64,000 bases of DNA from positions 29,220,668 to 29,284,667 of the forward strand of contig OZ020517.1 of assembly GCA_963971425.1 (NCBI GenBank), read 5' to 3'. Shown piece after piece: positions 1 to 64,000 of this stretch. Each line of letters begins with the position of its first letter. The stretch's first letter is position 1. A model generated the notes under the pieces. It was not told the DNA's origin and did not search any database. It saw only the letters and a list, made by a program, of their open reading frames with translations. The DNA is from Bryoerythrophyllum caledonicum (Eukaryota; Streptophyta; Bryopsida; Pottiales; Pottiaceae). Position numbers and translations under genes: made by a program.

Positions 1-95
1 CTGAACATCGTTGTGTTCCGGTCGTTGCGCCCCACGCACCGCTTGATTCAATGGTCTCCCTCTATGAAGACCAAAGTATCCGAAACATAGTTATC
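1..95 (-). pseudogene. Gene A remnant (C-terminal part)
   Basis: The first 95 bases align by eye with 12620-12690 and 6010-6080 inside gene A of the two complete copies: they share GCMCYACGCACYGCTTGATT and then GAGGACCAAAGTATCC-like text. It covers the linker before the C-terminal domain and is broken on both sides. A short run of AAACATAGTTATCC repeats follows at about 82-118. Confidence 0.6.
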
Positions 96-1069
96 CAAAA
101 CATAGTTATCCAATATATCAAAAAATAATGCTTTCAATATTTATAAGTTTTCTGTACTAGAGAAGGTAAAGTTTTTTCCAATCCCTTGCTAGAAAACGTT
201 TGACTCTAATTTAGAATTTCAATTCACACAAAAGACAATAATTATTTTCTAGTCAATTCTAAAAGTTTTATTTTTTCCTTTATGTGTATGGAAAATCTTA
301 ACAACAATAGAGACTTCTAACAAAACTCATAAGTCCCCATTATTAGGTATGAACTAACTTTCAAACCATGATTGCAAATACGATAAATTGAATACCTCCA
401 AGAACCTATTATGAAGGGCATATGCATATTGAAATTTCAATTAACATAAGTATCCGCTGGAATTAACCCCTAAAATCCTAAGCATTTTTTCATCAAGAAA
501 ACACCCCAAAATTGCCACAACGAAATAGTGGCAAAAACATCAAATTTTGACGTCTCATTTTGGACTTCCAACTGTAAGATCTCAAACCATGCATCTATAT
601 AAAGTCAACATACTTTTATGCTGCAATCCACCGCACGGATAGAAACATAGTATTTGAAATTTAGAAAATGGTTAATTTTCTTTCTTGCATTTTGTAGGTC
701 AACAAACTTTGACTTCACTTGGTATCAAATCTTTGTACTACACAAGGTCTAATTTGTTTACAATTGTGTTCAGCATGATGTTGGTTTTATGTTCACCAAT
801 TTTTAGGCATAGAAACGGAGTGTAGCATATTCAAAACAATTGTGCAAGGAGTGGAAGTTAAAATCTTTTGAAAAATTACGATTTCACGTTTTATTTTTTT
901 GTGAACAAAGTATGTTGTAGTATGATAATCCAAACAGATGATAATGAGGTTTTCACCACGTATTCTGGTTAAATTTTTTTTAAAAAATTTGAAGATCTCT
1001 GGTTTTATGTAGAATATAAGTGCTCAACATGTGTGAAAATGTCTAACTTGGATTAAAATGTCTTAGGTG

Positions 1070-1190
1070 GTTAGGGTTTCAAGTGCGCAAGGATAGTGGT
1101 GTCCATGGAATGTTAGGGTTTCAAGCATGAGGTGTTAGGGTGTTAGGGTTTCGCCATGGGATGTTAGGTTGTTGCTCCACGCAACGAGGC
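1070..1190. repeat. Telobox-like TTAGGGTTTC repeats
   Basis: Five or so GTTAGGGTTTC/GTTAGGG words are scattered over 120 bp. They are the reverse-complement counterpart of the AAACCCTAG arrays in the centre of the complete copies at 10961 and 17574. The spacing is irregular. In plants such motifs are common in promoter and 5'-leader regions; this is not a chromosome end. Confidence 0.5.
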
Positions 1191-1199
1191 TGCTCCACC

Positions 1200-1815
1200 T
1201 CGCAACTAGGTTGCTGCACCTCGCAATTGGCTGTTGCTTCTCCTCCTCGTGCTAAACCTGCACGACCTAAATCCAAACAGCAGCCATGGGCTGTTGCGGC
1301 GTAGCTTGAGCAGCCGCCCCCTCCCAGCACCAAATCTTCCTCCTCACTTGGTCGTCTTGCTCTCCGCGTGGTCGTCTTGCTCTCCGCTTGGTCATTCTCC
1401 TCGCCGTCCTTGCTTGATCGTCTTCCTCGCCATCCTCACTTGGTCGTCTTCCTTGCCGTCCTCGCCTGTGGTCGACTTCCTCGCCCTCACCCACCTTCCC
1501 TCCCTCCTAGCCGCCACCTCACGCCTCCTCAGAACCCTATCTCTCTCTCTTCTAGTTCTAATCTCACCTCTCCTTCTAACTCTAACCCTCTCTCTCCATC
1601 CCCTTGCGATCGTTGTCTCTCCCTCTCCCTCTAAAACTCCGTGCGTACGCACACCCCTCACGTCCTTAGTCCACGACCAGGATACCCGGATGGTACCATG
1701 CCTTGCTGATACCTTGTTGTGATGATACCCTGCCCGGAAAATCATCTGGAGTTGCTACGGTGTAAGAGGAAAAAAAAAAAAAAAAAAAAAAAAGAAAAAA
1801 AGAAAAAAAAAAGAG
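1200..1815. promoter_or_regulatory. CT-rich leader-like segment, palindrome, GATACC words and poly-A tract
   Basis: This segment holds CT-rich low-complexity DNA (about 1220-1630), then a GTGCGTACGCAC palindrome near 1640, then several GATACC words (1680-1735), and an A-rich tract at 1764-1812. The same order (CT-rich block, GC palindrome, GATACCC cluster) is found at 18010-18490 upstream of gene B, so this is the degraded gene B leader or promoter of copy 3. The long open frames here come from sequence composition and are not genes. Confidence 0.45.
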
Positions 1816-2365
1816 TTTTTTTTCCGTAGATTTGGGCGAAACGGAAACGCCTTTAACTCATTTTCGACAATGCAAAACACCTTGAAATTTTTTTTCCTTG
1901 TAGATTGACTTTGGAGGTATCATTCACATTTTTTTCAGATTTCTTTCATTTTTTCTCTTTTTTCTAAAAATCGTCAAAAGTTGCTGAATTCACCGCAGTG
2001 AAGATTTGCAGAAATTCTTCCGATTCCCTAGATTCTAGCTCCAGCACCAAATCTGAATTTGAGTCATTAAAATGCTATTTTTTGATATTGAGTCCAACTA
2101 ATGAAATGAAGTTTATAAAGCTTAGTTTCCATTCCAATTTGAATTTTTTTGGCATTTCATCCGTTGTTTTTCATCCTCTTTTTTCATCCTCTTTTTTCAT
2201 CCTCTTTTTCATCCATTGTGGTTTTCCATCTACTGTGGTTTTTATCGGCTAGTTATCATCCTCTTTTTCTATTTTCATCCCCATCAAGATTTCTATTTTC
2301 AACCACCGTACGTATTTCATGTAGGAAACAATTTACGATGTGAATTTTAAGAAAGAAAGTGCCAG

Positions 2366-2644
2366 ATGTTGTCTTTCATTATACAGAGGCGTACACCGTA
2401 TTCACAATTATACATGTGTTGTGATCATGGTGAAGTTGCTTGGGTGTGGCATCATGGCACCATCGCTTCTAGTCAACGTTATCCTTGGGAGCAATACGGT
2501 TGGTGGAGCGCGGTGGACGCGGTGTCGAAGCTAGTATTGTGGCCATGGAACACGTTATGGGAGTCGTTGCGGGAGTCGCTTCGCCACAGGATGATGAAGA
2601 CTCTTGAGTCATACCGTACCTGGGCATACATGATGTTTAGGTGA
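2366..2644 (+). pseudogene. Gene B remnant (N-terminal part)
   Basis: A 92-residue frame contains WEQYGWW followed by VDAVSK, matching WESYGWW...VDESN at the start of gene B (19675 onward). The sequence around the start (GGCACCA) and the spacing from upstream text also agree. Similarity stops after about 40 residues and the rest of the gene is deleted; 3'-flank sequence resembling 23800-24000 follows directly. Confidence 0.5.
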
Positions 2645-2737
2645 CTAGTATAGTGTGATTCATATGTTCGCTTTAGAGATGGTATATTTAATTATAGTAT
2701 ATGATATTTGTAGTATTCAATATTTATATTATGTATG

Positions 2738-2762
2738 TATATATATATATATATATATAATA
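2738..2762. repeat. (TA)n microsatellite
   Basis: This is an alternating TA run in the AT-rich 3' region of copy 3. The related region at 23870-23890 has a shorter ATAT stretch. Confidence 0.8.
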
Positions 2763-3130
2763 AATATACAGTGCTAAACCACACACTTTATCATTGTATT
2801 GCGTACATTATCATTATATCTCCTAAAACAAATTGTATTTGTAGCACGACACTGAAAATCATCTCATGAAACAAAATGTGTATAAATAGGTTCTTATAAA
2901 TACATGGTCAATGTAATTTTGTACATGGAATAAGAACGAAATGCCATAATCATATATTATGCATAATAGTGAAAAGTATTCACTTAATATGTACACATCA
3001 AGAAACCAATATTTAATGAAATTGTCACAAAAACATAACAAAGAAGATATAGGGATTTCCTAATTTTTTTTTTTTCAAAACACATTTCCGCTCAAAACCT
3101 TGTTATTATTGAGCGCCAAATAGCGCACTT

Positions 3131-3161
3131 GGCCAAGTGCATAATTGCTTAATTGCGTGTT
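3131..3161 (-). repeat. Right terminal inverted repeat of copy 3 (31 bp)
   Basis: Read on the minus strand it begins AACACGCAATTAAGCAATTA and continues TGCACTTGGCC, matching the left TIRs at 4900 and 11513 and the right TIR at 24205-24235. A further GTGC motif follows just inside, as in the other ends. Confidence 0.85.
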
Positions 3162-4899
3162 AAGAGAGACATATTTCATGTAAAATTTCATGTTGAAATA
3201 ACAAATTAGCCAATGAATGTAAAACTTATTATGAAAAATCATAATAATTTTACTGATATGAATATGCTAGCATTATTATTTTTGGACTTACATCGGTAAA
3301 TTTGAAAGGACTCCAATAATTAGAATAATTTTAATTTTTTTTGAAGATTTCAAAAGACCCCATGGGATCAAAAACTAAGAGAAGTGAGAATTGTATTGTA
3401 AGAGCAAATAAATGTTAGGATTTGGATTGTATCAACGCTCCAATCTAAATGTTCCTTTGAATTGATCCATATTTATATCTCCAATACTTAATTTGACACA
3501 AGAGCCATGATGAATAAATAGTCACAATTCATCGTCTTAACAATACATTGCCTCAGAGACAATGCCCCTCTCAATAGGCTTTAAAGGAGACGATGTAACT
3601 ACCTTGTGTTTACAACCGTTTTCCCAACTTTCGGAAATATCATAAGTCCATGATTGATTCTCATGGGCTCCTCCTCCGAATATCCATCATTTGGTCTAGT
3701 TGTTACAACCTGGTCGTACGCAATTTAAATCATTATTTTGATATCTGATGCTCTTCCAGAAAGTGTTGAACTGTTTCTTCCGTTGTCGGAATGGTTTAAG
3801 CAATATGATTTATAAACGATATCAAAGGGTGATAGTCATAGGTAGCATAGGAAAGAGAACATCATATGGCCAAGTGGAGTGCATTATTGTAAGGAGATTC
3901 AACTAAGGTAAGCCTCCCCATAACCAACAAAAACCCATAGCCAACGCCTGTAAAATTGGGGTATATCCAACCCTCTTCCATCCCATTACCACCAACTCAC
4001 CTCCAAATGGAGTTTTGCTATTAGTCAAGACCCTTACTTTTGGTTGTGGGGGTACCTACTGCTCGCCACCCGCTAAACATGGCTGCACAGTTTGAAAATT
4101 TATAACTAATTCAGTTTTCATCGAACAAATATGAAATCACTTGGGTTGGAATTGTAATTCTATTGGCTATCACTGAAAAATAATAGTACAATTATCTCTT
4201 CTCTCCACATATGCACATTCCTTAACTTGTCGGTTTTAGGGGGGCTTACCTTATTCTCGTCCATTTAGTGATTCTAGGCAATGTTGAATGACAAAAGTGA
4301 ATCCTTAGAGTAGCTCAGACTACAAGGCTTGCCTTTGGTTGAGTTATTTTGTAGTTATAAATTATTTAGGGTTCTTGTTATTAAAATTTATTTTGACTTG
4401 GTGTGGGGATCATTTAAGGCAAAGATGCTAATCATGCTCTTCTCAACTTTCGGAAATACCATAGATCCATGAAGCAATCCTCATGGGCTTCTCTTCTAGA
4501 CATCCATCATTTGGTTCAGCTCTTACGAACTGGTTCTAACAATAAGAATAATTTTCATTTCCAAAGAAACTACCTAATATTACTAATACCAATATATCAA
4601 TATTATTTCAAAAGACAATAAAAATGTATTAGGAAGTAAATGTTAAATTCACTAGAAAATAGTTAATATGCTACTCTTTTGTTTTTTGAAATTTTCAAAA
4701 GACACTATTTTTTTAAATCTGTGTCATTTTTCCAATTTTTTTAAAAGAAACTGTAAACTGTTACAGCTAAGACATGTAAAATTGATATACATCATAGTAA
4801 TGAACTCATTTGTTGTATTCATAAAGCAACATCTATATCAACAAATCTTTATTCTATCAATAAACACTTTTCTTCCTCTACATAGTGATGGGTACATAG
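3162..4899. repeat. AT-rich spacer with two dispersed repeats
   Basis: I see no gene here. About 115 bp at 3600-3715 recur in direct orientation at 4437-4537; both contain CCAACTTTCGGAAATA-like text, a CTCATGGGCT block and CATCCATCATTTGGT. The segment 4048-4258 matches 27298-27505 (GGCTAAACATG, ATGAAATCACTT, ATTCTATTGGCTAT and GCACATT(C/G)CTTAACT in order). The last 200 bp before the transposon resemble 25000-25209, the empty target-site paralogue. Confidence 0.6.
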
Positions 4900-4930
4900 A
4901 ACACGTAATTAAGCAATTATGCACTTGGCC
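4900..4930 (+). repeat. Left terminal inverted repeat, outer (31 bp)
   Basis: It begins AACACGTAATTAAGCAATTA and differs from the other three ends by one base (CGC to CGT). It is preceded directly by ATAG. The internal neighbour is an AAAAGTGCACTTGGG repeat. Confidence 0.9.
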
Positions 4931-5472
4931 ATATAAAAGTGCACTTGGGTACAACGGCGGCCGTTGCGAACAAAAGTGGAAAAATGGAAAAAAAAATAAA
5001 ATATCAAAGGAAAAAAATGTTTTCCAAAGGAAAAAAATTTGAGCTTCTGCAACAATATTACGTACAATAATGGTTGTTCATATTGGAAGCGATTTTTTGG
5101 CATTTTCAACTAATTTGTGGTGGCCCCTCGTTAATACTAGATAAATATATATTTAATATAGTTTCACAATATTTCAAAGATAGATTTGAAGGATTGTAGT
5201 ATGTAAACAGGCGTAATTACAAAAAAACATACTTTATGCAAGGGTTGGCAGTTGATTAAAAAGATATTCTACGTAGTACATAATGCGTACAATGGTGGAA
5301 ACTAAATATATGTGCTTCAACAATTGGACTTAGCTCCAATAGTAAACACAGCTTCACTCTAAAGGATTAATGACATAACGTCTTACATCACCCTTAGAAT
5401 ATACTACTCTTACACATACACTATATATCAATTACCATACACAACTAGTATACTCTAAAAAATGCACACTAT

Positions 5473-8400
5473 CTACTCCATAGAATTTAGGGCTGCTTGC
5501 AAACGGTCGTCATCAATAGCTTCGGTTTGCATTGCAATATATTGTAGGATGTGAGCCTTTGCCGATTGAAGAATGCCAATCCTGCTTTCTACCTGCATTC
5601 CAAATACATTGCGCTTTCTGCACCCGCTGGCCCCGGACATGGTTCTTTCCGGTGAGTCTACCCATGAAAAAATGCATGCATCTTTCTCTACCCAACTATG
5701 GCTCTCCCCAGATGGCTCCCAGATTGAGTCCATGCAATTTGCATACCGTTGTGCAGAAGACCCATGTCCATCAGCAACCCCCCTTTGGATGATGGGCCAA
5801 TACCAACAAACCTTTATCTTAAGTCTCCATCGGTTTTTTCCTTCCTCAATCACTTTCCCCACATAGAATGGTACACCGCCTTCTATCTCTGCTCGATCAA
5901 CACTCAAGGCTACAAATTGTCCACAACGGATATCAGATTGTGGATTAAATGGTGGAAATGGGTCGTGATTACCTTCATACATTGTTCCTTCTTCGGCACG
6001 TTCCTCAACACCGTTGGTCTCTGTTTGTTGTGCCCTACGCACTGCTTGATTAGAGGGTCTTCCTCTACGAGGACCAAAGTATCCTCGAACCTCGGCATTT
6101 GGAAGCATGGCCACTACCTGCTCTACGACATTTATCTCGCGATTTTCTTCACTTGCACCATCCATTACATCCAAAGATGCGCTCCCTGTAGGTCCGGTGT
6201 TGGAGAACTCTGAAGGCCAAAACGGTGTGGTACGATGCTCATTGCTACGGTCTTTGTGTGGAAATTGAGCTAAATAGAGTTTCAATCTTTCAGCCTCTAC
6301 TTTTGCCTCACGATTCTTGTCCTCATGCTGCAACCTTTGAATGCACCTTTGTTTATATGCAATGAAGTCATCCAACGCCTTCAACTCCCGTTCGTCCGCT
6401 GCAAATACTTCTGCAAATGATGGTCGTTCATCCCTATTTGGCAACGACCTCAAAGTTTTCGTCCCTGCCTCTGGTCCCCATGGATCCTTGCAATAATGTT
6501 TGTGTTGTACTCGAACCTCACGAGTCCCTTCTCGATTGTCCATATAGAATCGCATGTGGTGCGAAAATGTTATGCCCACCAATGAATCCTGACCTGTCAG
6601 TAAGTGAGGAGTTATGAACAATTTCCAATTCCATACATTCTCTAGCAGCCGGGCGCTAACAAATGCCTCCGTAGGAGATGTTCCTCGTTCTATAAGACTC
6701 ATCATTTCCTTCAACGAGTCGACGTCCGACCTCTTCAACGTATTTGATATACAACTGAAACGTTGATCAATATCTTCGTGGGTATGGCCCACTATAAGAA
6801 AAGATAGTTCCACCTCCTGAAAAAACCCCAATCCCACCAATGTAGCACGTAGAGCAAACATATAAATGTTTTTGTTCTCACACGTGCAGTTGTTGGCTTG
6901 AATCCGCAATGTTGGTGGCAAAAAGCCCCTCCTCCGCAGCACATCTCCAATCACGTACAACAATGTACTCACGACTTGATTGCTATCGTGTTTGTGGTGA
7001 GCCCCAAACCACACGTCACAATATAAACCAATGCCATGTACAAGAGCACCACACAAATGGGTCTTCACAAACCGGTGCTCAATGTTCTTCACAGTCTGAC
7101 GCATCCTCGGTACCATGGTCGTGTTTTGGTCCATGCCATCCACTATGATGCACATGTACATCTCAGGGCTAATATAACACGACCTCTTGAATATCCAATA
7201 ATGCCTACGTTCTTCCATCTGGTTGCGTAGATGCAACATAAACAACTCCTTTATCTTTATCCTTGCATCCGCATTGGTGGTTCCTTCCATGGCACATTTA
7301 TACTTCCAACAATGATAACACTTTGAGAATCTCGAGAATGGAGGTACCTGAACGTGGGGATACTTGATGCGCCACATCCTCCGGAACGAACTCATAGAAA
7401 TGTTTTTCCCATTACAAATTCTCTTGACCTACTCGTTCACGTAATTGAATACATCAAATTTGGCTGTATTCATAGGAAGGAGAATGAGAGGCACCACTTC
7501 GTTGTCACTCTTACGGCGAATACAGCGATGAGGTTGAGGACAACCAGCTTCATCGACAAACGATTTAAAGCAAGCCTCTGCTGCAGACATTCTAGTACTC
7601 TCTCTTATCGGATCTGAAAGGGTATTGCCGTGAATCGATGTTACTCTTCCATATATTAGACAGTCCTTCTTCAATTGCTTAAAGCGCCTCTGTGAATATC
7701 CAACCCCAAGAGCGTAGCAAGCATTGCAAACTTCTTTCCCATCTAACTTTGTTACAAACTTGTCTCGACGAGTTCCTTCCGTCCTTGTGTAAAAAGAAAC
7801 TAGCATCTGTTTCATCCACGTACTTCGAACTGAAAACTCATTACCCCATGCATTATATCGCATGTCCAATAGATACCTTGCTGGAACGTCCCTCAAACAA
7901 TTGCGTTTGCATCCTCCTTGTGCCATTGCAATTTGCACGCTTCTAAGCGATACCTTAGATGGTGCAGCTTCTATGAATGATGGCTCCTAGAATCTCTCCT
8001 TCTCCTATTTTGCATAGAATATGGACGACGTGCTGGTCTAACATAAGCAAATCCATCTACATGGGGCAAATCTTGGATGTTTGAGGGAGTAGGCTGGGAA
8101 AACGGCGAATTTTCATCTTCGGCATTTGAAGCATGACTACTGCGTCGAGACCTCTGGGTGGATACTGGTGTGTTGATGAACTCAGGAAAATCAAATTCTG
8201 GGGCCATCACTTCTGTAGGCGCTATCTGTGATCCAATGTCACCATGGACACCTGTGATATCAGGTTCTACAGCCACTACACGTAGCAAAGATCGATGCCA
8301 ACGAATGATCAAGCCCACACACATGCCAAGTCGTTCTCCTACAATCTCTCCAGTCCAATGCAATGCATCATCTACCCTAATGATACGCACTGCCACCTCA

Positions 8401-8702
8401 AATGGGAACAACTTCGACCCATTCAATTCCATGCCACTTTTGAATGCATGCTCCCTGGTTGCTAAGCCCACCACATCTCCTTTCTCAGAAAGCAATTCAA
8501 CTGTCCTCTCCAATTCAGATGTTCTGATCCCAACAGATCTCTGTTGAATTTGCCTTGCACGTGCTGCTCGTACTAATCGAGCCCCCATAGAGCTATTGGA
8601 GTGCATATTATCCCTTTGGATGTGTGGCCGTATCGAAGGAGTCTGAATCGTGCGGTTGTCCATTATCACTATTGAAAAAATAGGAACATTATGGCTGCAC
8701 AT
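5473..8702 (-). pseudogene. Gene A, copy 1: putative DDE transposase (DUF7869-like), disabled
   Basis: The ancestral frame is about 1,076 codons. Its N-terminal third (8702 down to about 7990) has a domain with LATREHAF and FEVAVRII, resembling domains found in plant transposase-like proteins. A 1-nt deletion near 7985 relative to copy 2 breaks the frame, and a GAG-to-TAG change at 7429-7431 stops it; the longest intact piece is 640 codons (7395-5473). In that piece, CYHCWKYKC is a likely zinc site, DGMDQ (residues 86-89) and HTHEDIDQ (204-211) are candidate catalytic motifs, and the middle Asp of the DNC motif is replaced (QANNC against QVDNC in copy 2). The C-terminal part (GQFVALSVD...YVGKV...VCWYWP) looks like a BAH or SH3-type barrel. 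Function is inferred from motif order, not shown. Confidence 0.7.
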
Positions 8703-10960
8703 TAGTCAAAATACATGTACTAATTGTTAACCTTCAAAGCACCATTCATTTGATAAAAGATATATTTCTAAATACATATTTACTATTCAAAATATGATGA
8801 TGATATTAGACCTTTTGATAAAACAACTTTGAAATGAAAAAATTAAGAATTTGTAGAGCATGAACTCCTTGCACAGAGTCATTAACCTTGAAGGTACAAT
8901 GACAGTCTTACACCAAAAACACTTCAAAATTCTTGGATTCTAGTGCAATGAACAAAAAAGGAAACAAAAACTTTTATTTCTAATTTTGACCGTAGAATCT
9001 CAATTACGGCTTATTAAGTATTATAAAACAAAATTTCATAAACTTTGACCGCATGGATTGAAAGATTATAGTGTTTGAAGTCAAGCATATGGTTCATTTT
9101 CTTCCCTGAGTGCAGTGGATCAGCAGACTTTGACTTCACTTGCTATCAAATTTTTGCACTACACAAGGTCTATATCCATAACCATCTTGTTAAGCTTGAT
9201 GTTAGTTCTTTGTACACCAATTTTTAGAGGTAGGGAACGGGTGTAGCATATTCAAAACAATTGTGCAAGGAGTGGAAGTTTGGAATTTCTTAAATCACAC
9301 TATAATTTTTTGTGAACTTAATATGCTTTAGATTGGTAATCCAAATGGTCATAAGAAGGTTTAGACCACATATTGTTGTGGAAAAAATAAAAAGTGAAAA
9401 ATAAAAAAATATCTAGGTTTTATTTGGAAAACAAAAAGATTTTTTGGTACCTTGCCCAACACTAACTGACAATGTGTGAAAATGTTTGACTTGGGTTGAT
9501 ATGCTATTTTTCACTAATGACAAGAACTTATTTTGACAACATCAAGGAAAATAGTATTAGTTGTAAGTACCGAAAATCTCACATTCAACATAGTGCCATA
9601 GCAAAAGTTTTTGAACGTGCCCGACTTGTCCGACTTGCCCGCTCTCCCCATTTGAAATTCAAAACCCTTCAACTTTTTGATCAAATGTCTAATTTAGGTA
9701 AAAACTATTTTCCCACTAAAGTCTTGATAATGCCTTTCTATGATAAAATTTCCAAAGAGAAATGTTGGAAATTGACACCATAGGAACATGACCAAACTTT
9801 CAAAAAGCCCATTTTTGACAATTGATCCTTTAGGGGTTAAATATGTTACACTTCTTCTGCATCCCTAAACATTGGTGTAAAATGGAACTTATATCATTTC
9901 TAACATGATGATAATGAATCTAGATCATGTGTGATGTAATCTTTTGAATCCAAGTGAACTGAAATGAAGGGATTCCATTGAATCTAGGGAAGAAAATGAA
10001 CCATGTTGTCTACTTGCTATTACTGACACTATTGGAATTTGTTACAATCGCTAATAAATGAAAGGGTTTATACATCCACATAAAGGTTATTCTATAAATT
10101 ACATAGTATAGAAGATCAATCAACAATCAATCTTAAACTTGTATAAAAATAAATGTTTACCTGAAGATGCGTTGCAGGTGTTAGCGGTACACGCACTAAT
10201 GCTTGATGGCGTTCAACATTCATTCAACATTATGTCGTTGTTGTTGAACATGTTTTCCAACCCTTCCCATTGTACCTGCAACATATGCATAAAATTTATA
10301 TGGTAGACTATGTGATAAAAAGTCCCAAGTATCTTTGTATTACATGTAGGCTATAGCCAATTTTTTTAATATAATATGTAAAAAGCTTAAACAAAAGGAG
10401 AAACAAAGCAAAAGGTCCAAAGTTCTAAAGTCAAACTTTGACTAGTAAACTTGGAGCACAAGGTTCCAACAAGGATATAAGGTTTCTATGCAAATCTAGA
10501 GGTCTCTTCCCATCTCAGTTTCTAAGGTTAGCTCTCTTGCAATCGAGACCTCAAGGCCATGTGTATTTTGACTTCATTCACTAATTTCTGTCAACTTGTG
10601 TGTAGTGTGTAGATTGAAGGAAATTTGAACATCGAGAAGTTTCTTGCAAATTTGGTAAGTTTCTGACCTTGTTTCAATTCTGAATATGAGGGAACTCCAG
10701 TATTAGATTCATGATGATTAAAGATTAGTCAGAGATACAATAGTGTAAGGTGAGCAGAACTAAGAGTTGAGCACCCAAATGAAAACATCCACTTCAGTAT
10801 GTTCAAAGATTACAAATTCAATAGAAGTAAGATGTTTACAACTAGTGAGTCAACTAGTGACATCAAAGACTGACACCAAAACCCACTGAGAACTTCAATA
10901 ATGGGAGTAGCCCGTAGTATTGTACTAAAACCATGGTATGGCACATCAGCCCACTACCTG
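8703..10960. repeat. Central region, copy 1 (upstream of gene A)
   Basis: This is non-coding and AT-rich, and is nearly identical to 15316-17573. It contains the TTTGACCGCATGGATTGAAAGAT motif at 9044-9067 and one copy of the module that starts CAATTTTTAGAGGTAG (about 9220-9530). It probably holds the gene A promoter and leader, because gene A reads leftward from 8702. I see no intact gene; a 95-codon frame near 9500-9783 is not conserved as coding in the other copies. Confidence 0.55.
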
Positions 10961-11020
10961 AAACCCTAGCCACCGCGACCAAACCCTAGCCGCCACAACC
11001 AAACCCTAGCCGCCGCAACC
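10961..11020 (+). repeat. 20-bp telobox array, 3 units (copy 1)
   Basis: Three head-to-tail 20-bp units each begin AAACCCTAGCC and end with a CCRCRACC-like tail. They are followed by GGAAACCCAAACCCTAAAAA. The second copy has six units at 17574-17693, explaining the 60-bp shift between copies. Confidence 0.85.
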
Positions 11021-11071
11021 GGAAACCCAAACCCTAAAAATCAAACCCATGGAGTTCGCGTGACGCCTCAT

Positions 11072-11093
11072 GGGGTGTGCGCGCGCACACCCC
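11072..11093. promoter_or_regulatory. Perfect 22-bp GC palindrome
   Basis: GGGG TGTGCGCGCGCACA CCCC reads the same on both strands. The matching site in the second copy (17745-17766) has a few changes, and a near-palindrome of the same type (GGGTGTGCAC/GCGCACACCC) lies on the gene B side at 18301-18320. It could be a binding site or hairpin at the divergent promoter; that role is inference. Confidence 0.5.
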
Positions 11094-11267
11094 CACAAGT
11101 TGGTGCTCCTCCTTCCATCCGATAACTTCCTGTCGTGTGCAACCTCTTGACGACGGTGAGGGAGAGCTTCGTAAGTGGCCATTAAAATCTGCACATCAAG
11201 TTTGAATTAGAGGCATAAAAATTAGGTTTTGTGAGGCAAGCCAGCTCTCGTGTTTGCGCTGCGGCCC

Positions 11268-11467
11268 NNNNNNNNNNNNNNNNNNNNNNNNNNNNNNNNN
11301 NNNNNNNNNNNNNNNNNNNNNNNNNNNNNNNNNNNNNNNNNNNNNNNNNNNNNNNNNNNNNNNNNNNNNNNNNNNNNNNNNNNNNNNNNNNNNNNNNNNN
11401 NNNNNNNNNNNNNNNNNNNNNNNNNNNNNNNNNNNNNNNNNNNNNNNNNNNNNNNNNNNNNNNNNNN
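11268..11467. other. Assembly gap (200 N)
   Basis: Exactly 200 N bases suggest a placeholder of unknown true size. The left edge (GCTGCGGCCC) is the start of the GC-rich block that in copy 2 reads on into CTGGCGCAG repeats and CT-rich tandem repeats (17930-18215). The right edge (11468-11512) is a short sequence I cannot place. Any gene B and right TIR belonging to copy 1 could be hidden here. Confidence 0.95.
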
Positions 11468-11512
11468 CTCTTCCCACTAAACATACCAATAACTATACAA
11501 CACAACACCTCC

Positions 11513-11543
11513 AACACGCAATTAAGCAATTATGCACTTGGCC
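11513..11543 (+). repeat. Left terminal inverted repeat, inner (31 bp)
   Basis: It is identical in type to the outer TIR, beginning AACACGCAATTAAGCAATTA. The preceding bases (ACACCTCC) do not match ATAG or the right flank, so this end does not share the target duplication. That argues for duplication, recombination or an assembly join. Confidence 0.9.
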
Positions 11544-12084
11544 ATTTAAAAGTGCACTTGGGTACAACGGCGGCCATTGCGAACAAAAGTGGCAAAATTG
11601 AAAAAAAAAAAAAAAATCAAAGAAAAAAAATGTTTTCCTAAGGAAAAAAAATTGAGCTTCTACAACAACATTATGTACAATCATGGTTGTTCATATTGGA
11701 AGCGATTTTTTGGCATTTTCAACTAATTTGTGGTGGCCCCTCGTTAATACTAGATAAATGTGTATTTAATATAGTTTCACAATATTCCAAAGATAGATTT
11801 GAAGAATTGTAGTATATAAACAGACGTAATTACAAAAAAACATACTTTTTGCAAGGGTTGGCAGTTGATTAAAAGATATTCTACATAGTACATAATGCAT
11901 ACAATGGTGAAAACTAAATATAGATGCTTCAACAATTGGACTTAGCACCAATAGTAAACATAGCTTTACTCTAAAGGATTAATGACATAACGTCTTACAT
12001 CACCCTTAGAATATACTACTCTTACACATACACTATATATCAATTACCATACACAACTAGTATACTCTAAAAAAGGCACATTAT

Positions 12085-15000
12085 CTACTCCATAGAATTT
12101 AGGGCTGCTTGCAAACGGTCATCATCGATAGCTTCGGTTTGCATTGCAATATATTGTAGGATGTGAGCCTTTGCCGATTGAAGAATGCGAATCCTGCTTT
12201 CAACCTGCACTCCAAATACATTGCGCTTTCTGCACCCGCTGGCCCCGGACATGGTTCATTCCGGTGTGTCTACCCATGAAAAAATGCATGCATCTTTCTC
12301 TACCCAACTATACCTCTTCCCAGATGGCTCCCAGATTGAGTCCATGCAATTTGCATACCGTTGTGCAGAAGACCCATGTCCATCAGCAACCCCCCTTTGG
12401 ATGATGGGCCAATATCAACAAACCTTTATCTTAAGTCTCCATCGGTTTTTTCCTTCCTCAATCACTTTCCCCACATAGAATGGTACACCGCCTTCTATCT
12501 CTGCTCGATCAACACACAAGGCTACAAATTGTCCACAACGGATATCAGATTGTGGATTAAATGGTGGAAATGGGTCGTGATTACCTTCATACATTGTTCC
12601 TTCTTCGGCACGTTCCTCAACACAGTTGCGCTCTGTTTGTTGTGCCCTACGCACTGCTTGATTAGAGGGTCTTCCTCTACGAGGACCAAAGTATCCTCGA
12701 GCCTCGGCATCTGGAAGCAGGGCCACTACTTGCTCTACGACATTTATCTCGCGATTTTCTTCACTTGCACCATCCATTACATCCAAAGATGCGCTCCCTG
12801 TAGGTCCGGTGTTGGAGAACTCTGAAGGCCAAAACGGTGTGGTACGATGCTCATTGCTACGGTCTTTGTGTGGAAATTCAGCTAAATAGAGTTTCAATCT
12901 TTCAGCCTCTACTTTTGCCTCACGATTCTTGTCCTCATGCTGCAACCTTTGAATGCACCTTTGTTTATATGCAATGAAGTCATCCAACGCCTTCAACTCC
13001 CGTTCGTCCGCTGCAAATACTTCTGCAAACGATGGTCGTTCATCCCTATTTGGCAACGACCTCAAAGTTTTCGTCCCTGCCTCCGGCCCCCATGGATCCT
13101 TGCAATAATGCTTGTGTTGTACTCAAACCTCACGAGCCCCTTCTCGATTGTCTATATAGAATCACATGTGGTGCGGAAATGTTATGCCCACCAATGAATC
13201 CTGACCTGTCAGTAAGTGAGGAGTTATGAACAATTTCCAATTCCATACATTCTCTAGCAGCCGGGCGCTAACAAATGACTCCGTAGGAGATGTTCCTCGT
13301 TCTATAAGACTCATCATTTCCTTCAACAAGTCGACGTCCGACCTCTTCAACGTATTTGATATACAACTGAAACGTTGATCAATATCTTCGTGGGTATGGC
13401 CCACTATAAGAAAAGATAGTTCCACCTCCTGAAAGAACCCCAATCCCACCAATGTAGCACATAGAGCAAACATATAAATATTTTTGTTCTCACGCGTGCA
13501 GTTGTCGACCTGAATCCGCAATGTTGGTGGCAAAAAGCCCCTCCTCCGCAGCACATCTCCAATCACGTACAACAATGTACTCACGACTTGATTGCTATCG
13601 TGTTTGTGGTGAGCCCCAAACCACACGTCGCAATATAAACCAATGCCATGTACAAGAGCACCACACAGATGGGTCTTCACAAACCGGTGCTCAATGTTCT
13701 TCACAGTCTGACGCATCCTCGGTACCATGGTCGTGTTTTGGTCCATGCCATCCACTATGATGCACATGTACAACTCAGGGCTAATATAACACGACCTCTT
13801 GAATATCCAATAATGCCTACGTTCTTCCATCTGATTGCGTAGATGGAACATAAACAACTCCTTTATCTTTATCCTTGCATCCGCATTGGTGGTTCCTTCC
13901 ATGGCACATTTATACTCCCAAAAATGATAACACTTTGAGAATCTTGAGAATGGAGGTACCTGAACGTGGGGATACTTGATGCGCCACATCCTCCGGAACG
14001 AACTCATAGAAATGGTTTCCCCATTACAAATACTCTTGACCTCCTCGTTCACGTAATTGAATACATCAAATTTGGCTGTATTCATAGGAAGGAGAATGAG
14101 AGGCACCACTTCGTTGTCACTCTTACGGCGAATACAGCGATGAGGTTGAGGACAACCAACTTCATCGACAAACGATTCAAAGCAAGCCTCTGCTGTAGAC
14201 ATTCTAGTACTCTCTCTTATCGGATCTGAAAGGGTATTGCCGTGAATCGATGTTACTCTTCCATATATTAGACAATCCTTCTTCAATTGTTTAAAGCGCC
14301 TCTGTGAATATTCAACCCCAAGTGCGTAGCAAGCATTGCAAACTTCTTTCCCATCTAACTTTGTTATAAACTTGTCTCGATGAGTTCCTTCCGTCCTTGT
14401 GTAAAAAGAAACTAGCATCTGTCTCATCCACGTACTTCGAACTGAAAACTCATTATCCCATGCATTATATCGCATGTCCAATAGATACCTTGCTGGAACG
14501 TCCCTCAAACAATTGCGTTTGCATCCTCCTTGTGTCATTGCAATTTGCACGCTTCTAAGCGATACCTTAGATGGTGCAGCTTCTGTCAATGATGGCTCTC
14601 TAGAATCTCTCCTTCTCCTATTTTGCATAGAATATGGACGACGTGCTGGTCTAACATAAGCAAATCCATCTACATGGGGCAAATCTTGGATGTTTGAGGG
14701 AGTAGGCTGGGAAAACGGCGAATTTTCATCTTCCGCATTTGAAGCATGACTACTGCGTCGAGACCTCTAGGTGGATCCTGGTGTGTTGATGAACTCAGGA
14801 AAATCAAATTCTGGGGCCATCACTTCTGTAGGCGCTATCTGTGATCCAATGTCACCATGGACACCTGTGATATCAGGTTCTACAGTCACTACACGTAGCA
14901 AAGATCAATGCCAACGAATGATCAAGCCCACACACATGCCAAGGCGTTCTCCTACAATCTCTCGAGTCCAATGCAATGCATCATCTACTCTAATGATACG

Positions 15001-15315
15001 CACTGCCACCTCAAATGGGAACAACTTTGACCCATTCAATTCCATGCCACTTTTGAATGCATGCTCCCGGGTTGCTAAGCCCACCACATCTCCTTTCTCA
15101 GAAAGCAATTCAACTGTCCTCTCCAATTCAGATGTTCTGATCCCAACAGATCTCTGTTGAATTTGCCTTGCACGTGCTGCTCGTACTAATCGAGCCTTCA
15201 TAGAGCTATTGGAGTGCATATTATCCCTTTGGATGTGTGGCCGTATCGAAGGAGTCTGAATCGTGCGGCTGTCCATTATCACTATTGAAAAAATAAGAAC
15301 ATTATGGCTGCACAT
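12085..15315 (-). pseudogene. Gene A, copy 2: putative DDE transposase, multiple stop codons
   Basis: It is collinear with copy 1 at offset 6612-6613, in one continuous frame from 15315 to 12085 but with in-frame stops at 14905-14907, 14767-14769, 13162-13164, 13123-13125, 12415-12417 and 12256-12258. Against copy 1, three are CGA-to-TGA, one CAG-to-TAG, one TGG-to-TGA and one AGA-to-TGA. The longest open stretch (506 codons, 14682-13162) keeps the whole catalytic core: DGMDQ, QVDNCTRENKN with the middle Asp intact, and GHTHEDIDQ, with 39 residues between the middle Asp and the Glu. It also has VCNACYALG and CYHFWEYKC near the N-terminus of the core. The two copies therefore carry different defects. 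The target is presumably the 31-bp TIR. Confidence 0.75.
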
Positions 15316-17573
15316 TAGTCAAAATACATGTACTAATTGTTAACCTTCAAAGCACCATTCATTTGATAAAAGATATATTTCTAAATACATATTCACTGTT
15401 CAAAATATGATGATGATACTAGACCTTTTGATAAAACAACTTTGAAATGAAAAAATTAAGAATTTGTAGAGCATGAACTCCTTGCACAGAGTCATTAACC
15501 CTGAAGGTACAATGACAGTGTTACACCAAAAACACTTCAAAATTCTTGGATTCTAGTGCAATGAACAAAAAAGGAAACAAAAACTTTTATTTCTAATTTT
15601 GACCGTAGAATCTCAATTACGGCTTGTTAAGTAATATAAAACAAAATTTCATAAACTTTGACCGCATGGATTGAAAGATTATAGTGTTTGAAGTCAAGCA
15701 TATGGTTCATTTTCTTCCCTGAGTGCAGTGGATCAGCAGACTTTGACTTCACTTGCTATCAAATTTTTGCACTACACAAGGTCTAAATCCATAACCATCT
15801 TGTTAAGCTTGATGTTAGTTCTTTGTACACCAATTTTTAGAGGTAGAGAACGGGTGTAGCATATTCAAAACAATTGTGCAAGGAGTGGAAGTTTGGAATT
15901 TCTTAAATCACACTATAATTTTTTGTGAACTTAATATGTTTTAGATTGGTAATCCAAATGGTCATAAGAAGGTTTACACCACATATTGTTGTGGAAAAAA
16001 TAAAAAGTGAAAAATTAAAAAAATATCTAGGTTTTATTTGGAAAACAAAAAGTTTTTTTGGTACCTTGCCCAACACTGACTGACAATGTGTGAAATGTTT
16101 GACTTGGGTTGATATGCTATTTTTCACTAATGACAAGAACTTATTTTGACAACATCAAGGGAAATAGTATTAGTTGTAAGTACCGAAAATCTCACATTCA
16201 ACATAGTGTCATAGCAAAAGTTTTTGAACGTGCCTGACTTGCCCGACTTGCCCGCTCTCCCCATTTGAAATTCAAAACCCTTCAACTTTTTGATCAAATG
16301 TCCAATTTAGGTAAAAACTATTTTCCCACTAAAGTCTTGATAATGCCTTTCTATGATAAAATTTTCAAAGAGAAATTTTGGAAATTGACACCATAGGAAC
16401 ATGACCGAACTTTCAAAAAGCCCATTTTTGACAATTGATCCTTTAGGGGTTAAATATGTTACACCTCTTCTGCATCCCTAAACATTGGTGTAAAATGGAA
16501 CTTATATCATTTCTAACATGATGATAATGAATCTAGATCATGTGTGATGTAATCTTTTGAATCCAAGTGAACTGAAATGAAGGGATTCCACTGAATCTAG
16601 GGAAGAAAATGAACTATGTTGTCTACTTGCTATTACTGACACTATTGGAATTTGTTACAATCGCTAATAAATGAAAGGGTTTATACATCCACATAAAGGT
16701 TTTTCTATAAATTACATAGTATAGAAGATCAATCAACAATCAATCTTAAACTTGTATAAAAATAAATGTTTACCTGAAGATGCGTTGCAGGTGTTAGCGG
16801 TACACGCACTAATGCTTGATGGCGTTCAACATTAATTCAACATTATGTCGTTGTTGTTGAACATGTTTTCCAACCCTTCCCACTGTACCTGCAACATATG
16901 CATGAAATTTATATGGTAAACTATGTGATAAAAAATCCCAAGTATCTTTGTATTACATGTAGGCTATAGCCAATTTTTTTAATATAATATGTAAAAAGCT
17001 TAAACAAAAGGAGAAACAAAGCAAAAGGTCCAAAGTTCTAAAGTCAAACTTTGACTAGTAAACTTGGAGCACAAGGTTCCAACAAGGATATAAGGTTTCT
17101 ATGCAAATCTAGAGGTCTCTTCCCATCTCAGTTTCTAAGGTGAGCTCTCTTGCAATCGAAACCTCAAGGCCATGTGTATTTTTACTTCATTCACTAATTT
17201 CTGTCAACTTGTGTGTAGTGTGTAGATTGGAAGAAATTTGAACATCGAAAAGTTTCTTGAAAATTTGGTAAGTTTCTGACCTTGTTTCAATTCTGAATAT
17301 GAGGGAACTCCAGTATTAGATTCATGATGATTAAAGATTAGTCAGAGATACAATAGTGTAAGGTGAGCAGAACCAAGAGTTGAGCACCCAAATGAAAACA
17401 TCCACTTCAGTATGTTCAAAGATTACAAATTCAATAGAAGTAAGATGTTTACAACTAGTGAGTCAACTAGTGACATCAAAGAGTGACACCAAAATCCACT
17501 GAGAACTTCAATAATGAGAGTAGCCCGTAGTATTGTATTAAAACCATGGTATGGCACATCAGCCTACTACCCT
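15316..17573. repeat. Central region, copy 2
   Basis: It matches 8703-10960 with scattered substitutions. It contains the TTTGACCGCATGGATTGAAAGAT motif (15657-15680) and the module starting CAATTTTTAGAGGTAG at about 15830-16140. Non-coding. It lies between gene A and the telobox array, and probably includes the gene A 5' region. Confidence 0.55.
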
Positions 17574-17693
17574 AAACCCTAGCCACCACAACCAAACCCT
17601 AGCCACTGCGACCAAACCCTAGCCGCCACAACCAAACCCTAGCCGCCACTACCAAACCCTAGCCGCCGCAACCAAACCCTAGCCACCGCAACC
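17574..17693 (+). repeat. 20-bp telobox array, 6 units (copy 2)
   Basis: Six 20-bp units beginning AAACCCTAGCC run head to tail, then GGAAACCCAAACCCTAAAAATG. AAACCCTA teloboxes are known in 5' regions of many plant genes; here they sit between the two divergent genes. The unit number (6 against 3 in copy 1) shows replication slippage or unequal exchange. Confidence 0.85.
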
Positions 17694-17934
17694 GGAAACC
17701 CAAACCCTAAAAATGAAATCCATGGAGTTCGCGTGACGCCTCATGGGGTGTGCGCGCGTACACCCTCACAAGTTGGTGCTCCTCCTTCCATCCGATAACT
17801 TCCTGTCGCGTGCAACCTCTCGACGACGGTGAGGGAGAGCTTCGTAAGTGGCCATTAAAATCTGCACTTCAAGTTTGAATTAGAGGCATAAAATTAGGTT
17901 TTGTGAGGCAAGGCTGCCCTCGCGTTTTTGCTGC

Positions 17935-18300
17935 GGCCCTGGCGCAGGTGCAGCGGCCTTGCCCACGCGCGCCAGCCCTGGCGCAGGCGCTGCGGCCTGG
18001 CTGCCCTAAAAAAAAAAATTTCCTCTCTCCAAATTTCTCTCCCTCACCCCTCCCCTCCAAATTTCTCTCCCTCACACCTCCCCTCCATACCTCTCCCTCA
18101 CACCTCCCCTCCATTCCTCTCCCTCCCACCTCCCCTCCATTCCTCTCCCTCACAACTCTTCTCTCCACACACCTCCCCCTCATTCCTCTCCCTCACAACT
18201 CTTCTCTTCTCACAAGCCTTTCTCTCACAAACCCACAAGCCTCCAAACCCTTCTCCAAATCCTCTCTCTCACAGTGGCAGCCTCCTCACAACAATGGCAC
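17935..18300 (+). repeat. GC-rich CTGGCGCAG block and 26-28-bp CT-rich tandem repeat
   Basis: 17935-18005 is GC-rich with repeated CTGGCGCAGG words. From about 18022 to 18215 there are roughly six units of a 26-28-bp repeat of the form (AAATTTC or ATTCC)TCTCCCTCACACCTCCCCTCC. Pyrimidine-rich DNA followed by ACAACAATGG at about 18290 resembles a plant 5' leader for rightward transcription toward gene B. Open frames through it are low-complexity artefacts. Confidence 0.65.
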
Positions 18301-18490
18301 GGGTGTGCACGCGCACACCCCTCCTTGGACTACCCAAGGATTGATATCCGTAGTTGATACCCTCACAACGAAAACCCTAATTTTCAAACCCTAATTGATA
18401 CCCTGAACAAATACCTATGTTGATAACCGGATGTTGGTACCCATGAAATCATACCCTGGTTGTGATACCCTCGCTATTGATACCCAAAGT
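18301..18490 (+). promoter_or_regulatory. GC near-palindrome plus cluster of TTGATACCC words
   Basis: A 20-bp near-palindrome (18301-18320) is followed by about seven TTGATACCCT-like words between 18342 and 18482. The same arrangement survives in copy 3 at 1640-1735. A cluster of one short word between the two genes could be a binding platform for an element-encoded protein or part of the gene B leader. This is inference from repetition only. Confidence 0.4.
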
Positions 18491-18831
18491 ACCATAGTCC
18501 ATAAATGGTGTAAAGAATATCTCAACCAAAACTCGTAAAAAATGCTTGTTTTAGTGCAATTAGCTTGCATGAAAAATTGAGGTTTTTTTTGTAGTTTTAA
18601 CCGTAGGATCTCAATAAAGGCTTATAAAGTAATGTACTCACAAAATTTCATAAAGTTTGACCGCACGGATTGAAAGATTATAATGTTTGAAGTTGAGAAA
18701 AGGCTCATTTTCATCCCTGCGTTTTATGGATCAGCAGACTTTGACTTAAATTAGTGTCCAATTTTTGCATTTCAAAGGGTCTCAATTAATTACCATAATG
18801 TTTAGCATGATGTTAGTTTTCTATATACCAA

Positions 18832-19620
18832 TTTTTAGAGGTAGACAAGGAGCGTAGCATTTTCAAAAAAATTGTGCAATGAGTGGAGGTTCAAAAATTC
18901 TCAATTCACGTTACATTTTTTGGGGAACTCGATATTGTTTTAAATGAGAATCCAAATGGTCAATAAAAAGTTTTACATCACATAATGCTGTAGGAAAAAT
19001 AAAAAGTGAATCATACAAAGATCTCAAAGTTTTATGTGGGAAGGTAGTGGTTTCTTTGGTACGTTGGCCGAAAATGTGTGAGAATGTGTGAAAATAATTG
19101 ATTTGGATTGGCGTGCTATTTCACCAAAGAACTAACAACATGCTTCACACGATGCTATTGGATTTTGATCTTGTGTAGTGCAAAAGTTTTTAGAGGTAGA
19201 AAAGGAGTGTAGCATATTTAAAAAAATTGTGCAAGGAATGGAGGTTCAAAAATTCTCAATTCACGTTTTTTTCTTTTGGGGAACTTGATGTTGTTTGAAA
19301 TGAGAAACCAAATGGTCCATAAGAAGGTTTACATGATATAATGCCGTAGGAAAAATCAAAAGTGAATCATACGAAGATCTCAAAGTTTTATGTGGACATG
19401 TAGAAGATTTTCTGGTACCTTAGCAAAAAATTTGTGACAATGTGTGAAAATAATTGACTTGGATTAATATGCCTTTTCACCAAAGAACTAACAACATGCT
19501 TAACACGATGATATTGGATTTAGATCTTCTGAGGTGCAAAAGTTTTTAGAGGTAGACAAGGGGTGTAGCATGTTCAAAAATATTGTGCAATGAGTGGTGG
19601 TTCAAAAATTCTTATTCCAT
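18832..19620 (+). repeat. 355-bp tandem repeat upstream of gene B (about 2.2 copies)
   Basis: TTTTTAGAGGTAGA followed by GTAGCAT occurs at 18832, 19187 and 19543, a period of 355-356 bp, with collinear text between. The unit is also present once in each gene A-side central region (about 9220 and 15830), in copy 3 (about 800), and inverted at 37000-37310. The last partial unit ends just before gene B. Confidence 0.75.
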
Positions 19621-19674
19621 ACTAATAGTGACTATGGTTTTGTAATGATATACAGGTTTTTTGAGTGTTGCGTT

Positions 19675-22600
19675 ATGGCACCACCAAATATTGACAGAAT
19701 TTGGGAGAGCTACGGCTGGTGGATCGCGGAAGTGGATGAGTCGAACGCCTTCTTGTGGATGACGGATTATCCCTTTGAGTTGGGGAAGCGTACATCGGCA
19801 TTGGGGAAGAGTTTTGGCAAAATTCAGGCAATCACTCTTCGACCTGATGATATGGTATATGTAACTTGCGCAGTAGGTCCTGGTCAATCGGAGGTGAAGA
19901 CTTCTCTTTCGAAGAAGTTGCTTCTTGCACCTGTCCCTTTGAATCTTCTTCAAAATCCAGGTCAGGTGAAATTCCTCAAATCATTGCAGACGTTTTGGTT
20001 GAACATCTCTCTTGCGGTACGTACTGCTAGACACAACAACGTCTTAGCATGTTTAGCGTTATCACCGGAGATGGTGCTGAAGGCTAAGAGGATTATGGAG
20101 GAACATATTAGATATGAGGCATTTCGGGAGAGAGACCCATCACGTGCGACAACTCAAGCCCCACCAGCGGAACCAGAAGAAACAGAAGTTTATCGAATTC
20201 TTGCTGAGCCGTTGCAATTGGATTGGCGACCACTGGAGGGGGGAGGGGAAGTAGAGGCCAACATCCCACCACAACTTCTGAGGTACAGACAATACCGAAT
20301 CCTCCATTAACGAGTAGACGTCCTACGAAGAGGCCACGGCGTGTTGAGAGTGATGTAGCTTCTGGTTCAGGGAAGGCCCATCAAGTTTGGATCCAAGCGG
20401 GAGGAGGTTGAATGGGAGAAGTGTAAGGTCGGGTGGCAGGGTTCGTAGGTCGGGGCTCAGGACGTCTGATGGTCATCGTAGGGCCCCTACATCTACACCG
20501 GGAGATTTAGCTGATTTGTCAGCCATGGCGCAGGAGGAAGAAGATTTTCACAACCTTCCAGACAATATACCAGAGGATTTTGAAGATAATGCGGTGATAT
20601 CACAGGATGTTCCAACTTCAATGTATTTAAAAGCACCAGTGCCTACAACGGAGGAGATTGCAAAAGGATCAATGTGGGGGAATTTTGTGTTTAAGGCACA
20701 CATAGACCGCATTGTCTCTGTGGAGAATCCGGAAACGAATCACCGGGTTTTATCACAGAAGAAGGTCAAAGAAGTATTTAATCGCTTGAGAGACCCTGAA
20801 TCCGCGACTCGGGTGAGTAGATTGGTACTTCAACCGATCAGATACATCGTGCATACTACCACCGATGATGGTGTCGTTGAGAAAGAGGAGCTACCATTTC
20901 CGTTGGTAGGAACCGCATGAGAGTTTGAGCGCATGTTCATTGCACACGGGAGTGCTTCTGCACAGGGTGCTATGGGATCCCAGTATTCTTGGCTTCAAGA
21001 TCATATCATTTGGAAACCGGTGGATGGGCAACACATAGTAGCAGCTTGTAAGTTTGCACAGCAGCAGTGGAGAGATGGTACCATGCCTTCTAATGTGAGT
21101 ACCTGGACACGTTCGAGCGGCGGGAGGCGTCTTTTGTAGTGTATGATGATCGTCGTTTTTACATTGAGAAGTCTGCGCGGATCAATGTGGCGGAGTTCCA
21201 GAGACAGTCGTATTCTACTATGGAGGAGGATTTGAGGAAGCTCCGTCAGATTTGGGATCTATACGGGAGGCCTGACAGCACACTACGTGCGGACGATGCG
21301 CGCAGGGCTGTTGCTTTGGTGAGTGCGGCAAGTGCAGTGCATAAGTTGCCCAAGGGGGATGGAGTTGTCACGGTGAAGAGGTTGGCCAAAAACATGGAGG
21401 ATCTAACCAATCATGTATGGAATCCGAGCAATGACTGCTTCGAAGCTATCATTCAAGTATGCAAGGACTACGAAGACGGCATTCTCTTTTACAGCAAGGA
21501 GGAAGAGGACAAGTGGAGGGACATGGCGAGGAAGAAAGAACTGGATCCAAATGTGGACGTACGACCAACAAGAAAGGAGATGACCCAGAATTGGTTGAGG
21601 CCGTTGGGTAGGGTTCCGATTCCATATTATCTTCGGTTGGCAAAGTCTGCTGGAGCGAAGCCCGTGAGGGAGGATGGAGTAAGACCTCGTCAAGCATACT
21701 ACTTCGACGGTGTAAAAGACAAGAATCCACATCCTCGTACGATTGCCGGTGTTTGTGACCGATATCAGAGACGAGAAGCTGTGATCAATTCCATCCCTTG
21801 GTTGATGGTGGAGAACAAGGAAAGTACACCTGATTCCATGGAGGAGTTCTTCCGTATCCGTGTAGGGAAGTATTTTCCGAGGAGTAACGCACAACTTGAT
21901 ACCTTTGGGAAGCTTTTGAATGCTGCCACGAAAAAAGCTTGGACTGCTCCTGTGCGGGGGAAGGTGTCTAAACTGGAAAACATAGGCTACCTCATCCCTC
22001 CTTCCATCAGGTTTCATTATGGTGACATTGCAACAGGAGGGCGTGGATACATTGGACTGTCCGTGGATGTGGGAGGACAGGCTATTGCTAATTGGGAATG
22101 GCAGATGGAAGTCAAGAGGCCAGGCCAGAGCGACACAGAGAATCTTATTCCGATTCGCTGTAGAAGAGGGTTATTCCGTACCGACTACATAGAGTTGGGG
22201 AAACCATGTTTGTGGGTGATTGATTGTCGACGTGGCGGTGGGAGGCATGGAGATGGTCATTGGGGAGACGCCCAATTATCCGCAGCTTTTGCACAGCTGT
22301 CATTATGGATGGCAAATATTGAACGATGGAACGTCATCTTCTTGTTACCAGCGGCCGTGTATGCCAACAAAGACTTTTTCACGAAGGTGAAGCTTCCAGA
22401 GGGATGTACTATGCGACGTGGATGTTGGGCATTTGATCCGAACTCGGTTAATCCCTATGCTCTCGATTTTACAGAGAATGGGCGTTTGGAGCAAGTAGTA
22501 CAACCGATTGGCGATGTTGTGATTTGTATGCAGCACCCTGTGGATACATCTCCTGGCCCGAACTATGTTTCTGGAGACGTTCCACTTCCTCTTGTTTTCT

Positions 22601-23637
22601 TGGATCACTGGAGTGAAGCACGCCAACCTTCTGAAGTTGATTCACTTGAGAGATCTCCATCAGAGCTGGCAAGACTAGTGGGCTCATACTTGCCCCGTGG
22701 TTGGGGTTTACTGGCGTGTAACATATCTACGGCCATTCCCACGATCCTGGAAGGAGATTTCCAGGGATCTAAAGTTTTCATCATTGACGATTGTACAGAC
22801 AGAGTTCCATTCCTGTACAATGAGTTGTCCGACAATTTCCAAGGACAACTGTTGGTCAGGACTGGTGGAACAAGTACTGGTTGCAATATCGTACCTGAGA
22901 CCGAGGCGGTTGGTGGAGTGAGGAATGAAGATGACAATGAGGATGGAGATGGTTTACATGAGAGATTGCCACGTTCAGGTACCACTGAAGATTTCTCATC
23001 TCGCAGTGGTTTAGACGCCGATGAAGATGGAGTGAACCAGTCTCCTCCAAGAGAGACGATTCCATCAACGCAGCGGGCAGTGGGAGATACTTCACGGGAG
23101 ACGTCTACATCACCTACAGAGAGGATGCAAGATACCGGTGTAGTGGATGTTGGTTTGGCGGCAGGGGCAGGAGGGGGGCGTACATTTGATGGTCCTAGGC
23201 TGGAGATGGAGGAAGAAGAATTGGATTCATTAGAATTTTTTTCGGTGCAGAGGAGGATTCGACAGCCTTCGATGCCTTCTCAATCAGAGCCTATATCGGA
23301 GACACAAGAGACGTTCGGAGGTACTCAGAGTGATACTGGACTAGGTTTGCCTTCTGTTCCAAGATCTAGCATATCCGAGGACATCATTGCATTTCAGGGG
23401 GCCTTCTCGTCAGAGCGAGAGATGTCCTTCAATCCTGAAGATGGTTTTTTCTACAATGATGATCGCGTAAGGCATACGCGGGAGGGTGTACCTGGCAATT
23501 ACCGATTTATTGAGTGTGCGTCCATTGGCATCGAAGATGTGGGAGATCGTCCAGTGCAGGATCATGAACTGTCCGCTATGGTAGGTAGCGCCATTGGACA
23601 CGTGGAGGGAGTCATTCCGCCAGAAGATGAGCTATGA
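19675..23637 (+). pseudogene. Gene B: large unrecognised protein with possible degenerate permuted methyltransferase core, frameshifted
   Basis: The coding path starts at ATG 19675 (MAPPNIDRIWESYGWW), shifts frame near 20230 (a G-run), again near 20400, meets a TGA at 20918-20920 where CGA is likely ancestral, and shifts near 21100 before an 832-codon open stretch (21139-23637). The ancestor would be about 1,300 residues. The N-terminal block is unknown. A basic TKRPRR patch (about 20320) and an acidic stretch (QEEEDF, about 20530) follow. Within the 832-codon part, LWVIDCRRGGG (about 356-366), RWNVIFLLPA (about 395), SPSELARLV (about 505) then GLLACNISTAIP and KVFIIDDCTD (522-554) follow the motif IV-to-I order of permuted DNA methyltransferases without their catalytic residues. 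The last 240 residues are Ser/Asp/Glu-rich. The methyltransferase link is a weak inference; the family is otherwise unknown to me. Confidence 0.55.
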
Positions 23638-24204
23638 GCCCTGGAGCTATATACTATAGTAGAGCATGCACGCAGTTTAGGTGGCAAGTACGTTAGTATA
23701 ATGTAGTTTGAGATGTGTCTATCGTTCGGTGGGTGGTATATATTTATATATTAGATGGTCCATATGATATGTTTGGTTTTAGAATTCCTCAGTGATAGTG
23801 TGGAATTGTTTGATTATGTATGTTTTTGCATTATAAAATACAGTGAGGTACTTTACACTGTCTTAGGAAATTGCATATATATTTTTGTATCTCTTACACA
23901 TTGTATTTGTAGTGCAGTACTCTAAAATCCTATAATAACTCATAACACATTTATAATCTCTTTGGGCACATGATCATAATTTTGTAGCAAGATTTGGAAA
24001 CTAGATTAGAAATCATATATTTTCTTAAAAAAGGTAGAGAATGTAAAAAATATATTATTGATATGAACATGAAGATGCCAATGTATGACACGACAAACAC
24101 CCAAAAAAATTGACAAAAAACATACTAAACTTTTGCCAAATTTTGATTTTTTAAAAAGTTATGAGCAAATAACTTGCGGCTTTCTACCAACAACCAGTGC
24201 ACTT
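23638..24204. other. Gene B 3' flank inside the transposon
   Basis: This is AT-rich non-coding DNA between the gene B stop and the right TIR. It shares ATTGTATTTGTAG and nearby text with 2826-2880 in copy 3, so it belongs to the element. It probably holds the gene B polyadenylation region; no signal is obvious enough to call. Confidence 0.5.
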
Positions 24205-24235
24205 GGCTAAGTGCATAATTGCTTAATTGCGTGTT
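24205..24235 (-). repeat. Right terminal inverted repeat (31 bp)
   Basis: Read on the minus strand it begins AACACGCAATTAAGCAATTA, with one difference from the left TIRs (TTAGCC for TTGGCC). ATAG follows at 24236-24239, matching the word before 4900. A GTGCACTTGG word lies just inside. Confidence 0.9.
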
Positions 24236-24239
24236 ATAG

Positions 24240-25106
24240 ATGTATTCCGTTATTATGTTCACATACATAGTTTGAATTGTCCTTGTCATATGGTCACGGA
24301 ATTTCCTCCTCTTAATCAACCAGAATCATTTATTTATATGGTAGATCATTTGGTATCATCTACATACAAGTTGCAAGGTAACAAAACGAACTTAGTGGAA
24401 TTGTGTCCAAGAGTAGATTAGAAATATTTTCATTCCTAAAGAAATTGCATTAACAGTACCTATACCACTTTAACACAAGGCCTCATTGTATGGGGACCCA
24501 CAAAGCCCTTGGGGGAGATGAATGTTGGTTGTCTCTAAGGCAATTAGTGTAGCGAAGCACTTAGTGTAGAAGAGTGTTACCCTTGAGAGGGGGGAGTAGT
24601 TCTATTACACTAGCCTATGTCCCGTGGCCATATGCTTAGTGAAGAGAATGAACAAACACTATATTCACGCCATTCTCCTTCGGAGACCGGAGTTCTTCTT
24701 CTACCACTACAACAATTTTATTTTTTTAGGAGTTTTCAAAAGACACCATAAATTTTTGAAGTACATGTTTATTTTATTTCATTATAATTCTTCTAAAAGA
24801 TTCTACAAAATGTATTACCAAACAAATGACATTTTAAAATGAAAAATCACTATAACCTTAATAATTCTTGGACTACAATATTATTATTTTTGAATATCTC
24901 AAAAAACACTAAGAATTTTTTGGTCAATAATTGTACAATTTATTATGGAACATCATGATTACCTTACCAATTCAAGATGCTCATATACATTTATTTATTT
25001 TTCAAAAGACACTGTTATTTTAAATCATTATAAAATTTTCACACAATTTAAAGGACACTATTAAAACTGTATTGGCTAATAAATGTAGATGTCATACAAT
25101 TTATAA
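24240..25106. other. AT-rich intergenic DNA
   Basis: No gene recognised. The region contains TTTTCAAAAGACACT words (24735, 25001) that also occur at 3350 and 4693, marking it as part of the same old repeat landscape as the transposon's left flank. Confidence 0.4.
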
Positions 25107-25235
25107 TTATGAATCCTATCCATTGTATTTATGAAATTACATCTACATTAACAAGTCTTCATTCTATCAATAACCTCTTTTTCTCGTCCATCTAGTGATT
25201 GGTACATAGACATATTCCATCTTTATGTTCATTTC
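25107..25235 (+). repeat. Empty-site paralogue of the transposon target
   Basis: 25107-25209 aligns with the 100 bp left of the transposon (4801-4899), sharing TCTATCAATAA and TAGTGATKGGTACATAG. 25206-25232 aligns with the right flank (24236 onward: ATAGATGTATTCCG against ATAGACATATTCCA, then TTATGTTCA). Here the two flanks are joined with one ATAG and nothing between. It is a second, older copy of the host repeat that was hit by the transposon. Confidence 0.75.
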
Positions 25236-25939
25236 GGTGGGGTGGCACCCAAATTGGCGCCTTGTGCAATCCCAGGGATAGCTGCTAATTTTGACACCCT
25301 CCCAAGGGCTGAAAAATTGTTATTTTACCATGAAATTTTAGACACAGAATCACCTTTATGTTGAAAACATGTGTACCAAATTTCAGGTCGAGGAGATCAA
25401 TACAAAAAGATATTCAAGATTTACCAACAAAGGATAGCTATAAGAAAAGTTTCACAGCTACCAATTTGACACCCTCCCAAGGATTGAAGAATTTTTTTTC
25501 TCCCATGGAATTTTTGGAGTGGAAGCATATTTATATTAATTGTACACGTGTGAAAAAATTCAAGTCCAAAAGACCCACAAAAAAATGGTATTTGAAATCT
25601 AGCAACCATTATAATTGTGAAAGACAAAGGGGATTTTTTTTAAAGGGGTTTAGACACCTTGGATAATAGTGGGCAGACGTAGGGTAGCTAGGCAATGTGA
25701 GTGGTTGCAAGCTTTGTCCCCTAAGTCTTGTTGTCTCCATTATGAACAAGTCTTTTTTACTTTGACCTCATCATAAGTGATTTCTCTTGCCATATCAAGA
25801 CTATATGAAGTAAAAAAAGGTAAATTAGTGTTAGTAAACATTTTTTGAACAACTGCAAAACATTCCTACTTATAAAGGATGATGGGCCTTATGCTTTTAG
25901 TGTTTAGATTTGGAAGAAGAAAAAATAAAGTGCCCAACA

Positions 25940-26420
25940 GATTTTCAAAAATTAGCTAGTGTATTGTCGTTTTTTGTCGGCCTTCTTGCATTGTAGGGTC
26001 AAAAAAAATAGGCTACATTGTGCATATGCTTCTAAAGTTTTGCATGTGTGTTCCTAAAAAGATATACTCTTAAATAGTGAAGAGCTTCAATTGTGTGTAT
26101 AGTATAGTACAAAATTTTCTCCAAAAGGCTCAAAGTCTGTTGTCTTTATCACTAGGAATGAAAAATTCTTTTGAGACTACAATTATTACAATCATTCAAT
26201 CCACGTAGTCAAATAGAATGAACTATCAAAAAGTGGCAATTTATGTCATATTTCATTGAAAAAACACTCTAGGTCCTTTTGGAGTTAAAAGTGAAAATCA
26301 TTCCACATTTAAGAACACAAGTTTGTAGAAAATTGCATTCAATGGTTGATCTTTAACCTTCCATTTGATTTTAAAAAAAAATACAATGTCACTCTTGCAA
26401 TAAACACTGTAGAATTGTAC
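25940..26420 (-). repeat. Diverged fragment carrying the GACCGC-GGATTGAA motif
   Basis: ATCATTCAATCCACGTAGTCAAA at 26191-26213 is a diverged reverse complement of the motif found at 9044, 15657, 18656 and 61850. Surrounding similarity is weak, so the limits are approximate. Confidence 0.3.
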
Positions 26421-26639
26421 AGTACATGACATAGCTAAAAGCTGACTTCCATCGTAATTGATAATCTTTTGGTAGAATTTTTGTTGAGAGGACTAAATTG
26501 ACATCAAGATTAATACTCTTTTGTTCCACTTGTTTGAGTTTGCCTCCAAGAGTCTTCAAATACTTCATAAAACATCTCCAAATGCAATACACCATAATAC
26601 ACATAATAGATATAATAAATACCTACAATTATCATGTTG

Positions 26640-27245
26640 CATGATAACCTACCTTGTGATATTTTATACTTATAGAATGCAATATTAGTCTAAAACTTTG
26701 ATTGAAGTTTGTCTTTAGAATATTCTTAATTGTTATGTGATTGTTGATTTTAGTCATCACATTGAAAACTTCAATTTTGTTTTGTATAAGTTATGGAGTT
26801 TTTTATACAATCAAGTAGGTAAAAGTTGATAAAACATAATAAATCATGTGTAATGTTTATTTCACACATTCTATGTCAAAGTATAGAGCTATCAACCATA
26901 GTGCATGGATGTACTAAGTCAATTTTATTTATATAGATTCTAAATTTTTTTAAAGTTGTAACTCTCCAAAATCTACACTACAAATATTGTCAACTATAAA
27001 TACTATAATCTATTCCATCAAACATTAGATGTGCCAATTTTTACCAATTTAGTTTATACTGTGGCTTAAATTCAACTTTGGAAGATTAGATTCTAAACTT
27101 AAACATTGTATTTCCATTAAAAGCAACTCAAAGACAAAACTCAATACAAATCTAAAGACCATGGCTATCGTTGACCAAGCACTAAAGAATTGACTATTGG
27201 ATATAGGTTTTGGTTGGTTACGAGGAATTACCGTATTCCATTTCA
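26640..27245 (+). repeat. Dispersed repeat family also at 42790 and 63240
   Basis: The order TTTGATTGAA, GTATAAGTT(A/T)GGA, TATACAATCAAGTAGGTAAAA and CTATTCCATCAA(A/C) is shared with 42840-43030 and 63280-63560. No coding capacity. Probably non-autonomous transposon copies; ends are clear only in the 63004 copy. Confidence 0.5.
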
Positions 27246-27297
27246 AAAGTGGGTCAGGACTACTTACTTTCTTACTTTTGTTCGGCGCTTTTGCAAG

Positions 27298-27505
27298 TAC
27301 CTATTGGTGGCCACCGGCTAAACATGATTGCACTCTTTAAAATTTCATAACTAATTCAAATTTTATTGGAAAAACATGAAATCACTTAGGTTGAAAAACC
27401 GTTATTCTATTGGCTATTACCAGTAAATAAATGCATCATTATTTGTTCTCTCCATAAGTGCACATTGCTTAACTAGTCAATTATGGGAGGGGTCACCTTA
27501 TATCT
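27298..27505 (+). repeat. Dispersed repeat matching 4048-4258
   Basis: The words GTACCTA, GGCTAAACATG, CATAACTAATTCA, ATGAAATCACTT, ATTCTATTGGCTAT and TTCTCTCCA follow in the same order as at 4048-4258. No gene. Confidence 0.6.
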
Positions 27506-27740
27506 AGTACACAACCACTTGGTGGAAGAACGTTATTGTTTCCTTACTCAAAGGGTGATGCCTTGAAGTTTGATGATGGTGTGACCTGTGAAAGGTCTGA
27601 GAAGCCATATTTGGGTTGCAACATGACGTCTTCAGTATATTTGACATACAAAATCTAAGAATTGATGTATAAAATAGTTCCAAAAGTTTGTATTTGTATT
27701 GAGCCCAATCAAATAATTCAAGCTATTACATATTTGGATC

Positions 27741-27965
27741 ATTCAATTGCACCTACTACATGCTTGAGAAATTGAAAAAATGGTCTTGCATTCTACATGT
27801 ACAACGTTGTATTTGAACATGATAAGGTTCAAATATTGAAATGACCTCCAAATGAAAAATATTAGTTGAAGAATCTTCAATCCAAAGGACCTATATGTCT
27901 TGCTAAATCCTGAATACATTTTTTTGTATTCCAAGAGTAAAATACGTGACCGTATGCATGGTCCC
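27741..27965 (+). repeat. Dispersed repeat family of the 39000 hairpin
   Basis: ATTCTACATGTACAACGTTG, TTGTATTTGAACATGATAAGG and the following 120 bp match the right arm of the inverted repeat at 39100-39260 and 56117-56290. Non-coding. Confidence 0.6.
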
Positions 27966-28436
27966 CACCGACCTTTCAAAGTGAAAGATGTTACTTTGGT
28001 AAAAGAAAGAACAAAATAATTTTCAATAACTGCAGCCTTTCATTAGAGTTTTCCTGAAAGTCACCAAAATACACTGGATAGGTACCCCAAATCTTAAGGT
28101 CTCATGTTAGTAACCGGGACCACATGCACATGGTGTCTTGGCTTGGGAAAGGTTTGGGGGAACTATTGGTCAACCCTTTGAGAACTCAAGGTACTATGGG
28201 GGAACTTTAGCTTGCATGGGGTAGGGCCCAAGAACATTAACTGCAAAGCATTTCATTGGTGCAGAAGAAGGCGATATGAAATTTCCTCATGCTCTCATTT
28301 TTTCCGTTTATACATCTCATACCGTCTGGCACCATATTCCTCCTGACTTGCCCCTTCTTCAGGAAAACTCTAATATCTACATAATCCAAGCTTCTACCAC
28401 AAATATAATTATACAAGTAGTGTACATCAAGTGACT

Positions 28437-30547
28437 TCACCTGAGCCTCATGCTATCACACTCGCACAGAGAAGCATACTCGTAACCCAAATGCTGAACT
28501 CTCCTACTCCTTTCTGAGCCTTGAAGCTTATGAAAAGAAGCACTTGAACTGTCATGAACACGTTGGTCTGTTGAGTTCCCTTTCATCCAAGCGTTGAAAG
28601 AAAGGCTGTTACGGCGTCTCCTCCTCTCCTCTCCACTCTTCTCTTCCGCCTGATCTTTGTCACACGTCGAGGAAGAAAACACCTCACGTCTCAAGAATCC
28701 TCTCGGTAAGAAGCTGGTGGTGTCCACAGGCTCACTCTGCAGCTTACGAGGTGACTTGGTAGTTTCATAATGTTTCAGGGGAGGAGCATTACAAGGGGTA
28801 GTGTTACATGGGCGCACTGTCTTTGGAAAGCAGAGACTGGTCAAGATGGAGTGTGCGCTCTGGGGCTTTCGCAAGACCACCTTGATGCCGACTGCGTTTC
28901 TAGTGCGGCCACAGACGAGCCACCTGAGTGATCTCTTGCTTGACGACATGAGGATGCGGAACCTGGAAGCAGGTTTCTTTCGAGGCCAGTCCAAGAGCTG
29001 CAGCTTGGCGAAGATATCACGAGAACGCCGACTGCCACTGGTGCCTCTGTTCCAAGCGTAGTCAAACACGCCCAGAAGCTCTGATGTCACTCGCTCGGCA
29101 ACCACCTTGCTGTCTGTCTGCAGAAGCGATTCAGATTAGATTGGTTTCCGGTCGTTAGGAAGCTATGAGTTGTAAGAAAGAGGATGGTTTTGTATGACGT
29201 CATAGAATTCATGGCCACTTTGAGAAGCTTGAGGTGGTTTGTATGGTACATGTCAGAGATTCTTACATGTGCGCATCGGAAGATGATGGAGCTGCCGAGA
29301 GCAAACGCTTCTGAGAATAGACGTGCCCCACTTTGAGGAGACTTTGCTAATCCTCCCTTCAATCCTTTCTGTACCATCCGGGGACTGCTGCTCCCAACTA
29401 AGTCATTCTCCCCTTGATGCAGTTTGAGAGATCTGCAGCGTCGAGGCTCAAGAAATCAGTGAAAATGCAAGGAATCCATAGTGGTCTACGATGTCAACTG
29501 GTGATATATAATAATGTGATACTAGTCGGATACCCGGTTAGGCGCTCTGTTGCAAAAGACACACAAAACAGAGCTGTAAACATGTGAAGGCTGCCTGTGA
29601 AATTAAGCTGCAAATTTTGTCAGGTGATGAACTATGGACTCGACAGGAAAGAAGGTGTTTCGTGAAAGAAGAAGGATATGAGAATGAATCACGGTTTTCT
29701 ATACCTTGAACCAGCTGCTTGCAGCCCATACTTCTGGAGACGCCGCGGAATGTTGGCAGCTTGGCCAATGTAGACAGGAATGACGTCCTCCCTCTTCACA
29801 TTTTGGCTCTTTGGAGCCATCGACCATGATGGAGCTGTCACTCCTATCTCATAAACGCCTGGCCCAAACTGAGGAGACGGCAGGTTGTGGATGTGGAACT
29901 TCCATGAACCATCCTTCATTCCTGGAACATTAGTTTCTTCTTCAGACGGACCCATCAGAATCTGCATCACACAGAGTTTTCGTCATGGGATGATGAATGG
30001 ACAAGAAGGAAGGTGGACAGGGAGTGATAAACACGATGAAGTCTACCTAAGATAGCACCGCCTGAAGCTAAATGTGTTGTCAACATCAACGAGGAAAGCC
30101 ACTTCGAATAGTAACCCCTACTACGATAGTGGCAATCATACTGAGAAAGTAGCCAAGAAATCCTGAAACGCGAGGTAGTTGCAGACCATACATAGATAGT
30201 GCTCAACATGCTGATTTTTGCACCCAGGTGCGAAAAGTGAGAATAGTCCTTGTAGCTTGAATCATGGCACAGGAAAAACTATACGAATCTTCCCTCTCAA
30301 ATATTGGTGCAGGTAAACTAAGATGGCAACCGGCTTCAGGTCGTTGCAGAATAAGCCAGAATAATTCAAGCCAACTCCGTGGAAGTATTATTCTCCGTAC
30401 CTTCCATCTGGAGAAGAGCTTGTCATGTTTGACAAATCTGCAATCCTCTCGTCTCAAGCGTCCCTTGGCACTGGTCCGCCCACACCTCTGCTGCACTAAC
30501 AACTTGTCGTCGTTCTCGCGGGTGCAACTATTGAACACACGCCCCAT
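28437..30547 (-). CDS. EFFECTOR OF TRANSCRIPTION-like GIY-YIG protein, four coding exons
   Basis: Proposed exons on the minus strand are 30547-30401, 29961-29705, 29432-29267 and 29117-28437; all introns start GT and end AG and the phases (0, 2, 0) agree, giving about 416 residues. Exon 1 ends with REDCRFVKHDKLFSRWK, matching the conserved N-terminal block of plant ET proteins. Exon 2 carries the GIY-YIG signature as GPGVYEIGV and PVYIGQAANIPRRL. Exon 3 has LFSEAFALGSSIIFR, and exon 4 FDYAWNRGTSGSRRSRDI, both typical of the family. ET proteins are plant nuclear regulators linked to gibberellin responses, and a member has been reported to nick DNA. The cysteine-rich C-terminal repeats usual in the family are not visible; CTCAG/GTGAAG at the stop could be a donor to another exon (EEYGARRYEMYKRKK can be read near 28310-28355). 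Start is the first ATG of exon 1. Confidence 0.8.
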
Positions 30548-32316
30548 TCCTCCTCAACTAGGCCAGCTAGCACCCACTGTTAGACTCAACACCACTCTCA
30601 CGACTACAGAATCGATGTCACATTCTCTAGTTCACTCCGAAAAGCCACCAACGTTGATCAGCGAGTCTGAACTTTTAGATCACTAACACTCTAACACGAC
30701 TCAAACTCTCTTCGAGCAGGCACTAGTAATGTCTAGTACTAACCGGGAGGTGGACATTTCTTGTGGTTGTCTACACAAAGGCAGTTGTTTTCTTGTCCAT
30801 GGACACCGAATTATGTGATGAAACCAGTATCACCACAGTATCGCATTGGTATCAACCGAGAAGTAAACCATGGTTTGCTTGTGTTGAGGAGATTATGGAG
30901 TGCGTTGGCCTTAAAAAGGTTAAAGCTCCAGCCTTAGCGGCGCAGCTAAAACGAGGTGTGTGCACGAGCATGTTGGCGCTGGATATTGCCACAGGAGACC
31001 ATAATTCACCGGAAAGAGAGGTTCGAAAGCCTCGCTTTCTTTCTGTTGCATTGATAGTATTAATTTAGCTGCTGCCACGTCCCATGTCATGTGTATGCGT
31101 GCAGACCTTTACAAAGAATGGTTCTCAGAAAGCGCACATAACATTTGAGCCTGGGTCCAAAACGCAGGAGTTCTAGGAAAGGGATAAGAAAAGACAAGAA
31201 CGTGGACTCCATCAAATCACCTCGTCTTCTTGCGTAATTCCTGTGTAATCCAAGAGGCATAATTTGGATATTAATTTAGACGGTGCTTTTTGCAGAATGA
31301 TTCAGCCTGATTATTATGCACACAGACTGCATGCTTGCAGTTGGGAGCGTGTATTCTCTTCTCTGATAGGGCGAGGTCCTTACTACAATTTTAGAGGGGA
31401 TGCAAACACAAGTAGATAGTTTGGTGGAATTGACGAGAGTTGAATAATAGCACAATTCCCTTGCATACAATTTGAAGCTTGCTCACAACATATTCATGTT
31501 GTGGACATGGAGTTGTATTTATACCAGGGTAGTGTAGACCAAACGCTAGTTAGTGTAGGCGTGTTAAGTTAATGAGGGAGATAGGGTGGTTAACTACCAA
31601 GATTACCCTAATCACTACCTAGGTGGTAATTACCCTACCCAGGATTAAACCCTAGGATTGCTATCTCCACAAGAAGTATGATAATACTGTAATTTCTTTA
31701 CCGGACGCGTCTGCACGGCAGATTTTGGTAGTTGTTAAGGAATTAGAAAGTTTCCCAATTTTTGGTTGATATGAAGAAATTGTCAATTGGACAACCTCAA
31801 GTAGTGTAAATAGACCCTAGTTGGTACGCGGAACCCAATTGGTAGGTAGCGAATGCGGTTAGTAACCAAATAGGTAGACACCGGGCAATTCAACCGGCCG
31901 AACGAATTGGCATGTAGAAGGTCAAAGAAGAATCCAATTGAATTTAGTTCTTATGCAAGGATAGTTGAAGCTTCATTTTGAGAGAAAAAAAAAAAACTAG
32001 TAGCATATGTAGACTTGCATCTGATAAGAGAAAACGATAACAGTATAAATAAAAACAAATTAAAAAGAGGTGTTGTAAGAAAGGGGAATAAAGATATTGG
32101 AAGATGAAAGAACTGGAAAGTAAAGGAGATTGAAAACTGAGGAGGAAGCGTCATTGAAGTTGAAATTCGAAATGACCGACGCCGTCGCAGTTAAAACAAG
32201 GACAGCGCCGCCAAAGCATCTGACACTCAACGACCGAACTCCATCTCCGTCGACCTGTTCGTCTCCTCCGTCGTCTCTTCCGTCGCCTTCTTCGTCGTCT
32301 TCCCGGGTGTGAAGTT
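30548..32316. other. Intergenic region between the ET-like and C2H2 genes, one weak frame
   Basis: A frame from ATG 30799 to 31068 (about 89 codons) has balanced composition (SHWYQPRSKPWF, VGLKKVKAPALAAQLKRG) but no family I recognise and no clear splice partners; it may be a small gene, an exon or chance. The rest looks non-coding. 31840-32316 probably includes the promoter and leader of the C2H2 gene. A frame at 32130-32312 (Ser/Pro-rich) might be an alternative first exon. Confidence 0.3.
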
Positions 32317-32584
32317 TTGTTGTGCATGTCTCTAAATGCACAGCTTGCTCAACAAGCTGTGTTGACAGCATCTTCTGGTGTTCCTTGTCTCCAGATCTTC
32401 CTTGCGTCTGTCAATTCAGCTCCTCTGTTGGAGTTCTCGAGGGTGAGCCAGTGTGCGTCTTCACTTGACCGAGTGTGCGTTGGTTGCGGAGTCTTCAGGA
32501 TCGTGTCAGGTGCATACAGTGGACGTCGTTATATCAATCTGTCTTGGTTTGTGGAAAGAGAAATTTCCGATCTCCTTTGTTGAG
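32317..32584 (+). other. Probable 5' non-coding exon of the C2H2 gene
   Basis: A segment of higher GC ends in TTGTTGAG/GTGAGTAAG at 32584, a strong splice-donor match. The frame that would join it to the zinc-finger exon in phase is not evident, so I treat it as leader. Limits at the 5' side are a guess. Confidence 0.35.
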
Positions 32585-32854
32585 GTGAGTAAGCATTGAT
32601 GTGATAGAGAAGTGAAAGAGAGAGTTCCAAGATCAAGAGAAATGAAGTGCGGTGATGGAGTCTCTGTGATACATTAGTGTTTCTTTGATGCATTTCAATT
32701 TTCAGTTCAGAAGAGGCTGATTTGATGGTTTCTTTGCTGTGGTGTGTGGTTCCACGCGATCTTGCTGTTGAGAGTAGGATTGAAATGGAAAAGGAGAGTG
32801 CAGTACATGGTGCAATGAGCTTCGCATGGTTTGCGCAGGCACGGTCAAGTGAAG

Positions 32855-34171
32855 ATGTACTCATGCGAGCTCTGCGGCTACTGTACCTACTCTTGGAACC
32901 ACTTGCAGGAGCACGAGGAGGAGCATCCTTCCTGCGACACCTGCCAGCGACTGTTCCGCAATCACCACAGTCGACGCCAGCATTTTCTTGCTTCCTCTGT
33001 CCACAACTACTGCGGGACCTGCGATCGTGACTTTCAATCACCAGCTGCGTTGCGAGGCCATGAGGAGACGCACCGCCCGAGAGACATCCAATGCCCTCGG
33101 TGCGAGCGATGCTTTTCATCGGCTTCGGCTATGGCGAAACATGTAAGACTCTTGGTGGCTCTATTGCAAGTAGGAACGTCATATTTCTTAATGCAAAGAC
33201 GTCCTTGCAATGTAGTTCGACATTGTGTTATCTGGTAGCGCCATTGATTGGAAGAGTAGTTAGCAACTGAAAATTTGAATCGGAAATACGGTGCTGATTT
33301 TGAAATTGGCTTTCACAGACAGGGTCGGCCTTGAATGCTTGCGTTCACCATTCCTTGGAGCAACTGGAGATGTGTAGTTCACCACAGTATGTTGTATTTA
33401 CATGTATGATTTGGACTAAGTAGATCAGTACGTCTCACTTGACAGCTGATGATGACGGTGTTTGTTGTTCCTCAGGCGGAGTTAGGGAAGTGTTTCGGGC
33501 TTACACAGCAGCAGTGGGTGAAGAAAGTTCGGGATTGGGAAGCGAGATCTGGCAACCCAAACCTGCTGACTGTGCCTCGTCTTGGTTATGTAGACGACGA
33601 TGTGAGGCAAGCCATGCTTCCATGTGGAGTGAGCTATGTTTCAGCGGCTTTGGAGGAAGTGTCTCTTGCTTGATAGTTGCTAGGCATGTCTTCTTAAATT
33701 TTTTGGATGTTTGGGGATCTGATGATGAACTGCGATGTTTGCAGTGCTGGGCCTATACAGGCTACTGCGAGAGCCTACAATGGACGCGCGTACGAATGCT
33801 GCCTTTGCAACAGAGAGCATGGCAGCCTGACCAGCTTGAACCAACATCTCAACTCCGGTGCCCATCTTAGCAAAGACTTCAGATGCAAGAAATGCGGTTT
33901 CACAGCTCGCTGTAAGCTTTCCTGATCCTCTGCATCACGAAATCTGTCTGCTCATGAAACGAGATCAATTTCCATGGCATTGCCGGAGTAGATCGGAAGT
34001 AAGAATTATCTGATGGGATGTCTTGTCTAACAATTGTAACTGGTTGTTGGTCATGGATGTGCAGGGCTATCTGGATTGATTTCTCACATTGAGTCTGAGG
34101 TATGTGGCATCATGTCCCGTTCACAAGTCCAATCCCTGGCTACACCTCTTGTTCTGCGGCTTGGAAATTAA
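32855..34171 (+). CDS. Multi-exon C2H2 zinc-finger protein of fungal-like type
   Basis: Proposed exons: 32839-33142 (first ATG 32855), 33319-about 33390, 33476-33628, 33761-33911, and 34065 to the TAA at 34169-34171, about 256 residues. Most junctions have good GT/AG sites and matching phase; the donor near 33390 is weak. Six fingers share a C-x2-C-x12-H core: CELC...HEEEH, CDTC...H, CGTC...HEETH, CPRC...AMAKH, CCLC...HLNSGAH and CKKC...HIESEVC. The last two, with SLNQHLNS and SGLISHIES before a CGIM-like tail, follow a pattern I know best from fungal C2H2 proteins. An alternative splices 34099 to 34461-34613. Role: probable nucleic-acid binding; targets unknown. Confidence 0.7.
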
Positions 34172-34648
34172 TCGCATGTTGCCGGATGATACATGCTTTG
34201 GTACCGTTGTACATACGCGGAAGGGATCGGGCATGGACGGGGTCCTTCTTTTTCAAAGATGTTGATGGTCTTTTGCTTCCACAATTTCGACACCTCCCAG
34301 GAGCATCCCACATAAATTGTACGTTGCGGTTCCTTGCTTTTCCACTAGTAGACCCTTTTTCTCTGGAACTAGCATGTAGCTAAAGATTCAACACTCGGGG
34401 GGTCAGTTGTCATTGTCATGCAGCTTTAATCCATTTTGAGCTTCAGAGGGTGGGTTGCAGCTACGTACTGTATTGGAGCTGTCCAATATTCGTTCGGATC
34501 ACAGTTGTAGCTGTGTGATGGGAACGAGTAGCGTTCCTTTCCAGAATGCCGTGATCTCATCTAGCGATGAGAAAACTGATAACACTTTGTCTCTGGAAAG
34601 ATTTTACCAGTAGTAGTAAGAACTCCGGCCTTTAAGAAGGTCGCCGTG

Positions 34649-34654
34649 AATAAA
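34649..34654 (+). terminator. AATAAA polyadenylation signal candidate
   Basis: AATAAA lies about 480 bp after the 34171 stop and 35 bp after the alternative stop at 34613, in an otherwise gene-free stretch. It fits the end of the C2H2 transcript, and better if the alternative last exon is used. Confidence 0.35.
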
Positions 34655-34659
34655 GTGTC

Positions 34660-35459
34660 TGTTCATTCCCTTCACTATATCGATGTCCAGAAGGCAAGGA
34701 TAAGTAGTTGGGAACTACTGCCCCCTTTCGAGGGTAGTCACTATGGATATAGCAAGTAACTAAGGGAAAGGAAAAGTATTTCCTTTGTTAGCTAGGTTTG
34801 ATAGATGGATAAAAATAAGACTTCATTTAGTAATTGCAAATAAATAGATGTAGTGGGTTTTTTGTTTTTTTAAAATAAAAATTTGTAAAATAACATGTGT
34901 GCAGTGTAACAAACTAGATTGGAAATAAGAAAGATCATTGTCTAAGTTTTGCATGGCAAATTGTAGCACTGAATTCAATAATTTGGAAAAGATAAACTTG
35001 ATGTTGATGAGAGAGTTAGGAACCATTTAGGGGAGGTGTAACAATTGTAAAGTTCTCTGCATCATGTCTCCAACTTGGGCCGAGAGTTGGTCTTCGAATA
35101 ACTCTTTGGGTTGTCCAAGAAGCCATCGGTTGTGCCCCCAATGTGTTGCCCCCTCCTTTGGTGCTATCGGATTGGTGAATAGGCCCTAGAGTTGGTCGTG
35201 ATTGGGTCCTTCATATATTGTTTCAAAGTTGCGAATTGGTCCTTCAGCTTCAGCCCGCCCTACCCAAAGAAATTGGCCCAATACTCGTGCTTGACCTTTA
35301 ATGAGATCTCCAATGAATTCTACTTAAGCTCTGTTAGTTGCAGAAGGCTCGGGTCTCTCCGGCATGTGGGGGGGGTGAAGGAGGATAGATCAAAGGTCAT
35401 GGATAGAGAAGGGCTTTGCCTGGACAACCGAAGTTCGGAGGACCATTAAGTTTGGGTCA
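34660..35459. other. Intergenic, nothing recognised
   Basis: No frame or RNA gene stands out. The text is of mixed composition and not obviously repeated elsewhere in the window. Confidence 0.4.
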
Positions 35460-36446
35460 TTAAGAAGGGGGTTCTAGAACTAAGTCAATAGGAGGTGGAC
35501 ATATACGGTGTCTACTTTGAGGAGAAGGTGGTTGTGTGAGAGAAAGATTGTGATCTGGTAGATTAGAAAATGAGAGTTCTTGCTCAGCTTGTATAGTTTG
35601 AGATACTAACATCGGTTGGGGATTTGTGTCCACAGAAGGTTGGGTATTGACATCGACAGGGTTGGCAGAACCCAAAGAGCGGTACTATATGGTGTTCGAC
35701 ATGGTGGTATGCGACGTACTAGATGATAGGTGTTGTTAATGTGGCTGTAAGTAGAGATAGGTGAGGGTTTCAGAAGTGTCGTTTTTATACGAGACCGCTG
35801 GTGATAAGAGAGATATTTTAGTCTGCACCCAAATCAATTGGCCAGTCAGATTGATGCATGTGTCAATATATGTGTGGACCGTTTATCTTTTGGTCAAAAT
35901 TGTGTAACGGTGGTTATGTCTCTTTGTGCACGATGTAGTAAGCATGAATCTCGTGTTGGTTTTTCTAGTGATAAATTAGTTGCATGTGGGCATCTTTCAT
36001 GATGTGTTTGAAAATCATGAGAGTTTGTCATTTAGCGGAATATTGATAATATAGCATCTATTGATAGTGTAATGGTGGTTTGAAGGATTGAGTGTAAATG
36101 GCTATGGAGGGTCGTGGATTATGGATATAGCTTGGTTATTTTCAATGCGTCTTTTATGTAATAATATAGACATGGCATGGTGGGTGGCGATGGTATTAAT
36201 ATTTTGAAATATGTGTCTAATGGTGGTAATGGGGAGATTAAATCTTTCTGCAAGTGTTGTTATAGGTGGGGTATGTGATGTGGCTCGGGCGCCAGCTGTG
36301 ACAATGGTGATAGGATCTTCTTTCCAACCATGGCTAATTATATTATCAAGTAGCGGTTGATATTTAATGGTTTTGTTTAAAATTGTTTGAGTTGAGAAGC
36401 GGTCATTGCAGTATGCAAATTCAATAAATTGTATAGATTTTACCAA
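35460..36446 (-). pseudogene. C-terminal remnant of a retroelement-like protein
   Basis: A 114-codon minus-strand frame (36446-36102) contains FAYCNDRF, KYQPLLDNIISHGW, ITIVTAGARATSH and LHKRRIENNQ. This run of motifs resembles the C-terminal end of a mobile-element protein family, reverse-transcriptase-bearing in the examples I recall. A second frame at 35675-35460 (Pro/Ser/Gln-rich) lies downstream on the same strand and may be its decayed neighbour. No reverse transcriptase core is present in the window. Confidence 0.4.
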
Positions 36447-36486
36447 TTTTATGCTCTTCTGATAATAACTTACTGTACATGGTCTG

Positions 36487-36696
36487 ATGTGTTCAAAAGC
36501 TGATTTCGTCCAAGATCGGGTTGCTGAAGAAATTTATCTCACTGGACCAAGCCTTGTCTTTTGTTCCAGTAATCCATCCGCCACTAAATTACATATTTTC
36601 AATGAAGAGCATGCCATGAAGTCTGTTCCCGCAACTGATGAGGATGTACTGTACAAACTAACTAGCAGCGCTACTCATAACCCTAAACGGACCAAG
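36487..36696 (+). other. Short unrecognised frame, possible gene fragment
   Basis: The frame reads KADFVQDRVAEEIYLTG and continues to about 36717 with a protein-like composition, but its last codons run into the inverted transposon fragment beginning near 36697. No family recognised. Confidence 0.25.
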
Positions 36697-37999
36697 TGTC
36701 AAAAACGGGCTTTTTAAAAGTTTGGTCAGGTTCCTTTGTTGTCAATTTCCAACATTCCTCTTTGAAATTTTTACTTTAGAAAGACATTACCAAGACCTTA
36801 GTGGGAAAACCATTTTTCCCCTAAATTGGACATTTGATGAAAAAGTTATGGGGGTTTGAATTTTAAATGGGGAGGGGGGCACCTCCGGCACTTCCAAAAA
36901 CTTTTGCTAAGACACTCTATTGAATGTGATATTTTCAATACTTGCAAGTAATATTTTTTCCCTTCATATTGTCAAAAAAAGTTCTTGTCTTTAGTGAAAA
37001 ATTGCATACCAACCCAAGTCAAACATTTTTAGACATTGTCACTTATTGTCAAGCAAGGTACCAAAAAACTTCTTCTTTTCACATGAAACCTAGATGTCTT
37101 TATAATTTTCACTTTTTATTTTTTCCACAACAATATGTGGTGTAAACCTTCTTATTGACCATTTGGATTATCAATCTAAAACATATTAAGTTCACAAAAA
37201 ATTAAAGTGTGAATTGACAAATTTCGAACCTCCACTCCTTGCATAGTTGTTTTGAAGATGCTACACCCGTCCTCTACCTCTAAAAATTGGTGTTTAAGGA
37301 ACTAACACATGTTGAACAAAATGGTAATGGATTTAGACCTTGTGTATTGTAGGTCAAGGGCACCTTCGGCACTTGGACGCCGAATAATTAATTAAAGTAA
37401 AAAAAGTGGGTTCGGCTTTCTAAAAGAAATTTTAGCAGATTCCGGTAGGAGTTCATATATTACTATAATTATCCTATTTTGACAGCCAAGGGTATTGAAC
37501 CTAAGACCTCAAGCTCCCCACTTGAACCTCACTTGCTCCCTTTGCACACACTTCCAAGAATCAAGGCTTTCCAAGCCAGAACTCCCCATTGATGTCCTTG
37601 GAGTCCAAAGATTTTGTATATTAATATTTTCTTCAATTTCGGCATTTTCACTCAATAATTTTCCAAATAATTCGGCATGCCTTTTTTAAATTAATTATAG
37701 CCGAAGGTGCCCTTCACCTACGGTAGTGTAAGAATCTGACATCAAGTGAAGTCAGAGTTTGCTGATCCATTGAAGGCAGGGAAGAAAATGAACCATTTGC
37801 TTGACTTCAAACACTAAAAATCTTTCAATCCGTGCGGTCAAAGTTTATGAATTTTTTTGAGTATGTTACTGAATAAGTCTTGATTGAGATTCTACAATCA
37901 GAACTAGAAATCAAAGTTTTTGTTTCCTTCTTTGTTCATTACACTAGAATCCAACTATTTTGAAGTGTTTTTGGTGTAAAACTGTCATGGTACCTTAGG
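36697..37999 (-). repeat. Inverted fragment of the big transposon's central region
   Basis: Read on the minus strand, 37999-37722 and 37348-36697 match 8888-9822 (and the same part of copy 2) in order: the TGGATTCTAGTG block, the CCGCACGGATTGAAAGA motif at 37821-37842, the 355-bp module and the CTTTCAAAAAGCCC-like end. It is interrupted by a small TIR element at 37349-37721. It is a truncated relic with no TIRs. Confidence 0.75.
37349..37721. mobile_element. 373-bp TIR element (MITE-like) nested in the fragment
   Basis: Ends are 22-bp inverted repeats: GTAGGTCAAGGGCACCTTCG at the left and the complement of GAAGGTGCCCTTCACCTAC at the right (37700-37721), one mismatch apart. The surrounding transposon text is continuous across it in copies 1 and 2, so it is a clean insertion. 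No obvious target duplication is visible. No coding capacity. Confidence 0.7.
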
Positions 38000-38940
38000 G
38001 GTTATCCCTATCAGGCCTATGAGGCCCTCACAGGGTCGATTTTGTTTTTACTCTTCTAACTCTTTCCACAATCAGCCAGTGTCTCTCACGTCCTCCGAAC
38101 GCATTTTGAGCTACTTGTTAGCTTTCCAAATGGATATCTCCAATCTCCAATCCATGCAGGCATTAACAAACTACAATGATTTTCGTGAAGTAGGGTGGTA
38201 CCGAAGTGTACCCACTGTAGATGATATTTTGCCTAATCTATTACACTCGTAGATTCTCCTAGGCTCTCATGGTGCACGTAGGCGTTAAAAGGTTAATCTT
38301 AACAAATCGCACTGTAGCCATTGAAAAAGTAGAGAGTCGGGACATGAATTGTTTAATGACACATTAGTGGGTGTCATTGTAAGTGATATTCTTTTGATTG
38401 TTAATGGACATAAGGTCAAGTTGTTATGAAAATTTCTAGAATAATACCCTCCCAGCCAATCCACTACATTGATTATGATGTTTAGTATAGTAGTACGATA
38501 TGATTTGAAAATGCTACAATTTTTCATTTTTTGATAAAGATCTTTACTAAGACCATAACTACCTATACTACCTACTCAAAGAGGGTACCGTACTTGAGGG
38601 TCGCATTGAGCACCCTTATGCCAAATAAATATTTATTCTTAGAAACAAAGTTTTAAATATAGAATATTCTCCAAGAATCTATTTTTTCACCGCGTGAAGA
38701 AAAAATTAAGAAAGAAATTCCAAAATTTTTGACTACTAATTTAGAAATATTTTTTTGTTGAATCCTACCCTTTGGTACAGTAATCATTGTAAAAATATTT
38801 ATCAAGAGTTACAACTTATAGCATCTATAAATCATAGAGCATGGTTATACAAAATATTATAACAACAATCAGTGAAGTGGAAAACGGGTCCTTTTCACTT
38901 ACTGTTACTTGCAATTGATAACCCTTAAACGCCAACCCAA
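38000..38940. other. AT-rich intergenic DNA
   Basis: No gene recognised. A frame at 38019-38252 has no recognisable domain. Confidence 0.4.
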
Positions 38941-38974
38941 AACAGTACATACAAGCACATATTTTACTCGGTAG

Positions 38975-39200
38975 AGTACATCTTTCATTTGGAGGTCATT
39001 TCAATACGTGAACCTTATCATCTTCAAATACAAAACTGTACATGTAGAATACTATGGTCACTAGTGGCACCTATTGACGTTTAACCTTTAAAGGTCAGAA
39101 GGTGCCACTCGTGGCCACCATATTCTACATGTACGGCGTTGTATTTGAAGATGATAAGGTTCACGTATTGAAATGATTCCCAAATGAAAGATGTTAGTTG
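38975..39200. repeat. Inverted repeat of about 100-bp arms (foldback of a dispersed family)
   Basis: Left arm 38980-39070 and right arm 39090-39195 are nearly perfect inverted copies, sharing ATTTCAATACGTGAACCTTA and the CTACATGTAGAAT-side text. Each arm matches single copies at 27741-27965 and 56110-56290. Two copies have joined head to head, leaving a short loop around 39071-39089. A transcript would form a long hairpin. Confidence 0.75.
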
Positions 39201-39289
39201 AAGATTCTTCAATCCAAAGGTGTAAGTCTTGCTAAACTTTAATACATTTCCTGTATTCCGAAAAATATGGTTCCGCATATACGTTAAAG

Positions 39290-40700
39290 GGTTGTGAGGG
39301 TGCCTGAAGTGCGATAGATAAGCCAAACTCTCGGTGAGAGACGGGTTTGCTGGCAGCGATCTTAGCCGGAAGGGTACCAGAATCTCAATCCTTTATCTCT
39401 GGCAATGTGGGCAATCAGTACACAACCAGGATTGCCAGAATGGAATTCTCTGCCTCCACTTGCAAGTTTGGTGCCCTTTGAGCTCTGGGTAGGTGTGTGA
39501 AATGATTCCTTCGTCTCACTTGTTGACAGCCTTTTTCTCTGCCCGTCTGATTAAGCGCCGGCAAAGGCGACAGCGAACCAGCCCAGTGGGCAAGTTGGCA
39601 TTCGTGTCGTCACAAGTCTCGGCACCGACGTTTACCATGTATCCAGGATGCGAAGACGAGAACAATCCGTCCACTATCAATCTGTATTTGAACTCTAAGC
39701 AGCAACCATCTCATACTTAATCGCTTGCTCTCTGCTTCTGCTAATTGAGGAGACCAGGGAGGAAAACAGAGTTGCAAACTGTGCCCCTAGAAACTTAGGC
39801 AGGAAATCCGGGTGACGTCAAAGCAAGAACTGCTAACATGCAGTACTTCTGGCACAAGTAGCAAACCTGTCGTTTTTCACTTTTCATTGGGAGTATTTGC
39901 ATGTGGAGAGGGTGTGGGCGACACATACGACAAGAATATGTGATTTTTCTCAAATTTTTGATGAGCTAATCCTTTAGAGACAAGGCAACTCAATTTGGAT
40001 GACCATAGCTATTTTCGCAGAGTAGTAGCAAATGTCTCGGCGCAGGACGGTCCGAATCAACGCGCAATCCTCTTGTGTCCACGTTCGCCTTTCTTGATTT
40101 TGTTTTTTCTGGTTGAGATGAAGCGGCCATGTTCAATTTAGAGGTTTTCTTGGCCGCCCATGGCTGCCTGTTGTCGTTAAAGGGTGGAGAGCGACATTTT
40201 TTCAGTTTGAAGCAACAGGTTTGTTGGTAGTGTTGGGTGTGGGTTTGAAGTTTCTCCCAAATTTGATTATAACCTCCATGTCGTGGGTGTCGTTGGCCAC
40301 CTTAGTGTCTTCTTCATTGTGAATATAGTTGACTAGCTAAATTGAGTTAAGCTCATAGAAGCCCAGATTCAATCGGCAATGTAGGAATATTGATGATGGT
40401 TTCTCACAAATTGTGTATTGTCATAGATAGGAGATATTAGTTACATTTTGGTTGGAGAAAATATCTTTGGCAGATGGCAGTACACTCATTCCTCAAATAA
40501 GTTATAGCTAAGTATGGCCCCGGTGAATGGGGGTGGTAAAAACTTAGCAGGTTCAAAACTTAGCACAGATTACACATCGACAAAGGTTTTAAGTTAGCAT
40601 AAGGTTAAGTTTGGAGAGGTTATAAGTTAGCCGCAAGTATAACTTATTTAGAAGGATGAGTGTAGTAAATTCAATAACTTGTGTTTTTAGTAAAATATGT
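39290..40700. other. Non-repetitive segment of higher GC, possible old gene debris
   Basis: A 75-codon frame (39493-39720) contains ARLIKRRQRRQRTSP and MYPGCEDENNPST but no family I know. The composition is closer to the 28-34-kb gene island than to its neighbours. No complete gene model can be made. Confidence 0.3.
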
Positions 40701-42000
40701 CCTATTATACTTTACTTGGTGTCTATTAAACATGTCTTGAATCTTGAGATTCATTATGGAAAATTTAACACCAATTGATTGAACTTGCTTTTAAAACCCT
40801 TTAACGCCTAAGTGGACAACAAAGTCCTTAAAGAATCTACGAGCATAATTATTACTCTATAATAGAATATTATAGAGTATGCATAATTATTATACTCTAT
40901 TATAGAGTATGCAAAAGATCATTTACACAACAAAAAACCATTACATTTCATTGCAATCCACTTCACCAAAAGCACTGTAATTTAGCACGTCAAGCCTTAA
41001 ACAACAAAGCAATCACAAACAAGCTTAGAGCAATAGCCTCTATAAACTTATGGCTCCTCACTACATATAGCTTACTGCATTATGTTCTAAATATTAGCTT
41101 GCAACCTTCCAATGTGCAAGACTCATCAAGACACATTTGAATATGAAGTAGGAAATCTTACTTTGAATTTGCAAGTTTGTGAACAAAAATGTGGAGGGAA
41201 TGATTAGACTAAAAGTTAGAAAGTATCCAACTTAAAACTCTCCAATTTTATTCATTGAAATGTGCATGTGGAGGATTAAATATAATATATAGTAAAATTC
41301 AACTCACTTTTGATGGTCACTATTAGAGTTACTTGTGAAGTAACATAAAGATTCAATAAGGTATCCTATATTCTTATTTTAATACTACTATACATTTATT
41401 CTTAACAACTATAAGATATGGTTGTGCTTGGTGGCCTCTAAACTCAAGTTAAAATTAATTTTAGTGGCCTTTGAGAATAAAGAAGGAAAGGTCATAATGT
41501 ATTACTCTCTTTTTTCTCTTCAAGTTGATAGTAAAAGAACTATTTTGTGAATAGTGTTGCTCTCAAAATAATGAATTGCACTATATGTCGACAATTTTGG
41601 ACCACTTCACATTCTGGCAAGTCATTCTTTGCTCTACATGCCTATCATCATACAACTAAAATCATAATCTACGCAATGAACCACACAGCGATCAACCACG
41701 CAGTGAACTATAGGAACGGTGCAGTCAACCGCGCAGTCAATTGCGCAGCCAACTGCGCAGTGAATCATGTTACCTATTTTTAAATATAGTTTGTAATACA
41801 AAAACTACATTAAAATGGTTGGACTAATGTGTTGCAAAGCAAGTGCCAATTGCTAGTCATCACTAAAAAACAATAGTTGTAAATTATCCCAATTAAAAGT
41901 CATAACAAAAAGGTCCATGGCTTGCAAAAAGTGATGTAAATTTGTCTATTTTTTTTTCAAAATACTTTGTCTTTAATCCCGAAAGGCCCAATGTCCCCTA
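40700..42000. repeat. AT-rich DNA with short repeats
   Basis: CTCTATWATAGA-type units recur at 40855-40912. At 41685-41765 about eight units of a CGCAG-centred 10-13-bp repeat (CGCAGTCAAC, CGCAGTGAA) occur in tandem. No gene. Confidence 0.5.
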
Positions 42001-42790
42001 AGGGACATTTTGAGTTTGGATAGGGTACCGCGTTCTCAAATATAGGCAAGATTTTTTGAGATTTTTAACTGAATGGGAAACTTTTTATTAGCTTCCCGTT
42101 GACATAATTTTTGTAGAAATCTCACTTATGGTTCAAAAGTTACAATTGTTTTCAGTAACATATACAAATAGCGCAGCAGTTTACTTGTGACATACAACAA
42201 ATAGTATAGCAAAACTTTGATTAATTCTAATTCAACACAAATTTGAGTTCTTGTCCTTCTAAAAAAATTAAAAAATAATCTTGGAAAGGAAATTGGAAAT
42301 CTTTGCATCTATCATACGGATTTTTTAATTTCAAAAATATGAGAAGGATGTGATATAAGCAAAACTTGAAGTGTATTGTATATTCTTAGCACATAATTGC
42401 ATTGCAGGATTTTAAGGACATCTTCTACCCCTCTTCTACTTCTAATATTTGGTGCACATGTGCCTTACATGATCCCTTTTAAGTTAAAATTAGAAAATCA
42501 CAGACCGTAGTGCAAAAAGTTGCCATAGGAGGTGGTCGAAGTTTGATGAAGGTGTTTAGTATGACCTTAAACAGAGGTTATGTCTCACTTTAAAGGCTAT
42601 TATCTTTCAATCCGAGCGGTCAAACTGAACAAAAATTTTACTACATACACTTGTACAATCCTAGTACAAGATCGTACAGTTAGATATATAAAAACTGTGT
42701 TGATTTGCATTTTGTGTTGAATGCATTGAAACTGGCGGTTTTCAATGAGTTTGGGTGCTAAAATGCCTTGGGCATTTAGGGGTTAGAGTT
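42000..42790 (-). repeat. Dispersed repeat, inverted copy of 61700-62480
   Basis: Read on the minus strand it follows 61700-62480 closely: GCACCCAAACTCA, GCATTCAACACAAAATGCAA, the GACCGC(A/T)YGGATTGAAAGAT motif (42602-42624), CATGTAAGGCACATGT and AATACACTTCAA(A/G)TTTTGC. Non-coding. Confidence 0.7.
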
Positions 42791-43230
42791 TTTTCATTGT
42801 TATGTGTTTGCCAATGTTTCCTACCTATTCACAACCTTCATTTTGATTGGAGAAGTTTGGAACATTTTTTGTATACAATCAAGTAGGTAAAATTTAAAAG
42901 TTAAAACAACATTATGAACCATGTATACATGTTTACTTTGCGAATTGTGTGCATATATAAAGTCAAAATGTATAATTGTTGTTTTATATTCGCAATGACT
43001 TTAGACACTACAATCTATTTCATCAACCATTGGATATTGTAATATTTTCTCAAGTTCAAAACCATGGACTAAGTTCAAATTTGTGAGATTTGATACCAAA
43101 AATATACATTACTTTTTCATCAAATATAGCTCAAACATATATTCATTACAAATTGTGAAATTGCGGATATAAGGTTGGATAACCTATTACCACCATCAAT
43201 CCCAGAACCGACAATATTATGTGGGCCAAA
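42790..43230 (+). repeat. Dispersed repeat of the 26640/63240 family
   Basis: It shares AAGTTTGGAAC, TATACAATCAAGTAGGTAAAA and CTATTTCATCAACCATTGGAT with 26800-27030 and 63380-63570. It abuts the previous repeat directly at the GGGTGCTAAAA end. Confidence 0.55.
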
Positions 43231-43985
43231 ACCGCCAGCCGCCCACCCCATTTCCGAAATTTTAGGAAAGTCAGTTTATAATTGAGTCTTAGTTTATAAC
43301 TGGTTCACAGCTCTCAGTCTTAGTTTTTAGTCTCTTGTGTTCATAGTGATGGGTGCTTTGACAAGTGGTCATTAGCACAACTTACTGTGGAAGTAGAGAG
43401 TTTTGTATGTCGAGGAATGGGTCACGGCTTACTATCCACTTAATAAAAAAATTGTAACAATTTCAATATGATGAAATAAATGGTCAGGACAATTGCAATA
43501 TTCATGAAATTCTATTTTGAATTCCCAAAAAAAATCTTACCACATATACAAACGCTACAAATAGGTCAGCAAGCTTAAGTTGGTGGCTATAGGTCATCCA
43601 ACCTTAGACTTACTTGGGCACCAAAGAATTATGAAGCGGATCTATAAAGGACTCTGACTCTTAATATTGAAAGAAGCTCCAATTTCAAACATTTATTGTA
43701 TAAATAATATAAAAATAATCATTAAAATTTTGTATGGATCATCTTCAATAAATTATAAAGTATTATTAATTTATACATTTTGATTCATTGAATTGAAATA
43801 TTAATGCTCAGTTAAAGTGAAGGAGGCTTGCAAGTCGGTTTCCACAACCCAAAAGAGTGGAAATCCTTGTGTATCTAAACTGGGCTCCACCCCAAAGTCC
43901 ACAAACGTACAATATGTTGCTTTGGAAGTCAGACCTGGTCGTACAAATAGACTCAAGGACATTCCTGGATAAAAACTTCAAACTC
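43231..43985. other. Intergenic DNA left of the LINE
   Basis: No intact gene. 43800-43985 has coding-like composition on the plus strand and continues after the LINE at 54316, so the LINE landed inside an already decayed coding or repeat sequence. Confidence 0.35.
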
Positions 43986-44481
43986 AAAAATGCGGCCATT
44001 GGATTTCATAAAGAGTGGGGCTACTAGGAGGCTGTGATGTGTGTCCGTAGGCGATTGCGGTATCGCAAGTGCGTGTGTCAAGGGACGTGGGGATTACTGT
44101 CAACATTAGAGTAGATCGGATGTGTGCACTACAACGTGTGTTGTGATTGGCATGCACCAAGCATTGCACAAAACATCACTACACAAAGAGTGTAGAGAAC
44201 CTGGGCAAGTTAGGGTTCAGATCCACCGATAGTATAGTAGTATTTTAGGGTTAGGGTTGGGTTAGAGCCGATCAGCGGTGGCTCTTTGCAGCAACTCATC
44301 CACGCAAGATTAGGACCTTGACATACCAACCTTGACCTGCCGGATCAAGCCTCTAGTAACAACAGACCTGTGTCGATCGCTAACGTGTAGAAACACTTAC
44401 CCCTAACCTTGCATGGGCAGTTGACCTCACTGAATCTGGTGGTTTGCCTAAGTTTTCACCAAAGTCAACATCGGAACCAGA

Positions 44482-45714
44482 GTGCCGCAGTCTCCACCAA
44501 CATCAAACCATGGCGGAGTTGCAGCCCCCGACGTCCTCCTGCTCTCCCAGGTTGTATACAAGTCCAGGGTCATATCTGCAGGGCACAGGGTGGCACCACA
44601 GTTAAGCATTGCAGAGGCGCTCGAAGCGCACATCGCCCATGCGCCTATCAAACCCTCGGCGGAGGAAGAAAGGAGGAGAGCAGAAGCCCTGCTCAAATAC
44701 GAGCTTCCAGAACCGGAAGTGGTAGCGCCAGTGGCACATTTAGGAAGTCATGCCGAACTCAACCCTTCAAAGGCAACTCCCGGTGAGATCCTACGAGACT
44801 CCCTGTTTCGTAGCGGATCAGGTCCCTTGTTATGTAAACAAGCTGCCATGTTTACGCTAGATGAGGATACAGTGAGGAAGGAAATAAAACACTTTCAACG
44901 TAACACAGTGATAGCTTACTTCGTGGGGGGCAAACCGAGGTGGGAACCTGTTCCAGCATGGTTCGAGACACTATCAAGAGACGCACAAGCAGATTGCTCA
45001 TATGGACATAATCTAGGCAACGACTTTTTCTAGATCGTCACTAAGGATGTCTCTGCTACACAGCAGCTTCTCATGCTTACCCCGCACACCTCGCGGTGGG
45101 GAACATGTATGCTACAACCTTGGGTTGTTGGTTTCGATCCTAGCGCCCCCATCAAAGCACAAATGCCGGTGTGGATCACTTTGAAGGCGGTCCCAGACGA
45201 GATGCGCAGTAGCATCCACGACATTGCCAGATGCATCGGACGGGTTGTTGGCAAACATAGAGGCAACCGATACTCTGTTGATCAGAAATTTTGTGCCAAT
45301 ATCGACACGGCTAAACCGTTTGTCATGAATGTTGATGTCATGAACCCAGTATCCGGTGAAAGAGTATCATTGGCAGTCGATTACAACAACCTGCCAATAA
45401 GATGCAGACATTGTTTATCTACATCACATCTCATTAGAAATTGCCGCGCGTTGCAGCATGTAGAGGCTTGGCAACCATCGAGACAAAAAGGTGATAGAGT
45501 ATCTCCAGTCATCCACGAAAGAACCCCAGCTCGGGCGCCGCAAAAGAGGCACCTGTCAAACGCTGACCAAAGCACCTCGACGAACATTAGGGTGCCAACG
45601 CTGGCCGAGAGGAACGACGGTGAGGCGGAGAGCCCTTATCAAGGGCCAACGCAGGAACAGCTACCGCTTCCTCCTCAACGACTGAATAGTGTCCAAATAG
45701 AGGTAGGAGAGTAG
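44482..45714 (+). pseudogene. LINE ORF1 (DUF4283-like, zinc knuckle)
   Basis: A single frame of about 411 codons is interrupted once, by TAG at 45031-45033. IAYFVGGKPRWE and PWVVGFDPSAP with VWITLKAVP match the DUF4283 layout of plant LINE ORF1 proteins. CRHCLSTSHLIRNC is a C-x2-C-x4-H-x4-C knuckle. The product would bind LINE RNA. The tail is Pro/Ser-rich and unconserved. Confidence 0.75.
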
Positions 45715-46551
45715 GAACACCAGGGAGGCAAGGGTGGCTCGGACGCCGTAGGGCAGGCGGAGCTCATGCAAATCCAAGATACGACGTCTTCTCGAGACCT
45801 GGAAAAGTCTACAAGTTAGAGAGCTCAAGAGAAGCTTGGAGGTGCACATGTCGACTGCCGGAGTTGGAAGAAAGCGGAGCGGAAAATCGAGTAGACCATA
45901 GTCAAGACCACTCGCCCAACTGGTGATTACAGGGTCGCACAATGAGGTTCACAGACCTAATTGTGGAGACGTAGCCAATGTCTCGAGGTTAGAAGACCAA
46001 GCGACTGATTTGTCGGCGGATTTCGGGATTCCAATTATCGGGCCGAGTCACGGGAGAGTAGAGACAATGGCATACACGATCGCGGGCTTCTCCTCATCAT
46101 ATGAAGAGGCGGGGCGCCCACAAGTCAACCAAAGATTCGGCTTGGAGGAGATGTAAACAAAAGAGCATGAACCAGTTGCTGAAGAGGGAGTACGTCAACC
46201 AGCTTGGAGGGAAGAAGAATGCTCACGGTTGACAGGAAAAGAGTCTGACGACCTAAGCCAGGGATCGACCGACTTTCAAGAAACTATAGTGTTCTCAGGT
46301 GGACTGAACAAAAAAGTCGCGCACCGGCACTTGCCATACTAGGCTCAGTGTACAGATAGTGGCTTAGAGACCAAGGGTGGGACGACAAGATGGATCCAAG
46401 CTCGACAAGTAAGACAAGGTCTTCGTTACAGCTAGACAGAGAGCACTTGGTCAATCTGCAACACGTGCAATCGAACAAGTGGGTCAGGTTCAACACGGTG
46501 CCAAACACAAACAAAGGTGTGTGTACCGTTCGCTCCCGCTTCCCCCAAGTT

Positions 46552-49247
46552 ATGAAAGTGTCCATTATAACTCATAATGTTCGGGGTATGAACAAAGGCA
46601 CTAAAAGGGACATCATTAGAAATTACTACGCTAGTATACTAGGTAAAATTGAAATCATTTGTATCCAGGAAACCAAACTTAGAGGTAGCAAGTACCAAGC
46701 GTTGGCAAGTTCTTTTTTGGCATGGTGCGAGCTTCATCGGTCAGGAAGCCCAGGTGGCGTATAACAACGAAGGAAATGAAGAAAGGGTTGGGAGTGGTGG
46801 GACGGCGATGTGGGTGTCACCCAAGATCTCGCACATGATTTGCAATCAAGGACATGCTCTCGGCGGTAATGCACAGTGGGTTAGACTTAAAGGAACCCCT
46901 GGAGGCGACATCGATGTCCTAAACATCTACTGTCCGCATGCCTCGGCAGAGAGGTGCGTTCTGTGGAGACAGCTATTACAAACACTACCACGTGAGTGCA
47001 GGTGGATACTGACAGGTGACTGGAACTTTGTGGAAGCAAAGGAAGACAAGTCTAATTTATGCGAATTCTACAAATCTATGGAGGAGAAGCAACTATTCCA
47101 GGAACTTAAAAGTGTCCTTGCAGTGGAGGACTCATTCCCGGTGAGGAGTCGTATCAGGTTCTTGTGGGATAGTAGAAGAAGAGACGGTCAAAGAATCCTG
47201 GCAAGGCTCGACCAAACATACACGTTTATGGGAACATACCCACCTGCAACATACAACACATACAAGATTCTTGGAGATACGGCGCTATCAGACCATCTCC
47301 TTGTATGGAGAGAGGTATATCTAGAACCTCCTCAACAGCGCAGGTCAACATATGTAATGAACTCATCCTTGCTAGAGCATCCAGAGGCACAAGGCGGAAT
47401 TCGCCAAATCTAGACAAGAAACACGCATTTGCCCTTCTTCGGCAAGCTGAGGAGAGCGGTGCATTTCTACAAACGCCTCTGTATTGCCAAAGCAAGGGAA
47501 AGCAAGGGCGAGGAGACCAGGGCGAGAGGAGGGGTCCTGAACGCTCAAGTATGTTTTCAAAGCGATCCCGGTAACCAAGCGGCTCAAGCCCAATTGGACG
47601 AGCTAGTTGCCCGCCTCCAAGCGCTAGAGTTGAAGAAGGCGGTGGGGGCGCGATTGAGAAGTTGTCTCAGATGATTGGAAGTCGGAGATAAATGTTCGAG
47701 GGAATTCTTCAAGGCACACAACATACGTTCGACTGCCTCGTATATCACGGAGTTAGAAAACGAGGATGGACAGCTGGTGTCTTCTCGTGCCGACTTAGAG
47801 AAGGCATGTCACGAGTTCTATCTACATCTGTACAAGGCACGACCTGCTTCACCGACAACTGAAGAGGCGGCTTATCTAACACTGGAATATTTAAGTGACA
47901 GGCTAGATGATAGAATGAAGGGCGCATTAAGTGCGGCGATCTCTGAAGATGAGATGAAAGCTGCCTTGTTTGAGATGCGTCATGGAAAGTCTCATGGGCC
48001 CGATGGTGTGGGCGTGGAGTTCTACTATATATTCTGGGATCTCATTGGCGCCAAATTCACCAACACGATTCGTACTAGCGTCAACGAAGGCAAGCTGCCG
48101 GTTGGTATGTCACACGGCTTACTGGCATTACTTTATAAAGGGCAGGAACGCCAGTGTTTATCCAACTGGAGACCTATCTCCCTCCTGAACACCTCGTACA
48201 AAATCTTCGCCAAAGCTTTGCAAAGACACTTGGAGCCGATACTAATGGATATCATCAGCCCTGATTAATCCGCGTTTTTACCTCTTTGCTACATCCTCGA
48301 CAATCTGTTGCTCACCCATGAAACCATGTCCTGGGAAGAACAATTTAGCCAACCTCTCCTCTTTCTGAAGCTCAACTTCACTAAAGCGTACGATATGGTG
48401 GATTGGGAATCTCTGTGCAAGATTATGGTCACTTTTGGCTTTCCACTGCCTTTCGTACGAATGGTGTGGATCCTTCTCCAGGATGCCACATCGGTAGTAA
48501 AGGTGAATGGCACACCTAGTTTGGCCTTCAGAATTGAAAGGAGAGTTTGACAAGGATGCCCACTCGCGCTATACCTCTTCATCATCATAGTAGAGGCATT
48601 GAACACTATGGTGAAGGCGGAGGCGGGCCAAGGTCCGATCGAAGGTATCAAACTCCCTGCTTCCGGCCGCCAACAGATACTGACACAGTATGCGGACGAC
48701 ACCTCGTTCACCTCAATCGCGAAAGAAAAACCGGTGAGGTTTTTGATCAATCTGCTATATAAGTTTTGTCAGGCAACGGGTCTCGTCATCAACTGGTATA
48801 AGTCATGCGGCTACTGGCAAGACTGGGGTGGTGCGGGTAGACCACTATGGTCTGATTTGTTGGATATCACCTGGGCGGGACTTGAAGATGTTAGCAAGCT
48901 TCTTGGCGCTCCGTTTGGAATGACGCTAGACACGAAATCAGTGGACAAGTTTCTATATGAACTTATTTCCAAGAAACTGGTGCATTAGAGCTCTACGAAA
49001 ATTAATCCAACAGGGCGTAGTATGATTGTTAATAGTGTTCTTTTGTCTGCTCCGATGTTCTTCCTATCAATATGGGGAGGTACGAAGAAAGGAATCATGA
49101 GAATCAAGGGCCTGGTCATGAATTACTTAGCTTCAGGCACTACGAGGCTATCCCGTGCCCGGGTCAGTTGGTTGCACTGTTGTCAATCCAAGGAGAGAGG
49201 AGGACTTAACTTGATTAACATTGTTGATGCTTCCACGGCGCTGATGA
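46552..49247 (+). pseudogene. LINE ORF2, 5' part: endonuclease and reverse transcriptase
   Basis: It starts at MKVSIITHNVRGM. Endonuclease motifs are THN, CIQETK, LTGDWN and LSDH, split by a frameshift near 46735. After a second break near 47410-47670, the reverse transcriptase shows HGPDG, NWRPISLLNTSYK, FTKAYD and QYADDTSF. Stops fall at 48266-48268 (where Gln is usual), 48547-48549 (where Arg is usual before QGCPL) and 48986-48988. The first catalytic Asp is Asn here (LKLNFTKAYD for the usual D-F), so even a repaired frame would lack activity. The insertion at 49248 follows in the thumb region. Confidence 0.85.
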
Positions 49248-49639
49248 CACTATAAGAAACCCGTGTTTTTTGTTATGTCCTTAATCATGTCAGCATGTTT
49301 TTTTTATGTCTTAGAGCTAGCCAGTAATGTCCCCGTGAACGTGAGGATGTCCACGCGTCAATAATGAACAGTGGAGGTGGGAGGGTCCCGAAACGCGCGT
49401 GCGAAATAGGAGACGCGACGATGTCTCCAACAACGCGCCCGTCTCCGAGGACGACATCGAGGACATCTTGGGTGACACAAAACTGCCATGCTGGCAGCGG
49501 ACAAGCGTTTCACCTGGGGTAAGAATGTCGAAGTTACTGCTGTGCAAGGTAGAAAGCAACCCAACGTTAAAAAAAACAGCGAAACGGGCAGCGGTATGCA
49601 AGAGGAGAAACCATAGGGCACGAGCCTTATTAAACAAGA

Positions 49640-49990
49640 TTTTTTTAAAAAATATATATATATATATATATAATTAAATATATTAAATTGAAGAATGTTC
49701 TGATTATATTTATTAACTTTGATCCTCTGAAATTTCTGATTTGTCCACTTCGTATCAAAATGGTTTCCAAAATAAAATTTAATTTTAAATATTAAAAATA
49801 CAAAATATTAATTAATATTATAATAATATTTTATAAAAACTAATTATTCTATAATTAAAGCGGACATATTAAATTCAGTACTGTATATTTAAATATTAAA
49901 TAATATTTATTAATTAATATAATATTAAAATACCACTTTTCTACCAAAACGAGAATTATATGGAATTTAGGGTGATTTTGTAAAGTCCTT
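49640..49990. repeat. AT-rich core with (AT)n microsatellite inside the CACTA element
   Basis: About 350 bp of nearly pure A/T, including an ATATAT run at 49650-49672 and repeated TATTAAATAATATT words. It contrasts with the GC-richer ends of the same element. Confidence 0.65.
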
Positions 49991-50295
49991 GGTGGCATAC
50001 CCATGCGGGCATATTATATATTTTGTAGTTTACAGCACTTCATCTACATGGCAAACACAATTCCATGTCGGACAAGGTGACACGTCATTTTGTGTATAGG
50101 TCCACGTCACTTGAGACATCCAATTGAAGATGTCTCGAGTAACGTCTACATGTCTTTGAGGACATCCCACAAAGACGTCTCTGAAAACATCAGCAGTGTT
50201 TGGCAAAACATTGACATGTCCTGGAAAACATCATCGTGTCTTGCAAAACATAACCATCAAGTAGGATGAATTTCGTCAAGTTCATTGTATGAATA

Positions 50296-50378
50296 GAGGC
50301 GGCGAGGGTTAGCTGTTGCAGCCATAGTTAGGTCATGAGGCGGCTAGGGTTAGCTGTTGCAGCCATAGTTAGGTCATG
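50296..50378 (+). repeat. Two tandem units of about 42 bp inside the CACTA element
   Basis: GCGGCKAGGGTTAGCTGTTG followed by CAGCCATAGTTAGGTCATGA occurs twice in succession with one or two differences. Confidence 0.85.
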
Positions 50379-50439
50379 AGACCTTTAAGTAGAATTTGAG
50401 GTTGCACAAAGCTCACTTTGACCTTCATTTCTCCAAGTA

Positions 50440-50690
50440 GTTAGAGTTTAGAATGTAGAGGTTGGAGTTTTAGAGTGTAGACTGAGTTTACAAGTTAGAA
50501 TGTTAGAGTTTAGAGTACAGAGGTTAGAGTTTTAGAATTTGAGAGTGTATGGTTTAGATGTTAAAGTTTTAGAGTTTGAGAGTGTTAGAGTTTAGAGGGT
50601 AGAGGTTAAAGTTATATAGTATAGAGTTTAGAGGTTAGAAGTTAGACTTTGAGAGTGTAGAGTTTAGAGTGTAGAGGCAGCAAAGAAGAA
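50440..50690 (+). repeat. Irregular GTTAGAGTTTAGAG repeats inside the CACTA element
   Basis: Many TTAGAGTTTAGAGTGTAGAGG-type words overlap over 250 bp with variable spacing. Probably slippage-derived. Confidence 0.7.
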
Positions 50691-52326
50691 ATGAAGAAAG
50701 AGGCATGCAAGTAGGTGAGTAATTGCACAATCTAATGCTGGCCCAAATGAGACTTAGGTGAGCCACTGCATGATGTATGAACAACATGGGAAATCTAGAA
50801 GACGTCTTCGAAGACGTCCAATCAAATGCGTCGACGTTTCCATGAGCGTCTGAGATGTTTGGTAGAACATCCCAAGAGACGTCTTGTCACATGATGCAGG
50901 TTGTATTGCACTTTGTGGGGCATGTTGAACGTTCACATAGTGCTGTGATTAGAGCTAACAGTTTATGGACGTTGTTCTACTAACTAGATTTATAGCAATT
51001 TCCTTCTTTTGTAAATCCCTTGTTTAACCGCATGCGTTGTTGGCCTGTTGAACATGTGCAGTGTTGGACATGCAATGTGTTGTGAGCGACATATAGACGT
51101 GACCATGTTGTAGAAGACGTATGCCGCAGCACTTAGGAAACGCAGGGACGTCTTTTGAAACATCCCCGTGTCTATGGAGACATTCCTGGACATGTTCACA
51201 AACGCGGCAATGTTTTAGGCTACGATGTTGTGACACTTTAGCGACATGGGGATGTTTTATGAGACGTCTACTTTTCAAGGGTTCAGTCTCTTTCTCGGAT
51301 CAAATAGACGTGCGGATGTATTCTCAGACGTCTCGGTCTACGTGATGATGTCTTCAGTAACACCTATGACATGGCGAGTAGATGTCTTTCGCGACGTCTA
51401 CATGTCGTCGTTGATGTCTTGGTAACACGTCACACATGACGCACAAATGTTTTCAGGGACTACTGTAGGGTCACGACGACGTATTTCATAACATCCATAA
51501 ATTTGAAGTAGATGTTTTCAGAGACGTCCTGAAGAACATTATGACGTCATCATATAGACGTCCGCGCGTTCACAACGACGTCCACATAGACAGTACTCGT
51601 GTCTTCTACAGCACCTCTCGTATCCTCCAAAACATCATCAAATACACGCCGTGAACAATACCATGTCTCAGGAGATGTCACGTCAGACACGCATAAATTT
51701 TATGAGACATCCGCGATGACACCTTCTATAACCACGTATATGGATAAGCAACGTACCTCAGAACTTGGTCATGTCTATGGACATGTCCTGTGCAACATGG
51801 CAATGTTCGACAAAACGAACATCCACAGCCAGTACGCGTCGCTGTAGACATCCACGTCGACATCTCCACGTCAATCTGGGACGTTTTGTAAAACGCAGCC
51901 ATGTTTCCAGTGACGTCCCAGCAAACATGAATCTGAAAAAAAAACGACGCAAATCTCTGCTGACGTGGCACGCCACGTCACTCTTTCTCGGGTCCACATC
52001 AGAGGCCACATGGGTCCACGTCACATGCCACGTCAGATGCCACGTCACCAATGGAGAGGATAAATTTCCCGGCCATGTGGCACTGCCCGTCATCCTGTCG
52101 CTTAGGTGTCGTCTACGTGGCGCCCAGTTGGCACCATTTCCAGCCTCCCAAAATCTCCAAAAATCGTCCTTGTCGCAGGGATGTCCTCGCGTTTTTGGTG
52201 ATGTCCCCACGCGTTAAAGCGTGTTACACTCGTTCGTACGTCAGAGGGATGTAAATTCGGATGTCTACATGTCTCATGGGACATGATTCAGGACGTGACA
52301 AAAAACACGGGTTTCTTATAGTGTGA

Positions 52327-54182
52327 CCAAATGAGTTACGAAGGCACTAGAGCCTGGAGACTCTAACCTCCACTACATGCTGAGATACAAGCTTGCGTCC
52401 TTTCAGCCCTTTTCTAAAAGCAGGTGGGAGGCCAGCTTGGAGTTCTTTACACTCCCCAAACATCAGGCGAAGAAAGGCTCCATAGTTTGGAACAGAGTGT
52501 CTGCGGCCTAGAAACTTATGCTGCCATCGTTAAAGTATAATCCGCCACCCACAATTGATGGACTGTTATGTTGCAGCCTTTGGTTCTGCTCGGCAGTATA
52601 GGTTTTCAACATGGGATTTGACCAAAGACGGGCGCTGGAGTTGCACAGACAAGGATTGCGCAGAATTAGTGATATTTGAGATGGAGACCGTTTCTTTAAC
52701 TTTGAGGAGATTCAGGATGTTCACAACTTAGCTACGTCCGAAAGACGGGCCTGGCAGGTACTTCTGCAACGACTGGATAGCACAAGGAAGAGGCTGTTCA
52801 TCGTGAACAGTTCAAACACGAATGCAGGCGACTAGATCGGCCTGTTCGAGGCTGAAGAGGCTTTACTTCCTAGGATGGTATTCCAAGTTGGCAAGAGATT
52901 CAAAGTTCAAGTAGGGTGGCACAGACTGGAGATTCCCTCAAGTAGAGAGGTGTTCGTCGTAAGAGCGGAGTCCCACTGCCTTCAACACATCGACTGGACG
53001 GATCGCCTTGAGATGGCGTCGAGGGCGCCGAATTGGAGCTTTTACGAGGAAGACTGGATGTCCACTCACTTTGGCCTTTTAAGACCTATGCGGGTGGTGA
53101 AGGTTGTGAGAGGTACGAAGAAGTTGTCCTTGCACATGTTCTATGGGAGGTGTGATATGTTGACTTGGGATCCAGAGAGATTTAAATGGGGCGGTGAACA
53201 TCCGTTCATGGACTTCTCCGCCACGTTGGGCCGCACTCTCCTGATGAGCAGACACCAAGTCCCCTCGGTTGTTGCTAACAAGTGGAGCAGGATCCTCCCT
53301 ACATCATATAGACTTAAATGGCTCAGTATCTAGGACTCTGAGAGGGCGCAGAAGGAAACCGGCCTGATGTGGGCCATCTGGCACAAGGCCGCTACTGTTA
53401 ACGTTTGGAGAGAGAAGACGCAGGCCTAAATTGACGAGAACTGCCCCGTCTCCAAACAGAGAACCCCGAAAACGATCAAGCACAGATTCTAGGATTGTGA
53501 TTCTGCTAAGGAGATTTGGACTTGAGTCGCCTGCCTGATGACTCATATTCTTCCGTAGCGGGCGAACAGACAAAGCGTCCGGAGGAGCATTGGTAATGCG
53601 GAGGTTATGAGGACTCTTTGCTGGAAGCGCCCTAAAGGGGTGCCCAGGCCGAATAGGACTGCTAGGCTCAACGCCATCAGGCTGCCTTTGCCTGACCAGG
53701 AGTCGGGCAGCGATAGCAGCAATGAGGATACTACCCCGATCAACAGCAACGTGATTTACTACAGGGAGCGGAAGATGCCCGGTGGGCTCAGGGTGACTTG
53801 GAAGCAAGGGATCTTTGGGCATAGGATTTCGAAGAGATTCACCACCAATAGCAGGATCTAGTTGCTTTTGAGAGGCATCATCCATTGGTAGCTGTGGAGC
53901 GAAAGAAACGACGCTGCGTTCAATGATACCAAATGGAGCAAGCAGAAGCTTAGGACTAAAGTGTGGCTCAGTTTGGTGGATTACGGGCCTGCGGCTTGGA
54001 TCAAGACGAGTGCTAGATGCACTCAAGCCCCGGAGAAGTGCAAGAAGTTTTCTAAGCGGTTCAAAGATCTTTGGTGCTGCAATGACGTTCTTGCCTCTTG
54101 GGTGAATAAAGAGCCGCATTGGCACTTGTCTCCTTGCTCTTTTAGTTCTTACTCTAGCTCTAACCGTCCTACTAACTCCTGA
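52327..54182 (+). pseudogene. LINE ORF2, 3' part
   Basis: Continues the ORF2 frame after the CACTA insertion with ALEPGDSNLHYMLRYKLASF and onward. Open pieces include 52875-53333. Around 53440-53530, CPVSKQRTPKTIKHRF then DCDSAKEIWT resembles the zf-RVT region, though the second cysteine of the usual C-x2-C pair is replaced. Later RGIIHW-LWSERNDAAFNDTKW is typical of plant LINE C-termini. At least five in-frame stops are present. The long antisense frame 53304-54125 is a shadow. Confidence 0.75.
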
Positions 54183-54315
54183 CCTTAGCCCTGGCGTTTA
54201 CCCGTCCTCGCCGGACCTGGCGGGGTCTGCCTGGGCCTCTTGTTTTTTCTCCCTCCCTCATTTGCAGTAAAGGTTCTCTTTGCTTGTGTCAAAACAAAAA
54301 AAAATGCGGCCATTG

Positions 54316-55640
54316 ACCATGGGTTGCTTATATGTAACCCCAAAAGGACCGCGCCTATGTTAATGGAAAAAGAACTTCAAAACTATTTATACAACTGCCA
54401 ATATTACACATTCAACAAGTGAGTTTCTACCATATGTAATTTATGCAATCTTGGGGTGCAAAAGACTCCTAAGCAGGTATTTCTTCTTTGCCACTCGGTG
54501 GAGGGTGTTTTGGAGAAGGTGCGTAGGATTAGACTACTTGAAGGTTTGGCTCCATGTTTAGGGTCATGGTGGGAGGCATAGCCTCGTATTTTTTATCCAC
54601 CTAGGATGCTTGGCTTGGTGGTAGCTGCTCACATGCCTCAGTCTGGAGCATAGTCTTTGGGTGCGTTAGATGAGAGACCTTGGCATGTCCTCTAGAGCTG
54701 CCTCATTTGACACCTCCGGTCTCAGAATTGTAATTTTGATCTTTGCGATAGCAACATTTTCATAGTGGCGTTGTATTTTTAGGGCCTAGCAACAAACTAT
54801 TCAAGCTGATATAGAGGCTTGGCGCTAGCTCACCATGTATTCTAGTCTTATGCACAAGTCACAGAAGCGGCAAAAGTAAAAAAACAATTTCTAAGGCTTT
54901 TGGAGTCAATGAGGTATCTCTTGTATGCGTTGAGTTGGTCTTCATTGGAAGACTACCCCTCATAGGGATTCTCCCTCGAGACTTGGCAAACCGATACAAT
55001 TTGATTTGGTCTGGTCTCACCCAACCTTCCCTTCATGTGGCAAGTCCCTCGGACTCGCCCTCTCTGTTGGGCGTTGCATCCTTGCATGAGCATACTTGCA
55101 ATCCTCTGATGGTGAACATGTTTCTCTTGCTCATATTGAGAGGGAAGTGATTGAGGATTTGGCCAAGGAAATTCCTAAATCTATTAATAATGATGGACCT
55201 GGAAAGAGCGCTTGCCTTGGTGGTCGTCCCTTAGGTTTTGTTGGATCTTTGAGACACTCTGCAATCAAACAATAATCTTCGCAAAATGGCAAATTTTTGG
55301 CTAGGGAGCGCGTCTGATGATAATGCTTTGCGCTTCGGAGTTGACGACAACCTGTAGGAGGCAAATTCTCTTGCAAAAGCTTCGATGACCTCTTCTACGG
55401 AGACGCTCGACTTTTCTGAAATTGACGAGTTGTTTTGTTGTCCTCGGTGGGGAGCGCTTCGGCTCAAGAGGCGTCTTCGAAGTTGGGAGCATCTTCTAGT
55501 GACTGCGGTTGTTTTCTCTCTTCTCAAGTTGAGCCTTGCTCGCTTGATCATGTCTCCCCTTTGAAACAATTGTCTTTTGCTTTAGAGCCTGATGTGAAGC
55601 CCTCGCTTTGTGTGAGTGGCTTGGTTTTCTTTCATTTGTG
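54316..55640 (+). pseudogene. Decayed coding remnant of unknown type
   Basis: Protein-like stretches in shifting plus-strand frames include SVEGVLEKVRRIRLLEGLAP (about 54500), EREVIEDLAKEIPKSINNDG (about 55140) and TSSTETLDFSEIDELF (about 55385), separated by many stops. I do not recognise the family. It continues sequence interrupted by the LINE at 43985. Confidence 0.35.
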
Positions 55641-56100
55641 AAGGCATTGCTTCTGACGCCTACATGATTTCCTTTCCCTTTGCTTTTGCTTTGAGCTCAG
55701 TGTTAGCCTTGTAGTGTGTTTTGCTTTCTGGACGTGGTGCCGGTATCTTTGAGGCTCTTTGGTCTCATTGTACTCCGTTTCCATTAATTCAACCCAAATC
55801 TAGATTTAAATACATTGTGACAAGTACTAGTCCTATTCCATTTCTAACCATAGGATCTTGTTGTCTACTACTAATTGAACATATTAGACTTGTTATATCA
55901 TTTTTGATTGCATGAATTGGAAGATTACAACATCTAATATAGGTTTTGTGGTCATTTTACACCTTGATTTGAAGGGTCAACACTTTAAGTCTTTATGATA
56001 AAATGAAATTGAACACTATGCAAAGTTGCCACTCTTTATCATCAATCTATATGATGTAAGGTACTTGTCTAAAAATATTTAGGTATAATAATCCTTTAAC
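55641..56100. other. Intergenic, nothing recognised
   Basis: AT-rich DNA without a supported frame or repeat. Confidence 0.4.
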
Positions 56101-56320
56101 ATCATAAGGTGCCACTAGTGGCCACTGTATTCTACATGTTTGATGTTGTATTTGAACGTGATAAGGTTCAATTATTGAAATGACCTCCAAATGAAAAATG
56201 TTAGTTGAAGAACTTTCAATTCAAAGGTGTAAGTCTTGCTGAACTTTTATACATATTTTGTATACTACAGAGTAAAATATGTGCACAAATACACTTCCCA
56301 ATTGACGTTTAAGGGTTAAA
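56101..56320 (+). repeat. Dispersed repeat of the 39000 hairpin family
   Basis: AAGGTGCCACTAGTGGCCAC followed by TGTATTTGAACGTGATAAGG and AAATGTTAGTTGAAGAA matches 39090-39240 and 27741-27965. GACGTTTAAGGGTTAA near 56303 may be its terminal motif, as related words occur at 38930 and 39285. Confidence 0.6.
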
Positions 56321-56594
56321 GTGTTTAACATATCCAAAACAATTGTGCAACAAGAAGGGGTCCAAACTTGCACAAAATACATTTTGTTCTTTGTGATTTT
56401 AGTTTCAAGTAATTTCTTAATCCCAACAGTGAACATTATGATTATTATGTCTTCTTGAGGGGGAAAAAAACAAAATATAGATCAAAACTCAAAATTTTGT
56501 GTCCATTTATGTGGAAGAATGAAAGTTTTTCTTGCATGGTAACCACAAACTTTGACTCCTCTTGTTTTAAAATCGTTTTACAGTAGAAAGGATT

Positions 56595-56718
56595 ATTCTT
56601 TGTTCATATCTTTGTTCATCAAATTCTTTGTTCATCAAATTCTTTGTTCATCAAATTCTTCGTTCATCAAATTCTTTGTTCATCAAATTCTTTGTTCATC
56701 AAATTCTTTGTTCATAGA
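56595..56718 (+). repeat. 16-bp tandem repeat, about 7 units
   Basis: ATCAAATTCTTTGTTC repeats head to tail with one C/T variant. No spacers, so not a CRISPR array; a simple minisatellite. Confidence 0.95.
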
Positions 56719-57162
56719 AGGAAGTTACAAAATCACAGCTATTTTAAGAAACTTGGTAAAGTGCCCAAATTCTCCCCTCCCACAAAAACTAGCAAGACTT
56801 TTTCATCAATTATCGGATTTGAAAAAATCATAGAAAAAGACCAATCTGGAAATTTTAGTCCTTTCAGGGAATATAATTCAAACGTGCCTTTGTGCTTCTA
56901 AATCTGGGAAGGACAAATTGAGAAAATAGTTTACTCTTGCAAATTCCTCAATCATGCCGCATTTGCCATACCTTAGTCAAGAGAACTATTTACTAGCATC
57001 CTCACCACTGTAGATTACCCTTTTAGGAAAAAAAAACCTAGTTCTAGTTCACCATTCCAAAAGCGGATTTCTGATGGTTGAATTTGTGATGTGAAGGGGG
57101 CATGAGTGTTGGAGTAAGAGCCTGGTTCCATGCAATGCCCGATCTGTCATCTCTCATGGGCC

Positions 57163-57432
57163 AGGACGAATTGACCCCTCGCTCGTCCTTACCCGATGGG
57201 GCCTCGAGGTGGTGGGGCCAAACCTAGCCCCTATTTTGTTTTTATGGGGCCCTATTTATAGCAAGGGTGGGTACTCAGCGGTAAACAATAGCCGTAGGCC
57301 CCAAATTTGTCCCCCAAAAATCCAAAAAAAGCCTCTTGACCCCCCAAAATAAGAGGGCCACGAAAATGACCCCATGCAATCCATACAAGGCCCACCTTGG
57401 ATAAGGACAAGCGAGGGGGTTAATTTGCCCTA
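57163..57432. mobile_element. 270-bp TIR element (MITE-like)
   Basis: Inverted ends of about 30 bp: AATTGACCCCTCGCTCGTCC (from 57169) and its complement around 57400-57428 (AGGACAAGCGAGGGGGTTAA). The interior is rich in GGCCC/GGGCC blocks. No gene. Confidence 0.6.
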
Positions 57433-57557
57433 GCCATCTCTGACGGGGTCGGGTCACTTCCATGTAGTTAGCTTCTCACCCTACTCGAAAAAGTAAGGTC
57501 AAGTGTAGCTGATAATCTCCAGGATGATACAGCCACTTTTCACGCCTATCAACTTTC

Positions 57558-59482
57558 CCATTCCTCGGATTCCGTTACTGACCCCTGTCGACGGTGGGTC
57601 GAAGGCGAGGCTTGGAGGAGCGGTTGGCTCGGTGCCCAACCCTGCCCACGACCCGTCCTCGTCTTGCCACCGTGTCGCCTTCGCCACTTCAACACCTCGC
57701 CACGATGGACTAGGGTTTCCCATCACCGGCCGCTGTCGGACGAGTTGTGAGCGGTTTAGGGTTGTGAGGTTGTGAGTAGCAACATCGGAGGATTGTGAGA
57801 GGTGTGGGTGAAGTTGTGAGGAGGTCGCGGCAAGGTTGTGTGATTAAGAGAGGTGATGCATTGAAGTGGTTGTGAGGTTTCATGTTTTTGTAGTCCCGAT
57901 AGGTTTAATGGAGTTTTCTATTTCTCTCATTAATTAGAAGTGACTTTGTTCGAGGGCTTAGATTGGGGGATTCACTATCCAGACAGGTTTTAGGATGAGT
58001 TCTTCAACATCAAGGTCAAGGCTGATTCCAGAGTCCTTCACCCGCTATTTCAATTGTCACTTTTGGTTAATGAGATAGATAGAAGCAAGAGTCGGAGAAA
58101 GGCTTTTTGCAAATTCGGTGGGCGTAGGAAAAGGACCGCGTCCCAGTCACAAGGCAGGTCTTTGAAAAGGTGTCCATGAAAGGAACATGGAAGGGTGAAC
58201 CAATACATTTGAACACCCACAATTCCAAAGTTATTTTTCATTTATTAATTGTTTTAAATTTTTTCTTATGAAACAAACTCCTAGTAACATACGACAAACA
58301 TGTCCGGACAGTGAATCCTAGTAACATATGACAAGTGCCATGCACGGTAACAAGTAGGAAAGGGGTCTATGAAAGGAAGAGGGAAGAAAGAATGAAGAAT
58401 ACAAACTAAGGGAAAACCAACAAACGCATTGCAACAAACCACGGTTCCAAATTGTTTTTTATTATTTATTCGGTCGGTGTGTCCATACTCAAACCTGCCC
58501 ATACTCAAACTATCCATACTAAGATCTTCTCATATCTTAAATCCTTTTTCAAGATATCAAAACCTACGTTCTATACATATTCGTACCGCTAAAAACGCAA
58601 CCTAGTCCAAGACGTTTGCACGCTAGTAGCATGTCCGGCCGCGGATCATGGAAGTGCTCCCACCTCATGATTGGAAATCACATTGCACTGTCGAACGACC
58701 TTCAATGTGCCTCTCGAGTCGCAATCGCGCCATCTACTCTCACGTTCGAGTGCGATGTGTCCAGACAATGTTCCGTCTCTTGATTTGTGCCCGCACAACA
58801 GTTGTGCGTGCTGCCGGGCCGGATTCTGACCTTTGCCACTATTATCCACAATAAGCGGATGCCCGCCTTTCCAATGACGTACGCCTTGTTGCGGGTGCAA
58901 CCCATGCCGAGCGTCTCAACCTCATCCGTCTGCTCCTGCTCGATATCCAATACACCGTGACTCTCAACCTCCCTCACCACACAAGCTAACCACCCTAAAC
59001 CTTGCCGGAATTTAGCAAGGTGATACCCACTGTAAACCTCACAAGCCCGCCGCTCACAACCTCATTACCATACTCTAAAACGTCACAACCACTTCAATGC
59101 ACCACCTCTCTTAACCTCATAGCCTTGCGGCAACCTCCTCCCAACTTCACCCACACCTCTCACAATCCTCCGTCGTTGCCGCTCACAACCTCACAACCTC
59201 AAAACCCTAAACCGCTCACAACATGTCCGGCAACCGCCGGTGATGGAAAACCCTAAAGCCACTCACAACTTGTGCGGCAGCCGCCGATGATGGGAAACCC
59301 TCGGCCATCATGGCGAGGTGTCGACGTGGCGGGGATGACATGGCAAACGCGACACGGTGGCGGGACGGGTACAGGTCGTGGGCAGGATGGGCAGGGTTGG
59401 GCGATGCTCCAACCGCTCCCCCAAGCCTCGCCTCCCGACCCACCGTCGACGGGGATTGATAACGGGATCCCCATTCCTCCCA
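57558..59482. mobile_element. Foldback element with 330-400-bp inverted arms
   Basis: Left arm 57558-57885 and right arm 59085-59482 are inverted copies: CGACGGTGGGTCG with GAGGCTTGG, GTGAGAGGTGTGGGTGAAGT and AAGAGAGGTGRTGCATTGAA appear in mirrored order. The right arm is longer because a block of about 52 bp (CTCACAAC...GGCARCCGCCGRTGATGG) is duplicated. The loop (57886-59084) has no recognisable transposase. GC is far above the surroundings. Confidence 0.65.
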
Positions 59483-59499
59483 ACATACTAATTAGAGCA

Positions 59500-61690
59500 A
59501 GATGGATTGTGAAATTCAAGGTGGGACCTATCAAATTCTCTTAATAAAGGTAATTGGGGTACAACTTGGAAGCATCCAAAATGTTGGGTTGATTATAATA
59601 GCTCACGAGTGATGCATGGAAGTGGCCCTACATTTTCTTCCCTACATTCTGCAAGTAGGGAAGCTACAATGATAATTCGGGTTTGGCATTTCGTGGGGTT
59701 TCGCCCTAAGTTGCAGTATCCACATATGGTCAACAACCTCTCACGAGTAAAGTGTAGGCTTGAGGCAATCTCCTGTCGGGGGACCCATCTGAGGTTGAAT
59801 GGAAGGGAAGACTTATTTGAGCATCTTGGGTGGAGCAACCCAAATGGTTACTTTTAATCCAAATGGGGTCTGAAGGTACCGTACAATGCCTGTCAACAGG
59901 TACAAGGCAGTACAATGTAAGTTATATGGAAGAAATAGTAAGCAAGCTTGACAAGCAATCTTTCAAATTCGATCTCAAAGGTATCAAGTTGATACAAATG
60001 TCAAATGCTCAAAAACCACCCATGCCTTGAACTATACTAGAGTGTGTGGTACTTGTCATGGGACCTCTTTATTTTGTATAGACAGATGTCATGGAAGGGT
60101 GAAGCAGGGTAGGCCTCTTTTTCATGGCTTTTTTTATTTTGGGTTCTAGAAGCTTTTATAAGAATTATTTTTGCCAAAATTGAGGCATGTGGTCCCAATT
60201 TATCTCGGAGGCCACACCGTGGTCAAAATACAACCCCCTCCAACATAAATATAGGGAAAAGGTTTTGTCCACACCCCCTTCCGGTGCCATCCATCTACAT
60301 GGTTTAAAGAGATCCCTTGTCATGGGTTGGGAATTTTGTCACCCCATCCTTGCCCAATGCTAGTAATGTACCATGAGTGAAGGACATCACTTGACATCCC
60401 ATGCTTAACTAACACACGGGTGATCCAAAACTACATTGGCATGTTGAGAATTTCTAAGAAGGCCGCCTAAGGTGGAATGACCCAGATGATGAGTTCACAC
60501 AAGGTGGAATGAACCAAAATTGCACACTTGGATGATCCAATACCGCCAATACGTAAGATGAAAAACCTTTTGTTACGCCTTCATCATTACAACTAGACTA
60601 TCTTGGGAAGCACCTAGACAGTTATTCGTCAACTGCTTCCTCTCTTCCTTGCACCTTTAAAGACCAACACAAATGAGGCTTTCTTCATGGCAATCTTTTG
60701 CCTACCCCCCAATTTTCTCATCCCCGAACCGATCAGAAGCGACGATAGACTTCACTCATTTGTTGAGAACGGAATTTTGACACCTTTCTAGTGATTCTTT
60801 TCCTTTTGTATTTTCTGCAATACCCGACCTTGCAATGTCAAATTTGACGAGTCTGATGTGCATGTGAGTGATCCAACCCCACCAGATATGACATGTTGGA
60901 TGTAGCATGAAACCATGCTCTCACATGGTGAAAGGCTAAAGGAGGTTTTACACTTGGACCTCGCGTTGAGATCTCAAATGCTACTACGAGTTTGATTGGT
61001 CTAATGTCTCAAATTTGGCCTTGGTTGAGTCTTTGGGCTTTCACACTCGGACGGAGGGTTGAGATGTTGAGGGTGTCTAAAACGTCTACATGGCATCACT
61101 TTTTGGAGGTTTTGAAGCCAAGAGTTTGGTCTCTTCAGGGAAGTTTGGTCCGAACAAGAATAGAAATCCAAATTCTTGCCAATGTGACAGTCATTTTTTC
61201 CCTTAAAATATTCATAATTTAATAAGATCTTATCAAATTTGGACATTTTTCATTAAAATATTCCTAATTTTTTGTGCCGGTGCTTGTACTATAATTTCTT
61301 TGTGTAATTAGCATTTTGACCATTTTCTTTATTTTTTATTACCAAAAATGTGTTCTCTCCTAGGCTCCATGATCAAAGAAAGTGAGAGAAGAAAACTTTA
61401 GAAAAAGGACCTTAAGAAGTAAAAATTGACTTGGGATTTGCCAAATAGTTTGCATCACGGCCTCTCAATTCGGTCCCTTGGGCTTTCACACTACAAGAAT
61501 CCAATATCCACAAATTGCATATTTTACTTTTTCTATCCAACTCCAAAAGTCAACATCTTGGCATAGTTTGGTCCTCGATGGAGTTTGGTCCTTGGTCCAA
61601 GTGTGAAACCCCCCCCCAAAGCTTTGAGCAATGGCTACACCTCAAGTATAGTATTACTTTCTTCCTGTAATTAAACAACATGTATTTTTA
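59500..61690. other. Intergenic DNA, no gene supported
   Basis: No frame with a recognisable domain; mixed composition. The frames at 59593-60030 overlap on opposite strands without family matches. Confidence 0.4.
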
Positions 61691-61699
61691 ATTCCTAAA

Positions 61700-62480
61700 C
61701 TACTGCAACATTTTAGCACCCAAACTCACTAAGAACTGCTAGTTTCAATGCATTCAACACAAAATGCAAATAAACAATTTTTTTACATATCTAATTGTAG
61801 GATCTTATACTAGGATTGTACGATAGTGTATGGTAAAACCCTTGTTCAATTTGACCGCATGGATTGAAAGATATTAGCCTTTGAAGTGAGACATAAACTC
61901 TTCTTAAGGTCATACTAAAAACCTTCAACAAACTTTTACCACCTTCTATGGCAAATTTTTGCACTATGGACGGTGAATTTCTAATTTTTTATTCAAAAAG
62001 GATCATGTAAGGCACATGTCCTTTAGAAGTAGAGGGTAGAAGATATCCTTAAAAATCCTACAATGCACCTATGTGCTAAAAATTAACAATACACTTCAAA
62101 TTTTGCATGTATCATATCATTCTCATATTTTTGAAATTGACAAATATGTACAACAAATGCAAATATTTGTATTTCCTTTCCAAGAGGGTTTTTTTTTAAA
62201 TGGACAAATACTCAAATTTCTATTGAATTAAAAATTTACTAAAGTTTTGCTACACTATTTGTTATATGTCGCACTAAACCGCTCCACTATTTGTATATGT
62301 TTCTGAAAAATGTTTGTAACTTTTAAACCACAAGTCCAATTTCTACAAAAATTATGTCAACGAAAAGCTGTAATTATAATTGTAGCAATTGTAGACATAG
62401 TTGATAAGAAGATTCACAAGAGTAAACACTTATAGCGTTTATAAATCAACTAGTGTGGATACATAAACATCATTTTAGAG
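61700..62480 (+). repeat. Dispersed repeat, direct counterpart of 42000-42790
   Basis: Begins TTTTAGCACCCAAACTCACT and carries TTTGACCGCATGGATTGAAA at 61850-61869. Collinear with the reverse complement of 42000-42790. Non-coding. Confidence 0.7.
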
Positions 62481-62528
62481 TAGTCATCTAATAGATGCCT
62501 TGTTTTTATTTAATTTTTTACTAGACTA

Positions 62529-62700
62529 ATATTTTCTTTTTCTTTCCTTTCTTTTCCTTTTCCTTTCCTTTTCCTTTCCCTTTCCTTTCCCTTCTCCTTT
62601 TTCTTTATTTTTCATTGTTTCTTTTATTTTATTTACTTTTTTCAATTTCTTTTCTTTTCTTTTCTTTTCTTTTCTTTTTCTTTCTATCTTTCTTTCTGTG
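62529..62700 (+). repeat. Pyrimidine (CTTTT)n microsatellite
   Basis: Long TTTTC/TTTCC runs on the plus strand; the antisense Lys/Arg-rich frame is an artefact of this composition. Confidence 0.9.
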
Positions 62701-63003
62701 ATGTCCTCATACAAACTTCCATTTGAAATATTCAAATCAATCACAGTTTTTGTTTTTGTTTTTTTGGTCACAGTTGAGATCTGGATTCTTTTAATTTCAA
62801 ATTCAGTTCTTCTTAATTGAAACAATATGAGAATGCTTGTAGAGAGTTATTTATTACTGTTGGACAACATATACTATTAGAAATTGTTTAAGTTCATGCA
62901 ATCAACACTTCCTCTCTTAAGAATTTACAAGTGTTCCGTAATTCATATCTTCATTAAATCCTCTTATCAAAGCATGGGCACCTTACTACTATTGTGTACT
63001 AAC

Positions 63004-63736
63004 CTTAAAACCCTTTAGTACCCACGAGACCCAAAATGGAACTCTAGAGGTGTTAAAACTCAATTTTCATGAAATCCATGAGGAATTAGGTTGTGAAATG
63101 TGAAGTTCAGATTTGTGCACACATTACATGAACACTCTGCAAAAATCAAATCAAGATTTGGAGTAATAGAACTCTAGGAAAAGCTAGGAATACAACACAA
63201 CATACATCAAATACACTAAAATACAATGAATACCATGCCGCATACTATGTTGTATTTCATACATATGCAAATTGATTTTGGTCTTCAAGTTTGATTGAAA
63301 TTTGTCTTTCAAAGGTTTTCATTGTTTTGCGATTGTTGATCTCTCTAATTGCATACAAAACTTATGTTTTAGTTTGTATAAGTTTGGAACCTTTTTGTAT
63401 GCAATGAAGTAGACAAAAGTTTTAAAAATCATCAATAATCATGTATAAATGTGTTCTTCACGTTTGCAAGAATCCATTGATGGATAAAGTAGTATACCCT
63501 CCAAAGTCCACAATTTTCATTGCCAATATACGGTATCTTTGAACATTGTAATCTATTCCATCAACCGTTGGATGTTGTGCAAATTTTCCTCAAAGTTTTT
63601 GTCATGTGCTGAGTTCAATTTTGTAAGGTTGGATACTAAAATTAGGCATTATGTTTCCTTCAAAATTAGTTCAAAGAAAAGAATGAGCACATATCTTGGT
63701 TTTGGAGATTCGTGACTTGGGTGCTAAAGGATTAAG
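63004..63736. mobile_element. 733-bp TIR element (MITE-like)
   Basis: The left end CTTAAAACCCTTTAGTACCC and the right end GGGTGCTAAAGGATTAAG (63719-63736) are imperfect inverted repeats of about 20 bp. The interior from 63240 matches the repeats at 26640 and 42790, so this copy may define that family's ends. No coding capacity. Confidence 0.5.
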
Positions 63737-64000
63737 AACAAGGCCTCGAGCAACCATGGGCGGATTGTACATGTTCCCTTGATGATGGATAGGAGCGTCT
63801 ACAAACCTCGTAGATTTTGCTCGTGGTTGCTCTGGGCCTCGTCCTTAAGCCATAAAGGACAGAGCCTATGATCGTAGCATCAATCCGAATTTCCATACGA
63901 CATGTGCTCTAATTTTACATTGCAGGTACAAGATTTGTGTTGTAAATGAAACTTTTGTGTTCAACTCAAATTAGAAAATTGGTCAACAATGGTCATAGGC
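63737..64000. other. Intergenic DNA to window end
   Basis: Nothing recognised. AAGGCCTCGAGCAACC and GGTTGCTCTGGGCCTCGTCCTT (63744-63846) form an imperfect inverted pair. Confidence 0.35.

Follow-up and report, generated by a model that had tools for sequence, protein, structure and literature searches.

What kind of mobile element occupies a composite insertion in the genome of the moss Bryoerythrophyllum caledonicum, and does it belong to a known group of DNA transposons? The window analyzed here, meaning the whole stretch of 64,000 nt, corresponds to positions 29,220,668-29,284,667 (forward strand) of contig OZ020517.1 in assembly GCA_963971425.1. A first-pass annotation made from the letters alone had described positions 4900-24235 as a single DNA transposon with two genes that may define an undescribed group. 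The insertion very likely represents a multi-copy DNA transposon family, about 11-15 kb in size, that makes 4-bp target duplications and has two divergent genes, encoding a putative transposase and a putative accessory protein; the family is probably Sola-like with an extra conserved gene. This report presents the structure of the insertion, the distribution of its relatives, and the known superfamilies to which it can be compared.

Structure of the insertion

The termini at 4900 and 24235 are the ends of one and the same insertion, as indicated by 31-bp inverted repeats, an ATAG duplication, and an empty site. The left terminal inverted repeat (TIR; 4900-4930, + strand) and the right TIR (24205-24235, - strand) each differ by one mismatch from a common 31-mer, and the termini read AACACG...CGTGTT. 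The common 31-mer is found without mismatch at a second left TIR (11513-11543, + strand), exactly where homology to the first left half begins, and at 3131-3161 (- strand). These four are the only matches in the 64 kb, with up to nine mismatches permitted. The two copies of ATAG (4896-4899 and 24236-24239) are placed by alignment to the empty site, a paralogous host repeat with a single ATAG at 24999-25231. ATAG is regarded as the target site duplication (TSD) because the flanks, joined with ATAG counted once, align to this repeat through the junction (score 148). The right side of the alignment is short, extending 22 bases past ATAG; over 25 ungapped bases the right flank has 18 in-register matches to the empty site, and one other window position scores higher (20, at 2974). 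Both the inverted ends and the ATAG duplication of the first-pass annotation are borne out.

The span between these ends is not one uninterrupted element, as had been claimed, but a composite that holds a gap of 200 N and a second left half; the size of the element unit is about 12.7 kb. Copy 1 of the left half (4900-11267) stops at the assembly gap in the element center (11268-11467) and is 96.4% identical to 11513-17939. Between the gap and the second left end lies a 45-bp flank (11468-11512) that has no counterpart elsewhere in the window or among ten related loci (at best 18 and 19 mismatches, respectively). Like the central tract of the element, a TC-rich region between the two genes (18004-18215), this flank lacks G, yet G-free runs of its length number 16 in the window, the flank included, and are too common to assign its origin. 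A 200-N gap is found at a similar central place in four of ten other loci (e3, e6, e8, and e9) and at a different place in e1. Because the central gap recurs, it probably marks sequence that is difficult to read through, and the additional left half probably arose either by nested insertion or through an error in scaffolding. A tandem pair of repeats, each about 355 bp long (18832-19612; 86.6% identical), lies immediately upstream of the second gene. An internally deleted derivative, correctly recognized in the first pass, occupies positions 1-3161, with its left end beyond the window; it retains a piece of gene A (1-81) and the start of gene B (2416-2542), followed by the end of gene B and the right terminus (2557-3161).

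Gene A

The two genes are divergently oriented, as previously described. Gene A is present twice on the minus strand and is broken in both copies: copy 1 (5473-8663) by one internal stop and one frameshift, and copy 2 (12085-15276), which corresponds to a protein of about 1,063 residues, by six in-frame stops. The domain DUF7869 (PF25273) is located at 13210-13686 (- strand; E = 4.4e-47; residues 361-519 of 13162-14766). A Pfam scan of the gene A pieces at E up to 1 returned DUF7869 only, with no Mutator or integrase-core match. An alignment of 63 rows combined the window with 62 of 95 proteins recovered. In it, three aspartates separated by 81 and 39 residues are conserved among rows with a letter at the position (P0003 numbering): D291 in 58 of 58, D373 in 52 of 56, and D413 in 52 of 53. 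This triad is not unique, because the motifs contain further conserved acidic residues (D294, E378, E412, and D415). The first-pass annotation had proposed a DDE-type transposase of a DUF7869-like family; the domain and the conserved aspartates are present, and a DDE catalytic role is a prediction from them.

Comparisons with proteins of known structure or activity returned no relatives. No PDB sequence was related to gene A in one search, and a second yielded only three unrelated names (best E 0.007). When the gene A profile was compared by hhalign with five E. coli transposases (IS3, IS30, YagA, IS5, and IS1), none exceeded the highest score among ten unrelated controls, and integrase-type bacterial relatives were rejected as candidates. 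In the window's own genome (437 Mb), all 150 DUF7869 candidates scored were over the cut-off; as these were drawn from 3613 first-look candidates, the count is a lower bound. None of 14 control genomes was positive in the control search. Across 1,061 codons, the two window copies of gene A show 23 silent changes and 54 replacements, a comparison too weak to judge selection, and a wider comparison of loci was therefore used.

Gene B

Gene B (19675-23637, + strand) has about 1,300 codons; in the window, frame changes and a stop split it into three pieces (19594-20310, 20354-20920, and 21094-23637). It has no convincing match to any known family. A full-length open gene B is found at two of seven loci (1,359 codons at e5 and 1,324 codons at e8) and is interrupted or incomplete at the other five. 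The distant locus e10 carries a gene B with 30-34% identity over the best stretch. Phage searches with gene B gave five records only, which is chance level, and viral contigs gave no relatives when searched with either gene or with the terminal repeat in exact form, each search being limited by its patterns. Gene B is retained as a second element gene, and the accessory or regulatory role proposed for it in the first pass is putative.

The family across the genome

Exact 4-bp duplications flank 11 of 13 scored end pairs in the same genome (versus 2 of 156 mismatched pairs), in agreement with the duplication length first proposed, and the remaining two pairs match with a one-base offset (TCTG/ATCT and AAAT/AATA). 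Further exact pairs are the window ATAG, GACA at an inner element of e3, and TATT at e10. The duplications are mostly AT-rich, and those seen include ATAG, GTAA, CCTA, and ACAA; in all seven pairs with longer flanks listed, the match stops at 4 bp. The tips start with AACA both in the main family (AACACG, AACATG) and in e10 (AACACCGG).

Ten gene A loci were read at length. Both genes are present at seven (e3-e9) and at e10, a distant eighth locus with its own ends, whereas at e1 and e2, which have gene A, neither gene B nor a TIR pair was detected in the scan; the expectation that copies carry both genes thus holds at eight of the ten loci and not at two. Copies e5, e7, and e10 are gap-free with matched duplications, and open frames of both genes at e5 and e8 mark these copies as apparently intact. 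Among the 21 pairs that can be formed from e3-e9, dN/dS is 0.13-0.35 for gene A and 0.23-0.41 for gene B, and purifying selection acts on both genes. The distance matrices of gene A and gene B across eight elements are strongly correlated (r = 0.967; 6 of 5000 permutations as high), and the two genes are paired and inherited together. In the more distant pairs (any that include e4, e5, or e7), but not in the closest pairs, the divergence of gene B is 2.2-2.7 times that of gene A.

Comparison with known superfamilies

Several superfamilies of DNA transposons share individual traits with this family. En/Spm is a two-protein system, and some VANDAL/Mutator elements carry a second, anti-silencing gene; the latter resemble the present family in combining a transposase gene with an unrelated conserved second gene. 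Target duplications are 8 bp in hAT, TA in Tc1/mariner, and TTAA in piggyBac and Kolobok. The varied 4-mers seen here, none of them TTAA, reject the last three, and the 4-bp limit of the match in the seven longer pairs rejects both hAT and Mutator, whose duplications are 7-12 bp in the latter case (PMC10741241). CACTA elements, including En/Spm, are similarly large (>10 kb) with short TIRs. However, they have CACTA/CACTG tips and 3-bp duplications (PMC10741241), whereas this family has AACACG tips and 4-bp duplications. No CACTA transposase (Transposase_21 and relatives) was found among the 25 listed of 44 families for the 62 relatives and the window piece. The earlier judgment that ends and proteins differ from those of En/Spm (AACACG tips, 4 bp, DUF7869 only) therefore stands. 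Ginger1 and Ginger2 also combine 4-bp duplications with TIRs, but they have TG tips (TG...CA; PMC10741241), a Gypsy-like integrase, and CCGG/CCGT (Ginger1) or RTATAY (Ginger2) targets (PMC2836005); the AACACG...CGTGTT tips and the lack of an integrase-core match in Pfam argue against Ginger.

Sola is the nearest known kind, judged by duplication length, a possible shared D-D-D pattern, and its published occurrence in a moss. Sola elements are described as having a D-D-D transposase, 4-bp duplications, TIRs variable in length and sequence, and sizes that can exceed 15 kb (PMC10741241). The likeness in duplications, TIRs, and large size is drawn from published traits rather than from sequence alignment, and the three conserved aspartates of gene A may correspond to the D-D-D residues of Sola. 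The family differs in having a second gene, conserved and about 1,300 codons long, and in its duplications, which are not of the AWWT form given for Sola2 (PMC3627910). The suggestion of an undescribed group is not supported as it was stated, since Sola, which had been overlooked, fits in general traits.

Whether the family is already catalogued, for instance as a moss Sola entry in Repbase with gene B as its known second ORF, is a question that we would answer in the affirmative with somewhat less than even confidence. Sola elements with 4-bp duplications, the D-D-D pattern, and variable ends occur in the moss Physcomitrella (PMC10741241), and in Sola2 the 4-bp duplications are AT-rich and the transposase is 888 residues long (PMC3627910). 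Yet the collection of literature searched yielded no mention of DUF7869, and the Sola descriptions in the portions of these two sources that were available mention no 1,300-residue second protein.

Tentatively, the DUF7869 elements may instead form a superfamily of their own, extending from plants to animals, whose defining traits would be tips in AACAC, duplications of 4 bp, and the obligatory pairing of gene A with gene B; two proteins would be needed in this lineage, and the fold of gene B would be new to transposons. The duplication length and the AACA start are common to the main family and its distant counterpart e10, gene B is conserved together with gene A, and DUF7869 relatives were found in molluscs, a sea urchin, a lancelet, and a sponge. 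The faster divergence of gene B could, as part of this same tentative reading, reflect a factor tied to element ends that change or to silencing by the host. However, the traits of these elements overlap those of Sola, and neither gene B nor a TIR pair was seen at e1 and e2.

By eye, parts of gene B invite a third idea, that it descends from a phage-type ParB-DNA methyltransferase fusion that lost catalysis and now serves as a DNA-binding or anti-methylation factor. The stretch TNxRxL ... LRPxxY ... EPVDGQHxVxAC resembles a ParB fold, and the order LWxxDCR ... LERSPxEL resembles permuted N6/N4 methyltransferases; in the distant e10 gene B the first of these stretches is kept, as is the DCR motif, whereas LERSPxEL hardly is. 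Fusions of ParB to N6_N4 methyltransferase are reported to be more frequent in phages (PMC12704722). Searches of Pfam, PHROGs, NCBIfam, and PDB gave no match of gene B to either family, and neither ParB_N nor N6_N4_Mtase was listed at E up to 10, a range in which the HMMER filters drop most matches above 0.1. When gene B was compared profile to profile with nine phage fusion proteins (eight where only the ParB part was used) and with a set of methyltransferases, no probability exceeded 2.5%; ten controls reached up to 1.5%, and the power of this comparison is low because the gene B profile is narrow. After addition of e10 the targets scored at most 0.4%, and the top score (4%) belonged to a control. 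The sub-alignments used in part of the family searches and in the first of these comparisons comprised eight rows each, out of 10 and 12 available, and relatives of one phage fusion protein, taken as the best 120 of 7994 matches, were too similar for use. With no backing from profile searches or controlled hhalign, this origin is kept as an improbable alternative.

The notion that scaffolding errors produced the ends, the gap, and the duplicated halves, and that no such element exists, draws on the 200-N gap and duplicated left half within the span, but it has almost no chance of being right and is refuted for the family by the gap-free copies e5, e7, and e10 with matched duplications, by the empty site, and by homologues of gene A and gene B from other sources; doubt remains only for the internal structure of 4900-24235.

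Proposed mechanism

The two-gene transposon family is real, and, judged from sequence, it probably moves by cut and paste and is Sola-like with a new, putative accessory protein. The DUF7869 protein of gene A would act as the transposase, binding AACACG... at the ends and GTGCACTTGG close by and cutting through its conserved aspartate triad, and the element would be joined to its target with a 4-base stagger. The product of gene B would be an accessory protein that the element needs to move efficiently. Most likely it would assist the transposase in DNA binding or assembly; an anti-silencing function is less likely.

Significance

These findings suggest a function for DUF7869, a domain annotated only as unknown, and they add a two-gene transposon with apparently intact copies. 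The second gene that is kept beside the transposase leaves a role in assembly, targeting, or escape from silencing open to direct testing. Annotation without this family may mistake its genes for host genes, in a 437-Mb genome with at least 150 matches over the cut-off.

Structure of the element in the window

The moss element has inverted ends, a 4-bp target duplication, an empty site, and two conserved genes. A scan of the whole window for the terminal repeats returned only four matches at up to 9 mismatches in 31 positions: left ends at 4900 and 11513, and right ends at 3161 and 24235. In a self-comparison of the window, 4900-11267 and 11513-17939 are 96.4% identical, the similarity starts precisely at the two left ends, and a 200-N gap (11268-11467) lies between the two left halves. 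The 19-kb span that the first-pass annotation had read as one two-gene transposon is therefore not an uninterrupted element; it consists of an element of ~12.7 kb (11513-24235) and an additional left half. Gene A, the DUF7869 gene proposed to encode the transposase, is present in two leftward copies (copy 1, 5473-8663; copy 2, 12085-15276), and the second large gene, gene B (19675-23637), runs rightward. The centre between the two genes is rich in repeats and TC, and a GTGCACTTGG motif is found just inside both ends (4939, 11552, and 24197).

The neighbouring internally deleted derivative (1-3161) retains pieces of gene A and pieces of the gene B start; its sequence then jumps by almost 4 kb to the gene B end and the right terminus. 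A fragment of the non-coding region between the genes also lies at 36681-38004 (minus strand; 85-86% identical to 15496-16448 in self-comparison). It is split at ~37350-37722 by an insert whose ends are inverted by eye (AAGGGCACCTTCGGC / GCCGAAGGTGCCCTT), and which looks like a small non-autonomous element within an older fragment. Other repeats include a decayed LINE (44452-48268, plus strand) whose weak matches (DUF4283-like, endonuclease, and reverse transcriptase) fall in different frames. Its DUF4283 match (E = 0.0007) is under the cut-off for that domain, a GIY-YIG domain match is above its own, and the two suggest a plant host, with a bryophyte as no more than a guess. A further inverted repeat pair (42090-42765 and 61709-62369; 82% identical over ~680 bp) has no match to the element in the window self-comparison.

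Insertion site and target duplication

ATAG borders both outer ends, 4900 and 24235. The host sequence to the left of 4900 is a repeat with a second copy at 24999-25231, where the left flank, ATAG, and the right flank of 24235 are continuous without the element (alignment score 148). The right side of this match is short, extending 22 bases past ATAG with 18 of 25 bases identical in ungapped register, a value exceeded at one other window position (20 of 25 at 2974). The ATAG pair and the empty-site match jointly support a single insertion bounded by 4900 and 24235, with a target duplication of 4 bp. On this reading, a separate event produced the additional left end at 11513, which is flanked by CTCC; a nested insertion from which a right half was later lost fits, as does a scaffold error.

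By eye, the right flank of the derivative (3162-3185, AGACATATTTCAT) is similar to the host repeat of the main element at 25205-25220 (AGACATATTCCAT), a few bases from the main element's target. A preference of the element for one host repeat is possible.

The family across its own genome

The genome (437,360,962 bases, 894 contigs) was searched for DUF7869; 150 of 3613 first-look candidates were scored, all 150 exceeded the cut-off, and many sit in open frames longer than 1,040 codons. Ten gene A loci (e1-e10), picked for long frames and variety, were read at length. Both genes are present at e3-e9; at e1 and e2, gene A is present, and gene B and a terminal pair were not detected. The distant e10 has its own ends (AACACCGGTTCCGTTAAAA) and a TATT duplication; its gene A is only 39% identical to P0003 (the database relative used for residue numbering). 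It also carries a gene B, with 30-34% identity across the best stretch. Exact 4-bp duplications flank e5 (ATAT), e6 (AAAA), e7 (ATTT), and e8 (ACAA). Loci e4 and e9 have damaged right-hand tips; an inner element at e3 has the duplication GACA, and the sequence read stops short of that locus's outer right end. Complete lengths are 12.3 kb (e5), 12.7 kb (e8), 12.8 kb (e6), 15.4 kb (e7), and 11.0 kb (e10), those of e8 and e6 including a 200-N gap.

At ten further loci with frames of 1,066-1,077 codons, the ends alone were examined, and right ends were located at nine (not at L060/L061). These nine and e5-e8 give 13 scored end pairs, leaving e1, e2, e3 (outer), e4, e9, e10, and L060 of the 20 loci outside the count. 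The 4-bp duplication is exact in 11 of the 13 and offset by one base in the other two (mismatched-pair control, 2/156).

Selection and shared history of the two genes

Codons were compared among e3-e9 and the window copy (gene A, ~835 residues; gene B, 937-1,309). Among e3-e9 (21 non-independent pairs), gene A has dN/dS values of 0.13-0.35 and gene B values of 0.23-0.41; comparisons that involve the broken window copy go up to 0.64 and 0.49, respectively. For the eight elements, gene A and gene B protein distances have a correlation of 0.967, a value reached in 6 of 5000 permutations. In the more distant pairs, the divergence of gene B is 2.2-2.7 times that of gene A, an excess absent from the closest pairs; between e5 and e8, 81.7% of gene A and 56.0% of gene B is shared. 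Gene A has no stops across the compared part of e3-e9; gene B has stops at e3, e4, e6, e7, and e9, and is open for 1,359 codons in e5 and 1,324 in e8. Many copies have thus decayed. Despite this, the history of both genes shows constraint, so both proteins probably do something that the element needs.

The two proteins

DUF7869 is the sole Pfam match of gene A. In a large protein database, 95 of 3291 candidates scored as relatives at E ≤0.001, the named sources including Saccostrea, Branchiostoma, Lytechinus, Mytilus, and Ephydatia. In an alignment of 63 rows (62 of these relatives and the window piece), three aspartates are near-invariant (58/58, 52/56, and 52/53, counting rows that have a letter there). 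They sit in VDGMDQ, DNCxRENKN, and GHTHEDID, with 81 and 39 residues lying between them, and the acidic residues beside them are likewise conserved. The second aspartate is replaced by N in copy 1 of the window. A D-D-D transposase would be expected to show this pattern; the sequence and profile comparisons yielded no structural or profile support for a transposase.

A conserved C-terminal stretch of gene A, GQFVALxV...VPFYVGKV...WYWP, lies outside DUF7869 (~5500-6000 and 12110-12610, minus strand) and is also present in P0003. By eye it resembles a small barrel-type domain; the scanned gene A piece 12415-13122 contains no Pfam match. The Saccostrea protein P0064 carries an OTU-type protease domain as well as DUF7869, as do 2 of the 63 rows in all, hinting at composite animal versions.

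Scoring of the 8000 candidates sharing most words gave 12 relatives of gene B, none of which has a precomputed Pfam domain. Comparison of gene B and its relatives with Pfam, PHROGs, NCBIfam, and PDB gave nothing beyond scattered weak matches, found in one or two members, with 0.0008 as the lowest E.

Comparison with known superfamilies

The duplications of hAT (8 bp) and PIF/Harbinger (3 bp) differ from the 4 bp of this element, and the described duplication lengths and tips of CACTA, Mutator, Tc1/mariner, and Ginger argue against membership in those groups. The element generally fits the Sola traits (D-D-D, here a putative triad; 4 bp; variable ends; moss); it is Sola-like in traits and a candidate member of that superfamily. 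Sola2 elements of slime moulds have 4-bp AT-rich duplications (PMC3627910). Within the literature searched, which excludes Repbase and subscription journals, no paper naming DUF7869 was found, and none on such an element was among the matches listed for moss DNA transposon superfamilies, for Sola and other superfamilies, or for ParB with transposons.

Proposed working and genome annotation

The gene A protein would cut and join DNA, the GTGCACTTGG motif inside the ends is a candidate second binding site, and the gene B protein may assist. A role for gene B as an assembly or DNA-binding partner is rated most likely, at roughly an even chance; an anti-silencing factor comes next, as a rather doubtful second.

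A 200-N gap lies near the same central place as in the window in 4 of the 10 loci (e3, e6, e8, and e9), and the gap of e1 lies elsewhere. Such central gaps recur at L040-L041, L046-L047, and L050-L053 as well as at 11268-11467 in the window, and their recurrence in the centre of the element is relevant to annotators of this genome.
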